Origin: Blautia sp. MSJ-9
Lineage (GTDB): Bacteria; Bacillota; Clostridia; Lachnospirales; Lachnospiraceae
NCBI RefSeq assembly: GCF_018919065.1
Contig: NZ_JAHLQG010000043.1
Location: 62,001 to 126,000 of the forward strand
Direction: 5' to 3'
DNA length: 64,000 nt
Positions within the stretch are counted from its first letter, which is position 1; each line of letters opens with the position of its first letter. Below, in pieces: positions 1-64,000 of the stretch. Both the position numbers and the translations under genes were made by a program. The notes below the pieces were generated by a model. The model worked only from the letters and a program-made list of their open reading frames with translations, made no database searches and was not told the origin of the DNA.

Positions 1-1296
1 GTAGAAAAGAATTCACAGGATCTGAAAGATATGACAGGAATCTGTTACAAAGACGGAGAGAAGATCATACATAATGGATGGCGCCAGATCATGGACTTAA
101 GCAGTATCCCATTCATTTACAAAGATCTGTCCGATTTTAAGAACAGGATCATTTATTATGAAAGCAGCAGAGGATGTCCGTTCTCCTGCAGTTATTGTCT
201 TTCTTCGATTGATAAGAAACTGCGTTTCAGAGATACAGAGATGGTAAAAAAAGAGCTGCAGTTTTTCATAGACAATAAGGTGCCGCAGGTGAAGTTTGTG
301 GACCGTACTTTTAACTGTAAACATGACCATGCAATGGCAATCTGGAAGTATATCAATGAACACGATAACGGCGTGACAAACTTCCATTTCGAAATTTCCG
401 CAGACCTCTTAAGAGAAGAGGAACTGCAGGAAATGTCTACCATGCGTCCGGGTCTGATCCAGCTTGAAATCGGAGTACAGTCCACAAATCCGGACACGAT
501 CAAGGCAATCCACAGAACCATGGATTTCGAGAAACTGAAAGGAATAGTAGATAGAATTCACAGCTTTGGCAACATCCATCAGCATCTGGACCTGATCGCA
601 GGACTTCCATATGAAGACTACGACAGCTTCCGACACTCCTTTAATGATGTCTATGCACTGAAACCGCAGCAGCTCCAGTTAGGATTTCTCAAAGTATTAA
701 AAGGTTCCCACATGATGGAAATGTGTCAGGAATACGGCATTGTATACAAAACACGGGAGCCTTATGAGGTGCTTTCCACGAAATGGCTGGATTATGACCA
801 CGTTCTGAAGCTGAAAACGGTGGAAAATATGGTGGAAGTGTATTATAATAGTGGACAATTCCAGAATACACTTGAATATCTGGAAGGCTTTTTCCCAGAT
901 GCCTTCTCAATTTATGAGAGACTTGGCAATTTTTATATGGAAAAAGGTTATGGTGATGTTTCTCATACAAGAATGCGAAGATATGAGATTCTGTTGGAAT
1001 TTCTGGAGGATGTGTCGGAGATTTCCATGGATCAGGTAAAAGACCAGATGGTGTATGATCTCTATCTGAGAGAGAATCTGAAAAGCCGTCCGGGCTTTGC
1101 CAGAGACCAGAAGCCTTTTGAGAGACAGATATGGGACTTCAGAAAACGGGAAAAAGTGGCAAAGAATGCACATGTGGAAGTATTTGCAGATGGAAAAGTG
1201 CTGTTGTTTGATTATGCAGACCGCGATCCGCTGACAAATAATGCCCGCGTGACAGATGTGACGAAAGATGTGTTTGAGAACCCGAACAGGGCTTAA
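1..1296 (+). CDS. B12-binding/radical SAM protein with DUF4080 C-terminus (5' partial)
   Basis: The frame is open from base 1, so the gene starts upstream and its N-terminal part (usually a B12-binding domain in this family) is outside the window. The visible part has the radical SAM cluster motif CPFSCSYC (CxxxCxxC) near window residue 60, preceded by the ESSRGC context typical of B12-radical SAM proteins. An elongated TIM-barrel region with LEIGVQS follows, then a C-terminal stretch resembling DUF4080. Members of this family bind [4Fe-4S] and SAM; their substrate is not established. A 34-codon membrane protein gene follows after 14 bases. Family assignment is good, function unknown. Confidence 0.85.
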   Translation, partial: VEKNSQDLKDMTGICYKDGEKIIHNGWRQIMDLSSIPFIYKDLSDFKNRIIYYESSRGCPFSCSYCLSSIDKKLRFRDTEMVKKELQFFIDNKVPQVKFVDRTFNCKHDHAMAIWKYINEHDNGVTNFHFEISADLLREEELQEMSTMRPGLIQLEIGVQSTNPDTIKAIHRTMDFEKLKGIVDRIHSFGNIHQHLDLIAGLPYEDYDSFRHSFNDVYALKPQQLQLGFLKVLKGSHMMEMCQEYGIVYKTREPYEVLSTKWLDYDHVLKLKTVENMVEVYYNSGQFQNTLEYLEGFFPDAFSIYERLGNFYMEKGYGDVSHTRMRRYEILLEFLEDVSEISMDQVKDQMVYDLYLRENLKSRPGFARDQKPFERQIWDFRKREKVAKNAHVEVFADGKVLLFDYADRDPLTNNARVTDVTKDVFENPNRA

Positions 1297-1310
1297 AGAG
1301 GTGAAGAAAA

Positions 1311-1415
1311 ATGGGAATGTTTAATCCGAAGAACCGTAAAGTGATCACTGCGATCATTGCGATCATCCTGGTACTGGCAATGGTAGTGCCGACCGTTCTG
1401 TCTCTGCTTGTATAA
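1311..1415 (+). CDS. 34-residue single-pass membrane protein
   Basis: ATG at 1311 lies 6 bases after AGAGGTGAAG, a good ribosome site, and the frame runs 34 codons to TAA. The protein starts MGMFNPKNRK (basic) and continues as one uninterrupted hydrophobic helix rich in Ile, Val, Leu and Ala up to the C-terminus. This positive-inside head plus one helix is the form of small membrane proteins. It sits between the radical SAM gene and the AIR-synthase-like gene with short gaps, so it is probably cotranscribed. No family recognised; function unknown. Confidence 0.6.
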   Translation: MGMFNPKNRKVITAIIAIILVLAMVVPTVLSLLV

Positions 1416-1436
1416 TTAATATTCAGGAGAAAACAA

Positions 1437-2027
1437 ATGAGACTTGGACAGGCAGCAATGGAGGCTCTGAGGGCAGAAATAACCGGATGTCTGAAACCGG
1501 GAGATGAACTGGTAGTGGCATGTCCGGTGGCTCTGAAAGGAACCTCTGTAATAGCAAAAAATAAAAAGGACAAACTGGCAGAGAGATTCTCTGCCGGTTT
1601 TATTCAGAATTGTATTTCACTCTGGAGCGATTATGGGGCTGGCAGCATTATCTGGAAAACTGCGCAGGAAGCAGGTGCCAGCGCATTATATGCGATGGGT
1701 GAAGGTGGTTTCCTGAGTGCACTCTGGAAGATGGCAGAAGCTTCGGAGGTAGGGCTGGAAGCAGACTTCCGTAAAGTTCCGATCCGCCAGGAAACGATAG
1801 AAGTGTGCGAGATTTTTGATCTGAATCCATATAAACTTCAGGCAGATGGTGCAGTACTGATCGGAATCCGCGGAGGCGAGGCCCTTGTGCAGAGACTTCG
1901 CAATGAGGGATTCATGGCAGAGATCATTGGACAGACAAACAGCGGCAATGACCGTTTATTGTACAGCGGCGGCAGTGCCCGATATCTGGAGCGTCCGGCA
2001 GAGGATGAATTATATCGTATAATATAA
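1437..2027 (+). CDS. AIR synthase-related / HypE-like C-terminal-half protein
   Basis: The 196-residue protein resembles the C-terminal half of the AIR synthase/HypE superfamily: ALYAMGEGGFLSALWKMAEAS corresponds to the segment after the ATP-binding half, and the end (SGNDRLLYSGGSARYLERP) resembles the closing strand region of HypE-like proteins. The usual N-terminal AIRS domain with its glycine-rich nucleotide loop is absent, so ATP-dependent catalysis is doubtful. AGGAG at 1424-1428 supports ATG 1437. A complete hypE lies 30 kb downstream, so this is not the hydrogenase HypE. Function unknown. Confidence 0.6.
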   Translation: MRLGQAAMEALRAEITGCLKPGDELVVACPVALKGTSVIAKNKKDKLAERFSAGFIQNCISLWSDYGAGSIIWKTAQEAGASALYAMGEGGFLSALWKMAEASEVGLEADFRKVPIRQETIEVCEIFDLNPYKLQADGAVLIGIRGGEALVQRLRNEGFMAEIIGQTNSGNDRLLYSGGSARYLERPAEDELYRII

Positions 2028-2137
2028 TAGATATGGAAACTCGTTGAATAATAGTGGAAGTTTAATAAGCAAACTACCTTGTTTAGACGGGAAATTGGAT
2101 TGAAAGAAAGATAAATTTAATACGAGGAATAACAAAA

Positions 2138-2638
2138 ATGGCAAAGTTAAATATTGTACTTCATGAGCCTGAGATTCCTGCAAACACAGGAAATATCGGC
2201 CGCACCTGCGTAGCAACAGGAACCAGACTCCATCTGATCGAACCTCTGGGTTTTTCCCTGAGTGAGAAAGCCTTAAAGAGAGCCGGAATGGACTACTGGA
2301 AAGATCTGGATGTGACTACGTATCTGGACTTCGAAGACTTCCTGGAGAAGAATCCGGGAGCAAAGATTTACTATGCAACAACAAAAGCACCGCAGACCTA
2401 CACAGATGTTCATTACGAAGAAGACTGCTACATTATGTTCGGAAAAGAAAGTGCCGGAATCCCGGAGGATATTCTGGTAAACAATCAGGAAAACTGCGTA
2501 AGAATTCCGATGATCGGAGATATCCGTTCTCTGAACCTTAGCAATTCCGTGGCTATCGTTCTCTACGAAGCACTGCGCCAGAATAATTTTGACCATATGA
2601 ACCTGGAAGGACACCTGAGAAACTACGAGTGGAAATAA
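2138..2638 (+). CDS. trmL: tRNA (cytidine(34)-2'-O)-methyltransferase, TrmL-type
   Basis: This 166-residue SPOUT (SpoU) methyltransferase has the length and motifs of TrmL/YibK. The N-terminus LNIVLHEPEIPANTGNIGRT is motif 1, MFGKESAGIPED is motif 2, and VRIPMIGDIRSLNLSNSVAI forms the knotted SAM-binding motif 3. The family methylates the ribose of the wobble base in tRNA-Leu isoacceptors as a homodimer. ATG 2138 has AGGA 11-14 bases upstream. It is preceded by 110 bases without a clear terminator. Confidence 0.92.
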   Translation: MAKLNIVLHEPEIPANTGNIGRTCVATGTRLHLIEPLGFSLSEKALKRAGMDYWKDLDVTTYLDFEDFLEKNPGAKIYYATTKAPQTYTDVHYEEDCYIMFGKESAGIPEDILVNNQENCVRIPMIGDIRSLNLSNSVAIVLYEALRQNNFDHMNLEGHLRNYEWK

Positions 2639-2741
2639 CTGCGATTAAAGTATGTGGAGCATTCTATTATCCAATCCACAGATAACGGGGGAGATAGTTA
2701 TTGGTGGAGCAATATAATAGAAACAGACAGGAGAAATCAAT

Positions 2742-3311
2742 ATGCCAAATGCGACAAAAGCAGCACTGGAAGAATCCCTGAAGCGGCTTCTTCTGAAGAA
2801 ACCGCTGGATAAGATCACCATCACAGATATTACTACAGACTGCGGAATCAGCCGTATGGCTTTTTATTACCATTTCAAGGATATCTATGATCTGGTAGAA
2901 TGGTCGTGCGTAGAAGACGGGACAAGAGCTCTCCAGGGCAAAAAGACTTCCGAGTCCTGGACAGAAGGGCTGACTCATGTATTTGAGGCAGTTCTGGAAA
3001 ACAAACCATTTATCATGAATGTTTACAGAAATGTAGACAGGGAACGAATGGAGAATTATCTTTTCAAACTTACCTATGATCTGATCGCAGGTGTGGTGGA
3101 AGAGAAGAGTAAGGGGCTGGATCTCACAGAAGAAGATAAGAAATTCATTGCAAACTTCTATAAATATGGATTTGTGGGGATTATGTTTGAGTGGATCCAG
3201 GCAGGAATGAAAGAGGACATTGAGGAGCTGGTAAACAAGATGAGCCTGACTCTTCATAATACTGTGACTACCTCTATTCAGAATTTCCAGCAGGATATTG
3301 AAAAATCATAA
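2742..3311 (+). CDS. TetR/AcrR family transcriptional regulator
   Basis: The 189-residue protein has an N-terminal TetR helix-turn-helix: KPLDKITITDITTDCGISRMAFYYHFKDIYDLV at about residues 19-51, with the conserved YYHF in the recognition helix. The C-terminal part is an all-helical ligand or dimer domain resembling the TetR_C_7/DhaS-like type. CAGGAG is 9 bases before ATG. The leader at 2663-2712 has partly self-complementary segments that could be its operator. A strong terminator follows. The regulated target is unknown; the flanking genes are TrmL and the oleate hydratase homologue. Confidence 0.85.
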   Translation: MPNATKAALEESLKRLLLKKPLDKITITDITTDCGISRMAFYYHFKDIYDLVEWSCVEDGTRALQGKKTSESWTEGLTHVFEAVLENKPFIMNVYRNVDRERMENYLFKLTYDLIAGVVEEKSKGLDLTEEDKKFIANFYKYGFVGIMFEWIQAGMKEDIEELVNKMSLTLHNTVTTSIQNFQQDIEKS

Positions 3312-3317
3312 AAATTC

Positions 3318-3370
3318 TTTACAAAAACCGCAGGGTGATAAAAAACTTATCATTCTGCGGTTTTTGTAAA
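3318..3370 (+). terminator. Intrinsic terminator after tetR gene
   Basis: A 15-bp arm (tttacaaaaaccgca) and its reverse complement enclose an A/T-rich loop. The 3' arm ends in a T-rich stretch. The hairpin begins 6 bases after the TetR stop codon. Confidence 0.8.
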
Positions 3371-3631
3371 TTGTGGGAAGTTAATTTAACTGTTAATATA
3401 CACCCATAGCAACAAACAAATAAAAATTCAGATGGATGAGATGCCAGACAGATGGGAAATATGTAAATAAGAAAGTCATGAGAATGATTGCTGAAACAAA
3501 AAGAAAATTTTTGACAGATGCAAAAGAGGTTCCTTAAAATGGGTAAAGATGACAGAACGAAAAAGGCATGTATGATCACAAATCTGAAGAACTTCCGAAG
3601 GACAAGAATTCGAGAAAGGTGGATGTGTATT

Positions 3632-5608
3632 ATGAGTAAAAATAAAGGTTTAGGACTTGTATCCGCATTAGCAGTTGGAGCCGGCGTAGCAGCAGTGGCA
3701 GCAGGAAAGAAATACAAAACAGCAGAAACAAAGAAAAAAGAAGAATATGATGCACTTCACAACACAAGTGAATACCGCAATACAGAGCGTGGAAAATATG
3801 AGAAAAACAGCAAAGGAATTTATTATTCCAATGGTAACTATGAAGCATTTGCCCGCCCGAGAAAACCGGAAGGCGTAGATGACAAACATGCGTATATCGT
3901 AGGAAGCGGACTTGCATCTCTTGCAGCAGCTTGTTTCCTGGTACGTGACGGACAGATGCCTGGAAAGAACATTCACATTCTGGAAGCAATGGACATTGCA
4001 GGCGGCGCATGCGATGGTATCTTCGATCCGAGCAGAGGATATGTAATGCGCGGCGGACGTGAGATGGAAAACCATTTCGAATGCTTATGGGATCTTTTCA
4101 GAAGTATTCCATCCATTGAAACACCGGGCGTATCCGTGCTTGACGAATACTACTGGCTGAACAAAGAAGACCCGAACTATTCTCTCTGCCGTGCAACCAA
4201 AGAGAGAGGCAAGGATGCACATACAGACGGCAAATTCAATCTGAGCCAGAAAGGCTGCATGGAGATCATGAAACTGTTCATGACAAAAGATGAAGACCTT
4301 TATGACAAGACAATCGAAGATGTATTCGATGACGAAGTATTTAATTCCACATTCTGGTTATACTGGAGAACCATGTTTGCATTCGAGAACTGGCACAGTG
4401 CACTGGAGATGAAACTGTACTTCCAGAGATTTATCCATCATATTTCCGGACTTCCGGATTTCAGTGCTCTGAAATTTACAAAATACAATCAGTATGAATC
4501 TCTGATCCTGCCAATGCAGAAATATCTGGAGGCAGCAGGCGTTGAATTCCAGTTCAACACAGAAGTTACAAATGTGCTCTTTGAGTTTGAAGGAAATAAG
4601 AAGATCGCCAAAGCAATCGAGTGCAAGGTAAATGGCGTAGAAAAAGGTATTGTTCTTACTGAAAATGACCTTGTATTTGTAACAAACGGAAGCTGTACAG
4701 AGGGAACGATCTACGGTGACCAGAATCATGCACCGAACGGAGATGCTGAAGTTCGTACAAGCGGATGCTGGAGCCTCTGGAAAAATATCGCAAAACAGGA
4801 TCCGTCTTTTGGACATCCTGAGAAATTCTGCTCCGATATTGCAAAGACAAACTGGGAGTCAGCAACAGTTACAACTCTGGATGACAAGATCATTCCTTAT
4901 ATTACAGATATCTGCAAACGTGACCCAAGAACAGGTAAGGTTGTTACCGGCGGTATCGTAAGCTGCCAGGATTCCAGCTGGCTGATGAGCTGGACGATCA
5001 ACAGACAGGGACAGTTCAAGGATCAGGATAAAGATAAGGTTTGCGTATGGGTATATGGTCTGTTTACAGATGTACCTGGAGATTATATCAAGAAACCTAT
5101 GAAAGATTGTACAGGTAAGGAGATCACAGAAGAGTGGCTGTATCATCTGGGCGTTCCGGTTGAGGATATCGAGGATCTGGCAGAGAACAGTGCAGTTTGT
5201 GTACCGACTATGATGCCTTATATCACAGCATTCTTCATGCCGAGAACAAAAGGTGACAGACCTGACGTTATTCCGGATGGATGTGTAAACTTCGCATTCT
5301 TAGGACAGTTTGCTGAGACTCCTAGAGATACTGTATTTACTACTGAATATTCTGTCAGAACTGCTATGGAGGCTGTTTATGGACTCCTCGGTGTGGACAG
5401 AGGTGTGCCGGAAGTTTGGGGCAGTGTCTATGATATCAGAGAATTACTGGACAGCAGCGTGAAGCTGATGGATGGAAAATCTCCACTGGAAATCGAACTT
5501 CCTGGACCGCTGGATGTACTGAAGAAACCACTTCTGAAGGTTGTTAAGGGTACAGTGGTTGAGAAAGTGCTCAGAGATCATGATGTGATCAAGGATTATA
5601 TGATGTAA
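3632..5608 (+). CDS. Oleate hydratase / myosin-cross-reactive-antigen family flavoprotein
   Basis: The start is placed at ATG 3632 because AAAGGTGG (3615-3622) is well spaced for it; the frame is open further upstream to 3518. The 658-residue product has an FAD-binding Rossmann motif, AYIVGSGLASLAAACFL, near residue 90. It also has the RGGREMENHFECLWDLF segment holding the catalytic Glu of oleate hydratases, and WHSALEMKLYFQRFIHHI. Known members hydrate the cis-9 double bond of oleate/linoleate, an unsaturated-fatty-acid detoxification step. The first 30 residues include a hydrophobic Ala/Val/Gly helix followed by KKYK, unlike most soluble members, suggesting membrane attachment. The exact substrate is inferred. 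Confidence 0.85.
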   Translation: MSKNKGLGLVSALAVGAGVAAVAAGKKYKTAETKKKEEYDALHNTSEYRNTERGKYEKNSKGIYYSNGNYEAFARPRKPEGVDDKHAYIVGSGLASLAAACFLVRDGQMPGKNIHILEAMDIAGGACDGIFDPSRGYVMRGGREMENHFECLWDLFRSIPSIETPGVSVLDEYYWLNKEDPNYSLCRATKERGKDAHTDGKFNLSQKGCMEIMKLFMTKDEDLYDKTIEDVFDDEVFNSTFWLYWRTMFAFENWHSALEMKLYFQRFIHHISGLPDFSALKFTKYNQYESLILPMQKYLEAAGVEFQFNTEVTNVLFEFEGNKKIAKAIECKVNGVEKGIVLTENDLVFVTNGSCTEGTIYGDQNHAPNGDAEVRTSGCWSLWKNIAKQDPSFGHPEKFCSDIAKTNWESATVTTLDDKIIPYITDICKRDPRTGKVVTGGIVSCQDSSWLMSWTINRQGQFKDQDKDKVCVWVYGLFTDVPGDYIKKPMKDCTGKEITEEWLYHLGVPVEDIEDLAENSAVCVPTMMPYITAFFMPRTKGDRPDVIPDGCVNFAFLGQFAETPRDTVFTTEYSVRTAMEAVYGLLGVDRGVPEVWGSVYDIRELLDSSVKLMDGKSPLEIELPGPLDVLKKPLLKVVKGTVVEKVLRDHDVIKDYMM

Positions 5609-5629
5609 ATATAAAAGATATGATTTATA

Positions 5630-5668
5630 CAGAAAAGCTGCAGGGGATTGCTCTGCAGCTTTTTTCTG
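5630..5668 (+). terminator. Intrinsic terminator after oleate hydratase gene
   Basis: The sequence cagaaaagctgcag, a short loop and ctgcagcttttttctg form a stable GC-containing hairpin ending in six T. It lies 22 bases after the stop codon. Confidence 0.85.
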
Positions 5669-5831
5669 TGAGGATTTATTAAAAATAATTTATTGAAAAT
5701 AAGAAAAATCGGGTTGCATATTGGGAATACAGATGATAATATATAATGAAATATAAAGAAAAATATAATTTTAAACCTAAAAAGTCTGAAAAATTAAAAA
5801 GCTTTTCAAGATTAGAAGGGAGGGCGTTTTT

Positions 5832-7556
5832 ATGGAACTTGAGGTATATCGCAGATATTCGCAGATGGCGAGAGGTCTTGAGAAAGCGGAGCTGGTGTTT
5901 AAGAATGGTCGTGTGTTCAGCTCTGGTACAGGGGAGTTTATTGATGGCGATGTGGCTGTTGCGGATGGAATTGTGATTGGCGTTGGTACATATGAAGGGG
6001 TGACGGAGATTGATCTGGATGGAAAAGTGATCTGTCCGGGATTTATTGACAGTCATCTGCATCTGGAATCTACTCTGGTGACACCGGGAGAGCTGGTCCG
6101 GCAGGCGGCGCAGTGCGGAACAACAACGTTTATTGTAGATCCGCATGAGTCTGCGAATGTATCTGGTACAGATGGTATTGATTACATTCTGGATCAGACA
6201 GAGGACGCTCCGGCGAATGTATATGTGATGATGCCATCCTGTGTTCCGGCTACGCATGTGGATGATAATGGATGTCTTCTTACAGCAGGCAGAATGAAAG
6301 CTTATTTGGATCACCCGAGGATTCTGGGACTTGGAGAAGTGATGGATGCACCGTCTGTTATCAACGGAAGTATTGCCATGCATGAGAAGCTTCATCTGTT
6401 TCAGGACAGAGTGAAAGATGGTCATGCACCGTTTCTTTCGCCTGGTGATCTGGCAGCATATGTACTGGGTGGAATTGACACAGATCATGAATGTGTGGAT
6501 TATGAGTATGCAATGTCTGAGGCAAGGAATGGAATGTATGTGCTGATCCGCGAGGGAAGTGCGGCGAGAAATCTGGATGCAATCGTGAAAGGAATTGTGG
6601 AGCATCATACAGATACTTCCAGTTTCTGTTTCTGCACAGATGACAAGCATATTGAGGAAATCCGTAAAGAGGGGCATATTAATTATAATGTGAAGCGTAC
6701 AGTACAGCTTGGACTTCCAGTTGAGAAAGCGCTGCAGATGGCTACAATTCAACCTGCAAGATGCTATGGTCTGCATCAACTTGGAATGATCGCACCTGGC
6801 AGACAGGCAGATTTTGTAATTCTGGATAATGTGACAGATCTGAATGTTATAGATGTATATCACTGCGGAAAGAAAATCATCAGGGATGAGAAAGTAGAAG
6901 TGAAGCCGTGTCCTCCGCATCTGAAAAATACAGTTCATGTATCAGGTTTCAGTGAGGAACGCCTGAAACTGAAACATCCGGGAACAAAGGCGAGAGTGAT
7001 CCAGATGCTTGAGAAGCAGATTGTAACGAAGGATGTGCTGGAAGAGGTTCCGTGGATGGAAGCAGATGGTGAGAAATATTTCGCTCCTGACGGCGAATTC
7101 CAGAAGATTGCTGTAATTGAGCGCCATAAGAACACAGGAAAAATGGGAGTCGGTATTGTGAAAGGATATGGAATCCGCGGCGGTGCGATTGCTTCCAGTG
7201 TTTCTCATGATTCCCACAATATTATCGTAGTGGGAGATAATGACCATGATATGGCACTTGCTGTAAAAGAAATGATGCGTACACAGGGCGGATATACACT
7301 GGTATGCAACGGAGAGATTTATGGAACATTGCCGCTTCCGGTAATGGGATTGATGAGTGATGCCGGTTATGAGCATGTAAACGAGGCACTTGCAAGGATG
7401 ATCCCGAAAGCCCATGAGATGGGCGTTAAAGATGGTTTTGATCCGTTTATTACGTTATCCTTTATGGCACTGCCGGTAATTCCGGAGATCAGAATTACAC
7501 CGCGTGGAATTTATCTGGTAAATGAGGACAGAATGCTGAGGACGCCATTTAGCTAA
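5832..7556 (+). CDS. ade: Adenine deaminase
   Basis: The 574-residue protein matches bacterial Ade (AdeC-type), an amidohydrolase that converts adenine to hypoxanthine and ammonia in purine salvage. It has the metal-binding GFIDSHLHLEST motif near residue 70, DPHESANVSGTDGI, the SFCFCTDDKH segment, and the C-terminal Ade domain with RGGAIASSVSHDSHNIIVVG. ATG 5832 is preceded by AGAAGGGAGGG. No purine riboswitch core could be seen in the 160-base AT-rich leader. The next genes are convergent on minus. Confidence 0.93.
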   Translation: MELEVYRRYSQMARGLEKAELVFKNGRVFSSGTGEFIDGDVAVADGIVIGVGTYEGVTEIDLDGKVICPGFIDSHLHLESTLVTPGELVRQAAQCGTTTFIVDPHESANVSGTDGIDYILDQTEDAPANVYVMMPSCVPATHVDDNGCLLTAGRMKAYLDHPRILGLGEVMDAPSVINGSIAMHEKLHLFQDRVKDGHAPFLSPGDLAAYVLGGIDTDHECVDYEYAMSEARNGMYVLIREGSAARNLDAIVKGIVEHHTDTSSFCFCTDDKHIEEIRKEGHINYNVKRTVQLGLPVEKALQMATIQPARCYGLHQLGMIAPGRQADFVILDNVTDLNVIDVYHCGKKIIRDEKVEVKPCPPHLKNTVHVSGFSEERLKLKHPGTKARVIQMLEKQIVTKDVLEEVPWMEADGEKYFAPDGEFQKIAVIERHKNTGKMGVGIVKGYGIRGGAIASSVSHDSHNIIVVGDNDHDMALAVKEMMRTQGGYTLVCNGEIYGTLPLPVMGLMSDAGYEHVNEALARMIPKAHEMGVKDGFDPFITLSFMALPVIPEIRITPRGIYLVNEDRMLRTPFS

Positions 7557-7581
7557 ATTTGATAGATGTTTTTTAACTATA

Positions 7582-7733
7582 GTAATCTTCTGAAATAATG
7601 CATCTTAATCCAGTTCAACAGAGAGTGAAATCCTGCGTCAGATATCTTTGCCGTGCGCCAAACACGCCTGCGATATTTTCCTTGTTTTCACACTTTGTTG
7701 AACTGTCTTAAATGTATTATTTACGAGGATTAC
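7582..7733. repeat. 152-bp long imperfect palindrome (intergenic)
   Basis: The left arm 7582-7630 and right arm about 7685-7733 are inverted copies with roughly 80 percent identity, including agttcaaca/tgttgaact and ataat/attat blocks. They flank a 54-base GC-richer core containing two cctgcg motifs. It has no reading frame and lies between the converging ends of ade and the sensor kinase gene. The form is that of a non-coding hairpin repeat or MITE-like relic, but no flanking target duplication is obvious. Only one copy is in this window. Confidence 0.6.
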
Positions 7734-7770
7734 AATAATTCAAGTAAGTAGAGCAGTGGATAATTCATAT

Positions 7771-7822
7771 AAAAATACCGTAATAAAAGTAGATAATAAA
7801 TTACTTTTGTTACGGTATTTTT
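7771..7822. terminator. Bidirectional terminator between ade and sensor kinase
   Basis: A 21-base arm beginning aaaaataccgtaa pairs with ttacggtattttt; the arms have A-tracts on one side and T-tracts on the other. It can end transcription from both converging genes. Confidence 0.8.
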
Positions 7823-7881
7823 GTTGTAAATATTATGTACGATTCAGGGTGATGGGTTCCATTCAAGTTGAAAAATGAATT

Positions 7882-9294
7882 TTATTTTGTCTTTTCAAGA
7901 GTAAAGATAAATTCAGTTCCTACGCCCTCTGTACTGATCACATCAATATTCTGGTTATGTGCATTAATGATCTCCTTAACAATAGAGAGCCCAAGTCCGG
8001 TGCCCTTGCGGTCTTTTCCGCGGGAGGCGTCAATCTTGTAGAAGCGGTCCCAGATTTTGTTAAGGCTTTCTTTCGGGATGCCGGTTCCGTGGTCTTTGAC
8101 AGAGACGAAAACTTTTCCACTCTTTACGGTAGTCTCTATCTGGATAGAGGAATTATCATTGCTGAATTTAATGGCATTGTCCAGAAGATTATAAAGAACC
8201 TGCTGGATCTGTTCCATATCCGCTTTGACATAGAGCTCATGACCAGAAAGCAGCAGCTCCAGACGAATCTGGCGGTTGGTACAGATTCCCTCAAATACAG
8301 CTGCTGTATTTTTGATCGTATCGTTGATGTCGAAGCGGTGGATGTGCATCATTCGTTTCTTCATATCCAGTTCGTTCAGAGTCAGAAGACTGCGGGTCAG
8401 TTTTTCCAGACGTTCCGATTCGAATGCGATGATCTTCAGGTAACGGTCCTGCATTTCATAGGGAATCGTGCCGTCCAGAATGGCATTGACATATCCCTTG
8501 ATGGAAGTAAGCGGAGAGCGGAAGTCGTGAGAGACATTGGCGATAAATTTTCGCTGGTATTCTCCGTTTTTATTCAGCTCGTCTGACATATAATTCAGGG
8601 TGTTTGCCAGATAACCCATTTCATCATCAGAAGTAACTTCGATCCTGTATTCCAGATTTCCACCAGCGTATTCACTGGCACCTTTCATGATCTTAGTCAG
8701 CGGTTTACGTATATAGTGGCTGTAGACCCACAGAAGCAGGCTGGTGGCAGCATAGCAGATGAGAAAGATCACCTGCATGATAAACAGGATACTGCTGCGG
8801 CTCTGGTAGAGGTTTGTCATAGCATAATGGATCGCTACATAGCCTTTGGTCGTCATATCAGAGGTGATCGGAGCAATGACACTGAGCTGATCCGTGTCAA
8901 AATAGCCATAGAAGTTTCCAACCTGATAATAATTGCTGCCCCATTTGGCAGCGTCAAATTCCTCCAGTGGAATCGGATCATCGATGTCGATATCTTTTCG
9001 CGTGCTGACAATAATCTCGCCATTGCTGTTAATGATCCACAACACAGCATCCTGAAAATCTGCGATTGCAGATAAGTGTTCCTGCAGGGTGTCTACTGTA
9101 GTGGAAGAAATATTGCTTTTAACTGCATCATTGGAAGCAATATTATGTGCCTCCGTATAAAGAGCGGTGCTTAAGGAATGCTCAAAATGCTTTTCCACCA
9201 TATAGGAGCCGCCCAGTGTTACAGTAAAGAATCCAAAAACCCCGATGAAAATATAGAACATCAGAAATTTTGTGGAAAGATGATGCTGTTTCAT
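7882..9294 (-). CDS. Two-component sensor histidine kinase
   Basis: The 470-residue membrane kinase has an N-terminal transmembrane helix (residues about 10-30), an extracytoplasmic sensor of about 130 residues, and a second helix near 165-190. A HAMP linker follows, then HisKA with FIANVSHDFRSPLTSIKGY (phospho-His) and HATPase_c with DNAIKFS, DHGTGIP and GTGLGLSI. Its start overlaps the end of the upstream response regulator gene by 4 bases, so the two are translationally coupled. The signal is unknown. Confidence 0.92.
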   Translation of the reverse strand: MKQHHLSTKFLMFYIFIGVFGFFTVTLGGSYMVEKHFEHSLSTALYTEAHNIASNDAVKSNISSTTVDTLQEHLSAIADFQDAVLWIINSNGEIIVSTRKDIDIDDPIPLEEFDAAKWGSNYYQVGNFYGYFDTDQLSVIAPITSDMTTKGYVAIHYAMTNLYQSRSSILFIMQVIFLICYAATSLLLWVYSHYIRKPLTKIMKGASEYAGGNLEYRIEVTSDDEMGYLANTLNYMSDELNKNGEYQRKFIANVSHDFRSPLTSIKGYVNAILDGTIPYEMQDRYLKIIAFESERLEKLTRSLLTLNELDMKKRMMHIHRFDINDTIKNTAAVFEGICTNRQIRLELLLSGHELYVKADMEQIQQVLYNLLDNAIKFSNDNSSIQIETTVKSGKVFVSVKDHGTGIPKESLNKIWDRFYKIDASRGKDRKGTGLGLSIVKEIINAHNQNIDVISTEGVGTEFIFTLEKTK

Positions 9295-9992
9295 GGATTT
9301 TTTACCTCAAATTTATATCCGATTCCCCATACAGTGGCGATTGCCCAGTGTGGGTTGTCCTTGATCTTTTCTCTCAGACGTTTGATATGAACGTCTACAG
9401 TACGGGTATCACCGATATACTCATAGCCCCAGATATGATCCAGAAGCTGCTCGCGGGTAAATACCTGATTTGGTGAGGATGCAAGGAAGTAGAGAAGTTC
9501 CAGCTCCTTTGGTGGCATGTCCACCTGATGTCCCATGTAAGTAACTGCATAGTTGGTCAGATTGATGACCAGATCCGGATAAGTGACGCATTTCTCATTG
9601 GAAGAAACTGCAGGCTGTTTTACCTGGAAGCGACGCAGGACAGCACGGACGCGGGCTACCAGTTCCTTGGAGTCAAAAGGTTTGATCATGTAGTCATCAG
9701 CACCAAGCTCCAGGCCAAGGACCTTGTCAAAGGTTTCGCCCTTGGCAGAGAGCATAATGATCGGAACATCAGAGGTATGGCGGATCTCACGGCAGACCTG
9801 ATAACCGTCGATGCCTGGAAGCATCAGATCCAGAATGATCAGATCCGGGTGAAAAGAAGCGAATTCTTTTAGTGCTTCTTCGCCGTCATTTACGATCTTT
9901 GTCTCAAAACATTCTTTGGTAAGATACAGGGCAATAAGCTCTGCGATATTATTATCATCATCAACGATGAGGATTTTCTGTTTGGAAACCAT
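9291..9992 (-). CDS. OmpR/PhoB-type response regulator
   Basis: The 233-residue regulator has an N-terminal receiver with the acidic pair VDDD, phospho-acceptor Asp in LIILDLMLPGIDGY, and Lys in MIKPFDSKELVARV. A C-terminal winged helix follows (ELLYFLASSPNQVFTREQLLDHIWGYEYIGDTRTVDVHIKRLREKI, split here as one domain at about residues 150-230). It is the partner of the overlapping kinase. It starts 11 bases after the stop of mutS2, so all three probably form one minus-strand transcript. Confidence 0.93.
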   Translation of the reverse strand: MVSKQKILIVDDDNNIAELIALYLTKECFETKIVNDGEEALKEFASFHPDLIILDLMLPGIDGYQVCREIRHTSDVPIIMLSAKGETFDKVLGLELGADDYMIKPFDSKELVARVRAVLRRFQVKQPAVSSNEKCVTYPDLVINLTNYAVTYMGHQVDMPPKELELLYFLASSPNQVFTREQLLDHIWGYEYIGDTRTVDVHIKRLREKIKDNPHWAIATVWGIGYKFEVKNP

Positions 9993-10003
9993 GGCATTTC
10001 CTC

Positions 10004-12385
10004 CTATTTCTTAAATTCTACAATTGTGACACCTGCATCACCCTCGCCGAATTCTCCCAGACGGAAAGATTCTACGTGTTTCTGGCGTTTCAGATAATTG
10101 TGTACACCTTTTCGCAGAGCACCGGTTCCTTTACCGTGAACGATACGGACGGATTTGAGATGAGCGATATAAGCGTCATCCAGATATTTGTCAAGTTCTG
10201 CAACTGCCTCGTCTACAGTCTTGCCGAGCAGGTTGATCTCAGTGGATACATGAGCTGATTTTGACATACGGATCTTACCTGCACCTGTACGCTGCATGGT
10301 AGGAGTGGTGATCTCTGCCTCATCGATCAGTTCCAGATCAGAAATATGAACTTTGGAACGGATAATACCCATCTGAACAAAGAGGAAACCTTTGTTGTCC
10401 GGACGGCTGCTGACAGTACCTTTCAGGTTCATGCTGAGAACCTTGACTGCATCACCGAGGGAAATATCCTTGGCTGTAAGTTCTTTCTTCGGTTTTTTGG
10501 CAGCAGTTTTCTGAGTCATGCCTTTTTCAGCTTTATTCATACGCTTGCGCAGATTCTGTCGTTCTTTTTCCACAGCAGAGAGATCGACGTGGTCTTTCTG
10601 GAACTTGTGGAACATTTTCATGGTCTGGTCTGCATATTCCTTGGCCTCGCGGAGAACGGCATGAGCTTCTTCGTTTGCCTGACGGATGATGCGGTCACGC
10701 TGTTCGTTCAGTTTCTCCTGTTTGGATTCCATTTCGGATTTCAGGGAAGCAACTTCCTGTTTGTACTGCTCGATCTCGCGGCGTTCGTTCTCAATAGTCA
10801 CACGGCTGCTCTCCAGAGAACTGAGGACATCTTCGAAAGACTCATCCTGTTCGCTGATCTGTTCTTTGGCTTTATCAATGATATAATCCGGAAGTCCGAG
10901 TTTGGAAGAAATAGCGAATGCATTACTTTTTCCCGGAACACCGATCAGCAGGCGGTAAGTCGGACGGAGAGTTTCCACGTCAAATTCACAGCAGGCATTT
11001 TCCACGCCTGGAGTGGAGAGGGCGTATACTTTCAGCTCACTGTAATGGGTGGTTGCCATAGTGCGGATTCCCTGCTCGTGGAGATGGGAGAGGATCGCAA
11101 TGGCAAGGGCAGCACCCTCTGTCGGGTCTGTACCTGCACCAAGCTCATCAAAAAGAACGAGTGAGTGACGGTTAGCTTTCTTAAGGAAAGAGACCACGTT
11201 TGTCATATGTGAGGAGAACGTACTTAAGGACTGCTCGATACTCTGTTCATCACCGATATCTGCGTAAACTTCTTCAAACAGTGCAAGTTCGGAGCGGTCC
11301 AGTGTCGGAATATGAAGTCCGGACTGCCCCATGAGAGTGAGAAGTCCGACAGTCTTTAAGGATACAGTTTTACCACCGGTGTTTGGTCCGGTAACAACAA
11401 GCAGGTCGAAATCATCACCAAGGCGGATATCAATCGGAACTGCTTTCCTCTTATCAATGAGCGGGTGGCGTGCCTGTTTCAGGCGGATACGTCCCTCATC
11501 ATTGAAGATCGGCTCTGTAGCATTCATATCCATGGCAAGGGATGCTCTGGCGAAAATGACGTCAAGCTGTACCATGATATTAAGGTCTGCGCGGATAGAG
11601 TCGGTCTGTTCTGCGGTCATCTGGCTTAAGTTGGAGAGGATCACTTCGATCTCTTTCTGTTCTTCCAGTTCAAGTTCACGAATGTCGTTGTTTAATTTTA
11701 CGATCGCCATAGGCTCGATGAATAAAGTAGAACCTGTAGAAGACTGGTCATGTACCATACCTGGAACCTGACCTTTGTATTCTGCTTTGACCGGGATGCA
11801 GTAGCGGCCGTTTCTCATAGTGATAACGGAATCCTGCAGATAATTGCGGGCACTTCCGTTTACGAGAGAAGAGAGCTGCGTATGGATCCTGTCTCCGGCA
11901 ATTTTCATGTTTCTTCGGATCTGGCGAAGATTACTGCTTGCATCATCGCTGATCTCATCCTCTGAGAGGATACATCTGCGGATCTCTGTTGTAAGAGGAG
12001 TCAGCGGCTCCAATGCTTCAAACATTCCGTCCAGAGAGTCCGGGAGCGAATCACCGCGCTCACTTCTGGAATAAGCTTTGACACGATTGGTATTCTCCAG
12101 CAGGCTGCAGATGGCAAGAAGTTCACCGATCCCGAGAGAACTTCCGATTTCCAGACGCTTCAGAGAACCACGCACATCCTTGACACTTCCGAAAGAGATA
12201 TTGCCTTTCTGGAAGAGACGGGTGAGGGCGTCCTTAGTCTGAGTCTGCATATGGCGGATCTCATCAATATCTGTAGACGGCTCTGTCTTTCGGCAGATTT
12301 CTTTTCCCATGGAAGAAGAAGCCTTGTCTGTCAGTATATTGATGATCTTATAGTATTCAAGTGCTTTATATGCTTTCTGATTCAT
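10004..12385 (-). CDS. mutS2: Endonuclease MutS2
   Basis: The 793-residue protein has the MutS2 layout. A lever/clamp region comes first. Then comes the MutS-type ABC ATPase with Walker A TGPNTGGKTVSLKT near residue 335, Walker B LVLFDELGAGTDPTEGAAL, and MATTHYSELK. A coiled-coil middle rich in Glu/Lys/Gln follows, then a C-terminal Smr nuclease domain with LLGKTVDEAVAELDKYLDDA and VRIVHGKGTGALRKGV. MutS2 acts in recombination control and, in Bacillus, rescue of collided ribosomes. AGGAG lies 12 bases before ATG. It heads the transcript with the two-component genes, an association whose meaning is unclear. Confidence 0.95.
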   Translation of the reverse strand: MNQKAYKALEYYKIINILTDKASSSMGKEICRKTEPSTDIDEIRHMQTQTKDALTRLFQKGNISFGSVKDVRGSLKRLEIGSSLGIGELLAICSLLENTNRVKAYSRSERGDSLPDSLDGMFEALEPLTPLTTEIRRCILSEDEISDDASSNLRQIRRNMKIAGDRIHTQLSSLVNGSARNYLQDSVITMRNGRYCIPVKAEYKGQVPGMVHDQSSTGSTLFIEPMAIVKLNNDIRELELEEQKEIEVILSNLSQMTAEQTDSIRADLNIMVQLDVIFARASLAMDMNATEPIFNDEGRIRLKQARHPLIDKRKAVPIDIRLGDDFDLLVVTGPNTGGKTVSLKTVGLLTLMGQSGLHIPTLDRSELALFEEVYADIGDEQSIEQSLSTFSSHMTNVVSFLKKANRHSLVLFDELGAGTDPTEGAALAIAILSHLHEQGIRTMATTHYSELKVYALSTPGVENACCEFDVETLRPTYRLLIGVPGKSNAFAISSKLGLPDYIIDKAKEQISEQDESFEDVLSSLESSRVTIENERREIEQYKQEVASLKSEMESKQEKLNEQRDRIIRQANEEAHAVLREAKEYADQTMKMFHKFQKDHVDLSAVEKERQNLRKRMNKAEKGMTQKTAAKKPKKELTAKDISLGDAVKVLSMNLKGTVSSRPDNKGFLFVQMGIIRSKVHISDLELIDEAEITTPTMQRTGAGKIRMSKSAHVSTEINLLGKTVDEAVAELDKYLDDAYIAHLKSVRIVHGKGTGALRKGVHNYLKRQKHVESFRLGEFGEGDAGVTIVEFKK

Positions 12386-12623
12386 TGTTGATTTAAGTCT
12401 CCTGATTATTACTTTTAATATTTATGATACCGGAAAAAAGAGCTGATCTCATTCCGGGTGTATCTGTAATAGTGGGGGTATCTCAGCTGGATTATTGGGT
12501 ATGGCTGAAATACCTTTCTTATTATATATGATTTTGGGTGCTGTGAAAAGTGCTAAAATAGTTTGGTCTGAGAGGTCAAAAACATGTTTTTAAAAAAATA
12601 TTTAAAAAATTTCAAAAAAACTA

Positions 12624-12652
12624 TTGACACTTTATATAGTTTTTGGTATAGT
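12624..12652 (+). promoter_or_regulatory. Sigma-A-type promoter of the tRNA-Leu gene
   Basis: TTGACA at 12624-12629 and TATAGT at 12647-12652 are separated by exactly 17 bases, 48 bases before the tRNA. An A/T-rich stretch upstream could act as an UP element. Confidence 0.75.
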
Positions 12653-12699
12653 ACCAATTGTCGCAACAATAAGTAAAACTTAAAGATGAAACGCGATAT

Positions 12700-12784
12700 G
12701 CGGAAGTGTCGGAACTGGCAGACGAGCAAGACTAAGGATCTTGTGAGCATTGCGCTCGTGTGGGTTCAAGTCCCATCTTCCGCA
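12700..12784 (+). tRNA. tRNA-Leu (anticodon AAG)
   Basis: The 85-base sequence folds as a class II tRNA. The acceptor arms are gcggaag/cttccgc with discriminator A. The anticodon stem is caaga/tcttg around loop ctaagga, giving anticodon AAG (codon CUU). There is a long variable arm (gagcattgcgctc) and the T-arm motif gttcaag. The 3' CCA is not encoded. Promoter and terminator are both visible, so it is a single-gene transcript. Confidence 0.93.
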
Positions 12785-12788
12785 TGAG

Positions 12789-12822
12789 AAACCTTGTATC
12801 TTAACTGATGCAAGGTTTTTTT
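12789..12822 (+). terminator. Terminator of the tRNA-Leu transcript
   Basis: Arms aaaccttgtatc and gatgcaaggttt (one G-T pair) enclose a 6-base loop, followed by a run of seven T that starts within the arm. It begins 5 bases after the tRNA. Confidence 0.85.
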
Positions 12823-12940
12823 ATGTCACTGGAAAATTACTTATACTATATTCATAAAAAATTCATATCTCTTTGCTAAAATATTTTTAGATTTGTTCGT
12901 CCTGACAGATGATAGATCAGACCTGAGTTGAGGAATAGCG

Positions 12941-12967
12941 GTTACTGGGAGTAGAGCGGACAGTAAC
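12941..12967. repeat. GTTACTG-N13-CAGTAAC dyad, copy 1
   Basis: Perfect 7-bp inverted arms are separated by 13 bases, ending 21 bases before the HtrA-like start codon. The same arrangement recurs at 24480, 40017 and 59208. It could be a protein-binding dyad or an RNA hairpin. Confidence 0.5.
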
Positions 12968-12988
12968 GATAACAGGAGAAAGAGTTTT

Positions 12989-14242
12989 ATGAAACAGGAC
13001 ATAAATAAAAGAAAGGATACAAGAGAGTATCAGTTTATACAGGAAACCATAAAGAAACAACCCAGAGAACGCAGAAGCATGGCATGCAGATTACTGGCAA
13101 TTGCAGGATGTGGTGTTTTATTTGGCGGCTGTGCGGCTGTAACTTTTGCAGGGGTATTTCCTGTTCTTGCGGATAAAGAAGAGGATACACAGCAGAAGAT
13201 AGAATTGACAGAAACCAGTACTATGGAGAAAGCAGAGGCTGTATCTGAGGCGCAGACTGTGGAGAGCGAAGAGACGGAACAGATGTCAGAGGAGACAGCG
13301 AAGAGTCCTCTTGCATTCTATGAGGAAACTTATAAAGAAGTACTTAAGGTATCTCAGGAATCGCAGAAGTCACTTGTTAGCGTAAGAGGGATTTCAAAGG
13401 ATGAAGACCTGTTGGATAATTCTTATCTGCAGCAGGGCGATTCGGAAGGACTTATTTTCCTGGAAACAGATACACAGTTTTATATCCTGACTTATGAGGA
13501 AGAACTGGAGAACCTGCAGGAACTGCAGATCATATTTGCGGATGGTTCTACAGTAACAGGAGAGATATGTAAGGGGGACGAAGATACCGGACTTGCGGTT
13601 GCAACGGTGAAGAAGAGTCTTCTCAGTGACAGTACCAGAGAGGACATTGTAGTGTCTGATCTGACAAATGCACAGGAACCAGAGCAGAGCGATATGGTTA
13701 TCGCGATTGGAAGCCCTGCCGGTGACAGTGATGCAGTGGTTTACGGAATGGTTACTTCCGTGTCTGAGAAGCTGGAAGCTGCGGATACAGAATATGAAGT
13801 GTTATCTACAGACATGCAGGGAAATAAAGACGGAAGTGGTGTGCTTCTGGATATATCAGGAAATGTAACAGGCATGATCCTGAAAGAGAGCGAAAGCGAC
13901 GGTGATAATATCCATGCGATCGCTGTTTCACAGATCCTCCCGCTGGTAGAGCGTCTGGCTAACGGAGAGAAAGCCAGATATACAGGAATTTACGGAACAG
14001 GAATCGGACAGGGACTTTATATAGAACGGACAGAGAAAGATTCCCCTGCAATGAAAGCTGGACTCCAGTGCGGAGACATTATCAGTAAGATTGACGGAAA
14101 CCTGACAGAAAGTATGCAGTCTTATTATACATACCTGCAGACAAAGAAAGCGGGAGAGAAAATTACTTTAACTGTTCTGCGTAAGAATTCCAGAGGGGAT
14201 TACGTAGAGAAGGATTATAAGGTATTAGTTGAAGAGAGATAG
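12989..14242 (+). CDS. Membrane-anchored HtrA/DegP-like PDZ protein with degenerate protease site
   Basis: The 417-residue protein has a cytoplasmic basic head, a transmembrane segment at about 34-56, an acidic Glu/Thr-rich linker (about 60-105), a trypsin-like S1C fold (about 115-310) and a C-terminal PDZ domain (GLYIERTEKDSPAMKAGLQCGDII, about 330-415). The protease fold is recognisable but the catalytic triad seems lost. The usual TNxHVV reads YILTYEEEL, the DLAV Asp reads DTGLAV, and GNSGG reads NKDGSG. It may therefore be a substrate-binding pseudoprotease at the outer face of the membrane. ATG 12989 has AGGAG 11-15 bases upstream. Confidence 0.8.
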   Translation: MKQDINKRKDTREYQFIQETIKKQPRERRSMACRLLAIAGCGVLFGGCAAVTFAGVFPVLADKEEDTQQKIELTETSTMEKAEAVSEAQTVESEETEQMSEETAKSPLAFYEETYKEVLKVSQESQKSLVSVRGISKDEDLLDNSYLQQGDSEGLIFLETDTQFYILTYEEELENLQELQIIFADGSTVTGEICKGDEDTGLAVATVKKSLLSDSTREDIVVSDLTNAQEPEQSDMVIAIGSPAGDSDAVVYGMVTSVSEKLEAADTEYEVLSTDMQGNKDGSGVLLDISGNVTGMILKESESDGDNIHAIAVSQILPLVERLANGEKARYTGIYGTGIGQGLYIERTEKDSPAMKAGLQCGDIISKIDGNLTESMQSYYTYLQTKKAGEKITLTVLRKNSRGDYVEKDYKVLVEER

Positions 14243-14310
14243 GCAATGGGAAGCGAATAATTTTATACCGCAAAGTTTTGAAAATATAGAATAGATAGAG
14301 AGGCAGAGTT

Positions 14311-15258
14311 ATGCGTTTTTTAAACGAATTACATGAGGGAGACAGAATCAGCGGGATTTATCTGTGTAAGCAGAAACAGTCCGCTGTAACAAAGAACGGA
14401 AAACCGTATGAGAACATTATTCTTCAGGATAAGACCGGCATCATGGACGGTAAGATCTGGGATCCGAATTCCCTGGGTATTGATGATTTTGATGCATTGG
14501 ACTACATTGACGTAGTTGGAGATGTGACTAGCTTTGCAGGTGCTATGCAGTTAAATATTAAGCGTGTGCGCAAGGCAGCAGAGGACGAGTATGATCCGGC
14601 AGATTACCTTCCTGTAAGTGAGAACAGCACAGATGACATGTACAGTCAGTTAAAAGCTTTTATTGGCAGTGTAGAGAATACATATCTGTCTGCACTGCTG
14701 AAGAAGCTGTTTATAGAAGATGAGGAATTTATCAAAGCATTTGAGGGACATTCCGCAGCAAAGACCGTACATCACGGATTTATCGGCGGTCTGATGGAGC
14801 ATACACTCGGAGTTACCAGACTCTGCGATTATATGTCAAAAGCATATTCGGTCATTAACAGAGACCTGCTGATCACAGCATCCCTGCTTCACGACATCGG
14901 AAAGACAAAAGAATTATCCTCATTCCCGTTAAATGACTATACAGACGAAGGCCAGCTTCTGGGACACATCTATATCGGTGCGCAGATGATTCACGACCTG
15001 GCAGGACAGATTCCAGAATTTCCGGAGGTACTTAAGAATGAGCTGATCCACTGTATTCTTGCTCATCATGGCGAACTGGAATACGGTTCACCAAAGAAAC
15101 CTGCACTTGTGGAAGCGGTAGCTCTGAATCTTGCAGACAATACAGATGCAAGAATGGAAACCATCACAGAGATTTTTGCCGCAGATAAGGGCAAGAAAGA
15201 ATGGCTCGGATACAACAGACTGTTTGAGTCCAACTTAAGAAGAACAGATGAGGTGTAA
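14311..15258 (+). CDS. yhaM: YhaM-type 3'-5' exoribonuclease (OB fold + HD domain)
   Basis: The 315-residue protein begins with an OB-fold nucleic-acid-binding domain (ENIILQDKTGIMDGKIWD). It continues with an HD phosphohydrolase domain containing HHGFIGGLMEHTLGVTRL, LLHDIGKTKEL, GHIYIGAQM and ILAHHGELEYGSPKKP, the metal-ligand set. This is the form of Bacillus YhaM, which removes nucleotides from 3' ends of RNA and ssDNA. GAGAGGCAG lies just upstream of ATG. The RlmD gene starts 5 bases after its stop, so the two are an operon. Confidence 0.88.
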   Translation: MRFLNELHEGDRISGIYLCKQKQSAVTKNGKPYENIILQDKTGIMDGKIWDPNSLGIDDFDALDYIDVVGDVTSFAGAMQLNIKRVRKAAEDEYDPADYLPVSENSTDDMYSQLKAFIGSVENTYLSALLKKLFIEDEEFIKAFEGHSAAKTVHHGFIGGLMEHTLGVTRLCDYMSKAYSVINRDLLITASLLHDIGKTKELSSFPLNDYTDEGQLLGHIYIGAQMIHDLAGQIPEFPEVLKNELIHCILAHHGELEYGSPKKPALVEAVALNLADNTDARMETITEIFAADKGKKEWLGYNRLFESNLRRTDEV

Positions 15259-15263
15259 TCTTT

Positions 15264-16700
15264 ATGGAATTTCGTAAGAACGATCTTGTTACGTTAGAGA
15301 TAGAAGATTGCGGAATTGACGGTGAAGGTATCGGAAAAGCCGATGGCTTCACCGTTTTTGTCAAGGACGCAGTAATCGGAGATACAGTAACAGCTAAAAT
15401 AATCAAAGCAAAGAAAAATTACGGCTACGGTCGTCTGATGGAGGTACTCAAATCATCTCCATACAGAGTAGAACCGAAATGTGCCTTCGCCCGCCAGTGC
15501 GGCGGATGCCAGCTTCAGGCACTCTCCTATGACCAGCAGCTTGTATTTAAGACAAATAAAGTCAAAGGTCATCTGGAGCGCATCGGAGGATTTACAGATA
15601 TCCCTATGGAGCCGATCATTGGCATGGACGAGCTTTTCCACTACAGAAACAAAGCACAGTTCCCTGTAGGCAGAAATAAAGAGGGAAAAATCGTCACAGG
15701 GTTCTATGCGGGAAGAACCCATAACATTATCGAAAACCGCGACTGCGCACTTGGCGTAGCAGAGAATAAAGAAGTTCTGGACCGTGTGATCGCACATATG
15801 GAGAAATACGGGATTGAACCATACAATGAAGCAACAGGCAAGGGACTGGTGCGTCATATTCTGATCCGTTACGGATATTTCACAAAAGAAGTGATGGTCT
15901 GTTTGATCCTGAACGGAAATAAAATCCCGAAAGAAGATGCGCTGGTAGAATCCCTGCGCGAAATTCCGGGAATGACAAGCATTACCATCAATGTAAATAA
16001 GAAACGCAGCAACGTGATCCTCGGCGAAGAAATCCGCCTGCTCTGGGGACAGGAATATATCACCGATAAGATTGGCGATATTTCCTACCAGATATCCCCA
16101 CTCTCATTCTACCAGGTCAACCCAAGACAGACACAGAAACTCTACGCAAAAGCACTGGAATATGCAGACCTCCATGGCGAGGAAACAGTCTGGGATCTCT
16201 ACTGCGGAATCGGAACTATTTCGCTGTTCCTGGCACAGAAAGCGAAATTTGTTCGCGGTGTAGAGATTGTTCCGGCGGCGATTGAGAACGCGAAAGAAAA
16301 TGCGAAGCTTAACGGGCTGGAGAATACAGAATTCTTTGTAGGCAAAGCGGAAGAAGTATTGCCGAGAGAATATAAGAAAAATGGTGTTTATGCAGATGTT
16401 ATCGTTGTGGATCCACCTAGAAAGGGATGCGATGAGACGCTGCTGGAGACTATGGTGGAGATGAATCCGGAGAGGATTGTGTATGTCAGTTGCGATAGTG
16501 CGACATTGGCAAGAGATTTGAAGTATTTGTGTGAGAGAGGGTATGAACTTCGCAAGGTCTGTGCAGTTGACCAGTTTGGGATGACTGTTCATGTTGAGAC
16601 TGTGTGCCTTTTGGGCAAACGAAAACCAGACGCCACGGTAAAACTCAGCGTGGATATGGATGATTACTACCGTATCATAAATGGTAAAGATGGGGAATGA
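15264..16700 (+). CDS. rlmD: 23S rRNA (uracil-5-)-methyltransferase, RlmD/RumA family
   Basis: The 478-residue protein has an N-terminal TRAM domain (GIDGEGIGKADGFTVFVKDAVIGD). An Fe-S cysteine set follows (CAFARQCGGC at about residues 73-82, plus CALG). The C-terminal Rossmann methyltransferase has DLYCGIGTISLFLA, VVDPPRKGCDE and the nucleophile Cys in IVYVSCDSATLARDL. The family transfers methyl from SAM to C5 of uridine in 23S rRNA; Gram-positive members may modify two positions (RlmCD), so the exact site is uncertain. Confidence 0.9.
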   Translation: MEFRKNDLVTLEIEDCGIDGEGIGKADGFTVFVKDAVIGDTVTAKIIKAKKNYGYGRLMEVLKSSPYRVEPKCAFARQCGGCQLQALSYDQQLVFKTNKVKGHLERIGGFTDIPMEPIIGMDELFHYRNKAQFPVGRNKEGKIVTGFYAGRTHNIIENRDCALGVAENKEVLDRVIAHMEKYGIEPYNEATGKGLVRHILIRYGYFTKEVMVCLILNGNKIPKEDALVESLREIPGMTSITINVNKKRSNVILGEEIRLLWGQEYITDKIGDISYQISPLSFYQVNPRQTQKLYAKALEYADLHGEETVWDLYCGIGTISLFLAQKAKFVRGVEIVPAAIENAKENAKLNGLENTEFFVGKAEEVLPREYKKNGVYADVIVVDPPRKGCDETLLETMVEMNPERIVYVSCDSATLARDLKYLCERGYELRKVCAVDQFGMTVHVETVCLLGKRKPDATVKLSVDMDDYYRIINGKDGE

Positions 16701-16763
16701 TGATTTCGCTATAGTGCCTCGTTCACGTTGATAATATATCTGATTTTGGAGGGAAATTAATTT

Positions 16764-17753
16764 ATGGATAAAGAAAAAGCAGATATGATTATTTATACGA
16801 CAGAGGATGGTCTGACGAAAGTTGAAACTACTTTTGATGGTGATACAGTCTGGTTGTCTATTGATCAGATGGCCGAATTGTTTCAGAGAGATAAATCAAC
16901 CATTTCCAGACATATAAAAAATATATTTACAGAAGGTGAATTACAGCGGGACTCAGTTGTTGCAAAATTTGCAACAACTGCTTCTGATGGAAAAGTTTAC
17001 AATGTAGATTATTACAATCTTGATGTTATTATTTCTGTTGGCTATCGTGTAAAATCAAAACGAGGAACACAGTTCAGAATCTGGGCAACCGGAATTTTAA
17101 AAGAATACATGAGAAAAGGATTTGCTTTAGATGATGATCGTTTGAAAAATTTGGGTGGCGGTGGATATTTCAAGGAATTGCTGGAGAGAATCCGTGATAT
17201 TCGTGCATCCGCGAAAGTATTTTATCGTCAGGTCCTGGAAATTTATGCAACGAGCATAGATTATGATCCGAAAGCGGAAATATCCATTGTATTTTTCAAA
17301 AAAGTGCAAAATAAAATTCACTATGCAATTCATGGACAAACTGCAGCAGAAGTAATTTATACCAGAGCTGATGCAGAAAAGGAGTTTATGGGACTTACTA
17401 CTTTTAAAGGCAATCAACCAACATTAAAGGAAGCAGTAGTTGCAAAGAATTATTTATCTGAAAAAGAATTGCGTGCAATGGGACAACTGGTATCGGGATA
17501 TCTTGATTTCGCAGAACGTCAGGCGGAGAGAGAACAGGCGATGACAATGAAAGATTGGGCTGAACATCTGGACCGGATTCTGACAATGAGTGGGGAACAG
17601 CTTTTGCAGGGGAATGGAAGTATATCACACAAACAGGCTATTGATAAAGCGGCAGATGAATATAGAAAATATAAAGCACGGACACTCAGTGCTGTGGAAG
17701 AAGATTATTTGAATTCAGTTAAGGTGTTGGAAAAGATAACTGATAAAAAATGA
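16764..17753 (+). CDS. RhuM family protein
   Basis: The 329-residue protein matches the RhuM family throughout. It has VWLSIDQMAELFQRDKSTISRHIKNIF (an HTH-like start), VYNVDYYNLDVIISVGYRVKSKRGTQFRIWAT, and the C-terminal YLDFAERQAERE segment. Originally named from a Salmonella pathogenicity island, these proteins are common on mobile and defence islands; their biochemical role is not settled, and some resemble Fic-associated or toxin components. GGAGGG precedes ATG 16764. It opens the AT-rich accessory island. Confidence 0.88.
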   Translation: MDKEKADMIIYTTEDGLTKVETTFDGDTVWLSIDQMAELFQRDKSTISRHIKNIFTEGELQRDSVVAKFATTASDGKVYNVDYYNLDVIISVGYRVKSKRGTQFRIWATGILKEYMRKGFALDDDRLKNLGGGGYFKELLERIRDIRASAKVFYRQVLEIYATSIDYDPKAEISIVFFKKVQNKIHYAIHGQTAAEVIYTRADAEKEFMGLTTFKGNQPTLKEAVVAKNYLSEKELRAMGQLVSGYLDFAERQAEREQAMTMKDWAEHLDRILTMSGEQLLQGNGSISHKQAIDKAADEYRKYKARTLSAVEEDYLNSVKVLEKITDKK

Positions 17754-18041
17754 GAGCATAATTGGAAAAATTAATTTGACATCTACAGTGTGTTATAGAA
17801 AACATGAAGGTGAAGCAATTTGCTTGATCAACGAAAACACAGTTGAAAGTGTAGTGTTGCTTTTTGACTCCGATTTGTAATATATTCAATGTGTGAGAAT
17901 TGTGAAAGCTACTTTGCAGAGAAGAAATTTGTAGATGTAAAGTTAGATACAAAATCTCTTTGAATTAACAGCAATGAATAAGTCGTGAGAAAAGAAACGT
18001 GAAAATGATATAAGACACTTATGATATGGGAGGCGGATGTT
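17754..18041. other. AT-rich spacer with a possible 24-codon zinc-ribbon relic
   Basis: No convincing gene. A short frame at 17889-17963 reads MCENCESYFAEKKFVDVKLD and ends in TGA; it has one CxxC and no ribosome site, so it may be a fragment. A TTGACA at 17776 has no well-spaced -10. The GHKL gene's ribosome site GGGAGG is at 18028-18033. Confidence 0.3.
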
Positions 18042-20060
18042 ATGATTATACCTGTAAGTATAAAAAATCAAAGTATTGATTCTTCTGGAATTACAAGTGA
18101 TTATAAAGCGGCCATAAGTGAATATATTTGGAATGGTTTTGAAGCTAATGCTACAACTGTTAGTGTAGAATATACACTTAATGAAGCATTTGGAATTAAG
18201 GAATTAATTATAAAAGATAATGGTGATGGAATAAATTATAATGAATTAGGGGAAACATTTGGTGCATTTCTGGCATCAAAGAAGAATTTGTTGTCGTTAC
18301 AAATGAAAGCTAAGGCAAATAAAGGAAAAGGGAGATTCTCTTTTATTGCTTTTTCTAATAATGCAGTGTGGCATACTGTTTATAAAGATAATGATGTATA
18401 TAAAGAATACGAGATCGCTATGTCAAGCGATAAAAAAGAAGTGATTGATTGCTCAGAACCGCAGTTGTCTGGGAAAAGGGTAACGGGAACCGAAGTGAAA
18501 TTTGTTAATATAAATACATTAACTGTGGAAAATATGAGTTTTGAAGTAATAGAGCCAGCGTTACTCAAAGATTTCGCATGGTTTTTGTATTTATATAAAA
18601 ATAAAAATGCTGAGATAGTAATTAATGGAGAAAAGCTTGATTATAAAAAATATATAAATATTGATTTGAGTGAAAAAGCTATAGTAACAATTGATGGATA
18701 TGAGTTTGAAATTAATTTGATTGTATGGCAGGAATCAATCTCTGAAAAATTTTGTTGTTACTATTTTGATAAAAAAACCATATTGAAGGGAAAACGAACT
18801 ACAACTTTTAATCGTAATACCATTAATTTTAACCATAGTGTGTTTGTCAAATCGGATTTTTTTGATGATAAAGAAAATGTTATAGATGATTATGAAGATG
18901 CACAGATTAGTTTGTTTGAATCTCCGAGTGAGAAAAAGGTTCTGAGAAAATTGCATAAAGAAATTCAAAAGCTAATTGAAAATAAAATTAGTATATATTT
19001 ATCGGATAAAGCTGAAGAAGAGGTTGAAGCCATGATAAGCGAAAGAAAAACTTTTCCTGAATTTCCAGATGATGCATATGGACAAATGCGTAAGAATGAT
19101 TTGAAAAGAGTAACAAAGGAAATTTTTAAATTGGAGCCTTTGATTTTTCATAAATTAAAGCAAATTCAGGAAAAATCGTTACTAGGTTTTTTGAATCTGC
19201 TCTTAAGTTCTGAAGAAAGGGAAAATGTTTTAACTATAATAGAGCAAGTTGTGGAATTATCACCTGAGCAAAGAAATGATTTTTCAAAGATATTAAAGAA
19301 AACATCTTTGGAGAATATTATTGATACAATCAAGTTTATTGAAGATAGATACAAAGTAATAGAATTATTGAAAAGTATAGTGTATGATTTAACAAAATTT
19401 TCAAATGAACGTGATCATATACAGAAAATTGTAGAAAGACATTTCTGGCTATTTGGTGAACAGTACAATTTGGCAAGTGCTGATCAGAGGATGCAAAAAG
19501 CATTGGAACAGTATAGGAACATTTTATATGGAGAAGAGGATGTTACGGCAGAATTGAATCCGGATGCGGAAAATGAACGACGTATGGATATTTTTTTATG
19601 TAATACAAGAAATGTTGAAACAACATTTGAAACGACACTGGAAGAAAATATTGTTGTTGAATTAAAAGCGCCGAGAATTCCATTAACAAAGAAAGTATTA
19701 CGACAAGTCGAAGACTATATGGATTATGTTAGAAGGCAACCGCAATTTAATAGTGAATTCCGAAAATGGAAGTTTATTGCTGTATGTAAAGAGGTAGATG
19801 ATTATGTTAAGAGCCAATATAAAGCATTTGAAGATAAAGGGAAAGTTGGACTAGTATTTCAAGTAGATAATTGTGAAGTATATGCGCTTACTTGGGATGA
19901 TATATTTAAAAGTTTTGAAATAAAGCATAAATCAATGCTAGAACGATTAAAGTATGATAGGGAGCGGGTAGCAAATGAGTTGATGGCAGAGGTAAGTGAT
20001 ACTGAAGGTCGAGAAAAAGCAGATACTCTTACGGAAATTGCAGTTGCGCAAATGTTATAA
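18042..20060 (+). CDS. GHKL ATPase fused to a PD-(D/E)XK (Shedu-like) nuclease domain; candidate defence protein
   Basis: ATG 18042 was chosen because GGGAGG sits 8 bases upstream; the frame is open to 18021. The 672-residue product starts with a GHKL (MORC/Hsp90/MutL-like) ATP-binding domain: N-box E27-N31-E34A in SEYIWNGFEANAT, G1 loop DNGDGI at 59-64, G2 loop GKGRFSF at 95-101, and a later TGTEVKF. A helical middle follows. The C-terminal part has HFWLFGEQYNLASADQ, then R-M-D516-I and E540-L-K542 in VVELKAP, spaced as in PD-(D/E)XK enzymes and close in style to Shedu (DUF4263). Cytoplasmic, probably ATP-gated DNA or RNA cleavage (inference). It has its own terminator and lies among remnants of restriction and toxin genes. 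Confidence 0.7.
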   Translation: MIIPVSIKNQSIDSSGITSDYKAAISEYIWNGFEANATTVSVEYTLNEAFGIKELIIKDNGDGINYNELGETFGAFLASKKNLLSLQMKAKANKGKGRFSFIAFSNNAVWHTVYKDNDVYKEYEIAMSSDKKEVIDCSEPQLSGKRVTGTEVKFVNINTLTVENMSFEVIEPALLKDFAWFLYLYKNKNAEIVINGEKLDYKKYINIDLSEKAIVTIDGYEFEINLIVWQESISEKFCCYYFDKKTILKGKRTTTFNRNTINFNHSVFVKSDFFDDKENVIDDYEDAQISLFESPSEKKVLRKLHKEIQKLIENKISIYLSDKAEEEVEAMISERKTFPEFPDDAYGQMRKNDLKRVTKEIFKLEPLIFHKLKQIQEKSLLGFLNLLLSSEERENVLTIIEQVVELSPEQRNDFSKILKKTSLENIIDTIKFIEDRYKVIELLKSIVYDLTKFSNERDHIQKIVERHFWLFGEQYNLASADQRMQKALEQYRNILYGEEDVTAELNPDAENERRMDIFLCNTRNVETTFETTLEENIVVELKAPRIPLTKKVLRQVEDYMDYVRRQPQFNSEFRKWKFIAVCKEVDDYVKSQYKAFEDKGKVGLVFQVDNCEVYALTWDDIFKSFEIKHKSMLERLKYDRERVANELMAEVSDTEGREKADTLTEIAVAQML

Positions 20061-20133
20061 AATGTGAGTTGATAATTAAAAAATGATATAATATGGTTAG
20101 TGAAAAATAATTGATGTTTTTGGTAAAAAATAG

Positions 20134-20190
20134 CTTCTTTTGGGTAAAAAATCAGATACGATAATTCTTACCCAAAAGGAGTATTTTTTA
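20134..20190 (+). terminator. Terminator after the GHKL-nuclease gene
   Basis: Arms cttcttttgggtaa and ttacccaaaaggag (one G-T pair) enclose about 20 bases; the 3' arm is followed by tattttttata. Confidence 0.75.
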
Positions 20191-20668
20191 TAGTAGTTGA
20201 AAAGGAAGATTTTATGTGGTTGCCAAACAACTGCTTGAGTTTCAGCAAAATGTTATTGAAAAATGAATAACTTCTCCTAAGGCGTCAGTCTGCTAGATTT
20301 TGATGAAGTAAAAACTGTAATATTAAGAAGTAGAGGCACTTAAATAAGTCATGTTGACGGTAAAATTGATATCGGGTTTGGGAAGATATTTGGAAATTTT
20401 ATTTAAAAATTTCCGTTTCAAAGTGCAAGTGTTCGATGCAAAATAAGGTATAAGGAATCGCTTTTCTTTTTGGTTAGTGAGATTTTATTGTGGCGATTTA
20501 ATTTTACATCAAAAAGGAATGAGATTCCTTATATTTTGGAAAATTTTTGGGTTGCGTATTAAGATTCTGGTGAGTAAAAATTACAGAAATTCAAGCAAGA
20601 TTCTAATAGCAAAAACGGCGGATTTTTGATATAATTAATACAGATTGTCTTAAAAGGAATTTGATAAT
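20191..20668. other. Gene-poor stretch with inverted repeat
   Basis: No intact gene. A frame at about 20281-20400 reads SLLDFDEVKTVILRSRGT, a stop, then ISHVDGKIDIGFG; this resembles a decayed coding sequence but I cannot name it. At 20450-20532 there is an imperfect inverted repeat with arms starting ataaggaatc and ending gattccttat. Confidence 0.3.
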
Positions 20669-20911
20669 ATGTTAGATGAAATTCATGCAAATGAAGCGGT
20701 TAATATAAGTGATGATACGATAAAAAAATTAAGAGCAGACTTTCCGTCTTGTTTTACAAATGAAGGAAAGTTCGATCTATTAAAATTTAAAGAATTGTTA
20801 TCAGACAATATAGATATAACAAATGAGGGATATGAATTAAATTTTCTGGGGAAATTTGCCGTTTACGGAAATAGCAGGACAGTTAAATTCAATTGTAGAG
20901 TTGCACTTTGA
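20669..20911 (+). pseudogene. Truncated N-terminus of a type III-like (Mod) DNA methyltransferase
   Basis: The 80-codon frame starts with MLDEIHANEAVNISDD and contains LRADFPSCFTNEGKFDLLKFKELL and EGYELNFLGK, matching the leader of site-specific adenine methyltransferases of type III/Mod type. There it is followed by the catalytic DPPY-containing domain. Here the frame loses similarity after LGK and stops 16 codons later; no methyltransferase motif follows. It is a relic of a restriction-modification system next to the GHKL-nuclease gene. AAAGGAA precedes ATG, so a short peptide could still be made. Confidence 0.6.
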
Positions 20912-21034
20912 TTTAGTGAGATAAATACGAATCTACAGTTAGGTAAGAGCAATTCTAATGAAATTATGTTAATGGTTATGAAATATAAAAAGGAAAAAAG
21001 ATTAAGGAATTCATGAATTGTATATTTGAGTAGG

Positions 21035-21062
21035 ATGTTCCCGACACAAATGTCGGGAACAT
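21035..21062. other. Perfect 12-bp stem hairpin
   Basis: The sequence atgttcccgaca, loop caaa, tgtcgggaacat is a perfect hairpin. No T-run follows, so it is a weak terminator candidate at best, possibly left from the eroded methyltransferase operon. Confidence 0.45.
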
Positions 21063-21154
21063 TAGTAATAGAACTCCACAGATTGGTATGCCTATGAATT
21101 CTAAGTTAATTATATGGAAAATGAGAAAAATTGTATTCCATTCCTATAGGTTAA

Positions 21155-21256
21155 ATTTTTGTAATGGTGCCAAAGCTAAATTTTGGCACCCAAGATGGCA
21201 CTCAAGATGGCACCCAAGGAGATGTATGTGACAAATTGGAGGATAGATTTAGATGA
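21155..21256 (+). pseudogene. Relic of an AlbA_2/HTH (COG2865-like) protein: GTQDGTQ repeat linker
   Basis: A 33-codon frame reads VPKLNFGTQDGTQDGTQ followed by DKLEDRF and a stop. This pattern (a beta strand ending, G-T-Q-D repeats, then the start of a winged-helix tail) is typical of the C-terminal part of Lachnospiraceae AlbA_2/AAA_4 DNA-binding proteins. No remainder of the gene is nearby. At the DNA level it looks like a 12-bp tandem repeat (ggcacccaagat type). Confidence 0.5.
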
Positions 21257-21360
21257 TAAGAGGCAATGGGATAAGGTATGAAACGTAAAAAATGATTGCT
21301 TTTTTCAAAAATAGAATAAAATAATCGTGATTAGATCTGACATAAGAATGTGTGAGAATA

Positions 21361-21389
21361 TTGACAAGACATTTAAAATGACATATATT
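21361..21389 (+). promoter_or_regulatory. Strong sigma-A promoter of a putative small RNA
   Basis: TTGACA (21361-21366) and TATATT (21384-21389) are separated by 17 bases. No start codon with a ribosome site follows before the terminator at 21435. Confidence 0.65.
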
Positions 21390-21395
21390 GAGGTT

Positions 21396-21465
21396 AGTGA
21401 TCGTTCTGTAGAAACTTGTGAAGCCTACAGGCGGGGGAGAGCCTGCGGGACTCTCCCTCTTTTTC
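21396..21465 (+). ncRNA. Putative small non-coding RNA, about 70 nt
   Basis: It lies between a consensus promoter and an intrinsic terminator. It can fold as hairpin 1 (CTGTAG 21406-21411 with CTACAG 21425-21430) and terminator hairpin 2 (GGGAGAG 21435-21441 with CTCTCCC 21451-21457, then CTCTTTTT). An alternative pairing caggc/gcctg (21428-21432 with 21441-21445) competes with the terminator stem, so an attenuator-like switch is possible. No known RNA family is recognised. It lies 180 bases before higBA. Confidence 0.5.
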
Positions 21466-21478
21466 TATTACACAAAGG

Positions 21479-21526
21479 AAAATCCTCTAAGAGATAGTGA
21501 AATACTTATCTCTTAGAGGATTTTTT
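21479..21526 (+). terminator. Second strong terminator downstream of the small RNA
   Basis: An 18-bp arm starting aaaatcctctaagagata pairs with tatctcttagaggatttt, and the 3' arm runs into six T. It would insulate higBA from upstream transcription. Confidence 0.8.
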
Positions 21527-21537
21527 GCACTTAAATA

Positions 21538-21621
21538 ATTACCTAAAAGGTAATAAAATGTCTGAAAAGTATTTACTATGATTTTAGATGATGCTATAAT
21601 TACTATTACTAAATTGGTAAT
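21538..21621 (+). promoter_or_regulatory. higBA promoter with two ATTAC-N7-GTAAT operators
   Basis: The -35 TTTACT (21572-21577) and -10 TATAAT (21595-21600) are 17 bases apart. Two copies of the dyad ATTAC-N7-GTAAT flank them, at 21538-21554 (upstream) and 21605-21621 (over the start site). This is the layout expected for autorepression by the HigA antitoxin. Confidence 0.65.
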
Positions 21622-21651
21622 GAAAAAATGAAAGGAGTTGTATGATTAAGT

Positions 21652-22005
21652 TTGGGAATGCAGATATTGTATAAGAATGAAACTGCAAAGAAACAGTTTT
21701 GTTCGGAGTACAAGAAAAAGTGGCGATATCCTGAGCAAGTAAAAAAGAAACTTGAAGCTGCAGAAAACTTTATAATTAATGCAGGGTCTTTGATGGATAT
21801 TGCTAATTATCCTCCATTTCATTTTGAACATTTAAAAGGTGATAGAAAAGAGGAATGGAGTATACGATTAGGGAATACAGGATATAGAGTTACAATGATT
21901 CCTTGTGACAATGATGGAAATGAAATTACAGAAGGGGACATTTTAGCTCAATGTAGAATGATTAAAATTGTGAAGGTGACGGAGGTGTCGAACCATTATG
22001 AGTAA
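21652..22005 (+). CDS. higB: HigB-type RelE/ParE-superfamily toxin
   Basis: The protein of about 117 residues matches host-inhibition HigB toxins: KLEAAENFIINAGSLMDIANYPPFHFEHLKGDRKEEWSIRLGNTGYR, with the RLGNTGYRV core and C-terminal VTEVSNHYE. Such toxins cleave mRNA on the ribosome. The start is unclear. The ribosome site AAAGGAG (21631-21637) serves ATG 21642, but that frame reads MIKFGNADIV and stops. The toxin frame offers only TTG 21652 or ATG 21658, both poorly placed. A one-base loss may have split the N-terminus. The stop overlaps the antitoxin start by 8 bases. Confidence 0.8.
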   Translation: MGMQILYKNETAKKQFCSEYKKKWRYPEQVKKKLEAAENFIINAGSLMDIANYPPFHFEHLKGDRKEEWSIRLGNTGYRVTMIPCDNDGNEITEGDILAQCRMIKIVKVTEVSNHYE

Positions 22006-23104
22006 TGTAGATGAATACAAGGATATAGTGGCATTTCACCCAGGATATTATATTGCGGATATTATTGCGGATATGGAAATAAGTCAGGCTGAGTTTGCAA
22101 CAAGAATGGGAACAACAGCAAAGACTTTAAGCCAGTTGATTAACGGACAGGCTAATATATCAAATGATTTGGCAAAGAAGCTTTCTGTTATGATGGGAAC
22201 AAGTGCAGAAGTCTGGCTTAATTTGCAGAATACTTATGATCAGAAATTGATTGAAATACAGCAGGCTAAGGATTTTGATGCGCAGGCAGAACTCGCAAGG
22301 GAAATTGATTATAAATATTTTGTAGATGTTATTGGTCTTTCAGTAACAAGAAATATTAATGAAAAAGTGTCTAATTTGTGTAAGTTCTTCAAGGTAGCCG
22401 ATTTGAGAATTATGTTACAGCCAGATTTTTTAGTGAATTTCAGGGCAAGCGGGACATGCGGAAGAGAAAAGAATATTATAAATTCCAGAGCCTGGATTCA
22501 AACAGCTATAAATATTTCAAAAAATGTCGAGACCAAACCTTATGATGCTGAAAAATTAAAAGGATATTTGCCAGAACTTAGAGGGATGACGATTAAGAAA
22601 CCGGAAGAATTTTTGCCAAGAATGCGTGAAATTTTTGCAGAGTGTGGTGTTGCATTTGTCTTATTGCCTCATTTGAAAAATTCAGGAGTGAATGGCGCGG
22701 TTAAATGGGTAAACGAGGATAGAGTAGTGCTTGCTATGAATAATAGAGGATTGGATGCAGATAAATTCTGGTTTTCGCTATTCCATGAAATTAAACATGT
22801 TCTTCAGCAAAAGATTAAAACAGTATTTGTAAGCAGTACAGTTGAAGAAATGATAGACATTAATAATAATCTGGAAAGGGAAGCGGATAAATTTGCAACT
22901 AATTATTTGATTCCTCCTGCAGAATATAAGAAATTAGCACCATCAAAATACACTTCTGATAATGAGATTGTAGAATTTGCGAAATCAATAGGAATTCATC
23001 CAGGAATTGTAGCTGGCAGGATGCAGCATGAAGGGATTATTGCTCAGAATAGATGCTCAAAATTAAAGGAAAAGTATGTAATAGAGATAAAACATACTGC
23101 CTGA
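21998..23104 (+). CDS. higA: HigA-type antitoxin with XRE and ImmA/IrrE metallopeptidase domains
   Basis: The 368-residue protein has an N-terminal HigA/XRE helix-turn-helix (MEISQAEFATRMGTTAKTLSQLINGQANIS, about residues 27-56). Its C-terminal half has an ImmA/IrrE-type zinc peptidase motif, H263-E-I-K-H267, followed by LEREADKFATNYLIP. This is longer than the roughly 100-residue minimal HigA. ATG 21998 overlaps the toxin gene (ATGAGTAA), so synthesis is coupled. It should neutralise HigB and repress at the two operators; the peptidase domain could link relief to a cleavage event (inference). Confidence 0.85.
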   Translation: MSNVDEYKDIVAFHPGYYIADIIADMEISQAEFATRMGTTAKTLSQLINGQANISNDLAKKLSVMMGTSAEVWLNLQNTYDQKLIEIQQAKDFDAQAELAREIDYKYFVDVIGLSVTRNINEKVSNLCKFFKVADLRIMLQPDFLVNFRASGTCGREKNIINSRAWIQTAINISKNVETKPYDAEKLKGYLPELRGMTIKKPEEFLPRMREIFAECGVAFVLLPHLKNSGVNGAVKWVNEDRVVLAMNNRGLDADKFWFSLFHEIKHVLQQKIKTVFVSSTVEEMIDINNNLEREADKFATNYLIPPAEYKKLAPSKYTSDNEIVEFAKSIGIHPGIVAGRMQHEGIIAQNRCSKLKEKYVIEIKHTA

Positions 23105-23129
23105 GATGGAAGTGAAAAGTAATTCCTAT

Positions 23130-23246
23130 TTATAGCGTTAAGCTGGAAGTTTAGCAGAATTTTATGGGGATGAAGTCAAACGATTAAATGAGTAAGTGAA
23201 ACAAAATATTAGCAGATTTCCAGAGAATATTATGTTTCAACCCTAA
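23130..23246 (+). pseudogene. Remnant of an ORF6N-domain gene
   Basis: The frame from 23151 reads LAEFYGDEVKRLNE, an in-frame TAA, then VKQNISRFPENIMFQ. This matches the ORF6N motif (LAELYGVEVKRLNEQVKRN and ERFPERFMFQL), with the normal Gln codon changed to TAA. The upstream part (VKLE) is in another frame. ORF6N proteins are phage- and plasmid-derived DNA-binding proteins. Confidence 0.55.
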
Positions 23247-23265
23247 GGTTATCTCCCAATACGAA

Positions 23266-23526
23266 TTGATTTTCTCCCAATTACAATATATAATTGGGAG
23301 AAAGAAAAGCACGGCGGTAGAAAGAAGGACCGCCTATGATGTTGTACAGGAGTATGCAATGAATTATATTGGTACTTTTACGAAGCAGAATGCTTTGGCG
23401 GGCTGTCCGAGTTTGGGCAGTTCTTCTGTCGAAGCAGCATTGAAAAAATTAGTTCAGGACGGTACGCTTACTCGCCTTGGTTCTGGACGAAAAACACACT
23501 ATGTTAGAAGCGATGCATTGGAATAG
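23266..23526 (+). pseudogene. C-terminal fragment of a Fic-family protein (helix-turn-helix tail)
   Basis: The 86-codon frame contains GRKKSTAVERRTAYDVVQEY, IGTFTKQNALAGCPSLGSSSVEAALKKLVQDG and the ending HYVRSDALE, a winged-helix tail found at the end of Fic-domain proteins in Lachnospiraceae. The Fic catalytic motif HPFxxGNGR is absent and no normal start codon or ribosome site exists. It is probably the leftover 3' end of a lost gene. A perfect inverted repeat (tctcccaatta-N7-taattgggaga, 23273-23301) spans its beginning. Confidence 0.5.
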
Positions 23527-23648
23527 CATTCCTTTCAGCAGGTCGTAATTACACGAAGGCATCAGTCGTATCAAATCGATTGGTGCTTTCTTTATGCTCG
23601 GAGAAATCCGGGCTTTTATTATTTTAAAAGAATAATTGCAAAAAACTA

Positions 23649-23679
23649 TTGACTCCTACGCTACGTAATGGTTTAGAGT
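23649..23679 (+). promoter_or_regulatory. MerR-type promoter with 19-bp spacer
   Basis: TTGACT (23649-23654) and TAGAGT (23674-23679) are 19 bases apart, the over-long spacing that MerR activators correct by DNA distortion. The spacer carries the dyad-like cctacgctacgtaatgg. It lies just upstream of the merR-like gene, implying autoregulation. Confidence 0.7.
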
Positions 23680-23705
23680 ATGCTTATCAAGAGGAGGAAT
23701 TGTCG

Positions 23706-24437
23706 ATGATGACAGTGAATGAGGTAAGTAAAATAACAGGAGTGAGTATACGCACTTTGCAATATTATGACACCATTGGTCTCTTAAAACCAGTAGAATA
23801 TACAGCTTCAGGATATCGATTATATGATGATACATCCCTGGAAAGGTTACAGCAAATTTTACTGTTCAGGGAACTGGAATTTCCACTTAAGGAGATTAAA
23901 GGTATCATAGATGCACCTAATTTTGACAGAAACAGAGCATTAGAACAGCAAATCGAATTGCTTACTATGAAAAAAGAACATCTGGAAAATCTTATTAATC
24001 TTGCTCGGGGAATAAAAGGAATAGGGACGAAATATATGGATTTTAAAGCTTTTGATACAAGAAAGATAGATGAGTATTCTAAACGTGCAAAAGAACTGTG
24101 GAGACAGACGCCTGAGTACAAAGAGTACGAAGAGAAAACAAAGAACTGGACAGAAGATGACGAAGTTACAGTTGTAAATGAGTTTATGGAGATTTTTGTT
24201 GAGTTCGGGCAGATGAAGGAAATGAATCCATCTGATAAGCAGGTTCAGGCACAGGTTAAAAAACTTCAAGATTATATCACAGAACATTTTTATACATGTT
24301 CAGCTAAAATTCTGCAGGGACTTGGAAGAATGTATGCTGGTGAAGGAGAACTTACTGAAAATATTGATGCTGCAGGTGGAACAGGAACTTCGGAATTTGC
24401 AAGTAAAGCCATTGATATATTTGCAATGAATAGCTAA
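23706..24437 (+). CDS. MerR-family regulator with TipAS-like ligand domain
   Basis: The 243-residue protein starts at ATG 23706 behind GAGGAGG (8-base spacing). The N-terminal MerR domain reads TVNEVSKITGVSIRTLQYYDTIGLLKPVEYTASGYRLYDD (about residues 3-42). A dimerisation helix follows, then a TipAS-type antibiotic-recognition domain (about 120-240) with WTEDDEVTVVNEFMEIF and YTCSAKILQGLGRMYAG. TipA-like regulators bind thiopeptides or other drugs. No transporter gene is adjacent, so the regulated target may be only itself. Confidence 0.88.
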   Translation: MMTVNEVSKITGVSIRTLQYYDTIGLLKPVEYTASGYRLYDDTSLERLQQILLFRELEFPLKEIKGIIDAPNFDRNRALEQQIELLTMKKEHLENLINLARGIKGIGTKYMDFKAFDTRKIDEYSKRAKELWRQTPEYKEYEEKTKNWTEDDEVTVVNEFMEIFVEFGQMKEMNPSDKQVQAQVKKLQDYITEHFYTCSAKILQGLGRMYAGEGELTENIDAAGGTGTSEFASKAIDIFAMNS

Positions 24438-24479
24438 TGGCGTGGATTATTTATAGCAATTCTGCTATTTACTTGTAAT

Positions 24480-24506
24480 GTTACTGAAAACGATGTACAC
24501 AGTAAC
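24480..24506. repeat. GTTACTG-N13-CAGTAAC dyad, copy 2
   Basis: Perfect 7-bp inverted arms with a 13-base spacer (aaaacgatgtaca). Its spacer resembles that of copy 3 (aaaacggagtgaa). Confidence 0.5.
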
Positions 24507-24733
24507 ATTGTAATTCCATTAATTCAGAAATCACCAGAGTTCGTGTTGACTAATTTGTATAGTAGATGATAAAATTAATCTATAAAATTACTGTATCTGA
24601 TTCACGCATCTGCGAAATATTTGCTGAAAAAGACATAACAGTAATTAATGGAAATGATCTTAATACAAATAAATAAGAAAACTCTGACGGCAAGGAGAAT
24701 CCGAGCGGAAATAGTTGCTAGATAAGAATTTAC

Positions 24734-24774
24734 AAAACCATTTTTCTGACAAAATGCCAGGAAAGTGGTTTTTT
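24734..24774 (+). terminator. Terminator upstream of the nitrogenase-like operon
   Basis: Arms aaaaccatttttctg and ccaggaaagtggtttt pair with a few mismatches and end in six T. It could end readthrough from the merR side or act as a leader attenuator. Confidence 0.6.
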
Positions 24775-24814
24775 GCATATTTAATAAGTAGCGGAAAACA
24801 ACAGGAGGGGCAAT

Positions 24815-25576
24815 ATGTTAAAGGTAGCAATATACGGAAAGGGCGGTATCGGAAAGTCCACAGTGACTTCCAATCTGGCGGCCGCTTTTGCAAATATGGG
24901 GAAGCGTGTCATTCAGATCGGCTGTGATCCGAAAGCGGATTCCACTATTAATTTATTAGGCGGAGAGCCACTTCGTCCGGTAATGAATTTTATGCGGGAA
25001 GAGGACGAGGAGCCGGATGAACTGGCGCAGATTTCAAAGGAAGGTTACGGAGGAATCCTCTGTATTGAGACTGGCGGTCCTACTCCGGGACTTGGCTGCG
25101 CGGGGCGTGGGATTATTGCAACTTTTCAGCTTCTCGAGGATATGGAGTTATTCGAACATTATAAACCGGATGTGGTTTTGTATGATGTACTGGGTGATGT
25201 TGTATGCGGTGGTTTTGCAGCACCGATCCGTGAGGGATACGCGGATAAAGTTCTGATCGTTACATCCGGGGAGAAAATGGCATTGTATGCTGCAAACAAT
25301 ATTTCCAGCGCTGTCAGAAATTTCGAGGACCGCAGTTATGCCCGTGTATTTGGCATCGTGTTAAATCACAGAAATGTAGAAAATGAGACAAAGAAAGTAC
25401 GGGCATTTTCTGAAAAAATTGGAGTGCCGATTGTGGGAGAAGTACCACGGAGTGATGAAATTATCCACTGGGAAGAACAGGGAAAGACAGTGATCGAAGG
25501 AAATCCAGACTCCGAGATCAGTAAATGTTTCCTTGACCTGGCTGCATTGTTATGGAAAGAAGAGGAAAACGTATGA
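24815..25576 (+). CDS. Nitrogenase iron protein-like (NifH/BchL family) ATPase, cassette 1
   Basis: The 253-residue protein has the P-loop [10 protein letters not shown] near residue 7 and GCDPKADST. It keeps both cysteines that hold the bridging [4Fe-4S] cluster in the dimer: C95 in GLGCAGRG and C131 in DVVCGGF. Family members are ATP-gated electron donors to a D/K-type partner. AGGAGGGG precedes ATG. The stop overlaps the start of the D-like gene (ATGA). It is shorter than classical NifH and more like the uncharacterised nitrogenase-like H proteins. Substrate unknown. Confidence 0.9.
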
Positions 25577-26853
25577 GACAGGAAGCCTATTTTTGTACAG
25601 TAAAAGAGCTGAATGAGCTGGGAAAAGATAAGATTCCGCAGCAGCTTATTTCCCATACACATCTGATCTACAGTTCTCCGGCAACGTTGGCGTTCAACTC
25701 TCCAGGAGCAGAAGGATTTGGCGTTAAGCGAGCAGGTCTGGCAGTTCCGGACTCTATCATGCTGATCGTGTCTCCGGGATGCTGTGGTCGTAATACATCG
25801 GTGCTTAGTTCCATGCGTGCTTACCACGACCGTTTCTATTACCTGCTGATGGATGAGACAGATATTGTAACAGGAAGACATTTGAAAAAAATCCCGAAAG
25901 CAGTGGCGGAAATCTGCGAAGAACTTGAGAAAAAGCCATCCGTTGTGATGATATGTATTACCTGTGTGGATGCCCTGCTTGGCACAGATATGGAGCGTGT
26001 CTGTCATAAGGTAGAGGAATATACAGGTATTCCCGTAAGACCGTGTTATATGTATGCACTGACCAGAGAGGGGAGAAAGCCGCCGATGGTGCATGTGCGA
26101 CAGTCCATTTATTCCCTGTTAGAGCCGAAGAAGAAAAAAGGAAATGTGGTGAATTTACTTGGATATTTTTCGCCGTTGGTGGATGATTGTGAACTGTATG
26201 ATCTGCTTCACGGAGCAGGGATAAAAACAATTCATGAGATTTCCAGATGCAGGGATTATGCAGAATATCAGACCATGTCGGAAGCAAACTTTAATCTGGT
26301 ACTGCACCCGGAAGCACGTTTTGCAGCAGAGGATTTTCATGACCGTCTGAAAATCCCGTATATCGAGCTGCGCAGACTGTATCAGATTGATAAAATTGCC
26401 AGCCAGTATCGTGCATTTGGAGCTGCATTAGGCGTGGAATTTGATGATGAAATGCCGCGGAAAGCAGCAGAGGATGTGGTGGTAAAATTTAAGGAAGTAC
26501 ATCCGGATGCAGCATTTGCAGTTGGAGAATGGATGAATGGAGATCCATTTGAGCTGGCACTTGCACTGGTACGCTACGGATTTCATGTGCCGGAGATTTA
26601 TGGAACTTTATCCGGCGAAAATTTCATCTATGTGAAGCAATTAGCGCAGATCAGTCCGGAAACGAAAGTATTTTCCAATCTGGAACCAACTATGCTGTAT
26701 TATGATGGAAGTCAGTCCGGCGTCAATCTGACTATTGGAAAAGATGCCGGATATTATCATAAAGAATGTCCAAACGTGCGCTGGAATGAAGAACGGCAGC
26801 CATATGGTTATGCCGGCGTACGCAGACTGTTTGAGTCACTGGCGGAGGTATAA
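25573..26853 (+). CDS. Nitrogenase component 1-like protein, D-type, cassette 1
   Basis: The start is ATG 25573, overlapping the H-like stop as ATGA, with AGAAGAGG upstream. The 426-residue protein has the alternating Rossmann-like architecture of component 1 proteins. Cysteines in ligand-like positions are C70-C71 (SPGCCG) and C128/C131 ([11 protein letters not shown], matching the NifD ECPVGLIGDD strand). The first NifD cluster Cys position appears replaced ([10 protein letters not shown]). The His/Cys pair that holds FeMo-co in NifD is not apparent. It should pair with the following K-like protein. Reaction unknown. Confidence 0.8.
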
Positions 26854-26857
26854 CACA

Positions 26858-27970
26858 ATGAGAGGACTGAGAAAATATCTGACACCTTTTGCACCGGATC
26901 AGTCCGGGGCTGTGTCTGTATTATATGAATTTGGAGGCATTATCGTTATTTGTGATGCCGGCGGCTGTACCGGAAATATCTGCGGATTCGATGAACCACG
27001 GTGGTTTGAAAGCAAAAGCGCACTGTTCAGTGCCGGGCTTCGTGACATGGACGCAATTCTTGGCCGCGATGACCGTCTGGTGGCAAAACTGGCAGATGCA
27101 GTGACAAAGCTGGATGCGAAATTTGCGGCAATCATCGGGACACCGGTTCCGGCAGTGATCGGAACGGATTACCATGCACTGAAACGTATGACTGAAAAAA
27201 AAGTGGATCTACCAATCCTGACTGTAGATACAGATGGCATGGAATTATATGACAAGGGCGAAGAAAAAGCATGGATGGAGCTGTTTCGTGTATTTGCGGG
27301 CGAAAAGGAAGAAGTGATTCCAAACAAAATAGGGATTCTCGGCATGACACCGCAGGATATCAGTGATCTGCGTGCAGCAGACCGTATCCGGGAACGTTTT
27401 GCAGCAGAAGGGAAAACGGCGGTCTGTTACGGAATGGGAAACGGACTTGATGATGTGAAAAAGGCTTCCAGTGTGGAGAAAAATATTGTAGCAGCACCGG
27501 CAGCTTTGGAAGCGGCGAAATACTTGGAACAAACCTATGGAACACCTTATGAGATTGGCTATCCGCTAGTGGATGAGCTGCTTTGTGACATGAATTATCA
27601 TGGAAAAAAAGTACTTATTGTACAGCAGCAGGTGACAGGAAATGCTATCCGTGAGGAAATATTAAAGAAAGCGCCGGATGTACAGGTAACAGTGGCAAGC
27701 TGGTTTATGATGAAGCCGGAGATTCGCAGGGACGAAGATCTGCATCTGCGGGATGAGGAAGATTATATTAAGCTGGTGGAAAATGGCGCATATGATGTGA
27801 TTTATGCGGATCCATGTATGGCAAGAATGACACCGAAATTTGAAGGAACATTTGTAGATACTATACATTTTGCAGTGTCAGGGAAACTTGTAACAGTGGA
27901 AGCAGCGAAAGACTCCAAAGAACTGAAAGAACCAGGAAAACTGAAAGAATCAAAAAAACAAGAGAAGTAA
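26858..27970 (+). CDS. Nitrogenase component 1-like protein, K-type, cassette 1
   Basis: ATG 26858 is chosen (GGAGG 10-15 bases upstream, 4 bases after the D-like stop). The 370-residue protein has YEFGGIIVICDAGGCTGNICGF with C32, C37 and C42, and GTPVPAVIGTDY where NifK has a Cys in the TTCMAEVIGDD strand. The likely cluster ligands are thus fewer than in NifK. The C-terminus is an unusual Lys/Glu/Pro repeat tail (two 18-base units, KELKEPGKLKESKKQEK), probably disordered. It is related to the second K-like protein at 35526. Confidence 0.8.
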   Translation: MRGLRKYLTPFAPDQSGAVSVLYEFGGIIVICDAGGCTGNICGFDEPRWFESKSALFSAGLRDMDAILGRDDRLVAKLADAVTKLDAKFAAIIGTPVPAVIGTDYHALKRMTEKKVDLPILTVDTDGMELYDKGEEKAWMELFRVFAGEKEEVIPNKIGILGMTPQDISDLRAADRIRERFAAEGKTAVCYGMGNGLDDVKKASSVEKNIVAAPAALEAAKYLEQTYGTPYEIGYPLVDELLCDMNYHGKKVLIVQQQVTGNAIREEILKKAPDVQVTVASWFMMKPEIRRDEDLHLRDEEDYIKLVENGAYDVIYADPCMARMTPKFEGTFVDTIHFAVSGKLVTVEAAKDSKELKEPGKLKESKKQEK

Positions 27971-28039
27971 AAGAACCGGGAAAACCGGACAGCCACGATC
28001 ATTGTGACTATGATCGTATGAGTTCGGTGGGAGAAGTGT

Positions 28040-30499
28040 ATGAATAAAGAGGAGATGACCTGGCGTATCCGGGTATACGGTATTGTTCAGGGAGTTGGTT
28101 TTCGGCCAACAGTAAGCCGCCATGCGACGACTCATGGGATTTGCGGAACTGTCTGTAATAAAGGACCATATGTGGAAATTTTTGCGCAGGGTACAAAAGA
28201 ACAGATCGATGGATTCCTGAATGAACTGAAAGAACATCCGCCGAAACGTGCGGCTATCTTAAAAATAAATACAAAAGATGTTACAGCAGAGACAGCAGTA
28301 CATTTCGAAATATTCGATATCATCGAAAGTGAGAAAACAAAGGGAGAGATATTCGTTTCCCCGGATATTGCAATCTGTGAAGAATGCAAAGAAGAAATGT
28401 TTGATCCGAAAAACCGGCGCTATCTGCATCCGTTTATCAACTGTACCTGCTGCGGACCGAGACTTACGATTCTGGATTCACTGCCATATGACAGGGAACG
28501 TACAAGTATGAAAGAGTTTCCGATGTGCCCGGACTGTGCGAAAGAATATTTCGATGAGAAAACGAGGCGCTATGATGCGCAGCCGGTGTGCTGCAATGAA
28601 TGCGGACCGGAGGTATATCTGATCGGCAGAACTGAGAGAGGGCGTGATGCAATTACATATACACGCCGGATGATCAGTGAAGGTAAAATTGTAGCGATCA
28701 AAGGAATCGGAGGTTTTCATTTGTGTTGCGATGCGACAAATGAAGAAGCGGTTAAACGTCTGCGTACATTAAAGAAACGTCCTGCCAAGCCTTTTGCGGT
28801 GATGGCAAAGGATGAATCAGTGGTAAAACGGGAATGTGTTGTGACACCGGAACAGGAGGAAATTCTTACCGGACATCAGAAACCAATCCTGCTGCTGGAC
28901 AGAAAAAACAGCGGCAGACTGGCAGCTTCTGTAGCACCGGAAAATCCGAAAGTTGGAGTGATGCTTCCCTATGCACCGGTGCAGTTGCTGATTTTCCAGT
29001 ATGATGATGGAATCGAAATGCCGGATCTTCTGGTGATGACCAGTGGGAACACATCCGGGGCTCCAATCTGCCGGGAAGATGAGGAAGCAGTTGCTGAATT
29101 GTCACATTTGTGTGATGCGATGTTATCGCATGATCGAAAAATCAGGATCCGGGCAGATGATACGGTGATGGATTTTTATAAAAACGAACCATACATGATC
29201 CGGAGGTCCAGAGGCTATGCACCGCTGCCGTTTATGACATCAACAGACTGGAAAGGGCAGGTGCTTGCTGTTGGTGGAGAACTGAAAAATACGTTTTGCA
29301 TTGGTGTGGACAGTCGATTTTATCCGTCTCCATATGTGGGAGATCTGGAAGATCTGAGAACTGTAAAAGCATTGCAGGAAACGATTCACCGGTTTCAGAC
29401 ATTGCTGGAAGTAAAGCCACAGGTGGTGGTCTGTGATATGCATCCGAAGTATAACTCCACGGTTGTAGCGAAGGAACTCGGTTATCCGATGATCCAGGTG
29501 CAGCATCATTATGCGCATATTTTGTCCTGTATGACAGAAAATGACTGCCACGATCCGGTCATTGGAGTTGCTTTTGACGGAACCGGATATGGAACGGACG
29601 GTACGATCTGGGGTGGCGAGGTTCTGCTGGCAGATTATGAGAATTTTACAAGATTTGGAAATATTACCCCGTTTTTGCAGATTGGCGGTGACGCTTCTGC
29701 AAAAGAGGGCTGGCGTATTGCGGTATCTATGATCTATGGATATACAAAAGACCGCGAACAGGCATGGAAGATTATTGAAAAGCTTGGACTTTGCAGCGAA
29801 CAGGAAAGCAAAGTGCAGTTTACCATGGCAGACCGTAAGATCAATGCAGTGATTTCAACCAGTGTGGGAAGGCTTTTTGATGCAGTCAGTGCGATTCTGG
29901 GTATCAGGCGCCAGTCAAGTTTTGAGGGTGAAGCATCGATGGCATTGGAGTTTGCAGCAGAAGCATATGAACAGAAAAAATATGAACAGCAAAAATATAA
30001 ACAGGGAAATTGTGAACAGCGAGAATGCGAACAGCAAAAAAAAGAATATGAACTGCAGGATATTGAAGTAGTTGAAAATCTGAGCGGAAATGAGGAACTG
30101 GACAAGCTGGTGTATAAAAACGAGGAACGTTTCATTTTAAATACCAGAATGTTGATACAACAGATTGTAGAAGAAAAAATGCAAGGTGCAGACAGCGGCA
30201 GGCTGGCATATCTTTTTCATCAGGTACTGGCAGAGCAGATTGTAGCAGTCTGTAGCGAAGCACGTAACAGCAGTGGCAGAAATAAAGTCGCACTGAGCGG
30301 CGGTGTATTTCAGAACCGATTACTGCTGCGCCTGACAGAAGAACGACTTAAACAGGAAGGTTTTGAAGTGTTGCGGCATCACATGATCCCGCCAAATGAT
30401 GGAGGAATCGCGATCGGACAGGCAGCATATGGGATGTATCGATATAATTGTTCACCTTGTTCTGAATCATGCGCTTTTAAAAATAGTAGCGAACAGTAA
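28040..30499 (+). CDS. hypF: Carbamoyltransferase HypF
   Basis: The 819-residue protein has all HypF domains: acylphosphatase (RVYGIVQGVGFRPTVSRH), two zinc fingers (CEECKEEMFD...CTCCGP and CPDCAKEYFD...CCNECGP), a YrdC domain (KGIGGFHLCCDATN) and a Kae1-like domain (QHHYAHILSCM, FDGTGYGTDGTIWGGE). HypF makes S-carbamoyl on the HypE C-terminal Cys from carbamoyl phosphate, the source of CN ligands for Fe. An insert at about residues 643-667 consists of five 15-base units (YEQKK/YEQQK type) not normal for HypF. It lies 69 bases after the K-like gene. Confidence 0.95.
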   Translation: MNKEEMTWRIRVYGIVQGVGFRPTVSRHATTHGICGTVCNKGPYVEIFAQGTKEQIDGFLNELKEHPPKRAAILKINTKDVTAETAVHFEIFDIIESEKTKGEIFVSPDIAICEECKEEMFDPKNRRYLHPFINCTCCGPRLTILDSLPYDRERTSMKEFPMCPDCAKEYFDEKTRRYDAQPVCCNECGPEVYLIGRTERGRDAITYTRRMISEGKIVAIKGIGGFHLCCDATNEEAVKRLRTLKKRPAKPFAVMAKDESVVKRECVVTPEQEEILTGHQKPILLLDRKNSGRLAASVAPENPKVGVMLPYAPVQLLIFQYDDGIEMPDLLVMTSGNTSGAPICREDEEAVAELSHLCDAMLSHDRKIRIRADDTVMDFYKNEPYMIRRSRGYAPLPFMTSTDWKGQVLAVGGELKNTFCIGVDSRFYPSPYVGDLEDLRTVKALQETIHRFQTLLEVKPQVVVCDMHPKYNSTVVAKELGYPMIQVQHHYAHILSCMTENDCHDPVIGVAFDGTGYGTDGTIWGGEVLLADYENFTRFGNITPFLQIGGDASAKEGWRIAVSMIYGYTKDREQAWKIIEKLGLCSEQESKVQFTMADRKINAVISTSVGRLFDAVSAILGIRRQSSFEGEASMALEFAAEAYEQKKYEQQKYKQGNCEQRECEQQKKEYELQDIEVVENLSGNEELDKLVYKNEERFILNTRMLIQQIVEEKMQGADSGRLAYLFHQVLAEQIVAVCSEARNSSGRNKVALSGGVFQNRLLLRLTEERLKQEGFEVLRHHMIPPNDGGIAIGQAAYGMYRYNCSPCSESCAFKNSSEQ
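29966..30040 (+). repeat. Five 15-bp tandem repeats inside hypF
   Basis: Units of the form tatgaacagaaaaaa repeat five times in frame, encoding YEQKK, YEQQK, YKQGN, CEQRE and CEQQK. They sit in the Kae1-like domain region and add a charged, likely disordered loop. Confidence 0.75.
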
Positions 30500-30603
30500 C
30501 ATATTAATTTGACCAGATAAACTGCGAAGCAGTTCTTAGGGTATGAATAAATAACAAAGCGGATGCTTTTATCCGTTTGATCGAACGGTAGGAGGATATA
30601 AAG
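30500..30603. other. hypF-hypC spacer with two small hairpins
   Basis: It contains aactgc-gaa-gcagtt (30520-30534), identical to a hairpin at 59397-59411, and an imperfect aagcggat...atccgttt hairpin (about 30556-30578). A good GTAGGAGG site precedes hypC. No promoter is evident. Confidence 0.4.
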
Positions 30604-30813
30604 ATGTGTGTAGGATTATCAGCAAAAGTAGTAAAAATCAGTAATGGCACAGCGCTCATCGACGCAGGCGGTGCCAAAAGAGAGGTTTCTTCTCAGCTTC
30701 TGGAAGATCTGGAGCCTGGAGATTATGTTATGGTTCACGCAGGTGTGGCAATTGCAAAGATCACCGATGAAGACGACAGTGAAACCGAGCAGCTCATGGA
30801 GGAATTTTTATAA
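30604..30813 (+). CDS. hypC: Hydrogenase assembly chaperone HypC
   Basis: The 69-residue protein starts MCVGLSAKVV with the essential Cys2 that, with HypD, carries the Fe during ligand assembly. It has a conserved GGAKREVSSQLLEDLEPGDYVMVHAGVAIAKI core. GGAGG precedes ATG. The stop overlaps the hypD start by one base (TAATG). Confidence 0.95.
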   Translation: MCVGLSAKVVKISNGTALIDAGGAKREVSSQLLEDLEPGDYVMVHAGVAIAKITDEDDSETEQLMEEFL

Positions 30814-31886
30814 TGGCAGAGGAGAAATGTGAAAAGAAGAGCGAAGAGAAAACCGAAAGGAAAACCGCCAGAGAGATCATTGAAAATTATGATGGCCCAA
30901 AGGTACGGATCATGGAAGTATGCGGTACGCACACTCATGAGATCTTCCGACTGGGAATCCGCAGATTGCTTCCTGAACAGGTGGAACTGATCTCCGGACC
31001 GGGATGTCCGGTATGTGTAACTCCGGTCAGCTTTATTGACGAAGCGATTTATCTGGCACTGGAAAAAGGAGTTACCATCTGTACATTTGGTGACCTGGTA
31101 CGTGTGCCGGGAACAAAGATGAGCCTTGCAGGAGCCCGTGAACAAGGGGCTGACATTCACGTCGTATATTCTCCGGCAGATGCGGAAAAATATGCCAGAG
31201 AACATCCGGACAAACAGGTGACATTTCTTTCAGTCGGATTTGAAACAACGACACCGGCAAGTTGTCTTTCAGTAAAAGCTGCAAAAGAAAACGGGTTGGA
31301 TAATTACTCAATATTAACTGCCAACAAAACCATGCCTCAGGCTTATGAGGTGTTAAAAGGCAGTGCGGATGTATTTTTATATCCGGGACATGTCAACGCC
31401 ATTACAGGAACACGTCTGTGCGAAGCACTGACAGAAGAAGGAGTCAGTGGTGTTGTGGCAGGATTTACTGCAAAAGAGCTGATGACAGCACTGGCAGTTG
31501 CACTGGTAAAATTTCAGGAAGGAAAGCCGTTTTTTGTAAACTGTTATCCGCGTGTGGTGACACAGGATGGAAGCAGGGAAGCACAGGTGCTTGTAGATGA
31601 GATGATGGAAGCATGTGACTGTGAATGGAGAGGTCTGGGTGTGATTCCTGCATCCGGCATGAAATTAAGACAGGAATGGCAGAATTTCGATGCACGTATC
31701 AAATATCAGATGCCGAAGATTGAAGGAAAACCAAACCCGGCCTGTCGCTGCGGGGATGTGTTGCAGGGAAAATGCAAACCATCTGACTGTAAAGTATTTG
31801 GAAAAGGCTGTACACCGCAGCATCCGGTCGGAGCCTGCATGGTATCCGGCGAAGGCGCCTGTTCTGCATACTATCAGTATTCATAA
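30813..31886 (+). CDS. hypD: Fe-CN/CO assembly scaffold HypD
   Basis: The 357-residue protein has the HypD signature MEVCGTHTHEIFRLGIRRLL, GPGCPVCVTP, GFETTTPA and the C-terminal [4Fe-4S] cysteine set (CRCGDVLQGKCKPSDCKVFGKGC). With HypC it holds the iron that receives CO and CN. The N-terminus carries a Lys/Glu-rich extension of about 20 residues. It overlaps hypC by one base, so the pair is coupled. Confidence 0.95.
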   Translation: MAEEKCEKKSEEKTERKTAREIIENYDGPKVRIMEVCGTHTHEIFRLGIRRLLPEQVELISGPGCPVCVTPVSFIDEAIYLALEKGVTICTFGDLVRVPGTKMSLAGAREQGADIHVVYSPADAEKYAREHPDKQVTFLSVGFETTTPASCLSVKAAKENGLDNYSILTANKTMPQAYEVLKGSADVFLYPGHVNAITGTRLCEALTEEGVSGVVAGFTAKELMTALAVALVKFQEGKPFFVNCYPRVVTQDGSREAQVLVDEMMEACDCEWRGLGVIPASGMKLRQEWQNFDARIKYQMPKIEGKPNPACRCGDVLQGKCKPSDCKVFGKGCTPQHPVGACMVSGEGACSAYYQYS

Positions 31887-31977
31887 CTGTTCAGTATATT
31901 CACAGTTATGAGCCAAAATCTATTGAAAATCGCATTTGGCGATGGGAATTATCTTGATAAGAAAGAAGGAAATCATC

Positions 31978-32985
31978 ATGGAAAATAAAACAGTAACAAT
32001 GGCACACGGAGCCGGTGGAAAACAGACCTCTGAACTGATCGACCAGGTGTTTAAAGCACATTTTGCGAACAAGGATCTGACAGCTGATGATGCAGCAGTA
32101 TTAGTTCCTCCTACAGGCAAAATGGCAGTATCTACCGATGGTTTCATCGTATCTCCGGCGTTCTTTCCGGGAGGAAATATCGGAAAATTGTCTATCTGCG
32201 GAACTGTCAATGACCTTGCCTGCATGGGAGCAAAACCATTGTATCTTACCTGCGCATTTGTAATTGAAGAGGGATTTCCGATGGAAAAACTGGAAGAAAT
32301 TGCTGCAGCCATGGAGAAAACGGCAAAAGAAGCAGGAGTACATATCGTATCAGGAGATACAAAGGTTGCAGGAAAAGGCCAGGTGGACGGAGTCTTTATC
32401 ACTACGACCGGAATGGGTGAGATCGAAGAAGGAGTAATCGTTGGCGGAGAACTGGCAAAACCGGGGGATGCGATCATTGTAACCGGTGATATCGGACGCC
32501 ATGGATGCACGATTCTGTTAGAGAGAGAAGATTTTGGAATTGATGCGGACGTGACCAGTGACTGTGCACCTTTATGGAATACGGTAAAAGCAGTCATGGA
32601 TACCACACACAATCTGCACGTGATCCGTGATGCAACCAGAGGCGGTGTCGGAACTGTCCTGTATGAGATTGCAGGACAGAGTAACGTGGGTATTCGCTTA
32701 AATGCAGCAGCAGTTCCGGTACAGCCGGAAGTAAAAGGAGTCTGTGGAATGCTTGGACTGGAACCTTTATACCTGGCATGTGAGGGAAGACTTGTCATTA
32801 TGGCGCCAAAGGAAGAGGCTGAAGGAATTGTAGAAACCTTGCGAAAATGTCCATATTCCGAAAATGCAGCGATCATCGGTGAAGTGATCGCAGAAGAACC
32901 TGGAAGAGTTATCATGGAGACTGAGATCGGCACACAGGCACTGCTTCCACAGCCGGGAGGAGAGCTGTTACCAAGAATCTGTTAA
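31978..32985 (+). CDS. hypE: Carbamoyl dehydratase HypE
   Basis: The start is ATG 31978, behind AGAAGGA and giving the normal MAHGAGGKQTSELI beginning; the frame is open to 31936. The 335-residue protein has the AIRS-type ATP site (DDAAVLVPPTGKMAVSTDGFIVSP) and ends in PRIC, the essential C-terminal Cys that is carbamoylated by HypF and dehydrated to thiocyanate. All functional hallmarks are intact. Confidence 0.95.
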   Translation: MENKTVTMAHGAGGKQTSELIDQVFKAHFANKDLTADDAAVLVPPTGKMAVSTDGFIVSPAFFPGGNIGKLSICGTVNDLACMGAKPLYLTCAFVIEEGFPMEKLEEIAAAMEKTAKEAGVHIVSGDTKVAGKGQVDGVFITTTGMGEIEEGVIVGGELAKPGDAIIVTGDIGRHGCTILLEREDFGIDADVTSDCAPLWNTVKAVMDTTHNLHVIRDATRGGVGTVLYEIAGQSNVGIRLNAAAVPVQPEVKGVCGMLGLEPLYLACEGRLVIMAPKEEAEGIVETLRKCPYSENAAIIGEVIAEEPGRVIMETEIGTQALLPQPGGELLPRIC

Positions 32986-33002
32986 ACAGGAGGAATCAGG
33001 GC

Positions 33003-33278
33003 ATGGACACCAGAGTGGCAGTTATTTCAATTATTGTAGAACAGGAAGATGCGATCGAAGAATTAAATACCCTGCTTCATGAGGCACGTCAGTATATTAT
33101 TGGCAGAATGGGTATCCCATACCGCTCGAAAGGGATTAGTATTATCAGCATTGCAATCGATGCACCGCAGGATAAGATCAGTGCACTTTCCGGAAAAATC
33201 GGACATTTAAAAGGAGTATCTGCAAAAACAGCATATTCAAAGGTCATTACTCCGGCGGAAGGAGGAATAAAGGATTGA
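33003..33278 (+). CDS. TM1266-type putative iron-only hydrogenase system regulator
   Basis: The 91-residue protein matches the TM1266/ACT-like family: [38 protein letters not shown] and [28 protein letters not shown]. Members usually sit next to [FeFe]-hydrogenase maturation genes (hydEFG), resemble the NikR effector domain, and are thought to be regulatory. Here it lies instead between hypE and the second H-like gene. CAGGAGG is upstream of ATG. Its stop overlaps the TTG start of the H-like gene. Confidence 0.85.
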
Positions 33279-34192
33279 TCAGGATCGCAGTATATGGAAA
33301 AGGCGGAATTGGAAAATCTACGACTGTTTCCAATGTAGCGGCAGCATTGGCTGAGATGGGGCTTAGAGTGATGCAGATCGGATGCGATCCGAAAGCGGAT
33401 TCTACCATTTTACTTCGTCACGGAGAAGCAGTTCCGGCAGTGCTCGATTTATATAACAAAAAAAAGCAATCACTGCAGTTAGAAGATATGATACGCATTG
33501 GCTATAATAATGTCATCTGTGTGGAAGCCGGAGGACCGACGCCAGGGCTTGGCTGTGCAGGTCGTGGAATCATCACGGCGCTGGAAAAGCTGAAAGAACT
33601 GGGAGCCTATGAGGTATACAAACCGGATGTGGTTTTATATGATGTACTTGGAGATGTAGTCTGTGGAGGATTTTCCATGCCGATGCGAAATGGTTACGCT
33701 GACAAAGTATTTATTCTTACATCCGGGGAAAATATGGCGATTCATGCGGCGGCAAATATTGCCATGGCAGTGCAGAACTTTAAAAATCGTGGATATGCAG
33801 GGCTTGGCGGACTGATTTTGAACCGCAGGGATGTTCCGAGGGAAGAAAAAAAAGTGGTAGAACTGGCAGATGATTTCCAGACAGCAGTTATTGGTACGTT
33901 ATCACACAGCAGTCAGGTAGCGTTGGCGGAAGAACAGCAGAAAACATTGATGGAGTGCTATCCTGAAAGTGAAATGGCAGAGGAATACCGTGCACTTGCG
34001 GTGCAGATGTACCGGATATGTGGTGGTGTTTTGAAAGATGAAAACGATGTTGTAAGGGATGAATATATGCGTAAATGTATGGATGAGCATATGGATAAAT
34101 ATATAGACGAGCATATGGATAAATATACGGACGAACGTATGAATGAACATATAAATGAATGCATGAATGGACAGACACAGGAGGATGTGTAA
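33275..34192 (+). CDS. Nitrogenase iron protein-like (NifH/BchL family) ATPase, cassette 2
   Basis: It starts at TTG 33275, overlapping the regulator's stop as TTGA, with GGAGG 10 bases upstream. The 305-residue protein keeps the P-loop [10 protein letters not shown] and cluster cysteines C94 (GLGCAGRG) and C130 (DVVCGGF). After about residue 260 there is a tail of five 8-residue repeats (DEHMDKYI type) from 24-base tandem DNA units, not found in NifH. It is closely related to the cassette 1 H protein. It presumably donates electrons to the downstream D/K pair. Confidence 0.9.
34058..34177 (+). repeat. Five 24-bp tandem repeats at the 3' end of the H-like gene
   Basis: Units gatgagcatatggataaatata-like repeat five times exactly in frame, at 34058, 34082, 34106, 34130 and 34154. 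They encode [32 protein letters not shown] and NECMNGQT. Confidence 0.8.
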
Positions 34193-35529
34193 TGTTACGT
34201 CGTATGGGTGAAACGGTTGATCCGAAAGGCGCAGTGGTAAAAATAAAAGATGCTTCCTTCCCGGCGCCATTTGCTTCGGAGCTGGAATATAATTCTCCGG
34301 TGCATGGCAACTGGAATATTGTACATACAGGGATGCAGGTTCCGGAATCCATTCAGATTTATGTCTGTGCAGATAACTGTATGCGGGGCGTTGTGCTGAC
34401 AGCAGCAGAGATGAACGCGGCAGAACGTTTTTCCTTTGTAATCCTGGAAGAACAGGATCTCTTAAACAGCAATCTGGAGGATATTACTATTGAGGGCGTG
34501 ACAGACGTGCTGAACAAACGCGGAGATCACCCAAAGGCTGTTTTACTGTTTACGGTTTGTCTGCATCATTTTGTGGGAAGCAATCTGGACTATATTTACA
34601 GTGAACTGGAGTATCGTTTCCCGGATATCTGTTTTATCCGTTGTTACATGGACCCAATCATGCAGAAGCATGGACTAACTCCGGATCAGAAGCTGCGCAA
34701 AGCAATGTATGATCCGCTTCCGGCCTGCAAACCGAACATGAAAACAGTATCTGTCTTTGGCAGTGATTTTGTGCTGGATGAGAGCAGTGATATCAAGCGT
34801 TTATTAAAACGATATGAGTATACAGTGAGAGAACTGCCAGCCTGTAAAACATGGCAGGATCTGCTGGATATGAGCAAAGGCAGTCTGTTTATCGACTGCT
34901 ATCCGGCAGGAAAATACGGAATGGAAGCACAGGCGGAGCGCTTGGGACGTGAGCATCTGTATCTGCCTGGCAGTTTTGACTATGATGAAATTGAAAAACA
35001 GTTAAAACAGCTGACAGATGCACTTGGACTGCCGGAATTAACAGAAGACGAATTAGCGCATGAACGAGAAAACTGTGAGGAAGTGCTGGCAAGAGCAAAA
35101 GAGCTGATTAAAGATATGCCTGTCACTTTAGACTATCTATATCATCCAAGACCCCTTGGACTGGCAAAGCTACTTCTGACACATGGATTTTGTGTGAAAG
35201 CAGTTTATCTGGATGGAATCAGTCCGGAGGAAAGAGAGGAGTTTCTCTGGCTGCAGAAGCATGCGCCGGAACTTGAACTGATCGCAACCATTCAGGTGAA
35301 GATGCGTGTACTGCCAAGAGGTGGCAGTGAAGAAATGCTTGCCATTGGACAGAAAGCAGCCTATTTCAGCCGAAGCCGCCACTTTGTCAATCTGGTACAG
35401 GGAGAAGGTCTGTATGGATTTGACGGGATCAGAAGAACGGCGGAGCTGATGATGGAGGCGTATCGAGAAGAAAAGGATACAGAGAAACTTGTAGTGCAAA
35501 AAGGATGGGGGTGCGAGTGCTGCCTATGA
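34192..35529 (+). CDS. Nitrogenase component 1-like protein, D-type, cassette 2
   Basis: ATG 34192 overlaps the H-like stop by one base (TAATG) with AGGAGG 10 bases upstream. The 445-residue protein resembles component 1 alpha-type subunits. Cys C59 and C63 (VCADNCMRG) and C123 (LLFTVCLHHFVGSNLDYI) occupy ligand-like positions, with no obvious cofactor His/Cys. It ends in GWGCECCL, a Cys-rich terminus (CxCC) unusual for the family. Similarity to the cassette 1 D protein is low, so the cassettes are not a simple duplication. Confidence 0.75.
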   Translation: MLRRMGETVDPKGAVVKIKDASFPAPFASELEYNSPVHGNWNIVHTGMQVPESIQIYVCADNCMRGVVLTAAEMNAAERFSFVILEEQDLLNSNLEDITIEGVTDVLNKRGDHPKAVLLFTVCLHHFVGSNLDYIYSELEYRFPDICFIRCYMDPIMQKHGLTPDQKLRKAMYDPLPACKPNMKTVSVFGSDFVLDESSDIKRLLKRYEYTVRELPACKTWQDLLDMSKGSLFIDCYPAGKYGMEAQAERLGREHLYLPGSFDYDEIEKQLKQLTDALGLPELTEDELAHERENCEEVLARAKELIKDMPVTLDYLYHPRPLGLAKLLLTHGFCVKAVYLDGISPEEREEFLWLQKHAPELELIATIQVKMRVLPRGGSEEMLAIGQKAAYFSRSRHFVNLVQGEGLYGFDGIRRTAELMMEAYREEKDTEKLVVQKGWGCECCL

Positions 35530-36725
35530 GACAATCTTATCGAATCATACCAATTTATACGGCAGATGTATCTGGTGTCTGTTCCGCACTGTATGAACTT
35601 GGCGGAATGACAGTGATGCATGACCCTTCCGGATGCAATTCTACATACAATACCCATGATGAGATCCGCTGGTATGATCAGGACAGCCTGATCTTTATTT
35701 CAGGACTTACAGAAATCGATGCGATTATGGGAAATGACCGGAAATTTATTGACGATATCGAGCATGCAGCCCGTGAACTGCACCCGAAATTTATCGCACT
35801 GGCAGGCTCACCGATCCCATTTATGAATGGAACGGATTTCCCGGCAATTGCGCGTGTGATCGAGACAGAAACCGGAATTCCGACATTTTCTGTGCCGACA
35901 AATGGCATGAATGATTACATCTATGGAGCAGGAATTGCACTGGAACAAATCGCCCGGCGGTTTGTTAAAGAGCCTGACAGGCAGGAAAAAGACCGATCTT
36001 CTTTAAAAAGTGTAAATCTATTAGGTGTGACACCACTGGATTTTGGACCACAGGAAAACGTAGAAGTATTAAAAGAAAATCTGAAAAAATACGGATGGAA
36101 CGTTTTATCTACATGGGCGATGGGAGATGACCTGGAAACTCTGCAAAAAGCAGGGGAAGCAGCCGTCAATCTGGTGGTGTCTGCAGTGGGACTGCGGGCG
36201 GCAAAGGTCCTCTGGGAAAGATACAAAATACCATATGTGATCGGAACGCCAAACCAGTGGCTGGCAGAAGATATTTCAAATGCATTGGAGACAGCAATCG
36301 CGCGATGCACTGCAGAAACACAGCAGTCTGTAACTACACAGCAGTCTACAATCGAGCAGTACTCTACAGTCACAGACGGGGCTTCAGCTGCACAGCAGGC
36401 AGACCCTGCGGCTATATATCTGCAGAACCGCATGCGGCAGAATGCAGAGATCACTCTGATTGGAGAACCTGTCACGATGGGATCGCTGGCAGCAGGTATC
36501 GAAAAGAAATATGGACATTCGACCCGTGTATTCTGTCCGTTGAAAGGATGCGAAGCTTTACTTGGCAAAAAAGACAAAGTAGTACTGGGAGAAGAAGCAA
36601 TGGAAGAAGCACTGAAAGATTCCAAAATCATCGTAGCAGACCCACTGTACCGACCAATCTGTCCAAAGAGCAGCACCTTTTATGAACTTCCGCATGTAGC
36701 ATTTTCGGGAAGAATATATTTATAG
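35526..36725 (+). CDS. Nitrogenase component 1-like protein, K-type, cassette 2
   Basis: ATG 35526 overlaps the D-like stop as ATGA; an in-frame ATG at 35505 is an alternative. The 399-residue protein has YTADVSGVCSALYELGGMTVMHDPSGCNSTYNTHDEIRWY-type sequence with C19 and C37, and GSPIPFMNGTDFPAI at the strand where NifK has a ligand Cys. An insert at about residues 265-285 derives from three 18-base tandem units (TQQSVT/TQQSTI). It is clearly homologous to the cassette 1 K protein and is last in the operon. Confidence 0.8.
   Translation: MRQSYRIIPIYTADVSGVCSALYELGGMTVMHDPSGCNSTYNTHDEIRWYDQDSLIFISGLTEIDAIMGNDRKFIDDIEHAARELHPKFIALAGSPIPFMNGTDFPAIARVIETETGIPTFSVPTNGMNDYIYGAGIALEQIARRFVKEPDRQEKDRSSLKSVNLLGVTPLDFGPQENVEVLKENLKKYGWNVLSTWAMGDDLETLQKAGEAAVNLVVSAVGLRAAKVLWERYKIPYVIGTPNQWLAEDISNALETAIARCTAETQQSVTTQQSTIEQYSTVTDGASAAQQADPAAIYLQNRMRQNAEITLIGEPVTMGSLAAGIEKKYGHSTRVFCPLKGCEALLGKKDKVVLGEEAMEEALKDSKIIVADPLYRPICPKSSTFYELPHVAFSGRIYL
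36318..36371 (+). repeat. Three 18-bp tandem repeats inside the K-like gene
   Basis: Units acacagcagtctgtaact, acacagcagtctacaatc and a more diverged gagcagtactctacagtc are in frame and encode a Thr/Gln/Ser-rich loop. Confidence 0.65.
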
Positions 36726-36775
36726 TGAACTGTAACATTGTTGCAGGGGAGAAGAAAGAATTGTTATATATCCGT

Positions 36776-36805
36776 TTGACATGAACTTACAGTGGAGAGT
36801 ATACT
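36776..36805 (+). promoter_or_regulatory. Promoter-like sequence after the nitrogenase-like operon
   Basis: TTGACA (36776-36781) and TATACT (36800-36805) are 18 bases apart. The spacer contains TTACAGTGGAGAG, a 13-mer also present at 44803-44815. It would drive transcription through the GGDEF relic toward the SDR gene. Confidence 0.5.
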
Positions 36806-36882
36806 TGACTTACATATACGTTACTGAGAACAGAGCGGTTTTATCCGCTTAATCTGTTTATGATGAGGAAAAGAATATAAGA

Positions 36883-37032
36883 TGCAGCAAAGGAAGCAGA
36901 TGTAAATTTGGTTGTTCTGCCCGGGAAATAGATGAAAAAATATCACTACATGATGCATTATCCCGTGCTGATGAGAGTCTGTATGAGGCAAAGAAACATA
37001 GGACAAAGAAGGTATCAAAAACGCAGGAATAA
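36883..37032 (+). pseudogene. C-terminal relic of a GGDEF (diguanylate cyclase) domain
   Basis: The frame ends with ISLHDALSRADESLYEAKKHRTKK and a TAA, matching the last helix of GGDEF domains (ADEALYEAK). The GGDEF active-site motif and everything before it are missing, and no start codon is visible. A decayed gene. Confidence 0.6.
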
Positions 37033-37113
37033 TACGAGGATAATTTCTCAGGTGAATATGATAAGATTAAATAAATACAAGAATACACAGGCAGAAAAAT
37101 GGAGGATCTGAAT

Positions 37114-37770
37114 ATGAGAGTACTGATCACGGGTACAAATTCCGGGATTGGAAAGGGTATTGCAGATAAATTTTTGAAAGAAGGACATACAGTTATCGGG
37201 ATTGACCGCAGGAAAGCATCCATACAGCATGAGAGTTATACACATATCTGTATGGATATCCGCGATAAGGCGCAGTATCCGGAATTAGAGCCATTTGACA
37301 TTGTGGTCAACAATGCAGGGGTGCAGAACGAAGAGGATATCGATGTAAATTTAAAAGGAACGATTGCCATTACCGAGAAATATGGAATACATCCGGGGAT
37401 TAAAGCAGTCCTTATGATTGGTTCTGCCAGTGGGCATAACGGTTCTGAATTTCCGGAATATGTTGCAAGTAAAGGAGGAGTCCTTTCCTATACAAAGAAT
37501 GTTGCTCTCCGCATTGCAAAATATGGAGCAACCTGCAACAGCCTTGATTTCGGAGGCGTTCTGACGGAACTGAATAAACCGGTTATGGAGGATGAAGCTT
37601 TGTGGAGCGAGATCATGGAGCAGACCCCTCTGAAACGCTGGATGACAGTAGAAGAAGCTGCAGACTGGGCCTATTTTATGACAGTCACAAACCGTTTCTG
37701 CACCGGACAGAATATCCTGATAGATGGTCTGGAAGCGGGAAATGCGCATTTTGTATGGCCGGAGGAGTAG
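37114..37770 (+). CDS. Short-chain dehydrogenase/reductase (SDR)
   Basis: ATG 37114 is chosen because GGAGG is 9-13 bases upstream; the in-frame ATG 37099 lacks a site. The 218-residue protein has the NAD(P)-binding VLITGTNSGIGKGIA, VVNNAGVQ, the catalytic Ser in MIGSASG and the YVASK pair (Tyr/Lys). It is a classical SDR, slightly short. FabG-like annotation is likely in databases but the substrate cannot be told; no fatty-acid genes are near. Confidence 0.88.
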   Translation: MRVLITGTNSGIGKGIADKFLKEGHTVIGIDRRKASIQHESYTHICMDIRDKAQYPELEPFDIVVNNAGVQNEEDIDVNLKGTIAITEKYGIHPGIKAVLMIGSASGHNGSEFPEYVASKGGVLSYTKNVALRIAKYGATCNSLDFGGVLTELNKPVMEDEALWSEIMEQTPLKRWMTVEEAADWAYFMTVTNRFCTGQNILIDGLEAGNAHFVWPEE

Positions 37771-37835
37771 TTATTGTTTAACCAGATCAGGTAAGGGGCA
37801 AAGAGGAGAATTTTATCTGTTTTACCAATAGCGAG

Positions 37836-37871
37836 CAGAGATACTTGTAAAAAGCAGGTATCTCTGTTTTT
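37836..37871 (+). terminator. Terminator after the SDR gene
   Basis: The arms cagagatact and aggtatctctg with an A-rich loop end in gtttttatt. Confidence 0.75.
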
Positions 37872-38021
37872 ATTCGTTCCGGCGATAATATTCATTGAGA
37901 AATCGAATATTTTACAGTATAATGAAATGAATACACCCTGCGAAAAGCTTTACTTTTCTTTGTGCGGTCAGTAAGTTGATAAAAGGGAGTATTAGAATAA
38001 TTTTTGGATGAGGAAAAAGAA

Positions 38022-38546
38022 ATGAAGGAATTTATCAGTGAAACAATTATGGAGAAATATGAATTCCGTAATATCAGACCGGAAGAAACAGATCAGGCAG
38101 TACAGATAGAACAGATCTGTTTTCCGCCAAATGAGGCGTGCTCAGAGAAGCATATGACAGAAAGAATACAGAAAGTTTCAGAACTCTTTCTGGTCGCAGT
38201 GGATAAAAAGACTGGCAAAATAGCCGGTTTTTTAAATGGAAGCGCAACAGATGAGGAAGTTTTCCGTGATGAATTTTTCACAGATGTTACGTTAAACAAC
38301 CGGAATGGAAAGAACATTATGCTTCTGGGGCTTGACGTACTGCCGGAATACAGAGGGCAGGGACTCGCAAGAGAACTGATGCATCAGTATCTGAGAAGAG
38401 AGAAAGAAAACGGCAGAGAGAAAGTTTTTCTTACCTGTCTGGATAACAAAGTGGAGATGTACACTAAAATGGGATACAAGGATCTGGGAATCTCAGGCTC
38501 TTCATGGGGTGGCGAAGAATGGCATGATATGTTATATGAATTGTAA
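38022..38546 (+). CDS. GNAT-family N-acetyltransferase
   Basis: The 174-residue protein has the GNAT fold: a first strand EFRNIRPEETDQAVQIEQICFPPNEACSE (about residues 11-39) and the acetyl-CoA-binding motif LLGLDVLPEYRGQGLARELM. The end, YTKMGYKDLGISGSSWGGEEWHDMLYEL, resembles arylalkylamine-type GNATs. ATG 38022 has GAGGA just upstream; TTG 38004 is an alternative. Substrate unknown. Confidence 0.85.
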   Translation: MKEFISETIMEKYEFRNIRPEETDQAVQIEQICFPPNEACSEKHMTERIQKVSELFLVAVDKKTGKIAGFLNGSATDEEVFRDEFFTDVTLNNRNGKNIMLLGLDVLPEYRGQGLARELMHQYLRREKENGREKVFLTCLDNKVEMYTKMGYKDLGISGSSWGGEEWHDMLYEL

Positions 38547-38615
38547 CTTTGAATGATTAAGTAAGTAGTGAAGCGGATATTTTTACCTGCCCGAATAATA
38601 ATATAGAAAGAGCAA

Positions 38616-39965
38616 ATGATGAAAAGAGAAAAAGACCATGCATTTTACAACAAATTATGGAGTCTGATGATCCCTATCGTGCTGCAGAATCTGATGCTGG
38701 CTCTGGTAGCAGTAGCGGATGCATTTATGCTTGGAGGAATGGATCAGAATTATATGTCTGCCGTTTCCCTGGCAACACAGATCCAGTTTATCCAGAACAT
38801 GTTTCTGTCAGCGGCAACTGCAAGTCTCGGAATTCTGGGGGCACAGTACTGGGGAAAAGGCGACATTAAGACTCTGGATGCCATCTTCTGTATGGCACTT
38901 CGCTTATGCGGACTGGTGTCCGTGATATTCTTTGCAGGATGTGTTTTCTTCGGAAAATATCTCATGTTGATCTTTACAAATGAGAGTGTACTGATTGATT
39001 ATGGTATCAGTTATCTGAGAATTGCAGGATTTTCCTATCTGCTTACAGGAATTTCACAGTGCTACCTCGTTATCATGAAGACCAGCGAGCATGCAAAGAC
39101 AACCGCAGTGATCAGTTCTGCGACTGTATGTATCAATATTATCCTGAACGCAGTATTTATTTACGGAGCATTCGGAATTACTCCGATGGGAGTAAGAGGT
39201 GCGGCAGTGGCAACTCTGATCGCAAGGATCATTGAACTTGCATGTTCCATAGCTGTTTCTTATAGAAAAGGATATATTCATCCGAATATGGATCAGTTAT
39301 TCCAGAGAGATAAGCAGTTATCGCAGGACTTCCGGAAATGTGCACTTCCACTTCTGGGAGCATGTTTGTTTTGGGGAGTCGGATTTACTTCCTATTCTTC
39401 CTTTATGGGGCATCTTGGAGTAGATGCGGCAGCCGCAAATTCTGTGGCAGCAGTTGTAAGAGATATGATCTGCTGCTTCAGTGCCGGAATCTCCAGTGCT
39501 GCAGGAATTATGGTAGGAAATGAACTGGGAGCCGGAAATCTGGAGAGAGGAAAGGCTTACGGCATTCGCCTGCTGAAGATTTCACTGGTATGTGGAGCTG
39601 CTATGGCACTTTTGATGGTGATATCGGCACCGATTATTCTACATTTTGTGAAACTGACACCGCAGGCAGCAGGATATCTGAAGGGAATGTTTGCAGTTAT
39701 TGCGGTTTATATGATTGGACGTGCAGTGAATGATGTTACGATCAACGGAATCTTTGGAGCCGGTGGGGACACTATGTTTGATATGTACAGCCTTGCAGTG
39801 TGTATGTGGTGTCTGGCAATTCCACTGGCTGTAGCAGGAACTTACTTTTTCCACTGGCCTGTAGTGCTCGTATATGCATGTACTTGCATTGATGAGGTTG
39901 GTAAACTGCCGTGGGTGCTGTATCATTTTCGAAAATGTAAATGGGTAAAAGACCTGACGCATTAG
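38616..39965 (+). CDS. MATE family efflux transporter
   Basis: The 449-residue integral membrane protein has about 12 hydrophobic segments in the two-fold MATE layout. It begins LWSLMIPIVLQNLMLALVAVADAFMLGGM, with internal homologues such as CALPLLGACLFWGVGF for the second bundle. MATE carriers expel cationic drugs or metabolites using Na+ or H+. It follows the GNAT gene by 69 bases. No regulator is adjacent. Confidence 0.9.
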   Translation: MMKREKDHAFYNKLWSLMIPIVLQNLMLALVAVADAFMLGGMDQNYMSAVSLATQIQFIQNMFLSAATASLGILGAQYWGKGDIKTLDAIFCMALRLCGLVSVIFFAGCVFFGKYLMLIFTNESVLIDYGISYLRIAGFSYLLTGISQCYLVIMKTSEHAKTTAVISSATVCINIILNAVFIYGAFGITPMGVRGAAVATLIARIIELACSIAVSYRKGYIHPNMDQLFQRDKQLSQDFRKCALPLLGACLFWGVGFTSYSSFMGHLGVDAAAANSVAAVVRDMICCFSAGISSAAGIMVGNELGAGNLERGKAYGIRLLKISLVCGAAMALLMVISAPIILHFVKLTPQAAGYLKGMFAVIAVYMIGRAVNDVTINGIFGAGGDTMFDMYSLAVCMWCLAIPLAVAGTYFFHWPVVLVYACTCIDEVGKLPWVLYHFRKCKWVKDLTH

Positions 39966-40016
39966 AAGAAGTGTGATAAAATGAAAAAAAAATACAGTTG
40001 CTGTTCTGCAAAATGT

Positions 40017-40043
40017 ATTACTGAAAACGGAGTGAACAGTAAC
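40017..40043. repeat. GTTACTG-N13-CAGTAAC dyad, copy 3
   Basis: ATTACTG and CAGTAAC arms (six of seven pairs) are separated by 13 bases, between the MATE and recQ genes. CAGCGGATGAATGACCG follows, partly like the GCGGAT/ATCCGC modules seen at 30556 and 38570. Confidence 0.45.
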
Positions 40044-40123
40044 AAAATACAGCGGATGAATGACCGTATTATGGATTATATTACGTAAAATGATAACTTA
40101 ACTGAATGGAAGGTGAGAAAAAG

Positions 40124-41992
40124 TTGAACGCATTACAAACCTTAAAGACGTATTTTGGCTACGATACATTCAGAGAAGGGCAGGAGAGTATTGTGGAGTC
40201 CATCCTGAAACATCAGGATGTGCTTGCAATCATGCCGACAGGAGCAGGTAAATCTATCTGCTATCAGATTCCGGCGCTTATGCTGCCGGGCATTACACTT
40301 GTAATTTCCCCGCTGATCTCTCTGATGCAGGATCAGGTAAAAGCCCTGAATGAGGCGGGGATCCATGCTGCATTTATTAATTCTTCCCTCACGGAAAATC
40401 AGATCAGCAAAGCTCTGTATCTGGCAGCTGGGGGAAGATACAAAATCATCTATGTGGCTCCTGAACGTCTGGAAAACTACGAATTTCTGGAATTTGCCAG
40501 ACATGTAGAAATTTCTATGATAACGGTGGACGAAGCACACTGTATTTCCCAGTGGGGACAGGACTTCCGCCCGAGCTATCTCAAAATTGTAGAATTTGTC
40601 CGTAATCTTCCCAAAAGACCAATCGTCAGCGCATTTACAGCGACAGCCACAGAAGAAGTAAAGAATGATATTCTCTGTACCTTAAATCTGTTTGATCCGG
40701 CAGTTGTTGTTACCGGATTTGACAGAAAGAATTTATATTACAGTGTAGAAAATATCCGCCGTAAAGATGACTTTGTGATGGAATATATAGAGAAACATCC
40801 GACAGAAAGTGGAATCATTTACTGTGCAACAAGAAAGAATGTAGATAACCTGTTTGAAATGCTCTTCAAAAAAGGTGTTCCTGTTACCAGATATCATGCA
40901 GGACTTAACAATGAGAGCAGAAAGCAGAACCAGGACGATTTCATTTATGACAGAACGCCGGTGATCGTGGCGACGAATGCTTTTGGAATGGGAATTGATA
41001 AATCGAATGTGCGTTATGTGATCCATTATAATATGCCGCAGAGCATGGAGAATTACTATCAGGAAGCAGGACGTGCAGGTCGTGACGGGGAAAATTCCCA
41101 GTGCATTTTGCTGTTTTCTCCGCAGGATGTAATGATCAACAGGATGCTTCTGGATAACAAAGATTTCTCTGATGTGGAGGAGGACGATGAATATCTGATC
41201 CGTCAGAGGGATATCCGCAGACTTCAGATCATGGAAGGCTACTGTAAGACAACAGGATGTCTGAGAAATTATATTCTGGAATATTTCGGGGAGAAGACAT
41301 CAGGTCCATGTGACAATTGTGGAAACTGTCATCGGGAATACCATGAAGTAGATATGACAGCAGAAGCAAAACAGGTAGTCAACTGCGTGGCAGAAACCAG
41401 AGGAAGATACGGACTGACAATCGTACTGGGCACACTTATAGGGGCAAAGCGGGCACGCCTGCGGGAACTCGGAACAGATAAGTATAAATCTTATGGTGCA
41501 TTGAGTGATCACAGCGAAGCAGAACTCAGAACCCTGATCAGCCAGATGGTAGAAATGGGATATTTATACCAGACACAGGAACGTTACAGTGTTCTGAGAC
41601 TGGGAAATATTACTCCTTTAAAAGATGAAAATACGCACGTAGTCATGCGTACTTATGAAGAAAAAGAGCCGGATAAAAAGAAAAAGACCGCAAAATCTGT
41701 CCGAAAACGCAGTACAGATGCACTTACATCTGCAGGCTATGATTTATTTGAAGCATTGCGGAAACTGCGTCTGGAAATCGCACGGGAAGAGTCCATGCCG
41801 CCATATATTGTATTCAGTGACAAGACGCTGATCGATATGTGTGTGAAGAAGCCGTCCAATGAATCCGAAATGTTGGAAGTTTCCGGTGTGGGAGAAAATA
41901 AGTTAAAGAAATATGGTCAGAGATTTCTGGAAGAAATTCAGAATTTCTGCAGAGACCGCCCTGATGCAGTTTTGAGTATGCCTGAATCCTGA
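40124..41992 (+). CDS. recQ: ATP-dependent DNA helicase RecQ
   Basis: TTG 40124 is preferred because AAGGTGAG is 7 bases upstream; ATG 40106 is in frame but has no site. The 622-residue protein has Walker A MPTGAGKSICYQ, DEAH box VDEAHCISQWGQDFRPSY, SAFTATAT and the arginine-finger motif QEAGRAGRDG. The RecQ-Ct zinc cysteines CRTTGCLRN-like (YCKTTGCLRNYILEYFG and CDNCGNC) and a C-terminal HRDC domain follow. It unwinds DNA 3'-5' in recombination repair. Confidence 0.95.
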   Translation: MNALQTLKTYFGYDTFREGQESIVESILKHQDVLAIMPTGAGKSICYQIPALMLPGITLVISPLISLMQDQVKALNEAGIHAAFINSSLTENQISKALYLAAGGRYKIIYVAPERLENYEFLEFARHVEISMITVDEAHCISQWGQDFRPSYLKIVEFVRNLPKRPIVSAFTATATEEVKNDILCTLNLFDPAVVVTGFDRKNLYYSVENIRRKDDFVMEYIEKHPTESGIIYCATRKNVDNLFEMLFKKGVPVTRYHAGLNNESRKQNQDDFIYDRTPVIVATNAFGMGIDKSNVRYVIHYNMPQSMENYYQEAGRAGRDGENSQCILLFSPQDVMINRMLLDNKDFSDVEEDDEYLIRQRDIRRLQIMEGYCKTTGCLRNYILEYFGEKTSGPCDNCGNCHREYHEVDMTAEAKQVVNCVAETRGRYGLTIVLGTLIGAKRARLRELGTDKYKSYGALSDHSEAELRTLISQMVEMGYLYQTQERYSVLRLGNITPLKDENTHVVMRTYEEKEPDKKKKTAKSVRKRSTDALTSAGYDLFEALRKLRLEIAREESMPPYIVFSDKTLIDMCVKKPSNESEMLEVSGVGENKLKKYGQRFLEEIQNFCRDRPDAVLSMPES

Positions 41993-42144
41993 GACATACA
42001 GATGAAATGAGGTTAGGGCCCCAAGTTCAAATGCCTTATCGTGCAAGCACGAACGGCTTTTTGACTCTGATATCATGAAATAAAAGAATCACAGGAAAAC
42101 GAAAGAAAAAAACAAGAAAAGAAAACAAAAGAAGGAAACGAGAA

Positions 42145-43461
42145 ATGGAAATAAAGATGGAGAAGAAAACAGGAAGAATCACAAAAGTTCTGGTCTGCAT
42201 GCTTGCGGTATTCTGCTTTTTTGCAATTTCTGTACAGGCTCAGGCAGCAGCGAAGAAAGAAATTTCAGCAAAAGTAAACGGAAGTGTGAAAGCAGTACTG
42301 GAGAAGCAGGGCGATTCCTGGCATCTTACAACAGGAGATGAAGAGGAGGATGCACAGATTTTATCCTCCAGGATTGTGTATCTGAAAACGACCAAAGGAA
42401 GCGATATCACAACCGGCTATTATGCATTTAATAAAAAAGGAATCCTGGATCTACGAAGAACATTTCATGTGCTGGATACCAAAATCATGGATACACGCTT
42501 TAAAGGAAAATATTACTTCGGAGGAGAGAACGGAAAACTCTGGGTAAATAAGCGTGGCTGGACCCAGATTGGAAAAAAGAAATATTATCTTTCCAGAACT
42601 GGAAGAATGTATGTAAATACATGGGTGCAGGGGTATTATCTGGAAGATGACGGTCAGATTGCAAAGAATATGAAGACACCGGATGGCAGTTATGTGGACT
42701 GTGATGGCCGCAAATGTAAAAAAGAAGAAATGTCTCTGAGCAGTCTGAAAAAGCAGCTGCAGTCAATGATCAATGGATACAGCGGAGAATGGTCTGTATA
42801 TGTTAAAGACCTCAAAACAGGTGATGTGATTTCCATTAATGATAAAGCAATGAAGCCGGCCAGTGTAATCAAGTTGTTTACAATGGCTGCAACTTATGAT
42901 GGTATTAAAAGTGGAAGAATTCAGAAGACAAGCAGCGTGAACAGTCTGCTGGAAGACATGATCACAGTCAGCGACAATGAATCCTTTAATGAACTGGTCC
43001 GAAGAAACAGTTCCTACAGAAGCTTTACAAATGGATGCAGCGTGATCAACCAATATCTGAAGAAAGTGGGATGTACCAAAACAGGATGCCACAGCAGTCT
43101 TCATCCTTCCAGTTCTTCCTTTACCTGGGATGGTCAGACAAACATGGCATCTGCAAAAGATGCGGGACTGATTCTGGAGAAAATTTATAAAGGCCAGTGT
43201 GTGTCTGCGAAATATTCAAAAGAGATGTTAAATCTTTTGCTGCGACAGACAAGAAGATGGAAAATCCCGGCAGGACTTCCAGCAGGAACAAAATGCGCAA
43301 ACAAAACCGGAGAAAACGACAGCTGCCAGAATGACGTGGCAATAGTTTACGGCAAAAAGACAAATTATGTTGTCTGCATTTTTGCGCAGACTTATGAGGG
43401 AAGCGGAGTAAGTGGTATCCGCGCACTGTCTTCAAAAATTTACAGGGTATTGAATAACTGA
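42145..43461 (+). CDS. Secreted class A beta-lactamase-like serine hydrolase with cell-wall repeat region
   Basis: The 438-residue protein has a signal peptide (ITKVLVCMLAVFCFFAISVQAQA, cut after about residue 35). A region of aromatic Gly/Trp-Tyr repeats like glucan- or choline-binding repeats follows (LWVNKRGWTQIGKKKYYLSRTGRMYVNTW, about 135-165). The catalytic domain has S240-V-I-K243, S276-D-N and K387-T-G, the class A triad motifs. It could be a penicillin-interacting or peptidoglycan hydrolase rather than a resistance enzyme, as is common in Lachnospiraceae. It acts outside the cell. Confidence 0.85.
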   Translation: MEIKMEKKTGRITKVLVCMLAVFCFFAISVQAQAAAKKEISAKVNGSVKAVLEKQGDSWHLTTGDEEEDAQILSSRIVYLKTTKGSDITTGYYAFNKKGILDLRRTFHVLDTKIMDTRFKGKYYFGGENGKLWVNKRGWTQIGKKKYYLSRTGRMYVNTWVQGYYLEDDGQIAKNMKTPDGSYVDCDGRKCKKEEMSLSSLKKQLQSMINGYSGEWSVYVKDLKTGDVISINDKAMKPASVIKLFTMAATYDGIKSGRIQKTSSVNSLLEDMITVSDNESFNELVRRNSSYRSFTNGCSVINQYLKKVGCTKTGCHSSLHPSSSSFTWDGQTNMASAKDAGLILEKIYKGQCVSAKYSKEMLNLLLRQTRRWKIPAGLPAGTKCANKTGENDSCQNDVAIVYGKKTNYVVCIFAQTYEGSGVSGIRALSSKIYRVLNN

Positions 43462-43526
43462 TTTACCAAAATCAATAAGAACCGTACATGAATCATATGT
43501 CTGGCGGGGTAAAAACAGGAGGGAGT

Positions 43527-44687
43527 ATGAATATCCAAAATTATACAGAGGAACTGATCAATCTGAGACACCATTTTCATCAGCACCCAGAGCTTGCACT
43601 CCACGAAGTGGAAACATCGGCATATATCCGAAGATATTTGGAAAAACTGGGATATGTGATCAAACCTGTGGAACCTACGGGATTGATCGCAGAACTTCCC
43701 TCCCTGATAGATCGGGAGAAACTCATTGTACTCCGGGCGGAAATGGATGCACTTCCTATAAAAGAGCAGACGGGGCTTTCTTATGCGTCCGTGAATCAGG
43801 GATGTATGCATGCCTGCGGACATGATTGTATTCTTGCATCAGCATTGATCCTGGCGAAGATTGTGGCAGAGGAACAGGAGAACTTTCCGGTAAGGCTGCG
43901 TTTCCTCTTTGAACCTGCGGAGGAGATTGGTGAAGGCGCAAAGAGGATGTTGCAGGCAGGAGCACTGGAGAATCCAAAAGCAGATGCATTTCTGATGTTT
44001 CACTATGCTGCAGATATGACACTGGGAATGGCAGTGCATCAGGGACAGGCATCCTCGATGATCAACAGCATGCAGATACATGTTCATGGAAAATCAAGCC
44101 ACTGGTGTGAGGCAGACAAGGGAATTGATGCAATCTATGCTGCATCCCAGGTGGTAAATGCCATTCATGATCTGAGTGAGAATTTCGGAAAACAGCATCC
44201 TAATGCAGGTAAATATATTATAGGAACCGGTACGATCCATGGCGGTGAATATACAAATATCATTGCAGACCATGTAGTATTGAATGGAAACATCCGGGCT
44301 GTTCATGAGAAAACATATATGGCGTTGGAACAGGAACTGGAGAAATGTCTGAAGAAGATCGAACAGCAGACAGGAACACAGATCTGTATGGAATTTCCAA
44401 AAGATCCAGTGTATGCATTTGCCAATGATGATGAACTGGTAGAGACTGCAAAAGCAGTGGGAGAGGAAGTGTTCGGAGACAAATTTGTTCTGGAAGGGGA
44501 AGATGAACTGTTTTTATCCGGGGATAATGCCTACAGATACTTCAAAGAGACCAGAGGACTTTTTTCCGTATTTCTTGCAGGGATTCCGGGACAAGAACAT
44601 CCTCTGCATCATCCGAAATTTCAGCTGGATGAGAGGATACTGCCGTATAGTGTAGAGGCACTATATAAGATTATTACAAGGTTATAG
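43527..44687 (+). CDS. M20 family metallo-amidohydrolase/peptidase
   Basis: ATG 43527 follows AGGAGGGA and gives the standard start MNIQNYTEELINLRHHFHQHPELALHEVET. The 386-residue protein has LRAEMDALPIKEQTGL, MHACGHDCI, EPAEEIGEGA and HHPKF metal-site motifs of the M20D group (N-acyl-amino-acid hydrolases, hippurate- and IAA-amino acid hydrolases), plus the lid/dimer domain. The substrate is likely an N-acylated amino acid but is unproven. Confidence 0.9.
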   Translation: MNIQNYTEELINLRHHFHQHPELALHEVETSAYIRRYLEKLGYVIKPVEPTGLIAELPSLIDREKLIVLRAEMDALPIKEQTGLSYASVNQGCMHACGHDCILASALILAKIVAEEQENFPVRLRFLFEPAEEIGEGAKRMLQAGALENPKADAFLMFHYAADMTLGMAVHQGQASSMINSMQIHVHGKSSHWCEADKGIDAIYAASQVVNAIHDLSENFGKQHPNAGKYIIGTGTIHGGEYTNIIADHVVLNGNIRAVHEKTYMALEQELEKCLKKIEQQTGTQICMEFPKDPVYAFANDDELVETAKAVGEEVFGDKFVLEGEDELFLSGDNAYRYFKETRGLFSVFLAGIPGQEHPLHHPKFQLDERILPYSVEALYKIITRL

Positions 44688-44694
44688 AAGATAG

Positions 44695-44734
44695 ACAGCG
44701 AGGTGGATGAATTTTATCTGCTTCGCTGTTTTTT
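44695..44734 (+). terminator. Terminator after the M20 gene
   Basis: The arms acagcgaggtggat and atctgcttcgctgt (G-T pairs allowed) enclose gaatttt and run into ttttttat. Confidence 0.75.
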
Positions 44735-44995
44735 ATATCATAAAAAATTATTCCATAATATTGCTATGACATACAAAGTCATCCGGGCAGGACCGCATTG
44801 AATTACAGTGGAGAGGGCTTATGTATGTTGCTAAAGCGTCTTATCACAGACGTTTTTTTTAATTTGAGAAAATTTTTCCAAAAAGACTTGAAAACTGGAC
44901 TGAAATGGTATAGAATGAGATCAGAAACAAAAATATGAATACAAAAGAGTTTATAGAACACACTATATTAAGAAAGAATCGAGGGCGCGGAAATT
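44735..44995. promoter_or_regulatory. Leader region of the flavodiiron gene
   Basis: It holds TTACAGTGGAGAG (44803-44815, shared with 36787), a small terminator hairpin aaagcgtct-N6-agacgtttttttt (44831-44862), and a promoter with TTGAAA (44888-44893) and TAGAAT (44911-44916) 17 bases apart. The order suggests a short independent transcript ending at 44862 upstream of the gene's own promoter, but that is inference. Confidence 0.5.
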
Positions 44996-46786
44996 ATGAA
45001 GATTACAGATACGATCAAATATGTTGGGGTAAACGATCATCAGGTAGACTTATTCGAAGGACAGTACGCAGTTCCAAACGGAATGGCATATAATTCCTAT
45101 GTGATTCTGGATGAGAAAGTAGCAGTTATGGATACTGTAGATGCTAATTTCAAACACGAATGGCTGGATAATCTGGAGCAGGTACTGGACGGACGTAAAC
45201 CAGATTATCTGATCGTGCAGCATATGGAACCGGACCACGCAGCAAACGTAGCTAATTTCCTGGAAGTATATCCGGGTACAACTGTAGTAGCCAATGCGAA
45301 GACATTTGTTATGATCAAGAACTTCTTCGGACTGGATCTGGAAGGACAGAAACTGGAAGTAGAGAGTGGTTCCACATTAAGTCTTGGAAATCATAACCTT
45401 ACTTTCGTATTTGCACCAATGGTACACTGGCCGGAAGTTATGGTCACCTATGACAGCACAGATAAAGTTCTCTTCTCCGCAGACGGATTTGGCAAATTCG
45501 GTGCCCTTGATGTAGAAGAAGACTGGGACGATGAAGCAAGAAGATATTTTATCGGCATTGTAGGCAAATACGGCGCACAGGTACAGAGACTTCTGAAAGC
45601 TGCAGCAACACTGGATATCCAGATCGTCTGTCCATTGCATGGTCCTGTACTCACAGAGAATCTGGGACATTATATCGGACTTTATGATACCTGGTCCTCT
45701 TACACACCTGAAGAAGAGGGAATTGTAGTTGCCTACACTTCTGTATATGGACATACAAAAGCAGCAGTCAATCAGTTTGTTGAGAAATTAAAGAGCAAAG
45801 GATGTCCGAAAGTAGTTGTCTATGACCTGGCAAGAGATGATATGTCTCAGGCGCTCAGCGATGCTTTCCGTTACAGCAAACTGGTGCTTGCAACCACTAC
45901 CTATAATGCAGGAATCTATCCATTTATGAATGACTTTATCACTCGCCTTGTAGAGCATAATTTCCAGAACCGCACAGTAGGTCTGATCGAGAACGGTTCC
46001 TGGGCACCTCTGGCAGCAAAAGTGATGAAAACGATGCTTTCTGAATGCAAGAAGATTGACTGGCTGGATACGACTGTAAAGATCATGTCTGCAGTAAACC
46101 AGGATAACAAAGATCAGATGGAAGCAATGGCTTCTGAACTCTGCCAGGAATACATTGCAAAGAATGATGAGCTGGCAAATAAGAATGATATGACAGCATT
46201 ATTCCGTATCGGATACGGTCTGTATGTAGTAACATCCAATGATGGCAAGAAGGATAACGGACTGATCGTCAATACAGTTACACAGTTGACAGACTCTCCG
46301 TTCCGTGTGGCAGTTAATATCAATAAGACAAACTATTCCCACCATGTTATCAAACAGACTGGTGTGATGAATGTAAACTGTCTCTCTGTAGAAGCACCAT
46401 TCTCTGTATTTGAGCAGTTCGGTTTCCAGAGTGGAAGAAGTGCAGACAAATTTGCAGGGCAGAAAGTGAACCGTTCCGATAACGGTCTGGTATTCCTGGA
46501 TAAATACATCAACGCATTCATGTCCCTGAAAGTAGAGCAGTATGTAGACCTTGGAACTCATGGAATGTTTATCTGCAGCGTGACAGAAGCCCGTGTGGTA
46601 AGCGACCAGGAGACTATGAGCTACACCTACTATCAGAAGAATGTAAAACCAAAACCAGAGACAGAAGGAAAGAAAGGCTTTGTATGTAAAGTCTGCGGAT
46701 ATATTTACGAAGGTGATGAACTTCCGGAAGATTACATCTGCCCGCTTTGCAAACATGGAGCAGTAGATTTTGAGCCGATCGGATAA
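44996..46786 (+). CDS. Flavodiiron protein fused to flavin reductase-like and rubredoxin domains
   Basis: The 596-residue protein has four domains. A metallo-beta-lactamase-like diiron domain (QHMEPDHAANV, HWPEV, SADGFGKFG, PLHGPVL; about 1-245). A flavodoxin (AYTSVYGHTKAAV; about 250-395). A flavin reductase-like FMN domain (about 400-545). A C-terminal rubredoxin (VCKVCGYIYEGDELPEDYICPLC). Flavodiiron proteins reduce O2 to water or NO to N2O, so this is a self-contained oxygen/NO defence enzyme of an anaerobe. Its own promoter is visible upstream. Confidence 0.92.
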   Translation: MKITDTIKYVGVNDHQVDLFEGQYAVPNGMAYNSYVILDEKVAVMDTVDANFKHEWLDNLEQVLDGRKPDYLIVQHMEPDHAANVANFLEVYPGTTVVANAKTFVMIKNFFGLDLEGQKLEVESGSTLSLGNHNLTFVFAPMVHWPEVMVTYDSTDKVLFSADGFGKFGALDVEEDWDDEARRYFIGIVGKYGAQVQRLLKAAATLDIQIVCPLHGPVLTENLGHYIGLYDTWSSYTPEEEGIVVAYTSVYGHTKAAVNQFVEKLKSKGCPKVVVYDLARDDMSQALSDAFRYSKLVLATTTYNAGIYPFMNDFITRLVEHNFQNRTVGLIENGSWAPLAAKVMKTMLSECKKIDWLDTTVKIMSAVNQDNKDQMEAMASELCQEYIAKNDELANKNDMTALFRIGYGLYVVTSNDGKKDNGLIVNTVTQLTDSPFRVAVNINKTNYSHHVIKQTGVMNVNCLSVEAPFSVFEQFGFQSGRSADKFAGQKVNRSDNGLVFLDKYINAFMSLKVEQYVDLGTHGMFICSVTEARVVSDQETMSYTYYQKNVKPKPETEGKKGFVCKVCGYIYEGDELPEDYICPLCKHGAVDFEPIG

Positions 46787-46854
46787 TTTTTCGGGCAGAT
46801 TCAAATACCAGCTGGATATGAGTAAAAGTGAAGTGAAATAGAAATAACAATAGG

Positions 46855-46885
46855 AAACAGACGGTGAGATAAGCCGTCTGTTTTT
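46855..46885 (+). terminator. Terminator after the flavodiiron gene
   Basis: The arms aaacagacgg and ccgtctgttt enclose tgagataag, followed by T. Confidence 0.85.
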
Positions 46886-47034
46886 GTGTACTAAAATAAT
46901 TAATTAAAGAAAATAAATAGCGGGATTTTCCTTGATAATCTCCCAGAGTCTGATAAAATAGGAAGTAACCAAAAAATTTACAAAATTTTTTGTAAATTTT
47001 AACAACCAGTAAAGGGAAGGCACAAGACATACTT

Positions 47035-48024
47035 ATGATAACATTAAATGATTATTTATACTCCGGTGATACGGTACTGAAAATTTTACAGAGATATATT
47101 GAAGACTTGCGAAAAGATGCAAAGAAAAACCGCAATGAAATTGATCTGATCCACTGTAATTTTCTTATTCAGATCAAGGAATTGCTTGAACATAACGATT
47201 TCCTGACAGCGCAGTCCCAGAAAATCAGAGAGTTTTATAAATATATGACTCATGAATATCCATTTCTGGCTTTTACAGTAAAAGGACGTATTAAATCCCT
47301 GATCCGCGCGGAAGAGAAATTTAACGGATACATTGTAGAATACATTTACGATTACTACACGAAAAACGGAACCTATCCGCCTATCTCAGAACTGAAGAAT
47401 AAACTGAGCTGTTTTCGTGATCTGATCGCATACCGCATCGTGATCTCACTGCCGAAATGTCATCTGAAACCAGGTGAGGACAGAGAGACAGAAGAGCTGA
47501 AATATTTGTACGATATTGCAAACAGACTTCCGGGTTTCCTGGAGGAACGGGGATTTACCGCGGAGCCTGCAAACGGGGTGAAAGTAAGCCATTCTGAATT
47601 GATGGATGAACTTGCGAAGCCTTATTACAGAGATTATATTTCTGAGAAAAAAGATTCTGACTATCAGTCCTTACATATTACATTCTACGACAACAGCTCC
47701 AGATCTTATCTGGAAGTACAGATCCGGACAAAGGACATGGATGATGTAGCAGAGATCGGTGCTGCCAACCATCTTGGATACGAAAAAAAGCAGGAGAGCG
47801 AACGCGCAAGACGGGATGCCATTCCTCAGGGAGAATGCAGATATTTCGATGATGCATATGAAAGAGGAATCCGTCTGCAGACGCTGGATCTGTCAAAGCT
47901 GGATGTAAACATGTTTGCAGCAGTGAATAACAGTCTGATCAATGACGGATGTGGACTGTACAGAGGACGCCTTATTTTGCCTTATGAACATCTGTCAAGA
48001 TTCCAGAATGATCTGATCGACTGA
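47035..48024 (+). CDS. RelA/SpoT-domain (p)ppGpp synthetase-like protein
   Basis: The 329-residue protein has a helical N-terminus and a RelA_SpoT nucleotidyltransferase domain: FTVKGRIKSLIRAEEKF, the FRDLIAYRIVIS strand, DSDYQSLHITFYD, and YLEVQIRTKDMDDVAEIGAANHLGYE with the conserved Glu of the synthetase site. There is no HD hydrolase, TGS or ACT domain, so it would be a synthetase-only alarmone enzyme, larger than the usual small synthetases (200-250 residues). AGGGAAGG precedes ATG at a distance. A strong terminator follows. Confidence 0.85.
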   Translation: MITLNDYLYSGDTVLKILQRYIEDLRKDAKKNRNEIDLIHCNFLIQIKELLEHNDFLTAQSQKIREFYKYMTHEYPFLAFTVKGRIKSLIRAEEKFNGYIVEYIYDYYTKNGTYPPISELKNKLSCFRDLIAYRIVISLPKCHLKPGEDRETEELKYLYDIANRLPGFLEERGFTAEPANGVKVSHSELMDELAKPYYRDYISEKKDSDYQSLHITFYDNSSRSYLEVQIRTKDMDDVAEIGAANHLGYEKKQESERARRDAIPQGECRYFDDAYERGIRLQTLDLSKLDVNMFAAVNNSLINDGCGLYRGRLILPYEHLSRFQNDLID

Positions 48025-48040
48025 CATTTGTTTTATATGT

Positions 48041-48090
48041 GGCCGCTTTCACTACTGAATATGATTTTCAGCAAAGAAAGCGGCCTTTTT
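48041..48090 (+). terminator. Terminator after the RelA/SpoT-domain gene
   Basis: The arms ggccgctttcactactgaa and ttcagcaaagaaagcggcc enclose tatgattt and are followed by five T. Confidence 0.85.
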
Positions 48091-48150
48091 CATACTTGCC
48101 TGCACAAATTTCAGGAAAAAACAGCTTTATCCTGAATTATCTGATTAGTG

Positions 48151-48210
48151 ATCTGCAATTCGCGCCATATATCTGCAATTCGCACCGTATACATGCAATT
48201 CACTCCGAGT
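48151..48210 (+). repeat. Three 20-bp direct repeats upstream of the NRPS cluster promoter
   Basis: Units start at 48151, 48171 and 48191 with a period of exactly 20 bases: atctgcaattcgcgccatat, atctgcaattcgcaccgtat, acatgcaattcactccgagt. The common core is TGCAATTC. They end 12 bases before the -35 element, the usual place for an activator that binds as tandem dimers on one DNA face. Confidence 0.75.
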
Positions 48211-48222
48211 ATCCGAAAAAAA

Positions 48223-48250
48223 TTGTCTATTATGGTAAAATAAATACAAT
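48223..48250 (+). promoter_or_regulatory. Probable promoter of the NRPS cluster
   Basis: The weak -35 TTGTCT (48223-48228) and good -10 TACAAT (48245-48250) are 16 bases apart, directly downstream of the triple repeat. The leader to 48379 contains a 23-codon frame (48261-48332, starting MKPQNTLLF) whose GGGAG is too close to ATG for confident translation. Confidence 0.55.
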
Positions 48251-48379
48251 AATTGGGAGTATGAAGCCCCAAAATACATTATTATTCACAACGTCTTCAG
48301 CTAATGTACCTAAAGATGCAATGAATGGTTGACTTGTGAACAATAATAAAAATATTACTGCAGAAAAAAGGGGAAAAGA

Positions 48380-50125
48380 ATGGAAAAGACAAATAACAGA
48401 CTGCTGAATGCAAAGCTGAACAAGTACATTATTCCGGGAATTATGATGTCACTGGCACTTCAGTTAGGAAACATTGTCGATACGATTTTTGTAAGTAATC
48501 TGATCGGTGTAGAAGCAATGTCTGCGATCACAATGAGTCTTCCAGTAGAGACGATCGTTCAGCTTACCGGTTACTGTCTGGGAGTCGGCGGCTCTATAGC
48601 CGTCGGAAACATGCTCGGCAAACGTGACAAGGAAAGTGCATCGAAATTGTTCACAGCTACTTTCGCAGTGACTCTTTTAGTAGGACTTTTATTTACAATC
48701 TGCGCATTCCCGGCAGCAGGTCCGATCGCCAGACTTCTGGTATCCGGTGACGGCATTCTGACAACTTATACAGGAGACTATATCCGTGTCAGCATGCTTG
48801 GTGCTCCGGTGATCGGAATTGGTCTGATGATGGTAAGTTATCTTGGTGTTGAGAACCACCCGGAACTGGCATCTGTATATCTGATCGCAGCCAACGTAAT
48901 AAACCTTGTGCTTGACTACATCTTCCTTAGATTTACGCCGCTGGGAGTTACAGGTGCATCTTTATCAACGGTACTTGGTTTCCTGATCGCAATGGTAGTT
49001 TTTGTACGTTACATTCGTTCTGATAAACGAAATATCCAGTTTGTCAGGATGAAAGTCAGTGATTTTGGAATCATCAAAGAAGCCATTGTGACAGGCGTGC
49101 CGATGCTTATCTTCATGGCAGCCAACTTTATAAAAGCACTTGGGCTGAATACGATCATTATGAATCAGATCGGCGAAGAGGGAATGGCAGTATTTACTGT
49201 CTGCGATAATGTTCTGCTGATCGTTGAAATGCTGACAGGAGGAATCATCGGTGTGATCCCGAATGTTGCAGGAATTCTCTTTGGAGAGAAAGATTATGTA
49301 GGAATCCGTGTTCTCTGCAAAAAGATGCTGAAATACAGTTATATAGTGCTGGCGGTCATATTTGTGGCTATCATGCTGTTTACTGAACAGATCACAATCC
49401 TGTTCGGAAGTGATGGAGGAGAACTGGGAGTACATATGGTTTCTGCACTGCGTCTCTTTGCCGTATGCGTGATCCCGTATCTCTGGAACAAATTTATCGT
49501 AAGCTATTATGAATCCATAGAAGAAACAGCAATTGCAAGTTTCGTTACATTCCTTGAGAATGCAGTGGCAGTTTTACCTGCAACATATGTGGGAATTTAT
49601 ATCTGGAAACAGATTGACGGAATTGGTATTAATGGAATTGCAGTCGGATTTGTTGCGACAGAGATCATAACCGTGATCGCGGCTTGGATCTTCAGAAAGA
49701 TCAAGCACAAAAACTCAACATTCTATATTGTTCCGGATAAAAACCCGGGAACAAATCTGGATTTCTCCATTAAAAGTACAATGGAAGAAGCACAGAATGT
49801 GAATAAGAAAATCATGGAATTCTGCAAAGCAAACGGAGCATCTGCAAAGAAATCAAATCTTGCTGCTGTATGTGCAGAAGAAATGACCGTAAACATCATT
49901 AAATTCGGTGGAAAAACTTCCAACTGGATCGATATCAATCTCTGTCTGGAAGATGATACCTGCAGATTAAGAATAAGAGACAATGGAGTGAACTTTAATC
50001 CATTGGAATACAGCTATGACAGTGAGGATTTCGATATCCACGGAATCGAGCTTGTAAAGAAAATCTCAACATCAATGGATTATATCCGTGCAATTGATAT
50101 GAATAATACAATTATCTCTTTTTAA
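48380..50125 (+). CDS. MATE-type transporter fused to an RsbW-like HATPase domain
   Basis: The 581-residue protein has a full MATE carrier (residues about 1-445; start LNKYIIPGIMMSLALQLGNIVDTIFVSNLIG, about 12 membrane segments). It is joined to a cytoplasmic GHKL domain (about 465-581) of the anti-sigma-factor/serine kinase kind: NLAAVCAEEMTVNIIKFGG (N-box), LRIRDNGVNFNP (G1) and DFDIHGIELVKKIS (G2). Free RsbW/SpoIIAB proteins phosphorylate STAS partners, and a STAS gene lies just after the NRPS. It likely exports the NRPS product and signals or is gated through that pair (inference). GGGGAAAAG precedes ATG. Confidence 0.85.
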   Translation: MEKTNNRLLNAKLNKYIIPGIMMSLALQLGNIVDTIFVSNLIGVEAMSAITMSLPVETIVQLTGYCLGVGGSIAVGNMLGKRDKESASKLFTATFAVTLLVGLLFTICAFPAAGPIARLLVSGDGILTTYTGDYIRVSMLGAPVIGIGLMMVSYLGVENHPELASVYLIAANVINLVLDYIFLRFTPLGVTGASLSTVLGFLIAMVVFVRYIRSDKRNIQFVRMKVSDFGIIKEAIVTGVPMLIFMAANFIKALGLNTIIMNQIGEEGMAVFTVCDNVLLIVEMLTGGIIGVIPNVAGILFGEKDYVGIRVLCKKMLKYSYIVLAVIFVAIMLFTEQITILFGSDGGELGVHMVSALRLFAVCVIPYLWNKFIVSYYESIEETAIASFVTFLENAVAVLPATYVGIYIWKQIDGIGINGIAVGFVATEIITVIAAWIFRKIKHKNSTFYIVPDKNPGTNLDFSIKSTMEEAQNVNKKIMEFCKANGASAKKSNLAAVCAEEMTVNIIKFGGKTSNWIDINLCLEDDTCRLRIRDNGVNFNPLEYSYDSEDFDIHGIELVKKISTSMDYIRAIDMNNTIISF

Positions 50126-50213
50126 CAAGAGATACAAAAAATTTTCAACAAAAGCTTTTAGTCGTATGAGAGAAATATGTTTATGACAATATAATAGCAG
50201 GAGGTGCAGAAAA

Positions 50214-53200
50214 ATGTCTGACATTAACGAAAGAAGCAGTTTTGATTTTAAGTTCCAGCCTGTAACAAAACTGTTTGAAGAACAGGTGAAACTTCATCCT
50301 GACAAATGTGCAGTGATCGCAGGAAAAGAAAGCTTTACATACGCCCAGTTAAATGAGCGGGCAAACAGAGTTGCAAATGCGCTTATCGAAAAAGGAGTAA
50401 AGCGAGAGAGCATTGTAGGAGTTGTGCTGGAACGCTGCTGCGATTTTTACACAGTGCGCCAGGGTATCCTGAAAGCCGGAGGTGCATTTGCTGTTGCAGC
50501 ACCGGATTATCCGGACGATAGAATCCAGTTTATTTTTGAAGATGCAGGAGCACCATTTATCATAACAACAAAGAAAATAGAAAAGGAACACCATGAACTG
50601 TTTACAAAGCTTCCATGCACCATCCTGTTACTGGAAGAACTTCTTGAACACAAAAATGCAGAGAATCCGGATGTAGAGATCGGGGAACATGATCTCTGCT
50701 ATTGTATCTATACTTCCGGTTCAACCGGAAAACCAAAAGGCGTGATGATCGAACACATCAACCTTGCCAATTTTGTAAATCCAGATCTGAAAAACGCGGA
50801 AACCTACGGTTATGTAAGCAGAGGAAGTGTGTCCCTTTCCATGGCAGCTATGACATTCGACGTATCTGTCCTGGAAGAGTTTATCCCTCTCACAAATGGA
50901 ATGACAGCGGTGATCGCAAGTGATGAGGAGATTGAGAATCCGATCATGCTTGGCAAAGTGATCACAGAAAACAAAGTTGATATCATGACAACAACACCTA
51001 CCTACCTCTCAAACATGATCGATCTGCCACAGCTTCAGGAAGCAGCTTCGCAGATCAAAGTTTTTGACGTAGGAGCAGAAGCCTTTCCCCCTGCACTTTA
51101 TGACAAGATCCGTTCTGTAAATCCAGATGCGCATATCATGAACGGCTATGGACCTACAGAAACAACCATCAGCTGTACAATGAAAGTGATCACTGACAGC
51201 AAAAACATTACCATCGGTGCTCCGAACGGCAATGTTAAGGTATACGTTGTTGATAAAGAAAATAGAGTTCTTCCGGACGGAGAAACCGGAGAGCTGGTAG
51301 TTGCAGGTCTGGGCGTAGGCAGAGGCTATATCAATCTGCCTGAAAAAACAGCAGATGTATTTATTGAACTGAATGGTGAAAGAGCGTACAAAACAGGTGA
51401 CCTTGCAAAGATCACTCCGGACGGTGAAATTGAATTCTTCGGAAGAATTGATAATCAGATCAAACTGCGTGGCCTGAGAATTGAACTTGGAGAAATTGAA
51501 GAAGTGATCAACAGTTTCGAGGGAATTGTCACCAGTATTACAGTGCCTGTTGATAACAAATATCTCTGCTGCTATTTTATGGCAGACCGCGAGATCGACA
51601 CCGAAGAACTGACCGCTTATGCATCAGGATCACTGGCGCATTACATGGTTCCGGATGTTTTTGTCCAGATGGAAAAAATGCCATTAACGCAGAACGGAAA
51701 AATTGATAAAAAAGCACTGCCGAAACCAGTTTCACAGCCGGAAAATCTGAAAGAACCGAAAACACCGATGCAGAAGAAAATCTTTGAAATCGTTGCAAAA
51801 GTTGTGGAAAATGACTTCTTCGGAATTGACACAAGCTTCTACAGAGCCGGTCTTTCTTCCATCAGTGCCATGAAACTCTGCATTCTGATCTCTGATGAAT
51901 TTGGAGTTACTGTAAAGACAAGTGACATTCATGAGAACAATACAGTTGAGAAACTGGAAAAATATGTTATGCTTGCCCCGAAAATCAGAACTTATGAAAA
52001 GAGAGATGTTTATCCGCTTACAGGTTCCCAGAAAGGAATTTTCGCAGAGTGCAGCAAGAATACGGAGAGCACCGTGTACAACATCCCGTTCCTTTTTGAA
52101 CTGGAAAATACAGTTGATGTACAGAAATTATCAGAAGCAGTTACAGCAATGGTAAATGCACATTCTTATCTGCTCACAGAAGTTTATCTCAGCGATAAAG
52201 GAGAAATGGTACAGCGTCCTTGTGAAGACACATTCATACCTGAAGTGATCGAAACTACAAATGCTCAGTTTGAAACCTTGAAGAATGAACTTGTACGTCC
52301 GTTTAAACTGGAAAAAGGACGTCTGTTCCGTGCCAGAATCTATTGTACAGAAGATAAGAAATATCTCTTTACAGATTTTCACCATATCATTGCAGACGGC
52401 AATTCCTACGATATTATTTTCGAAGATATCAACCGGGCATATAAGGGTGAAAAACTGGAAAAAGAATCCTATACAGGATTTGATGCTGCCCTTGATGAAG
52501 AACAGCAGATGAAAGAGGGCAAATACAAAAAAGCTGAGAAATATTATGACAGCGTTTTTGGAGAAGTTGAGACAGAATCACTTCCACTTCCGGACTGCGC
52601 AGGAAAAGTTCCTGAAAAAGGCTATCTGGAAAGAAAACTGAACATCAAAGAAGATACCATCCTCTCAAGCTGCGAGAAATTTGGAGTTACACCAAACGTC
52701 TTATTTACAGGTCTGTTTGGTATCCTTATGGCAAAATACTCTAATTCAGAGAACAGCCTTTTTGCAACAATTTATAATGGAAGAAATGATTCCAGACTTG
52801 AAAATACTGTCTGCATGCTTGTAAAAACACTTCCTGTTTACAGCAGATTTGAACCAAAAACAACTATACAGGCATATATGACAGAACTTTCCGAACAGGT
52901 ACTGTCATCCATGGCAAATGATATTTTCCCATTCTCTGATATCTGCGCGAAATATGGATTTAATTCTGATCTCGTATTTGCATATCAGGCAGAGCTCAGT
53001 GACGATTATCCGATCGGAGATACGATCGCAAAAGGCAGCGACCTTTCCCTTGATATGGCCAAAATGCCTATGCTGATCCAGGTGAGAGAGTACGATAATC
53101 AGTATGTACTTACTGCAGAATACCGCAGTGATATGTACAGTGAAGCTTTTATAGACGGAATTCTTGACGCATATGAAGCAGCAATGAAATCTATGCTGAA

Positions 53201-56200
53201 GAGCAAATATGTTTCAGAAATCTCTGTTATTTCTGAAAATGCAGTAAATAAAATTGCTGAGTTCAATCATACAGAATGTGAATATGACAGAAGTAAGACG
53301 ATTTCTGATATGTTTGATGAACTGGTTCAGACCATACCGGATCATACTGCTGTTGTATTTAAAGACAAAAAGTATACTTATAAAGCATTGGATGAGATCA
53401 GTAACAGACTTGGAAAATATATTGCCTCTCAGGGAATTGGCAGGGAAGATGTAGTATCCATCCTGATCCCTCGTTGTGAATATATGGCGATTGCGCCGAT
53501 GGGTGTAATTAAAGCAGGTGCAGCATATCAGCCTCTTGATCCGTCTTATCCGAAAGACAGACTTATGTATATGCTGGAAGATTCGGCTGCCAGACTTCTG
53601 ATCGCAGACAGAGAACTTTTGCCGCTGGTTGACGGATATCAGGGACCGGTTTTATTCACAGATGAGATCATGCAGCTTGAAGATACAGCAGCAGAACTGA
53701 AAAAGCCGCAGATGCATGATCTGTTTATCCTGCTGTATACATCAGGTTCTACAGGTGTGCCAAAGGGATGTATGCTTGAATACGGAAATATCACTGCATT
53801 CTGTCGCTGGTACAGAAAATATTACAGTATAGATTACAACTCAAAAATAGCGGCGTATGCATCATTTGGGTTTGATGCTTCTATGATGGACATTTATGGT
53901 GCAATTGCAAACGGTGCAGAGCTCCATATCATCCCGGAAGAAATCCGCCTTGATTTCATTGGACTCCAGCGCTATTTTGAAGAAAATGGCATCACTCATT
54001 CTTTTATGACAACACAGGTTGGAAGACAGTTTGCGCTGGAAATGGACTGCAGGAGTCTGAAATACCTTTCCATCGGAGGTGAGAAACTTGTTCCGTGCGA
54101 ACCACCGAAGGGTTATAAATTCATAAACGCGTATGGTCCTACGGAATGCACCATTTTTACAACAGTATTTGAAGTTGACAAGTATTATTCCAATATTCCG
54201 ATCGGAAAGGCGCTTGACAATGTTAAACTTTATATAACAGATAAGTTTGGACATATGCTTCCATATGGTGCCTGCGGGGAACTGATGATAGCCGGATGGC
54301 AGGTTTCAAGAGGATATCTTAATAAACCTGAGAAAACCGCTGAGGTATATACAAAGAACATTTATGATGATACAAAAGGATACGAAGTGCTGTATCATTC
54401 CGGTGATGTTGCAAGATATCTTCCGGATGGAAATATTCAGATTATCGGAAGAAAAGATTCTCAGGTTAAGGTTAGAGGCTTTAGAATTGAACTTTCAGAA
54501 GTGGAAGAGGTAATAAGAAGATATGAGGGAATCAAGGATGCAACAGTAGTTGCCTTTGATGAACAAAACGGCGGAAAATACATTGCGGCATATATTGTAG
54601 CTGACAGCAAAATTGATATCAGTCAGCTGAATGATTTTATCAAAGAAACAAAACCGCCTTATATGGTGCCTGCTGTTACCATGCAGATTGATAAAATCCC
54701 GCTTAATCAGAACCAGAAAGTAAATAAAAAAGCACTTCCGGTACCGGAGAGAAAAATAGCAGAGATCATTCCGCCGCAGAATGAAAACCAGCAGAAATTA
54801 TTTGACTGTATTGCAGAGGTACTCGGCTATACAGAATTTGGAATAACAACTGATATTTATGATGCAGGACTGACTTCTATCAGTGCGATCAAGCTCAATA
54901 TTCTGATTTCAAAAGCATTTGACATTGTGATAAAGACATCAGATATCAAGAATAATCCTACGATCGAGATGCTGGAAGGCTTTGTCAGAACAGCAGGAAA
55001 AGGAACAAAGAGAGAAGTACAGGAAAATTATCCTCTTACCAATACACAAGAGGGAATCTTTATTGAATGCACTGCAAATATGGGATCAACCATTTACAAC
55101 ATTCCGTATCTGCTGAAACTTGACAAGAAGGTAGACCTGGACAGGCTTGCAGCAGCAATTGACAGCACAGTTGAAGCACATCCTTATCTGAAGACCCGTC
55201 TCTTTATGGACGATAACGGAGATGTTCTTCAGAAACGTGATGATCAGTTAAGTTACAAAACACAAATTATAAATGGAATGAACAAAGAAACTCTGGTTCG
55301 TCCATACATGCTGTTCAATGAACAGCTCTGCAGATTTGAAATTTACAGAACCTGCGATGGAAATTACCTGTTCCTTGACGTTCATCACATTATTGCCGAC
55401 GGTACTTCTCTTGGCATTATAATTAATGATATCAATAGAGCCTACAGCGGAGAGAAACTTGAAACGGAAGAATATACTTCCTATGACCTGGCGCTTGATA
55501 ACAGAGATGCACTGAACAGCGATGCATACAAAAATGCAGAGGATTACTATAAGTCCGTATTTGAGAAAGCTGGTGGAAGCATAAATTTCTATCCGGATAA
55601 AAATGGCCCGGTTCCGACTGCTGAAACTTACCACAGAGAAACCACAGAAATTTCAGTACAGCGGGTAAAAGATTTCTGCCAGAAGCAGGGAATTACAGAA
55701 AACGTATTCTTCATTGCTGCATTTGGTCTTACATTGGGTAAATACAATTTCAGAAAGGATGCGGTCTTTACTACCATTTATCATGGCAGAAACGATTCCA
55801 GACTTTCCGAAACAGTTGGTATGCTTGTAAAGACACTTCCTGTTTACTGCGATTTCTCAGGAAATGCAAAAGACTATCTGAATGGTGTTCAGGAGCAGCT
55901 GATCAATTCTATGAACAACGATATTTATCCGTTCTCACAGATCAGCCATGAATTTAACATCAAAGCAGATGCCATGGTGATCTATCAGGGAGATAACTTC
56001 GCATTTGATACGATCGGCGGCGAATACGCGCAGGAAGAACCGGTTCAGTTAAATATGGCAAAGGCCCCTGTTTCCATCAGTATTTCAATTGAAAGAAATA
56101 AATTTATCTTTGAAATTGAATACAGGGGCGACATGTACTATGAGGAAACAATCAAATATCTGGCAGATAACCTCGAAACAGCAGCAGAGGGAATCCTCAG

Positions 56201-59198
56201 AGAATATGAACCGACAGATATCAGACTGATGTTTGAGGAAGAGACAGAGATGGAGAACGATCCGGAACATGCAGGAAAAACTTTCGTAGACCTGTTCAGA
56301 GAAACCGCAGCAAAATATCCGGACAGACCTGCAGTAAGAGACGGAATGGGTGAGCTCACCTACAGAGAACTGGACAGAATGTCCAATTACATCGCACAGA
56401 AACTTACCGAAAATGGATTCGGCAGAGAAAAGGCAGCAGGTATTTTGTGCGGAAGAACAAAGGAATATGCCGCTGCATATGTTGGTGTTATGAAAGCCGG
56501 AGGAGCATACGTTCCGTTAGATCCGGAGTATCCGCAGAGCAGAATTGAATATATGCTGAAAGATTCAGGAGCAGAAAACCTCCTTGTGATCAATCAGTAC
56601 CGTGACCTGGTTGCGTTCTATGATAAGAATATCATAAGCCTTGACGATGTTGCAGAAGAATCAAAAGACTTTGAACTTTCCGCAGAGCTTACACCTCCGG
56701 AACCGGAAAATCTTGCATACATGATCTACACCTCCGGTTCAACAGGAAAACCCAAAGGAGTTATGATCGAACAGAGAAATCTGATGAACCTGATCGAATA
56801 CATCCGTCTTACAAGAAAACTTTCAACAGACGATATCGTTGCAGAATTTGCAAGTTTCTGCTTTGATGCATCCGTGATCGACCTGTTTGCACCATTGACA
56901 GCTGGTTCTGTATTATATATCCTGCCAGAGGCTATCCGAAAAGATGCCATTGCTGTTGGAAAATTTATCAAAGATGAAAAGATTACTACCGCAACATTCC
57001 CGACACAGATGGGTGAGCTGGTGGCAGAACTTCTTGAAGATGCCCCGGATCTTAAATTTGTGACCCTGGGCGGTGAGAAATTTAAGCATTACAGAAACCG
57101 AACCTATCAGATGATCAATGGCTACGGTCCGACAGAAAATACTGTATCTTCAACAGAATTCCGGGTTGATAGACAGTATGATAACATACCGATCGGAAAA
57201 TCCCAGAGAAATGTCCGCAGTTATGTGGTTGACAAAGATCTGAACAGACTTCCAGTTGGCGCATCCGGTGAACTTTGCCATGCCGGCCGTCAGATTGCGA
57301 GAGGATATCATAATCTTCCGGAAAAGACAGCCTCTGTATTTGTTGAAAATCCATACTCTGTATGCGAAGACGATAAACGTCTCTACAGAACCGGCGATAT
57401 GGTCCGCATGAAAGGTGATGGAAATATAGAATATATCGGCAGAATTGACTCCCAGGTAAAGATCAGAGGATATCGTGTTGAACTTGGCGAGATCGAGGGT
57501 GCCGTTCTGAAACATGAACTGGTAAAGAATGCCGCTGTAACAGTAGTTGAAAAAGGTGGAAACAAGTATATCACTGCATATTATACAGGAGAAAGTATTC
57601 CAGATGAAGAACTCAAGACATTTCTGGAGCCACTGATCCCTGATTATATGATGCCGTCATTCTTCGTTCACATTGAGGAAATGCCTGTAACACCAGGCGG
57701 CAAGATTGACAAAAAAGCACTCCCGATGCCGGAGATAAGTGTAAAGGGAACTGATTATGTAGAGCCGGTTACTGCAGTTCAGAGAGCACTTTGCGAGATA
57801 TTTGAAAAGGCGCTGGGCCTTGACAGAGTTGGAATAGAAGATAACTTCTTTGAAATCGGAGGTTCCTCACTTACTGCATCAAAAGTTGCAGTTATGTGTC
57901 TCTCGAAGAATATTTCTATCGTATATGCAGATATTTTCAAATATCCGACAATACGTGAACTTGCAGCGATCGTGGATGATAATGCAGCATTTGACAACCC
58001 GCAGAGCAATAATGAGTTCTCAAACTACAATTACAACAAGATCCAGAGTGTGATCAGCGGAAACGTTGAAGAAAATGTGGACAGAATCACAAAGGAAAAT
58101 CTGGGAGATATCATGATCACAGGTGCGACCGGATTCCTTGGAATACATATCCTGAAAGCATATCTGGATAATTATGATGGCAAAGTTTATTGTCTGGTAC
58201 GTAAGGGCTCTTATGAATCCATGGAAAAACGAATGATGCATATGTTAATGTATTATTTCGATAATCCTTGCGAAGAACTGTTTAAAGAGCGTATAATTTG
58301 TGTAGACGGCGACATTACATCAAAAGAACAGGTAGAGGGATTTGCTGCCTACAAATTCCAGACCATTATTAACTGCGCTGCATGTGTAAAACATTTTGCG
58401 GCAGGTGATGTTCTGGAGAAAATCAATGTACATGGCGTTGAAAACCTCATTGAGTTCTGTAAAAACAATGGCCGCAGACTGATTCAGATTTCCACAGTTT
58501 CCGTTGCAGGGGAAGGCTCAGATGGTAATCCGCCGATGTCCAGAGTATTTAATGAAAATGATCTGTACATTGGACAGAGTATTACAAACGAATATATCCG
58601 TACAAAATTCCTTGCAGAAAGAGCGGTACTGGAAGCAGTTTCAGCCGGACTTGACGGAAAGATCATCCGTGTAGGAAATCTGATGAGCAGAGATTCCGAT
58701 GGTGAATTCCAGATCAACTTTATCACCAATGGATTTTTACGTAGCCTGAGAGGCTATAAAGCAGTCGGCAAATTCCCAATGGGCGGCATGCACGAAGCAG
58801 CAGAATTCTCACCGATCGATTCTACTGCACTTGCAGTCCTGAAACTCACACAGACCGACAGAAGATTTACTGTATTCCACGCATGCAACAGCCACCAGAT
58901 CTACATGGCAGACCTGATCTATGCAATGCGCAGGTATGGATTTAACATTGACATTGTCAGAGACGAAGACTTCGAGGACGCTGTAAGGGAGTTTGCAAAG
59001 GACAACAAAGATACAGATGCTGTTTCCGGTCTGATTGCATATACTTCACATAATGAAAATGAGATCTATACAATGGAATACAGCAACAAATTTACCGCAC
59101 AGGTACTTTACAGACTCGACTACAAATGGCCTGTCACAGACGACAGATACCTGGAAAGCGCAATAGAAGCACTTGACAGACTGGCATTCTTTGATTAA
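50214..59198 (+). CDS. Trimodular nonribosomal peptide synthetase, A-T-C-A-T-C-A-T-R
   Basis: The 2994-residue synthetase has A1 (YTSGSTGKPKG near 166), T1 (AGLSSISAMK, about 548), C1 (HHIIADG, about 723), A2 (LLYTSGSTG, about 1173), T2 (AGLTSISAIK, about 1555), C2 (HHIIADG, about 1723), A3 (YTSGSTGKPKG, about 2171), T3 (IGGSSLTASK, about 2550) and a terminal thioester reductase (ITGATGFLGI, about 2635; NEYIRTK, about 2792). There is no starter C or thioesterase domain. This predicts an unacylated three-residue chain released as an aldehyde or alcohol, which may cyclise. By-eye specificity codes (positions 235-331): A1 D-V-L-T-F-V-G-I-S, A2 D-A-M-F-S-G-A-I-F, A3 D-A-I-T-T-G-G-V-S; no confident substrate. 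GGAGG precedes ATG. Confidence 0.95.
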   Translation: MSDINERSSFDFKFQPVTKLFEEQVKLHPDKCAVIAGKESFTYAQLNERANRVANALIEKGVKRESIVGVVLERCCDFYTVRQGILKAGGAFAVAAPDYPDDRIQFIFEDAGAPFIITTKKIEKEHHELFTKLPCTILLLEELLEHKNAENPDVEIGEHDLCYCIYTSGSTGKPKGVMIEHINLANFVNPDLKNAETYGYVSRGSVSLSMAAMTFDVSVLEEFIPLTNGMTAVIASDEEIENPIMLGKVITENKVDIMTTTPTYLSNMIDLPQLQEAASQIKVFDVGAEAFPPALYDKIRSVNPDAHIMNGYGPTETTISCTMKVITDSKNITIGAPNGNVKVYVVDKENRVLPDGETGELVVAGLGVGRGYINLPEKTADVFIELNGERAYKTGDLAKITPDGEIEFFGRIDNQIKLRGLRIELGEIEEVINSFEGIVTSITVPVDNKYLCCYFMADREIDTEELTAYASGSLAHYMVPDVFVQMEKMPLTQNGKIDKKALPKPVSQPENLKEPKTPMQKKIFEIVAKVVENDFFGIDTSFYRAGLSSISAMKLCILISDEFGVTVKTSDIHENNTVEKLEKYVMLAPKIRTYEKRDVYPLTGSQKGIFAECSKNTESTVYNIPFLFELENTVDVQKLSEAVTAMVNAHSYLLTEVYLSDKGEMVQRPCEDTFIPEVIETTNAQFETLKNELVRPFKLEKGRLFRARIYCTEDKKYLFTDFHHIIADGNSYDIIFEDINRAYKGEKLEKESYTGFDAALDEEQQMKEGKYKKAEKYYDSVFGEVETESLPLPDCAGKVPEKGYLERKLNIKEDTILSSCEKFGVTPNVLFTGLFGILMAKYSNSENSLFATIYNGRNDSRLENTVCMLVKTLPVYSRFEPKTTIQAYMTELSEQVLSSMANDIFPFSDICAKYGFNSDLVFAYQAELSDDYPIGDTIAKGSDLSLDMAKMPMLIQVREYDNQYVLTAEYRSDMYSEAFIDGILDAYEAAMKSMLKSKYVSEISVISENAVNKIAEFNHTECEYDRSKTISDMFDELVQTIPDHTAVVFKDKKYTYKALDEISNRLGKYIASQGIGREDVVSILIPRCEYMAIAPMGVIKAGAAYQPLDPSYPKDRLMYMLEDSAARLLIADRELLPLVDGYQGPVLFTDEIMQLEDTAAELKKPQMHDLFILLYTSGSTGVPKGCMLEYGNITAFCRWYRKYYSIDYNSKIAAYASFGFDASMMDIYGAIANGAELHIIPEEIRLDFIGLQRYFEENGITHSFMTTQVGRQFALEMDCRSLKYLSIGGEKLVPCEPPKGYKFINAYGPTECTIFTTVFEVDKYYSNIPIGKALDNVKLYITDKFGHMLPYGACGELMIAGWQVSRGYLNKPEKTAEVYTKNIYDDTKGYEVLYHSGDVARYLPDGNIQIIGRKDSQVKVRGFRIELSEVEEVIRRYEGIKDATVVAFDEQNGGKYIAAYIVADSKIDISQLNDFIKETKPPYMVPAVTMQIDKIPLNQNQKVNKKALPVPERKIAEIIPPQNENQQKLFDCIAEVLGYTEFGITTDIYDAGLTSISAIKLNILISKAFDIVIKTSDIKNNPTIEMLEGFVRTAGKGTKREVQENYPLTNTQEGIFIECTANMGSTIYNIPYLLKLDKKVDLDRLAAAIDSTVEAHPYLKTRLFMDDNGDVLQKRDDQLSYKTQIINGMNKETLVRPYMLFNEQLCRFEIYRTCDGNYLFLDVHHIIADGTSLGIIINDINRAYSGEKLETEEYTSYDLALDNRDALNSDAYKNAEDYYKSVFEKAGGSINFYPDKNGPVPTAETYHRETTEISVQRVKDFCQKQGITENVFFIAAFGLTLGKYNFRKDAVFTTIYHGRNDSRLSETVGMLVKTLPVYCDFSGNAKDYLNGVQEQLINSMNNDIYPFSQISHEFNIKADAMVIYQGDNFAFDTIGGEYAQEEPVQLNMAKAPVSISISIERNKFIFEIEYRGDMYYEETIKYLADNLETAAEGILREYEPTDIRLMFEEETEMENDPEHAGKTFVDLFRETAAKYPDRPAVRDGMGELTYRELDRMSNYIAQKLTENGFGREKAAGILCGRTKEYAAAYVGVMKAGGAYVPLDPEYPQSRIEYMLKDSGAENLLVINQYRDLVAFYDKNIISLDDVAEESKDFELSAELTPPEPENLAYMIYTSGSTGKPKGVMIEQRNLMNLIEYIRLTRKLSTDDIVAEFASFCFDASVIDLFAPLTAGSVLYILPEAIRKDAIAVGKFIKDEKITTATFPTQMGELVAELLEDAPDLKFVTLGGEKFKHYRNRTYQMINGYGPTENTVSSTEFRVDRQYDNIPIGKSQRNVRSYVVDKDLNRLPVGASGELCHAGRQIARGYHNLPEKTASVFVENPYSVCEDDKRLYRTGDMVRMKGDGNIEYIGRIDSQVKIRGYRVELGEIEGAVLKHELVKNAAVTVVEKGGNKYITAYYTGESIPDEELKTFLEPLIPDYMMPSFFVHIEEMPVTPGGKIDKKALPMPEISVKGTDYVEPVTAVQRALCEIFEKALGLDRVGIEDNFFEIGGSSLTASKVAVMCLSKNISIVYADIFKYPTIRELAAIVDDNAAFDNPQSNNEFSNYNYNKIQSVISGNVEENVDRITKENLGDIMITGATGFLGIHILKAYLDNYDGKVYCLVRKGSYESMEKRMMHMLMYYFDNPCEELFKERIICVDGDITSKEQVEGFAAYKFQTIINCAACVKHFAAGDVLEKINVHGVENLIEFCKNNGRRLIQISTVSVAGEGSDGNPPMSRVFNENDLYIGQSITNEYIRTKFLAERAVLEAVSAGLDGKIIRVGNLMSRDSDGEFQINFITNGFLRSLRGYKAVGKFPMGGMHEAAEFSPIDSTALAVLKLTQTDRRFTVFHACNSHQIYMADLIYAMRRYGFNIDIVRDEDFEDAVREFAKDNKDTDAVSGLIAYTSHNENEIYTMEYSNKFTAQVLYRLDYKWPVTDDRYLESAIEALDRLAFFD

Positions 59199-59207
59199 GT
59201 TAAGTTG

Positions 59208-59234
59208 GTTATTGTTTGTTCCGTGCACAGTAAC
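59208..59234. repeat. GTTACTG-N13-CAGTAAC dyad, copy 4
   Basis: GTTATTG and CAGTAAC (one G-T pair) are separated by 13 bases, 10 bases after the NRPS stop. Confidence 0.4.
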
Positions 59235-59452
59235 TAAGTAAGTTGAGGACTTTAACCAAATCAAGTGAGTCCCTTGCTTCAATTGTGAATATCCGCTTGA
59301 CTTTCGAAAAGAGAAAAACAATGAGAGAAAAATAATAAGTAATGAGCAACAGGTGAGAACTGGATTATATCAGGAGGGTCTTAAGCTCTCCTGATGAACT
59401 GCGAAGCAGTTATCCAGGTAATCCTGTTCGCCTGAAAGGGAGGAAAAAATTA
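59235..59452. other. NRPS-STAS spacer with hairpins
   Basis: It contains TTTAACCAAATCAAGTGAGTC (59251-59271, similar to 37777 and 62633), a hairpin atcaggag...ctcctgat (59369-59395) and aactgc-gaa-gcagtt (59397-59411, identical to 30520). A GGGAGG site precedes the STAS gene. No T-run follows the hairpins, so readthrough into the STAS gene is plausible. Confidence 0.45.
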
Positions 59453-59752
59453 ATGGAAATTGTAAGCAAAACAGAAGGAAACAAAGTAACCATGGAAATC
59501 ACCGGATGGCTCGACACACAGACATCACCGCAGTTAGGAGAAGAACTCTCAAAACTCGATGACAGCGTAACAAGTCTCGTATTCGACTTCGCAAAACTCG
59601 AATACATCTCATCCGCCGGCTTACGTCAGGTAATCTCTGCATACAAAAAAATGGCAGGCAAAGATGGCTTCAAAATTATAAACGTTTCTGATGAAGTATT
59701 TGATGTATTCAGACTCACTGGGTTTGACCAGAAGATTCAGATTGAAAAATAA
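59453..59752 (+). CDS. STAS-domain anti-sigma factor antagonist-like protein
   Basis: The 99-residue protein is a complete STAS domain of SpoIIAA/RsbV type. It has VTMEITGWLDTQTSPQLGEEL, and LVFDFAKLEYISSAGLRQV with the Ser pair at about residues 56-57 where SpoIIAA is phosphorylated. It ends FRLTGFDQKIQIEK. Such proteins bind RsbW-like kinases and release their target when unphosphorylated. The natural partner here is the HATPase domain fused to the MATE transporter 9 kb upstream. AGGGAGG precedes ATG. Confidence 0.9.
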   Translation: MEIVSKTEGNKVTMEITGWLDTQTSPQLGEELSKLDDSVTSLVFDFAKLEYISSAGLRQVISAYKKMAGKDGFKIINVSDEVFDVFRLTGFDQKIQIEK

Positions 59753-59754
59753 AA

Positions 59755-60402
59755 ATGTCCAATCTGAAACTATACAGAATAAACATCCAAAATATTGCTG
59801 ATCCGCTGCAAGACCAGCGGCTTCTGAATCTGGTTGGTACAGAACGAAGAAAAAAAGTAATGCGATATTACAGACCAGATGACCGAAAAAGAAGCCTGGG
59901 TGCAGGCATTATAATCAGAAAAATCCTGACTGAAAACGGTCTTTCAGAAAGCAATCTGAAGTATTCCGAAAATGAAAAACCAGTCGTAGACAACCTGTTT
60001 TTCAACATATCCCATGCAGGAGATTACGTGGTCGGAGTATTATCAGACTGCGAAGTTGGATGCGATATCGAAAAAAACGACAACGCCCCACTTGAAATCG
60101 CCGAACACTATTTTTATTCATCCGAATTAGACTACATAAAAAATGCAGATGATAAAAACAAAGCATTTTTCACCCTCTGGACTCTAAAAGAAAGCTACAT
60201 GAAAATGACAGGCAAAGGCATGAGTCTTGCCCTGGGTGCATTTGAAGTTGTCCCGACCGCAGATGGCTTTATACTTGGAAAAAGCCCGGAAAAGCGGTGC
60301 TTTTTTAAGACTACGGAATTTGATGGTTATATTTTTTCGGTTAGTAATGAAAAAGAGTTTGAGCTGGAGCAGATGGAAAATTGTGATATTTTAGATTTTT
60401 AG
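59755..60402 (+). CDS. Sfp-type 4'-phosphopantetheinyl transferase
   Basis: The 215-residue protein has the Sfp motifs: NISHAGDYVVGVLSDCEVGCDIEK (the Asp/Glu Mg2+ site) and FFTLWTLKESYMKMTGKGM (WxxKESxxK). It would move 4'-phosphopantetheine from CoA to the three T domains of the NRPS. It starts 3 bases after the STAS stop without its own strong ribosome site, so it is translationally coupled. A terminator-like hairpin lies at about 60402-60448. Confidence 0.93.
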   Translation: MSNLKLYRINIQNIADPLQDQRLLNLVGTERRKKVMRYYRPDDRKRSLGAGIIIRKILTENGLSESNLKYSENEKPVVDNLFFNISHAGDYVVGVLSDCEVGCDIEKNDNAPLEIAEHYFYSSELDYIKNADDKNKAFFTLWTLKESYMKMTGKGMSLALGAFEVVPTADGFILGKSPEKRCFFKTTEFDGYIFSVSNEKEFELEQMENCDILDF

Positions 60403-60608
60403 AAAAAGTCCTTTTGGCAGAATTACAAGTTTTGTCAGAGGGATTTTTGCTATTAGTGATAGTATTTGTAAAGCAATATGATTTATAATATGGAGTGACA
60501 GAATCGGTAAAGCGTGATAAGATTATTAATAATATTTGCATTAAAGTGAGCAAATGCAGGAATATGTTAAAAAATGGCATTGTATTAAAGTAAAGGGAGC
60601 GTGAACCA

Positions 60609-60899
60609 TTGAAACAGAGCAAGAAACTTCCCATAGGAATCGAAAATTTCACAAAATTACAATCAGAAGATTTCTACTATGTAGATAAAACAATGCTTAT
60701 CAAAGAATTTCTGGATAATTGGGCGGAGGTGAATCTTTTTACACGTCCAAGAAGACTGGAGGCAGGATGTGCAGAAGCACTGAAGCAGATAGAAGAGAAA
60801 AGATATGAAGAATTGTTTTTAGAAGAAGGGATAGAACATATTCTGAAATATGGTATTTCATTTTATAAAAAGAAATGTAAAGTGGAATTAGTTATATAA
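60609..60899 (+). pseudogene. AAA-ATPase/PD-(D/E)XK (AAA-ATPase_like + PDDEXK_9) gene with a large internal deletion
   Basis: The first 50 codons (LPIGIENFTKLQSEDFYYVDKT and VNLFTRPRR) are the start of the common clostridial AAA-ATPase_like/PDDEXK_9 proteins, normally followed by the Walker A FGKS. The last 45 codons (AEALKQIEEKRYEELF and EHILKYGISFYKKKC) are their extreme C-terminus. About 400 or more residues between are missing, and the join is in frame. The 96-residue product cannot bind ATP. GGGAGC precedes the start codon. Confidence 0.8.
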
Positions 60900-60924
60900 G
60901 CAAAAGAAAAAAGAGGAAAATACA

Positions 60925-61992
60925 ATGGGATTTTTTTCAAAACCAGAAGTTATAATTTTGAAAGAAAGCAGTGATGCAAAAACTTATTTGAAAAAGTTGG
61001 AAGACTTACTTGTAACAGTTGAAGGAGAAACAAAATCTAAAGTTCAAAAGGAGATTGCAATTGTAAAAGCCGGGATCACCGGAGAAGAAAACATTCTGTT
61101 TGAGTTAAAGAACAGTGATATGGATCTTGTTGTATTGCAAGATATTTACATAGAAACACAGGATGGACGAGGGGCACAAATAGATTTTATCGTCATTACA
61201 TCAAAACTTGTTATTCTTATTGAATGTAAAAATCTTTTTGGAAATATTCAGATAAATTCACGGGGAGATTTTATTCGCACAATTAAGTATGGAAATCGTT
61301 GGTTTAAGGAAGGAATTTATTCACCAGTTACCCAGAACGAGAGACATTTATCTGTACTAAAAGAGTGCCGTACAGAGAATAAGAATGGATTCTGGCAATT
61401 CTTTATTCGGAAAAATTTTGATGATTTTTATAAATCATTGATTGTACTGGCAAATCCCAAGACAGTAGTGAATGATCGATATGCGAAGAAAGAAGTAAAA
61501 AATCAGGTGATCCGAGCAGATCAGTTAATTGCGACAATGAAGAAAATGAACGCAGCATCTAAAGAACTTCCGTCATCAAAAAAAGAAATGTTGAATATAG
61601 GCCAAAATTTTCTTGAAAGAAATCGAGAGGAAAGAAAGGATTATTTTGCAAAATATGAAAATCTCCTTAATGAATTAAAAGAGCAGAAAGAAAGCTCAGA
61701 TGATAACCAGACAAAAGATTTAGCAGGTGAATCAACAGAACATTCAATAACGGAAGAAATTGAAAAAACGGAAGAAAATCTGTCTATAAATAATAACAGC
61801 ATTAGCGATGCGGCAGATGAGAAAGAAAAGATTATGGTCAGTACAGGACTTGTGTGTCCGCGATGTGGCTCGGAATTGGTTATAAGAACTGCAAAAAAAG
61901 GAAAAAATGTTGGGAATATGTTCTATGGATGTTCTAATTTCCCAAAATGTAGATTTGTACGGAACATTGGAGTGCCAGAGAAAGAGGATTGA
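60925..61992 (+). CDS. NERD-domain protein with topoisomerase-type zinc finger
   Basis: The 355-residue protein has a NERD (nuclease-related) domain: GITGEENILFELKNS, DGRGAQIDFIVITSKLVILIECKN (an endonuclease-like D..E-C-K) and later helical segments. A Glu/Ser/Asn-rich linker follows (about 255-305), then a C-terminal C4 zinc ribbon, CPRCGSELVIRTAKKGKNVGNMFYGCSNFPKC, as in type IA topoisomerases. The combination suggests nucleic-acid processing. AGAGGAAAA precedes ATG. Function untested; 25 bases separate it from the deleted AAA gene. Confidence 0.85.
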   Translation: MGFFSKPEVIILKESSDAKTYLKKLEDLLVTVEGETKSKVQKEIAIVKAGITGEENILFELKNSDMDLVVLQDIYIETQDGRGAQIDFIVITSKLVILIECKNLFGNIQINSRGDFIRTIKYGNRWFKEGIYSPVTQNERHLSVLKECRTENKNGFWQFFIRKNFDDFYKSLIVLANPKTVVNDRYAKKEVKNQVIRADQLIATMKKMNAASKELPSSKKEMLNIGQNFLERNREERKDYFAKYENLLNELKEQKESSDDNQTKDLAGESTEHSITEEIEKTEENLSINNNSISDAADEKEKIMVSTGLVCPRCGSELVIRTAKKGKNVGNMFYGCSNFPKCRFVRNIGVPEKED

Positions 61993-62060
61993 GCTGATAG
62001 GTGTCAGATTTCTGGACGTATTCTATGTGTGCGTGGTATACTAAGGGTGGCAAAATGAGT

Positions 62061-62115
62061 TGCCGGAGCATATATCTGAGAATTCATTATGGTGATTTTC
62101 AGATATACTCCGGCA
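62061..62115 (+). terminator. Hairpin after the NERD gene
   Basis: The arms tgccggagcatatatctga and tcagatatactccggca pair nearly throughout around an 18-base loop. The T-run afterwards is weak (ttgatttta). Confidence 0.55.
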
Positions 62116-62172
62116 TTGATTTTATTAAGAAATTATACAACAGCGTTTAAGATAATGAAGGAAGAAAAATAA

Positions 62173-62535
62173 ATGCAAAAAGATTACGAGGGGTTATTTG
62201 CAAGTGTTCCGTGTGGTATCTTGCAGATGGAATTGCCATTTGGACATATGTGCCAGATTTACAGGGTGAATCCTAAAGCTACGGAAATTATGAAAGTCCA
62301 TTTGTCTGCTGGAGATACTATAAAACCGATAGAATATTTGGACGAAGACAATTTGAAATATGCCAGAGAAATTATCAGAAGATTAAAGAAGCCAGGGGAT
62401 AAGTCTGCATTTCTGTTAAAGACATACCATAGCGCCATTGAGGGAGAAATTGAATTCATTCAATTGTCGGACGGACATGAACTGCTTCAGTGTATGTTCT
62501 TTGAAGTTGGTAGAGAAATAGAATCCAGAAAGTAA
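62173..62535 (+). CDS. Single PAS-like domain protein, possibly a truncated sensor
   Basis: The 120-residue protein reads like one PAS domain (YEGLFASVPCGILQMEL, YRVNPKATEIM, FIQLSDGHELLQCMFFEV). Such domains usually head larger sensor or GGDEF proteins in these genomes. Just after its stop, a frame one base over (62534-62650) continues GDSGEDTFAAYCDDGAIVSLFFADFNRIK, so the gene may be the frameshifted front of a decayed sensor. GAAGGAAG precedes ATG. Confidence 0.55.
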   Translation: MQKDYEGLFASVPCGILQMELPFGHMCQIYRVNPKATEIMKVHLSAGDTIKPIEYLDEDNLKYAREIIRRLKKPGDKSAFLLKTYHSAIEGEIEFIQLSDGHELLQCMFFEVGREIESRK

Positions 62536-62664
62536 GAATATTTCGGATGTCGTATATACCGGGGATTCCGGGGAAGATACTTTTGCAGCATACTGTGATG
62601 ATGGTGCTATCGTATCATTATTTTTTGCTGATTTTAACCGAATCAAGTAAGTCTGTTGCAAACG

Positions 62665-62694
62665 GAAAAAAGAGTCAGAAATGACTCTTTTTTC
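62665..62694. terminator. Bidirectional terminator, GAAA-loop hairpin
   Basis: aaaaaagagtca-GAAA-tgactctttttt is a perfect 12-bp stem with a tetraloop and A/T tracts at both sides. It serves the PAS gene and the converging glucosidase gene. Confidence 0.9.
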
Positions 62695-62721
62695 TACGTT
62701 ATGGAAATGATAACGATTCAT

Positions 62722-64000
62722 TTAATGAAGCTGAAAAACAACAGTTTCGTAAGGCTTGAGCACCAGTGTTCCATTACCGTATTCCACTTCGTTTTCACCG
62801 TAATTGGAGATGATAACAGGAGTATCATACGGTAATTCAATATTTTCAGCGGCATAATCGAACTTCTGCATGGATGCAGAAAAGTTATGCACTGCCAGCC
62901 ATGTTTCGTTCTGATAATTTCTGGTATAGGCAATTATCGGACCTTCTTCCGGGCAGCAGAGTTTGAAATCGCCATGAGCCATTATCGGATGTTCTTTACG
63001 CAGTGTTATGAGATTCTGGTAGAATCTGAAAACAGAAGAGTCATCTTTCATCTGGCTTTCTGCGTTAATAAGCTTATAGTTTGGATTGACACCAAGCCAT
63101 GGAGTATGCTCGGAAAATCCGCCGTTTGGACTGTCATTCCACTGCATCGGAGTTCTTGCATTATCACGACTGATACTCTGGGATTCTGCTAATGCTTCTT
63201 CTGGGGAGGAGCCATTTTCAATCATGGTTTTATAGTAATTGCGGGTATCAATGTCATCATAATCATCGATAGACGGGAATGCGACATTGGTCATTCCGAA
63301 TTCTTCACCCTGGAAAACAAATGGGGTTCCCGGAAGTGTATGCAGATAACATGCCAGCATTTTGGCTGATTCTGACCAGAATTCTTTATCATTTCCATAG
63401 AGGGAAACCTGACGTGGTTTGTCGTGGTTGCTTAAAAATCTTGCCCACCATCCGTCTTTTTTCAGAGTTTCATAATCTTTTTTCAGGTCGCGTTTCATCT
63501 TCTCCGGTGACCAGGTCTGGATTTCTACGATTGGAGGAACAAACGGGATTGACATATTAAATTCTTTGCTTGCAGCACTGGAATAGTTGATGGCATCCTG
63601 TTCATTATTGATGTTGACTTCTCCGACACTCATCAGATTGTCAGGGGTCATGGTTGCAGCAACCATTTCACGGATGTAGCGGTGAGTTCCTTCAAGGTTT
63701 ACACATGCTACAGTACCGATCGGTTCATTCATATCTGCACGTCCGTCCAGACCTTTGTCCAGATAGCTGATGGCGTCAATGCGGTAGCCGTCGACACCTT
63801 TCTCATTCCAGAAACGGATGATATCAAAGATTTTCTCTTTGGTTTTCGGATTATCCCAGTTCAGATCCGGCTGTTCTCTGGCAAAGAAGTGAAGATAATA
63901 CTGTCCTCTTTCCGGGACATATTCCCAGGCACTTCCGCCGAATACAGACATCCAGCAGTTCGGGGTACCTCCGTCCGGGGCAGGGTCACGCCAGATATAA
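62722..64000 (-). CDS. GH13 alpha-glucosidase (oligo-1,6-glucosidase type), 5' partial
   Basis: The frame continues through the window end, so the N-terminal part is missing. The visible 425 residues include GVDGYRIDAISYLDKG (catalytic Asp nucleophile), LMSVGEVN (acid/base Glu), FLSNHDKPRQVS (transition-state His-Asp), GTPFVFQGEEFGMTN and the C-terminal beta domain. These match GH13 subfamily 31-like exo-alpha-glucosidases that act on isomaltose, panose or related short oligosaccharides in the cytoplasm. The exact specificity is uncertain. Confidence 0.9.
   Translation of the reverse strand, partial: YIWRDPAPDGGTPNCWMSVFGGSAWEYVPERGQYYLHFFAREQPDLNWDNPKTKEKIFDIIRFWNEKGVDGYRIDAISYLDKGLDGRADMNEPIGTVACVNLEGTHRYIREMVAATMTPDNLMSVGEVNINNEQDAINYSSAASKEFNMSIPFVPPIVEIQTWSPEKMKRDLKKDYETLKKDGWWARFLSNHDKPRQVSLYGNDKEFWSESAKMLACYLHTLPGTPFVFQGEEFGMTNVAFPSIDDYDDIDTRNYYKTMIENGSSPEEALAESQSISRDNARTPMQWNDSPNGGFSEHTPWLGVNPNYKLINAESQMKDDSSVFRFYQNLITLRKEHPIMAHGDFKLCCPEEGPIIAYTRNYQNETWLAVHNFSASMQKFDYAAENIELPYDTPVIISNYGENEVEYGNGTLVLKPYETVVFQLH

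What the first reader, a model, noticed from the sequence alone, without database searches (positions are those of the whole stretch)
24815..36725. Two nitrogenase-like H-D-K cassettes bracket hypFCDE and a TM1266 regulator in one co-directional run
Seen: eleven genes on + with overlapping or near-overlapping starts (ATGA, TAATG, TTGA), in order H1-D1-K1-hypF-hypC-hypD-hypE-TM1266-H2-D2-K2. Known: HypCDEF build Fe(CN)2CO for [NiFe]-hydrogenases; H/D/K-type proteins carry out ATP-driven reductions. Missing here: hypA/hypB, hydrogenase subunits, nifB/nifE/nifN and radical SAM assembly genes. Inference: a nitrogenase-superfamily system that either makes or uses an Fe-CN/CO cofactor, or repurposes Hyp proteins for a new metallocofactor. 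I do not recognise a described system with this layout.
Basis: partly seen in the sequence, partly recalled or inferred. Interest (0 to 1): 0.88.

Follow-up and report, generated by a model that had tools for sequence, protein, structure and literature searches.

The report
HydG-free hydrogenase cofactor pathway, nitrogenase-like
A conserved run of nitrogenase-like and hydrogenase-maturation genes, found in common gut bacteria and gas-fermenting clostridia, appears to replace the enzyme normally needed to build the iron-carbonyl-cyanide core of [FeFe]-hydrogenases, which would be an unrecognised route to a key hydrogen-making catalyst.

Summary
In detail: H1-D1-K1-hypF-hypC-hypD-hypE-TM1266-H2-D2-K2 lies co-directionally at 24815-36725. 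It is conserved: 46 of 46 named loci with 9 kb flanks (of 80 fetched) keep H1-D1-K1-hypF-C-D-E contiguous. The hyp genes do not serve [NiFe]-hydrogenase: 15 of 17 cassette genomes among 250 surveyed lack it, and cassette HypD is its own clade (22 rows, 100/100). The link is to [FeFe]-hydrogenase: HydE or HydF lie beside the cassette in 15 of those 46 loci; 16 of 17 cassette genomes have HydE and HydF, 0 of 17 have HydG, against 111 of 250 overall. In 50 named cassette genomes, HydF is in 48 and HydG in 2. Best reading: HypCDEF plus two NifEN-like complexes replace HydG in supplying the Fe-CN-CO unit of the H-cluster. The substitution is well supported by genomics; the chemistry is inferred. 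Caveats: the window's own assembly (84% complete) lacks HydE and HydF; two Clostridium genomes carry HydG and the cassette; 7 of 29 HydF+ HydG- genomes lack any D2 hit.

The parts
24815..25576 (+). H1, NifH-like ATP-dependent reductase (Fe protein) with P-loop and Cys 95 and 131 in the NifH-type cluster motifs
   Evidence: Fer4_NifH E 9e-89; Cys and P-loop
25573..26853 (+). D1, nitrogenase component-1-like subunit; invariant Cys 70, 71, 128, 131, 158 (52 of 52 rows)
26858..27970 (+). K1, nitrogenase component-1-like partner subunit, motif DAGGCTGNICGFDEPRWF
   Evidence: start refined; one open frame with D1 in L046 and L066
28040..30499 (+). hypF, carbamoyltransferase (first step of CN ligand synthesis)
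   Evidence: TIGR00143, 768 bits, cut-off 466
30604..30813 (+). hypC, scaffold/chaperone with N-terminal MC[VLI]G motif
30813..31886 (+). hypD, Fe-(CN)2CO assembly scaffold, in a HypD clade that held only cassette proteins among the 42 compared
   Evidence: (TIGR00075, 386 bits, cut-off 193)
31978..32985 (+). hypE, thiocyanate-forming dehydratase ending in the catalytic C-terminal Cys
   Evidence: (TIGR02124, 426 bits, cut-off 252)
33003..33278 (+). TM1266-family protein (putative [FeFe]-hydrogenase-system regulator)
   Evidence: TIGR03959, 114 bits, cut-off 60.8
33275..34192 (+). H2, second NifH-like reductase, with a repetitive C-terminal tail
34192..35529 (+). D2, second nitrogenase component-1-like subunit with C-terminal KGWGCxxC
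35526..36725 (+). K2, second partner subunit, motif SGCNSTYNTHDEIRWY

Best explanation
[quoted passage not shown] Supported by comparative genomics: it stands in for the radical SAM tyrosine lyase HydG in genomes that keep HydE, HydF and [FeFe]-hydrogenases. Inferred: HypF and HypE turn carbamoyl phosphate into enzyme-bound thiocyanate and HypC-HypD load CN (and CO) onto iron, as in [NiFe]-hydrogenase maturation but with a dedicated HypD lineage. The NifEN-like complex D1K1, fed with ATP-driven electrons by H1, accepts that iron unit and reduces or re-ligates it (for example by supplying CO, or by taking iron to a lower oxidation state). D2K2, with H2 or H1, finishes or hands over the unit to HydE/HydF, which build the azadithiolate-bridged cluster and insert it into hydrogenase. 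TM1266 senses or regulates the pathway.
For: (1) Replacement pattern: in 250 family genomes HydG is over cut-off in 111, but in 0 of the 17 with the cassette; HydF and HydE are each over cut-off in 16 of 17 (Fisher among HydF+ genomes p=2.3e-13, not corrected for kinship). (3) Linkage: hydE/hydF lie beside or inside the cassette, e.g. H1-D1-hydE-hydF-K1-hypF (L062), K2-hydF-hydE (L044, L051); HydE or HydF in 15 of 46 fully flanked named loci. In an ORF clustering of the 80 named loci the commonest neighbours outside the core are TM1266 (25 loci), HydF (17) and HydE (13), then assorted ABC ATPases (11). (4) Dedicated Hyp set: 15 of 16 HypD+ [NiFe]- genomes carry the cassette; G069 and G230 have one HypD by a [NiFe] hydrogenase and another in the cassette; 22 cassette HypDs form one clade apart from 20 [NiFe]-linked ones, 100/100. 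(5) CN chemistry intact: HypE C-terminal Cys 62 of 62 and 15 of 15, HypD motifs 65 of 65. (6) Best solved sequence relative of D1, K1, D2 and K2 is NifE, a cofactor scaffold: clearly for K1 and D2, narrowly for D1 and K2. (7) C. ljungdahlii and C. ragsdalei carry the cassette and have no HydG match at E<=1e-30; a missing HydG in these species was reported as unexplained in PMC9431212. (8) HydF tree of 60 genomes: cassette and HydG genomes interleave, at least 4 changes of cassette state forced by starred branches.
Against: No biochemistry. The window's own genome (84% complete) has no HydE or HydF, and its one H-domain protein is of unusual layout. C. drakei and C. thailandense carry both HydG and cassette. 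Seven of 29 HydF+ HydG- genomes have no D2 hit, so other solutions exist; one of the seven has a HydG fragment and three have a deeply divergent HydF. Four HydG- genomes have H2D2K2 without HypD. PMC9431212 itself proposes atypical radical SAM proteins as possible HydGs in all its acetogens but C. autoethanogenum. The kinship-aware sign test had 4 pairs on well-supported branches and is not significant. In 31 of 46 fully flanked loci neither HydE nor HydF is in view. HypCDEF is known for Fe(CN)2CO whereas the H-cluster route uses Fe(CO)2CN units, so ligand stoichiometry needs an unproven step.
Confidence: 0.66

Rival explanations
1. The hyp genes serve an ordinary [NiFe]-hydrogenase and the nitrogenase-like genes are chance neighbours.
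For: HypD, E and F are bona fide by family score. C. ljungdahlii is listed with a group 1a [NiFe]-hydrogenase and a single hypCDEF set (PMC9431212 tables, passages read).
Against: No [NiFe] large subunit in the window's assembly or in 15 of 17 cassette genomes; gene order fixed in 46 of 46 loci; cassette HypD a clade apart from the 20 [NiFe]-linked HypDs compared.
Confidence: 0.04
2. The two HDK complexes are metabolic reductases (for example of a sulfur, nitrile or one-carbon compound) whose own active site carries an Fe(CN)2CO centre made by HypCDEF; the HydG correlation is a by-product of lifestyle or ancestry.
For: D1 has a full nitrogenase component-1 fold; other HDK sets with ABC transporters exist in the family; the kinship-aware test is not significant.
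Against: Near-absence of HydG in cassette genomes of Lachnospiraceae, Clostridium and Coriobacteria, hydE/hydF/TM1266 as the commonest neighbours, and interleaving on the HydF tree point to hydrogenase.
Confidence: 0.15
3. The cassette makes a modified H-cluster (different CN/CO ratio or bridge) for particular [FeFe]-hydrogenases instead of the standard one.
For: HypCDEF are known for Fe(CN)2CO, a different ligand ratio from the HydG synthon; C. drakei and C. thailandense have both HydG and the cassette, as if for two products.
Against: In the genomes tested 17 of 17 and 48 of 50 have no HydG, so their whole [FeFe]-hydrogenase set would need the variant; their HydE and HydF score as standard members.
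Confidence: 0.1

Closest known systems
HydEFG maturation of [FeFe]-hydrogenase
   Same: Same proposed client and same partners HydE and HydF; TM1266 family member alongside
   Different: HydG over cut-off in 0 of 17 family cassette genomes and 2 of 50 named ones; HypCDEF and nitrogenase-like proteins in its place
HypABCDEF maturation of [NiFe]-hydrogenase
   Same: HypC, D, E and F with catalytic Cys and motifs intact
   Different: No hypA or hypB in the run, no [NiFe] enzyme in 15 of 17 cassette genomes, separate HypD clade
NifEN, scaffold of FeMo-cofactor assembly
   Same: Best solved sequence relative of D1, K1, D2 and K2, narrowly for D1 and K2; works with a NifH-like protein
   Different: Scores of 43-68 bits where listed (D1, K1, K2) against a nifE cut-off of 505; partner genes belong to hydrogenase maturation
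Methylthio-alkane reductase MarHDK
   Different: Sequence match weaker than NifE for all four profiles (entry named); no Hyp or Hyd link known to me (recalled)
CfbCD (F430) and BchLNB (DPOR)
   Same: NifH-like reductase plus DK-like acceptor that reduces or assembles a non-N2 target (recalled); DPOR heads the fold list for D1 within a tie
   Different: H1/H2 308/307 bits against CfbC cut-off 402; K1 and K2 26 bits against CfbD cut-off 268; Bch scores listed are all below cut-offs

Membership tests
HydEFG [FeFe]-hydrogenase maturation | HydG radical SAM tyrosine lyase | tested here: not met
   TIGR03955 over cut-off in 0 of 17 cassette genomes of the family sample and in 2 of 50 named ones
HydEFG [FeFe]-hydrogenase maturation | HydE and HydF in the genome | tested here: met
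   HydE 16 of 17, HydF 16 of 17; HydF 48 of 50. Not met in the window's own assembly, G000
HydEFG [FeFe]-hydrogenase maturation | [FeFe]-hydrogenase catalytic domain in the genome | tested here: met
   PF02906 in 17 of 17 cassette genomes; in G000 only one, of unusual layout beside a SpoIIE-type protein
HypABCDEF [NiFe]-hydrogenase maturation | [NiFe] large subunit as client | tested here: not met
   PF00374 0 in own genome; 2 of 17 cassette genomes, each with a second HypD near the hydrogenase
HypABCDEF [NiFe]-hydrogenase maturation | HypA and HypB | not tested
   Neither is among the eleven genes of the run; the rest of the genome was not searched for them
HypABCDEF [NiFe]-hydrogenase maturation | HypE C-terminal Cys, HypD and HypC motifs for Fe-CN/CO assembly | tested here: met
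   62 of 62 and 15 of 15; 65 of 65 and 64 of 65
Nitrogenase NifHDK | Curated NifH and NifD scores | tested here: not met
   H1 312 and H2 315 bits against 394; D1 34.5 and K2 33 bits against 654
NifEN scaffold | Curated NifE score | tested here: not met
   D1 68, K1 43, K2 62 bits against 505; D2 not listed
CfbCD | Curated CfbC and CfbD scores | tested here: not met
   H1/H2 308/307 against 402; K1/K2 26 against 268
MarHDK methylthio-alkane reductase | Closest relation to Mar proteins | tested here: inconclusive
   Weak profile matches to 9fmg (K2 7e-11, K1 5e-4, D2 4e-4, D1 none at 1e-3); no Mar model with a cut-off came up and no tree with Mar was built

The most novel reading that the evidence does not exclude
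Nature has a second, HydG-free route to the [FeFe]-hydrogenase H-cluster, a hybrid of three metallocofactor systems: HypCDEF makes the cyanide-bearing iron, two nitrogenase-like HDK machines reduce and re-ligate it, and HydE/HydF finish it. A sister branch (H2D2K2 with a FecBCD-type importer, HydE, HydF and TM1266-like domains, but neither HydG nor HypD; G117, G134, G226, G227) may import the iron unit or a precursor instead of making it.
Probability: 0.55. Interest if true: 0.96.

Novelty: categorically new. Interest (0 to 1): 0.9.

Why it matters
HydG is treated as the source of the CO and CN ligands of [FeFe]-hydrogenase. If this cassette replaces it, gut bacteria such as Roseburia faecis, Blautia species, Coprococcus comes and Anaerobutyricum hallii and gas fermenters such as C. 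ljungdahlii and C. ragsdalei (all; their roles in H2 metabolism are recalled) assemble the H-cluster by a route not found in the papers searched. That would answer the missing-HydG, missing-HypAB puzzle stated for acetogens in PMC9431212, give the nitrogenase superfamily a role in another organometallic cofactor, suggest an anaerobic origin for Fe-bound CO, and offer new genes for producing active hydrogenases.

Tried and rejected
Rejected: ordinary [NiFe] maturation; membership in NifDK, NifEN, CfbCD or Bch families by curated cut-off. Of the window's genes outside the run, those scanned gave no obvious partner. Of the window ORFs clustered only the MATE transporters recur in relatives (a cluster of 7 loci), at varying places. 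HydG as a merely divergent protein: the best score of a cassette genome is 204 bits in the family sample and 222 bits among the 48 of 50 without HydG, in listed stretches that end by about profile position 400 of 470 (a ThiH-like protein is my reading), while intact HydGs score about 470-960 bits (low-scoring rows were cut from the list). The kinship-aware sign test gave too few pairs to be significant. Exact cofactor-ligand mapping of D1 Cys226 was not settled; the HMMER alignment places it a few residues off the NifE Cys. The D2 model had not come back when I stopped.

Literature: ten searches of open-licence PubMed Central text. From titles and starts of abstracts, none of the listed papers links HydG loss to nitrogenase-like or Hyp genes; most subscription papers and preprints are outside that library. 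PMC9431212: section 17 and passages read. PMC10418091: abstract, outline and passages. PMC9004356: passages. All others: listing only.
Full report
Observation. The eleven-gene run exists as described at 24815-36725 on +. H1 and H2 are NifH-like with P-loop and two cysteines in the NifH-type cluster motifs. D1, K1, D2 and K2 are nitrogenase component-1-like (PF00148). HypF, HypD, HypE and TM1266 pass curated cut-offs. The window is part of G000, a 3.67 Mb, 57-contig, 84% complete genome; D1 is 92% identical to that of Roseburia faecis M72 and 91% to Eubacterium ramulus.

Conservation. D2 was searched in 250 genomes of the same family: 32 have a match at E<=1e-10, and 17 of these carry H1-D1-K1 with hyp genes (in G091 the hypD is on another contig, and in G136 and G230 the run is split over two contigs). 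D1 was found through the D2 query, which picks it up as a paralogue (for example E 3e-18 in G167); the HypD survey is an independent check, since only one further genome had HypD without [NiFe]. A scan of a collection of 84,980 species genomes with a D1 profile counted 475 relatives; the best 80 became loci. They include Roseburia faecis, Eubacterium ramulus, Coprococcus comes, Blautia, Anaerobutyricum hallii, Anaerostipes, Clostridium ljungdahlii, C. ragsdalei, C. carboxidivorans, C. drakei, and Coriobacteriaceae and Atopobiaceae bins. Of the 80, 46 have 9 kb on both sides of D1: H1-D1-K1-hypF-hypC-hypD-hypE is contiguous in 46 of 46, D2 in 43, K2 in 40, H2 in 28, TM1266 in 27, HydE or HydF in 15. 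H2 thus often seems dispensable, D2K2 rarely. D1 and K1 form one frame in G203 and G071.

Not [NiFe]. [NiFe] large subunit PF00374 is absent from G000. In the 250-genome sample HypD is over cut-off in 46 and PF00374 in 32 (in most of these only the first 70 or so profile positions match); 16 genomes have HypD without [NiFe], and 15 of them carry the cassette; the other, G051, has HypD in two pieces at a contig start and has HydG. Two cassette genomes, G069 and G230, also have [NiFe], and each has a second HypD near it. A tree of 42 HypDs (22 cassette, 20 [NiFe]-linked; a further chosen cassette locus, L109, gave no HypD and was dropped) splits them cleanly, 100/100 (its bootstrap had not fully settled). 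The cassette proteins keep the CN chemistry: HypE ends in Cys in 62 of 62 and 15 of 15 (3 loci cut by contig ends were set aside), HypD motifs 65 of 65, HypC motif 64 of 65.

The client. In some relatives HydF and HydE lie next to, or inside, the run: H1-D1-hydE-hydF-K1-hypF in G230; hypE-(TM1266)-D2-K2-hydF-hydE in G069 and G083; hypE-hydE in G071; K2-hydF in G025 (one HydF confirmed by Pfam, HydE and HydF places by TIGR03956 and TIGR03918). In an ORF clustering of the 80 named loci the commonest neighbours outside the core were TM1266 (25 loci), HydF (17) and HydE (13); the rest of the clusters of five or more loci were assorted ABC ATPases (11), one 334-aa protein (5) and frames on the opposite strand of the core. 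Genome-wide, HydG (TIGR03955) is over cut-off in 111 of 250 family genomes but in 0 of 17 with the cassette; HydF and HydE are over cut-off in 16 of 17 each. HydF matched in 137 of 250 (136 over cut-off); 29 of the 137 lack HydG: 16 have the cassette, 5 more have close H2D2K2, 1 a distant D2 hit, and 7 none. Of those 7, G047 has a HydG fragment (262 bits) and G011, G122 and G128 have a deeply divergent HydF. Conversely, of the 108 HydF+ HydG+ genomes 0 have the cassette, 1 has close H2D2K2 (G224) and 2 a distant D2 hit (G072, G143). The two without HydF, G261 and G279, are bins whose cassette contigs show a partial HydF hit (L103) and a HydE hit (L134). On a HydF tree of 60 genomes, cassette and HydG states interleave: 10 changes of cassette on the best tree and at least 4 forced by starred branches; but only 4 independent pairs exist on starred branches and the sign test is not significant (quick method).

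Literature. PMC9431212 (section 17 read; passages) reports HydE and HydF in eight Clostridium acetogens, HydG by motif in only three, and hypCDEF without hypAB in five. It says there is no straightforward explanation for the missing hydG, and offers atypical radical SAM proteins, or free CO and CN, as possibilities. It does not connect the two gaps in the parts read. Here C. ljungdahlii, C. ragsdalei and C. carboxidivorans all carry the cassette and no HydG over cut-off, and C. drakei carries both. Ten searches showed no paper that links them (listed in Tried and rejected).

A side branch. Six family genomes (G117, G134, G175, G224, G226, G227) have close H2D2K2 without D1 or the cassette hyp set. 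All six have a FecB-type binding protein next to it and five a visible FecCD permease (the contig of the sixth ends), while none of the loci fetched from the 17 cassette genomes shows either. Among the named loci 0 of 46 have them, but L115, one of the other 34, has a FecCD-like permease and an ABC ATPase upstream of H1, so the exclusion is not absolute. Five of the six also have HydF in the same contig stretch. Four (G117, G134, G226, G227) have HydF and HydE but neither HydG nor HypD over cut-off. This suggests 'make or import' of one intermediate; it is a weak but testable idea.

Limits. No experiment. G000 itself shows no HydE or HydF, and its only H-domain protein (L245:5038-6762) sits between NuoF/formate-dehydrogenase-like genes and a SpoIIE-type phosphatase; either the assembly gap explains this or this strain has lost catalytic hydrogenases. 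The Fisher p-values ignore kinship.

Noticed in passing
window 50214-60402: 2994-aa non-ribosomal peptide synthetase with three AMP-binding, two condensation and three carrier stretches and a terminal NAD-binding reductase, followed by a phosphopantetheinyl transferase; possibly a peptide-aldehyde pathway of a gut bacterium (recalled type).
   Followed up: partly
L036, L037, L039, L040: TM1266 similarity lies within ABC-transporter-ATPase-sized proteins (366, 469, 379, 356 aa); in L036 Pfam confirms an ABC ATPase with a C-terminal TM1266 domain, suggesting that TM1266 is a ligand-sensing module.
   Followed up: partly
L052-L054, L057-L061: More distant HDK clusters with FecBCD-like transporters and no hyp genes in view; five of the eight genomes (G228, G152, G059, G244, G004) have no HydF match at E<=1e-40.
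   Followed up: partly
window 33275-34192: H2 has a repetitive Met/Asp/Glu/His-rich tail of about 50 residues that H1 lacks.
   Followed up: no
window 44996-46786: Flavodiiron-type protein with a flavin-reductase-like stretch, all scores below curated cut-offs.
   Followed up: no
window 21652-23104: HigA-type antitoxin domain on a longer protein, next to a 117-aa ORF without a Pfam match at 1e-5.
   Followed up: no
G011, G122, G128: HydF-profile proteins forming a deep separate clade in genomes without HydG over cut-off, perhaps a HydF paralogue with another role.
   Followed up: no
G114, G142, G181: HydF present, HydG over cut-off and D2 absent; G142 has other strong nitrogenase-like proteins, the other two none over cut-off: how they mature hydrogenase is open.
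   Followed up: partly
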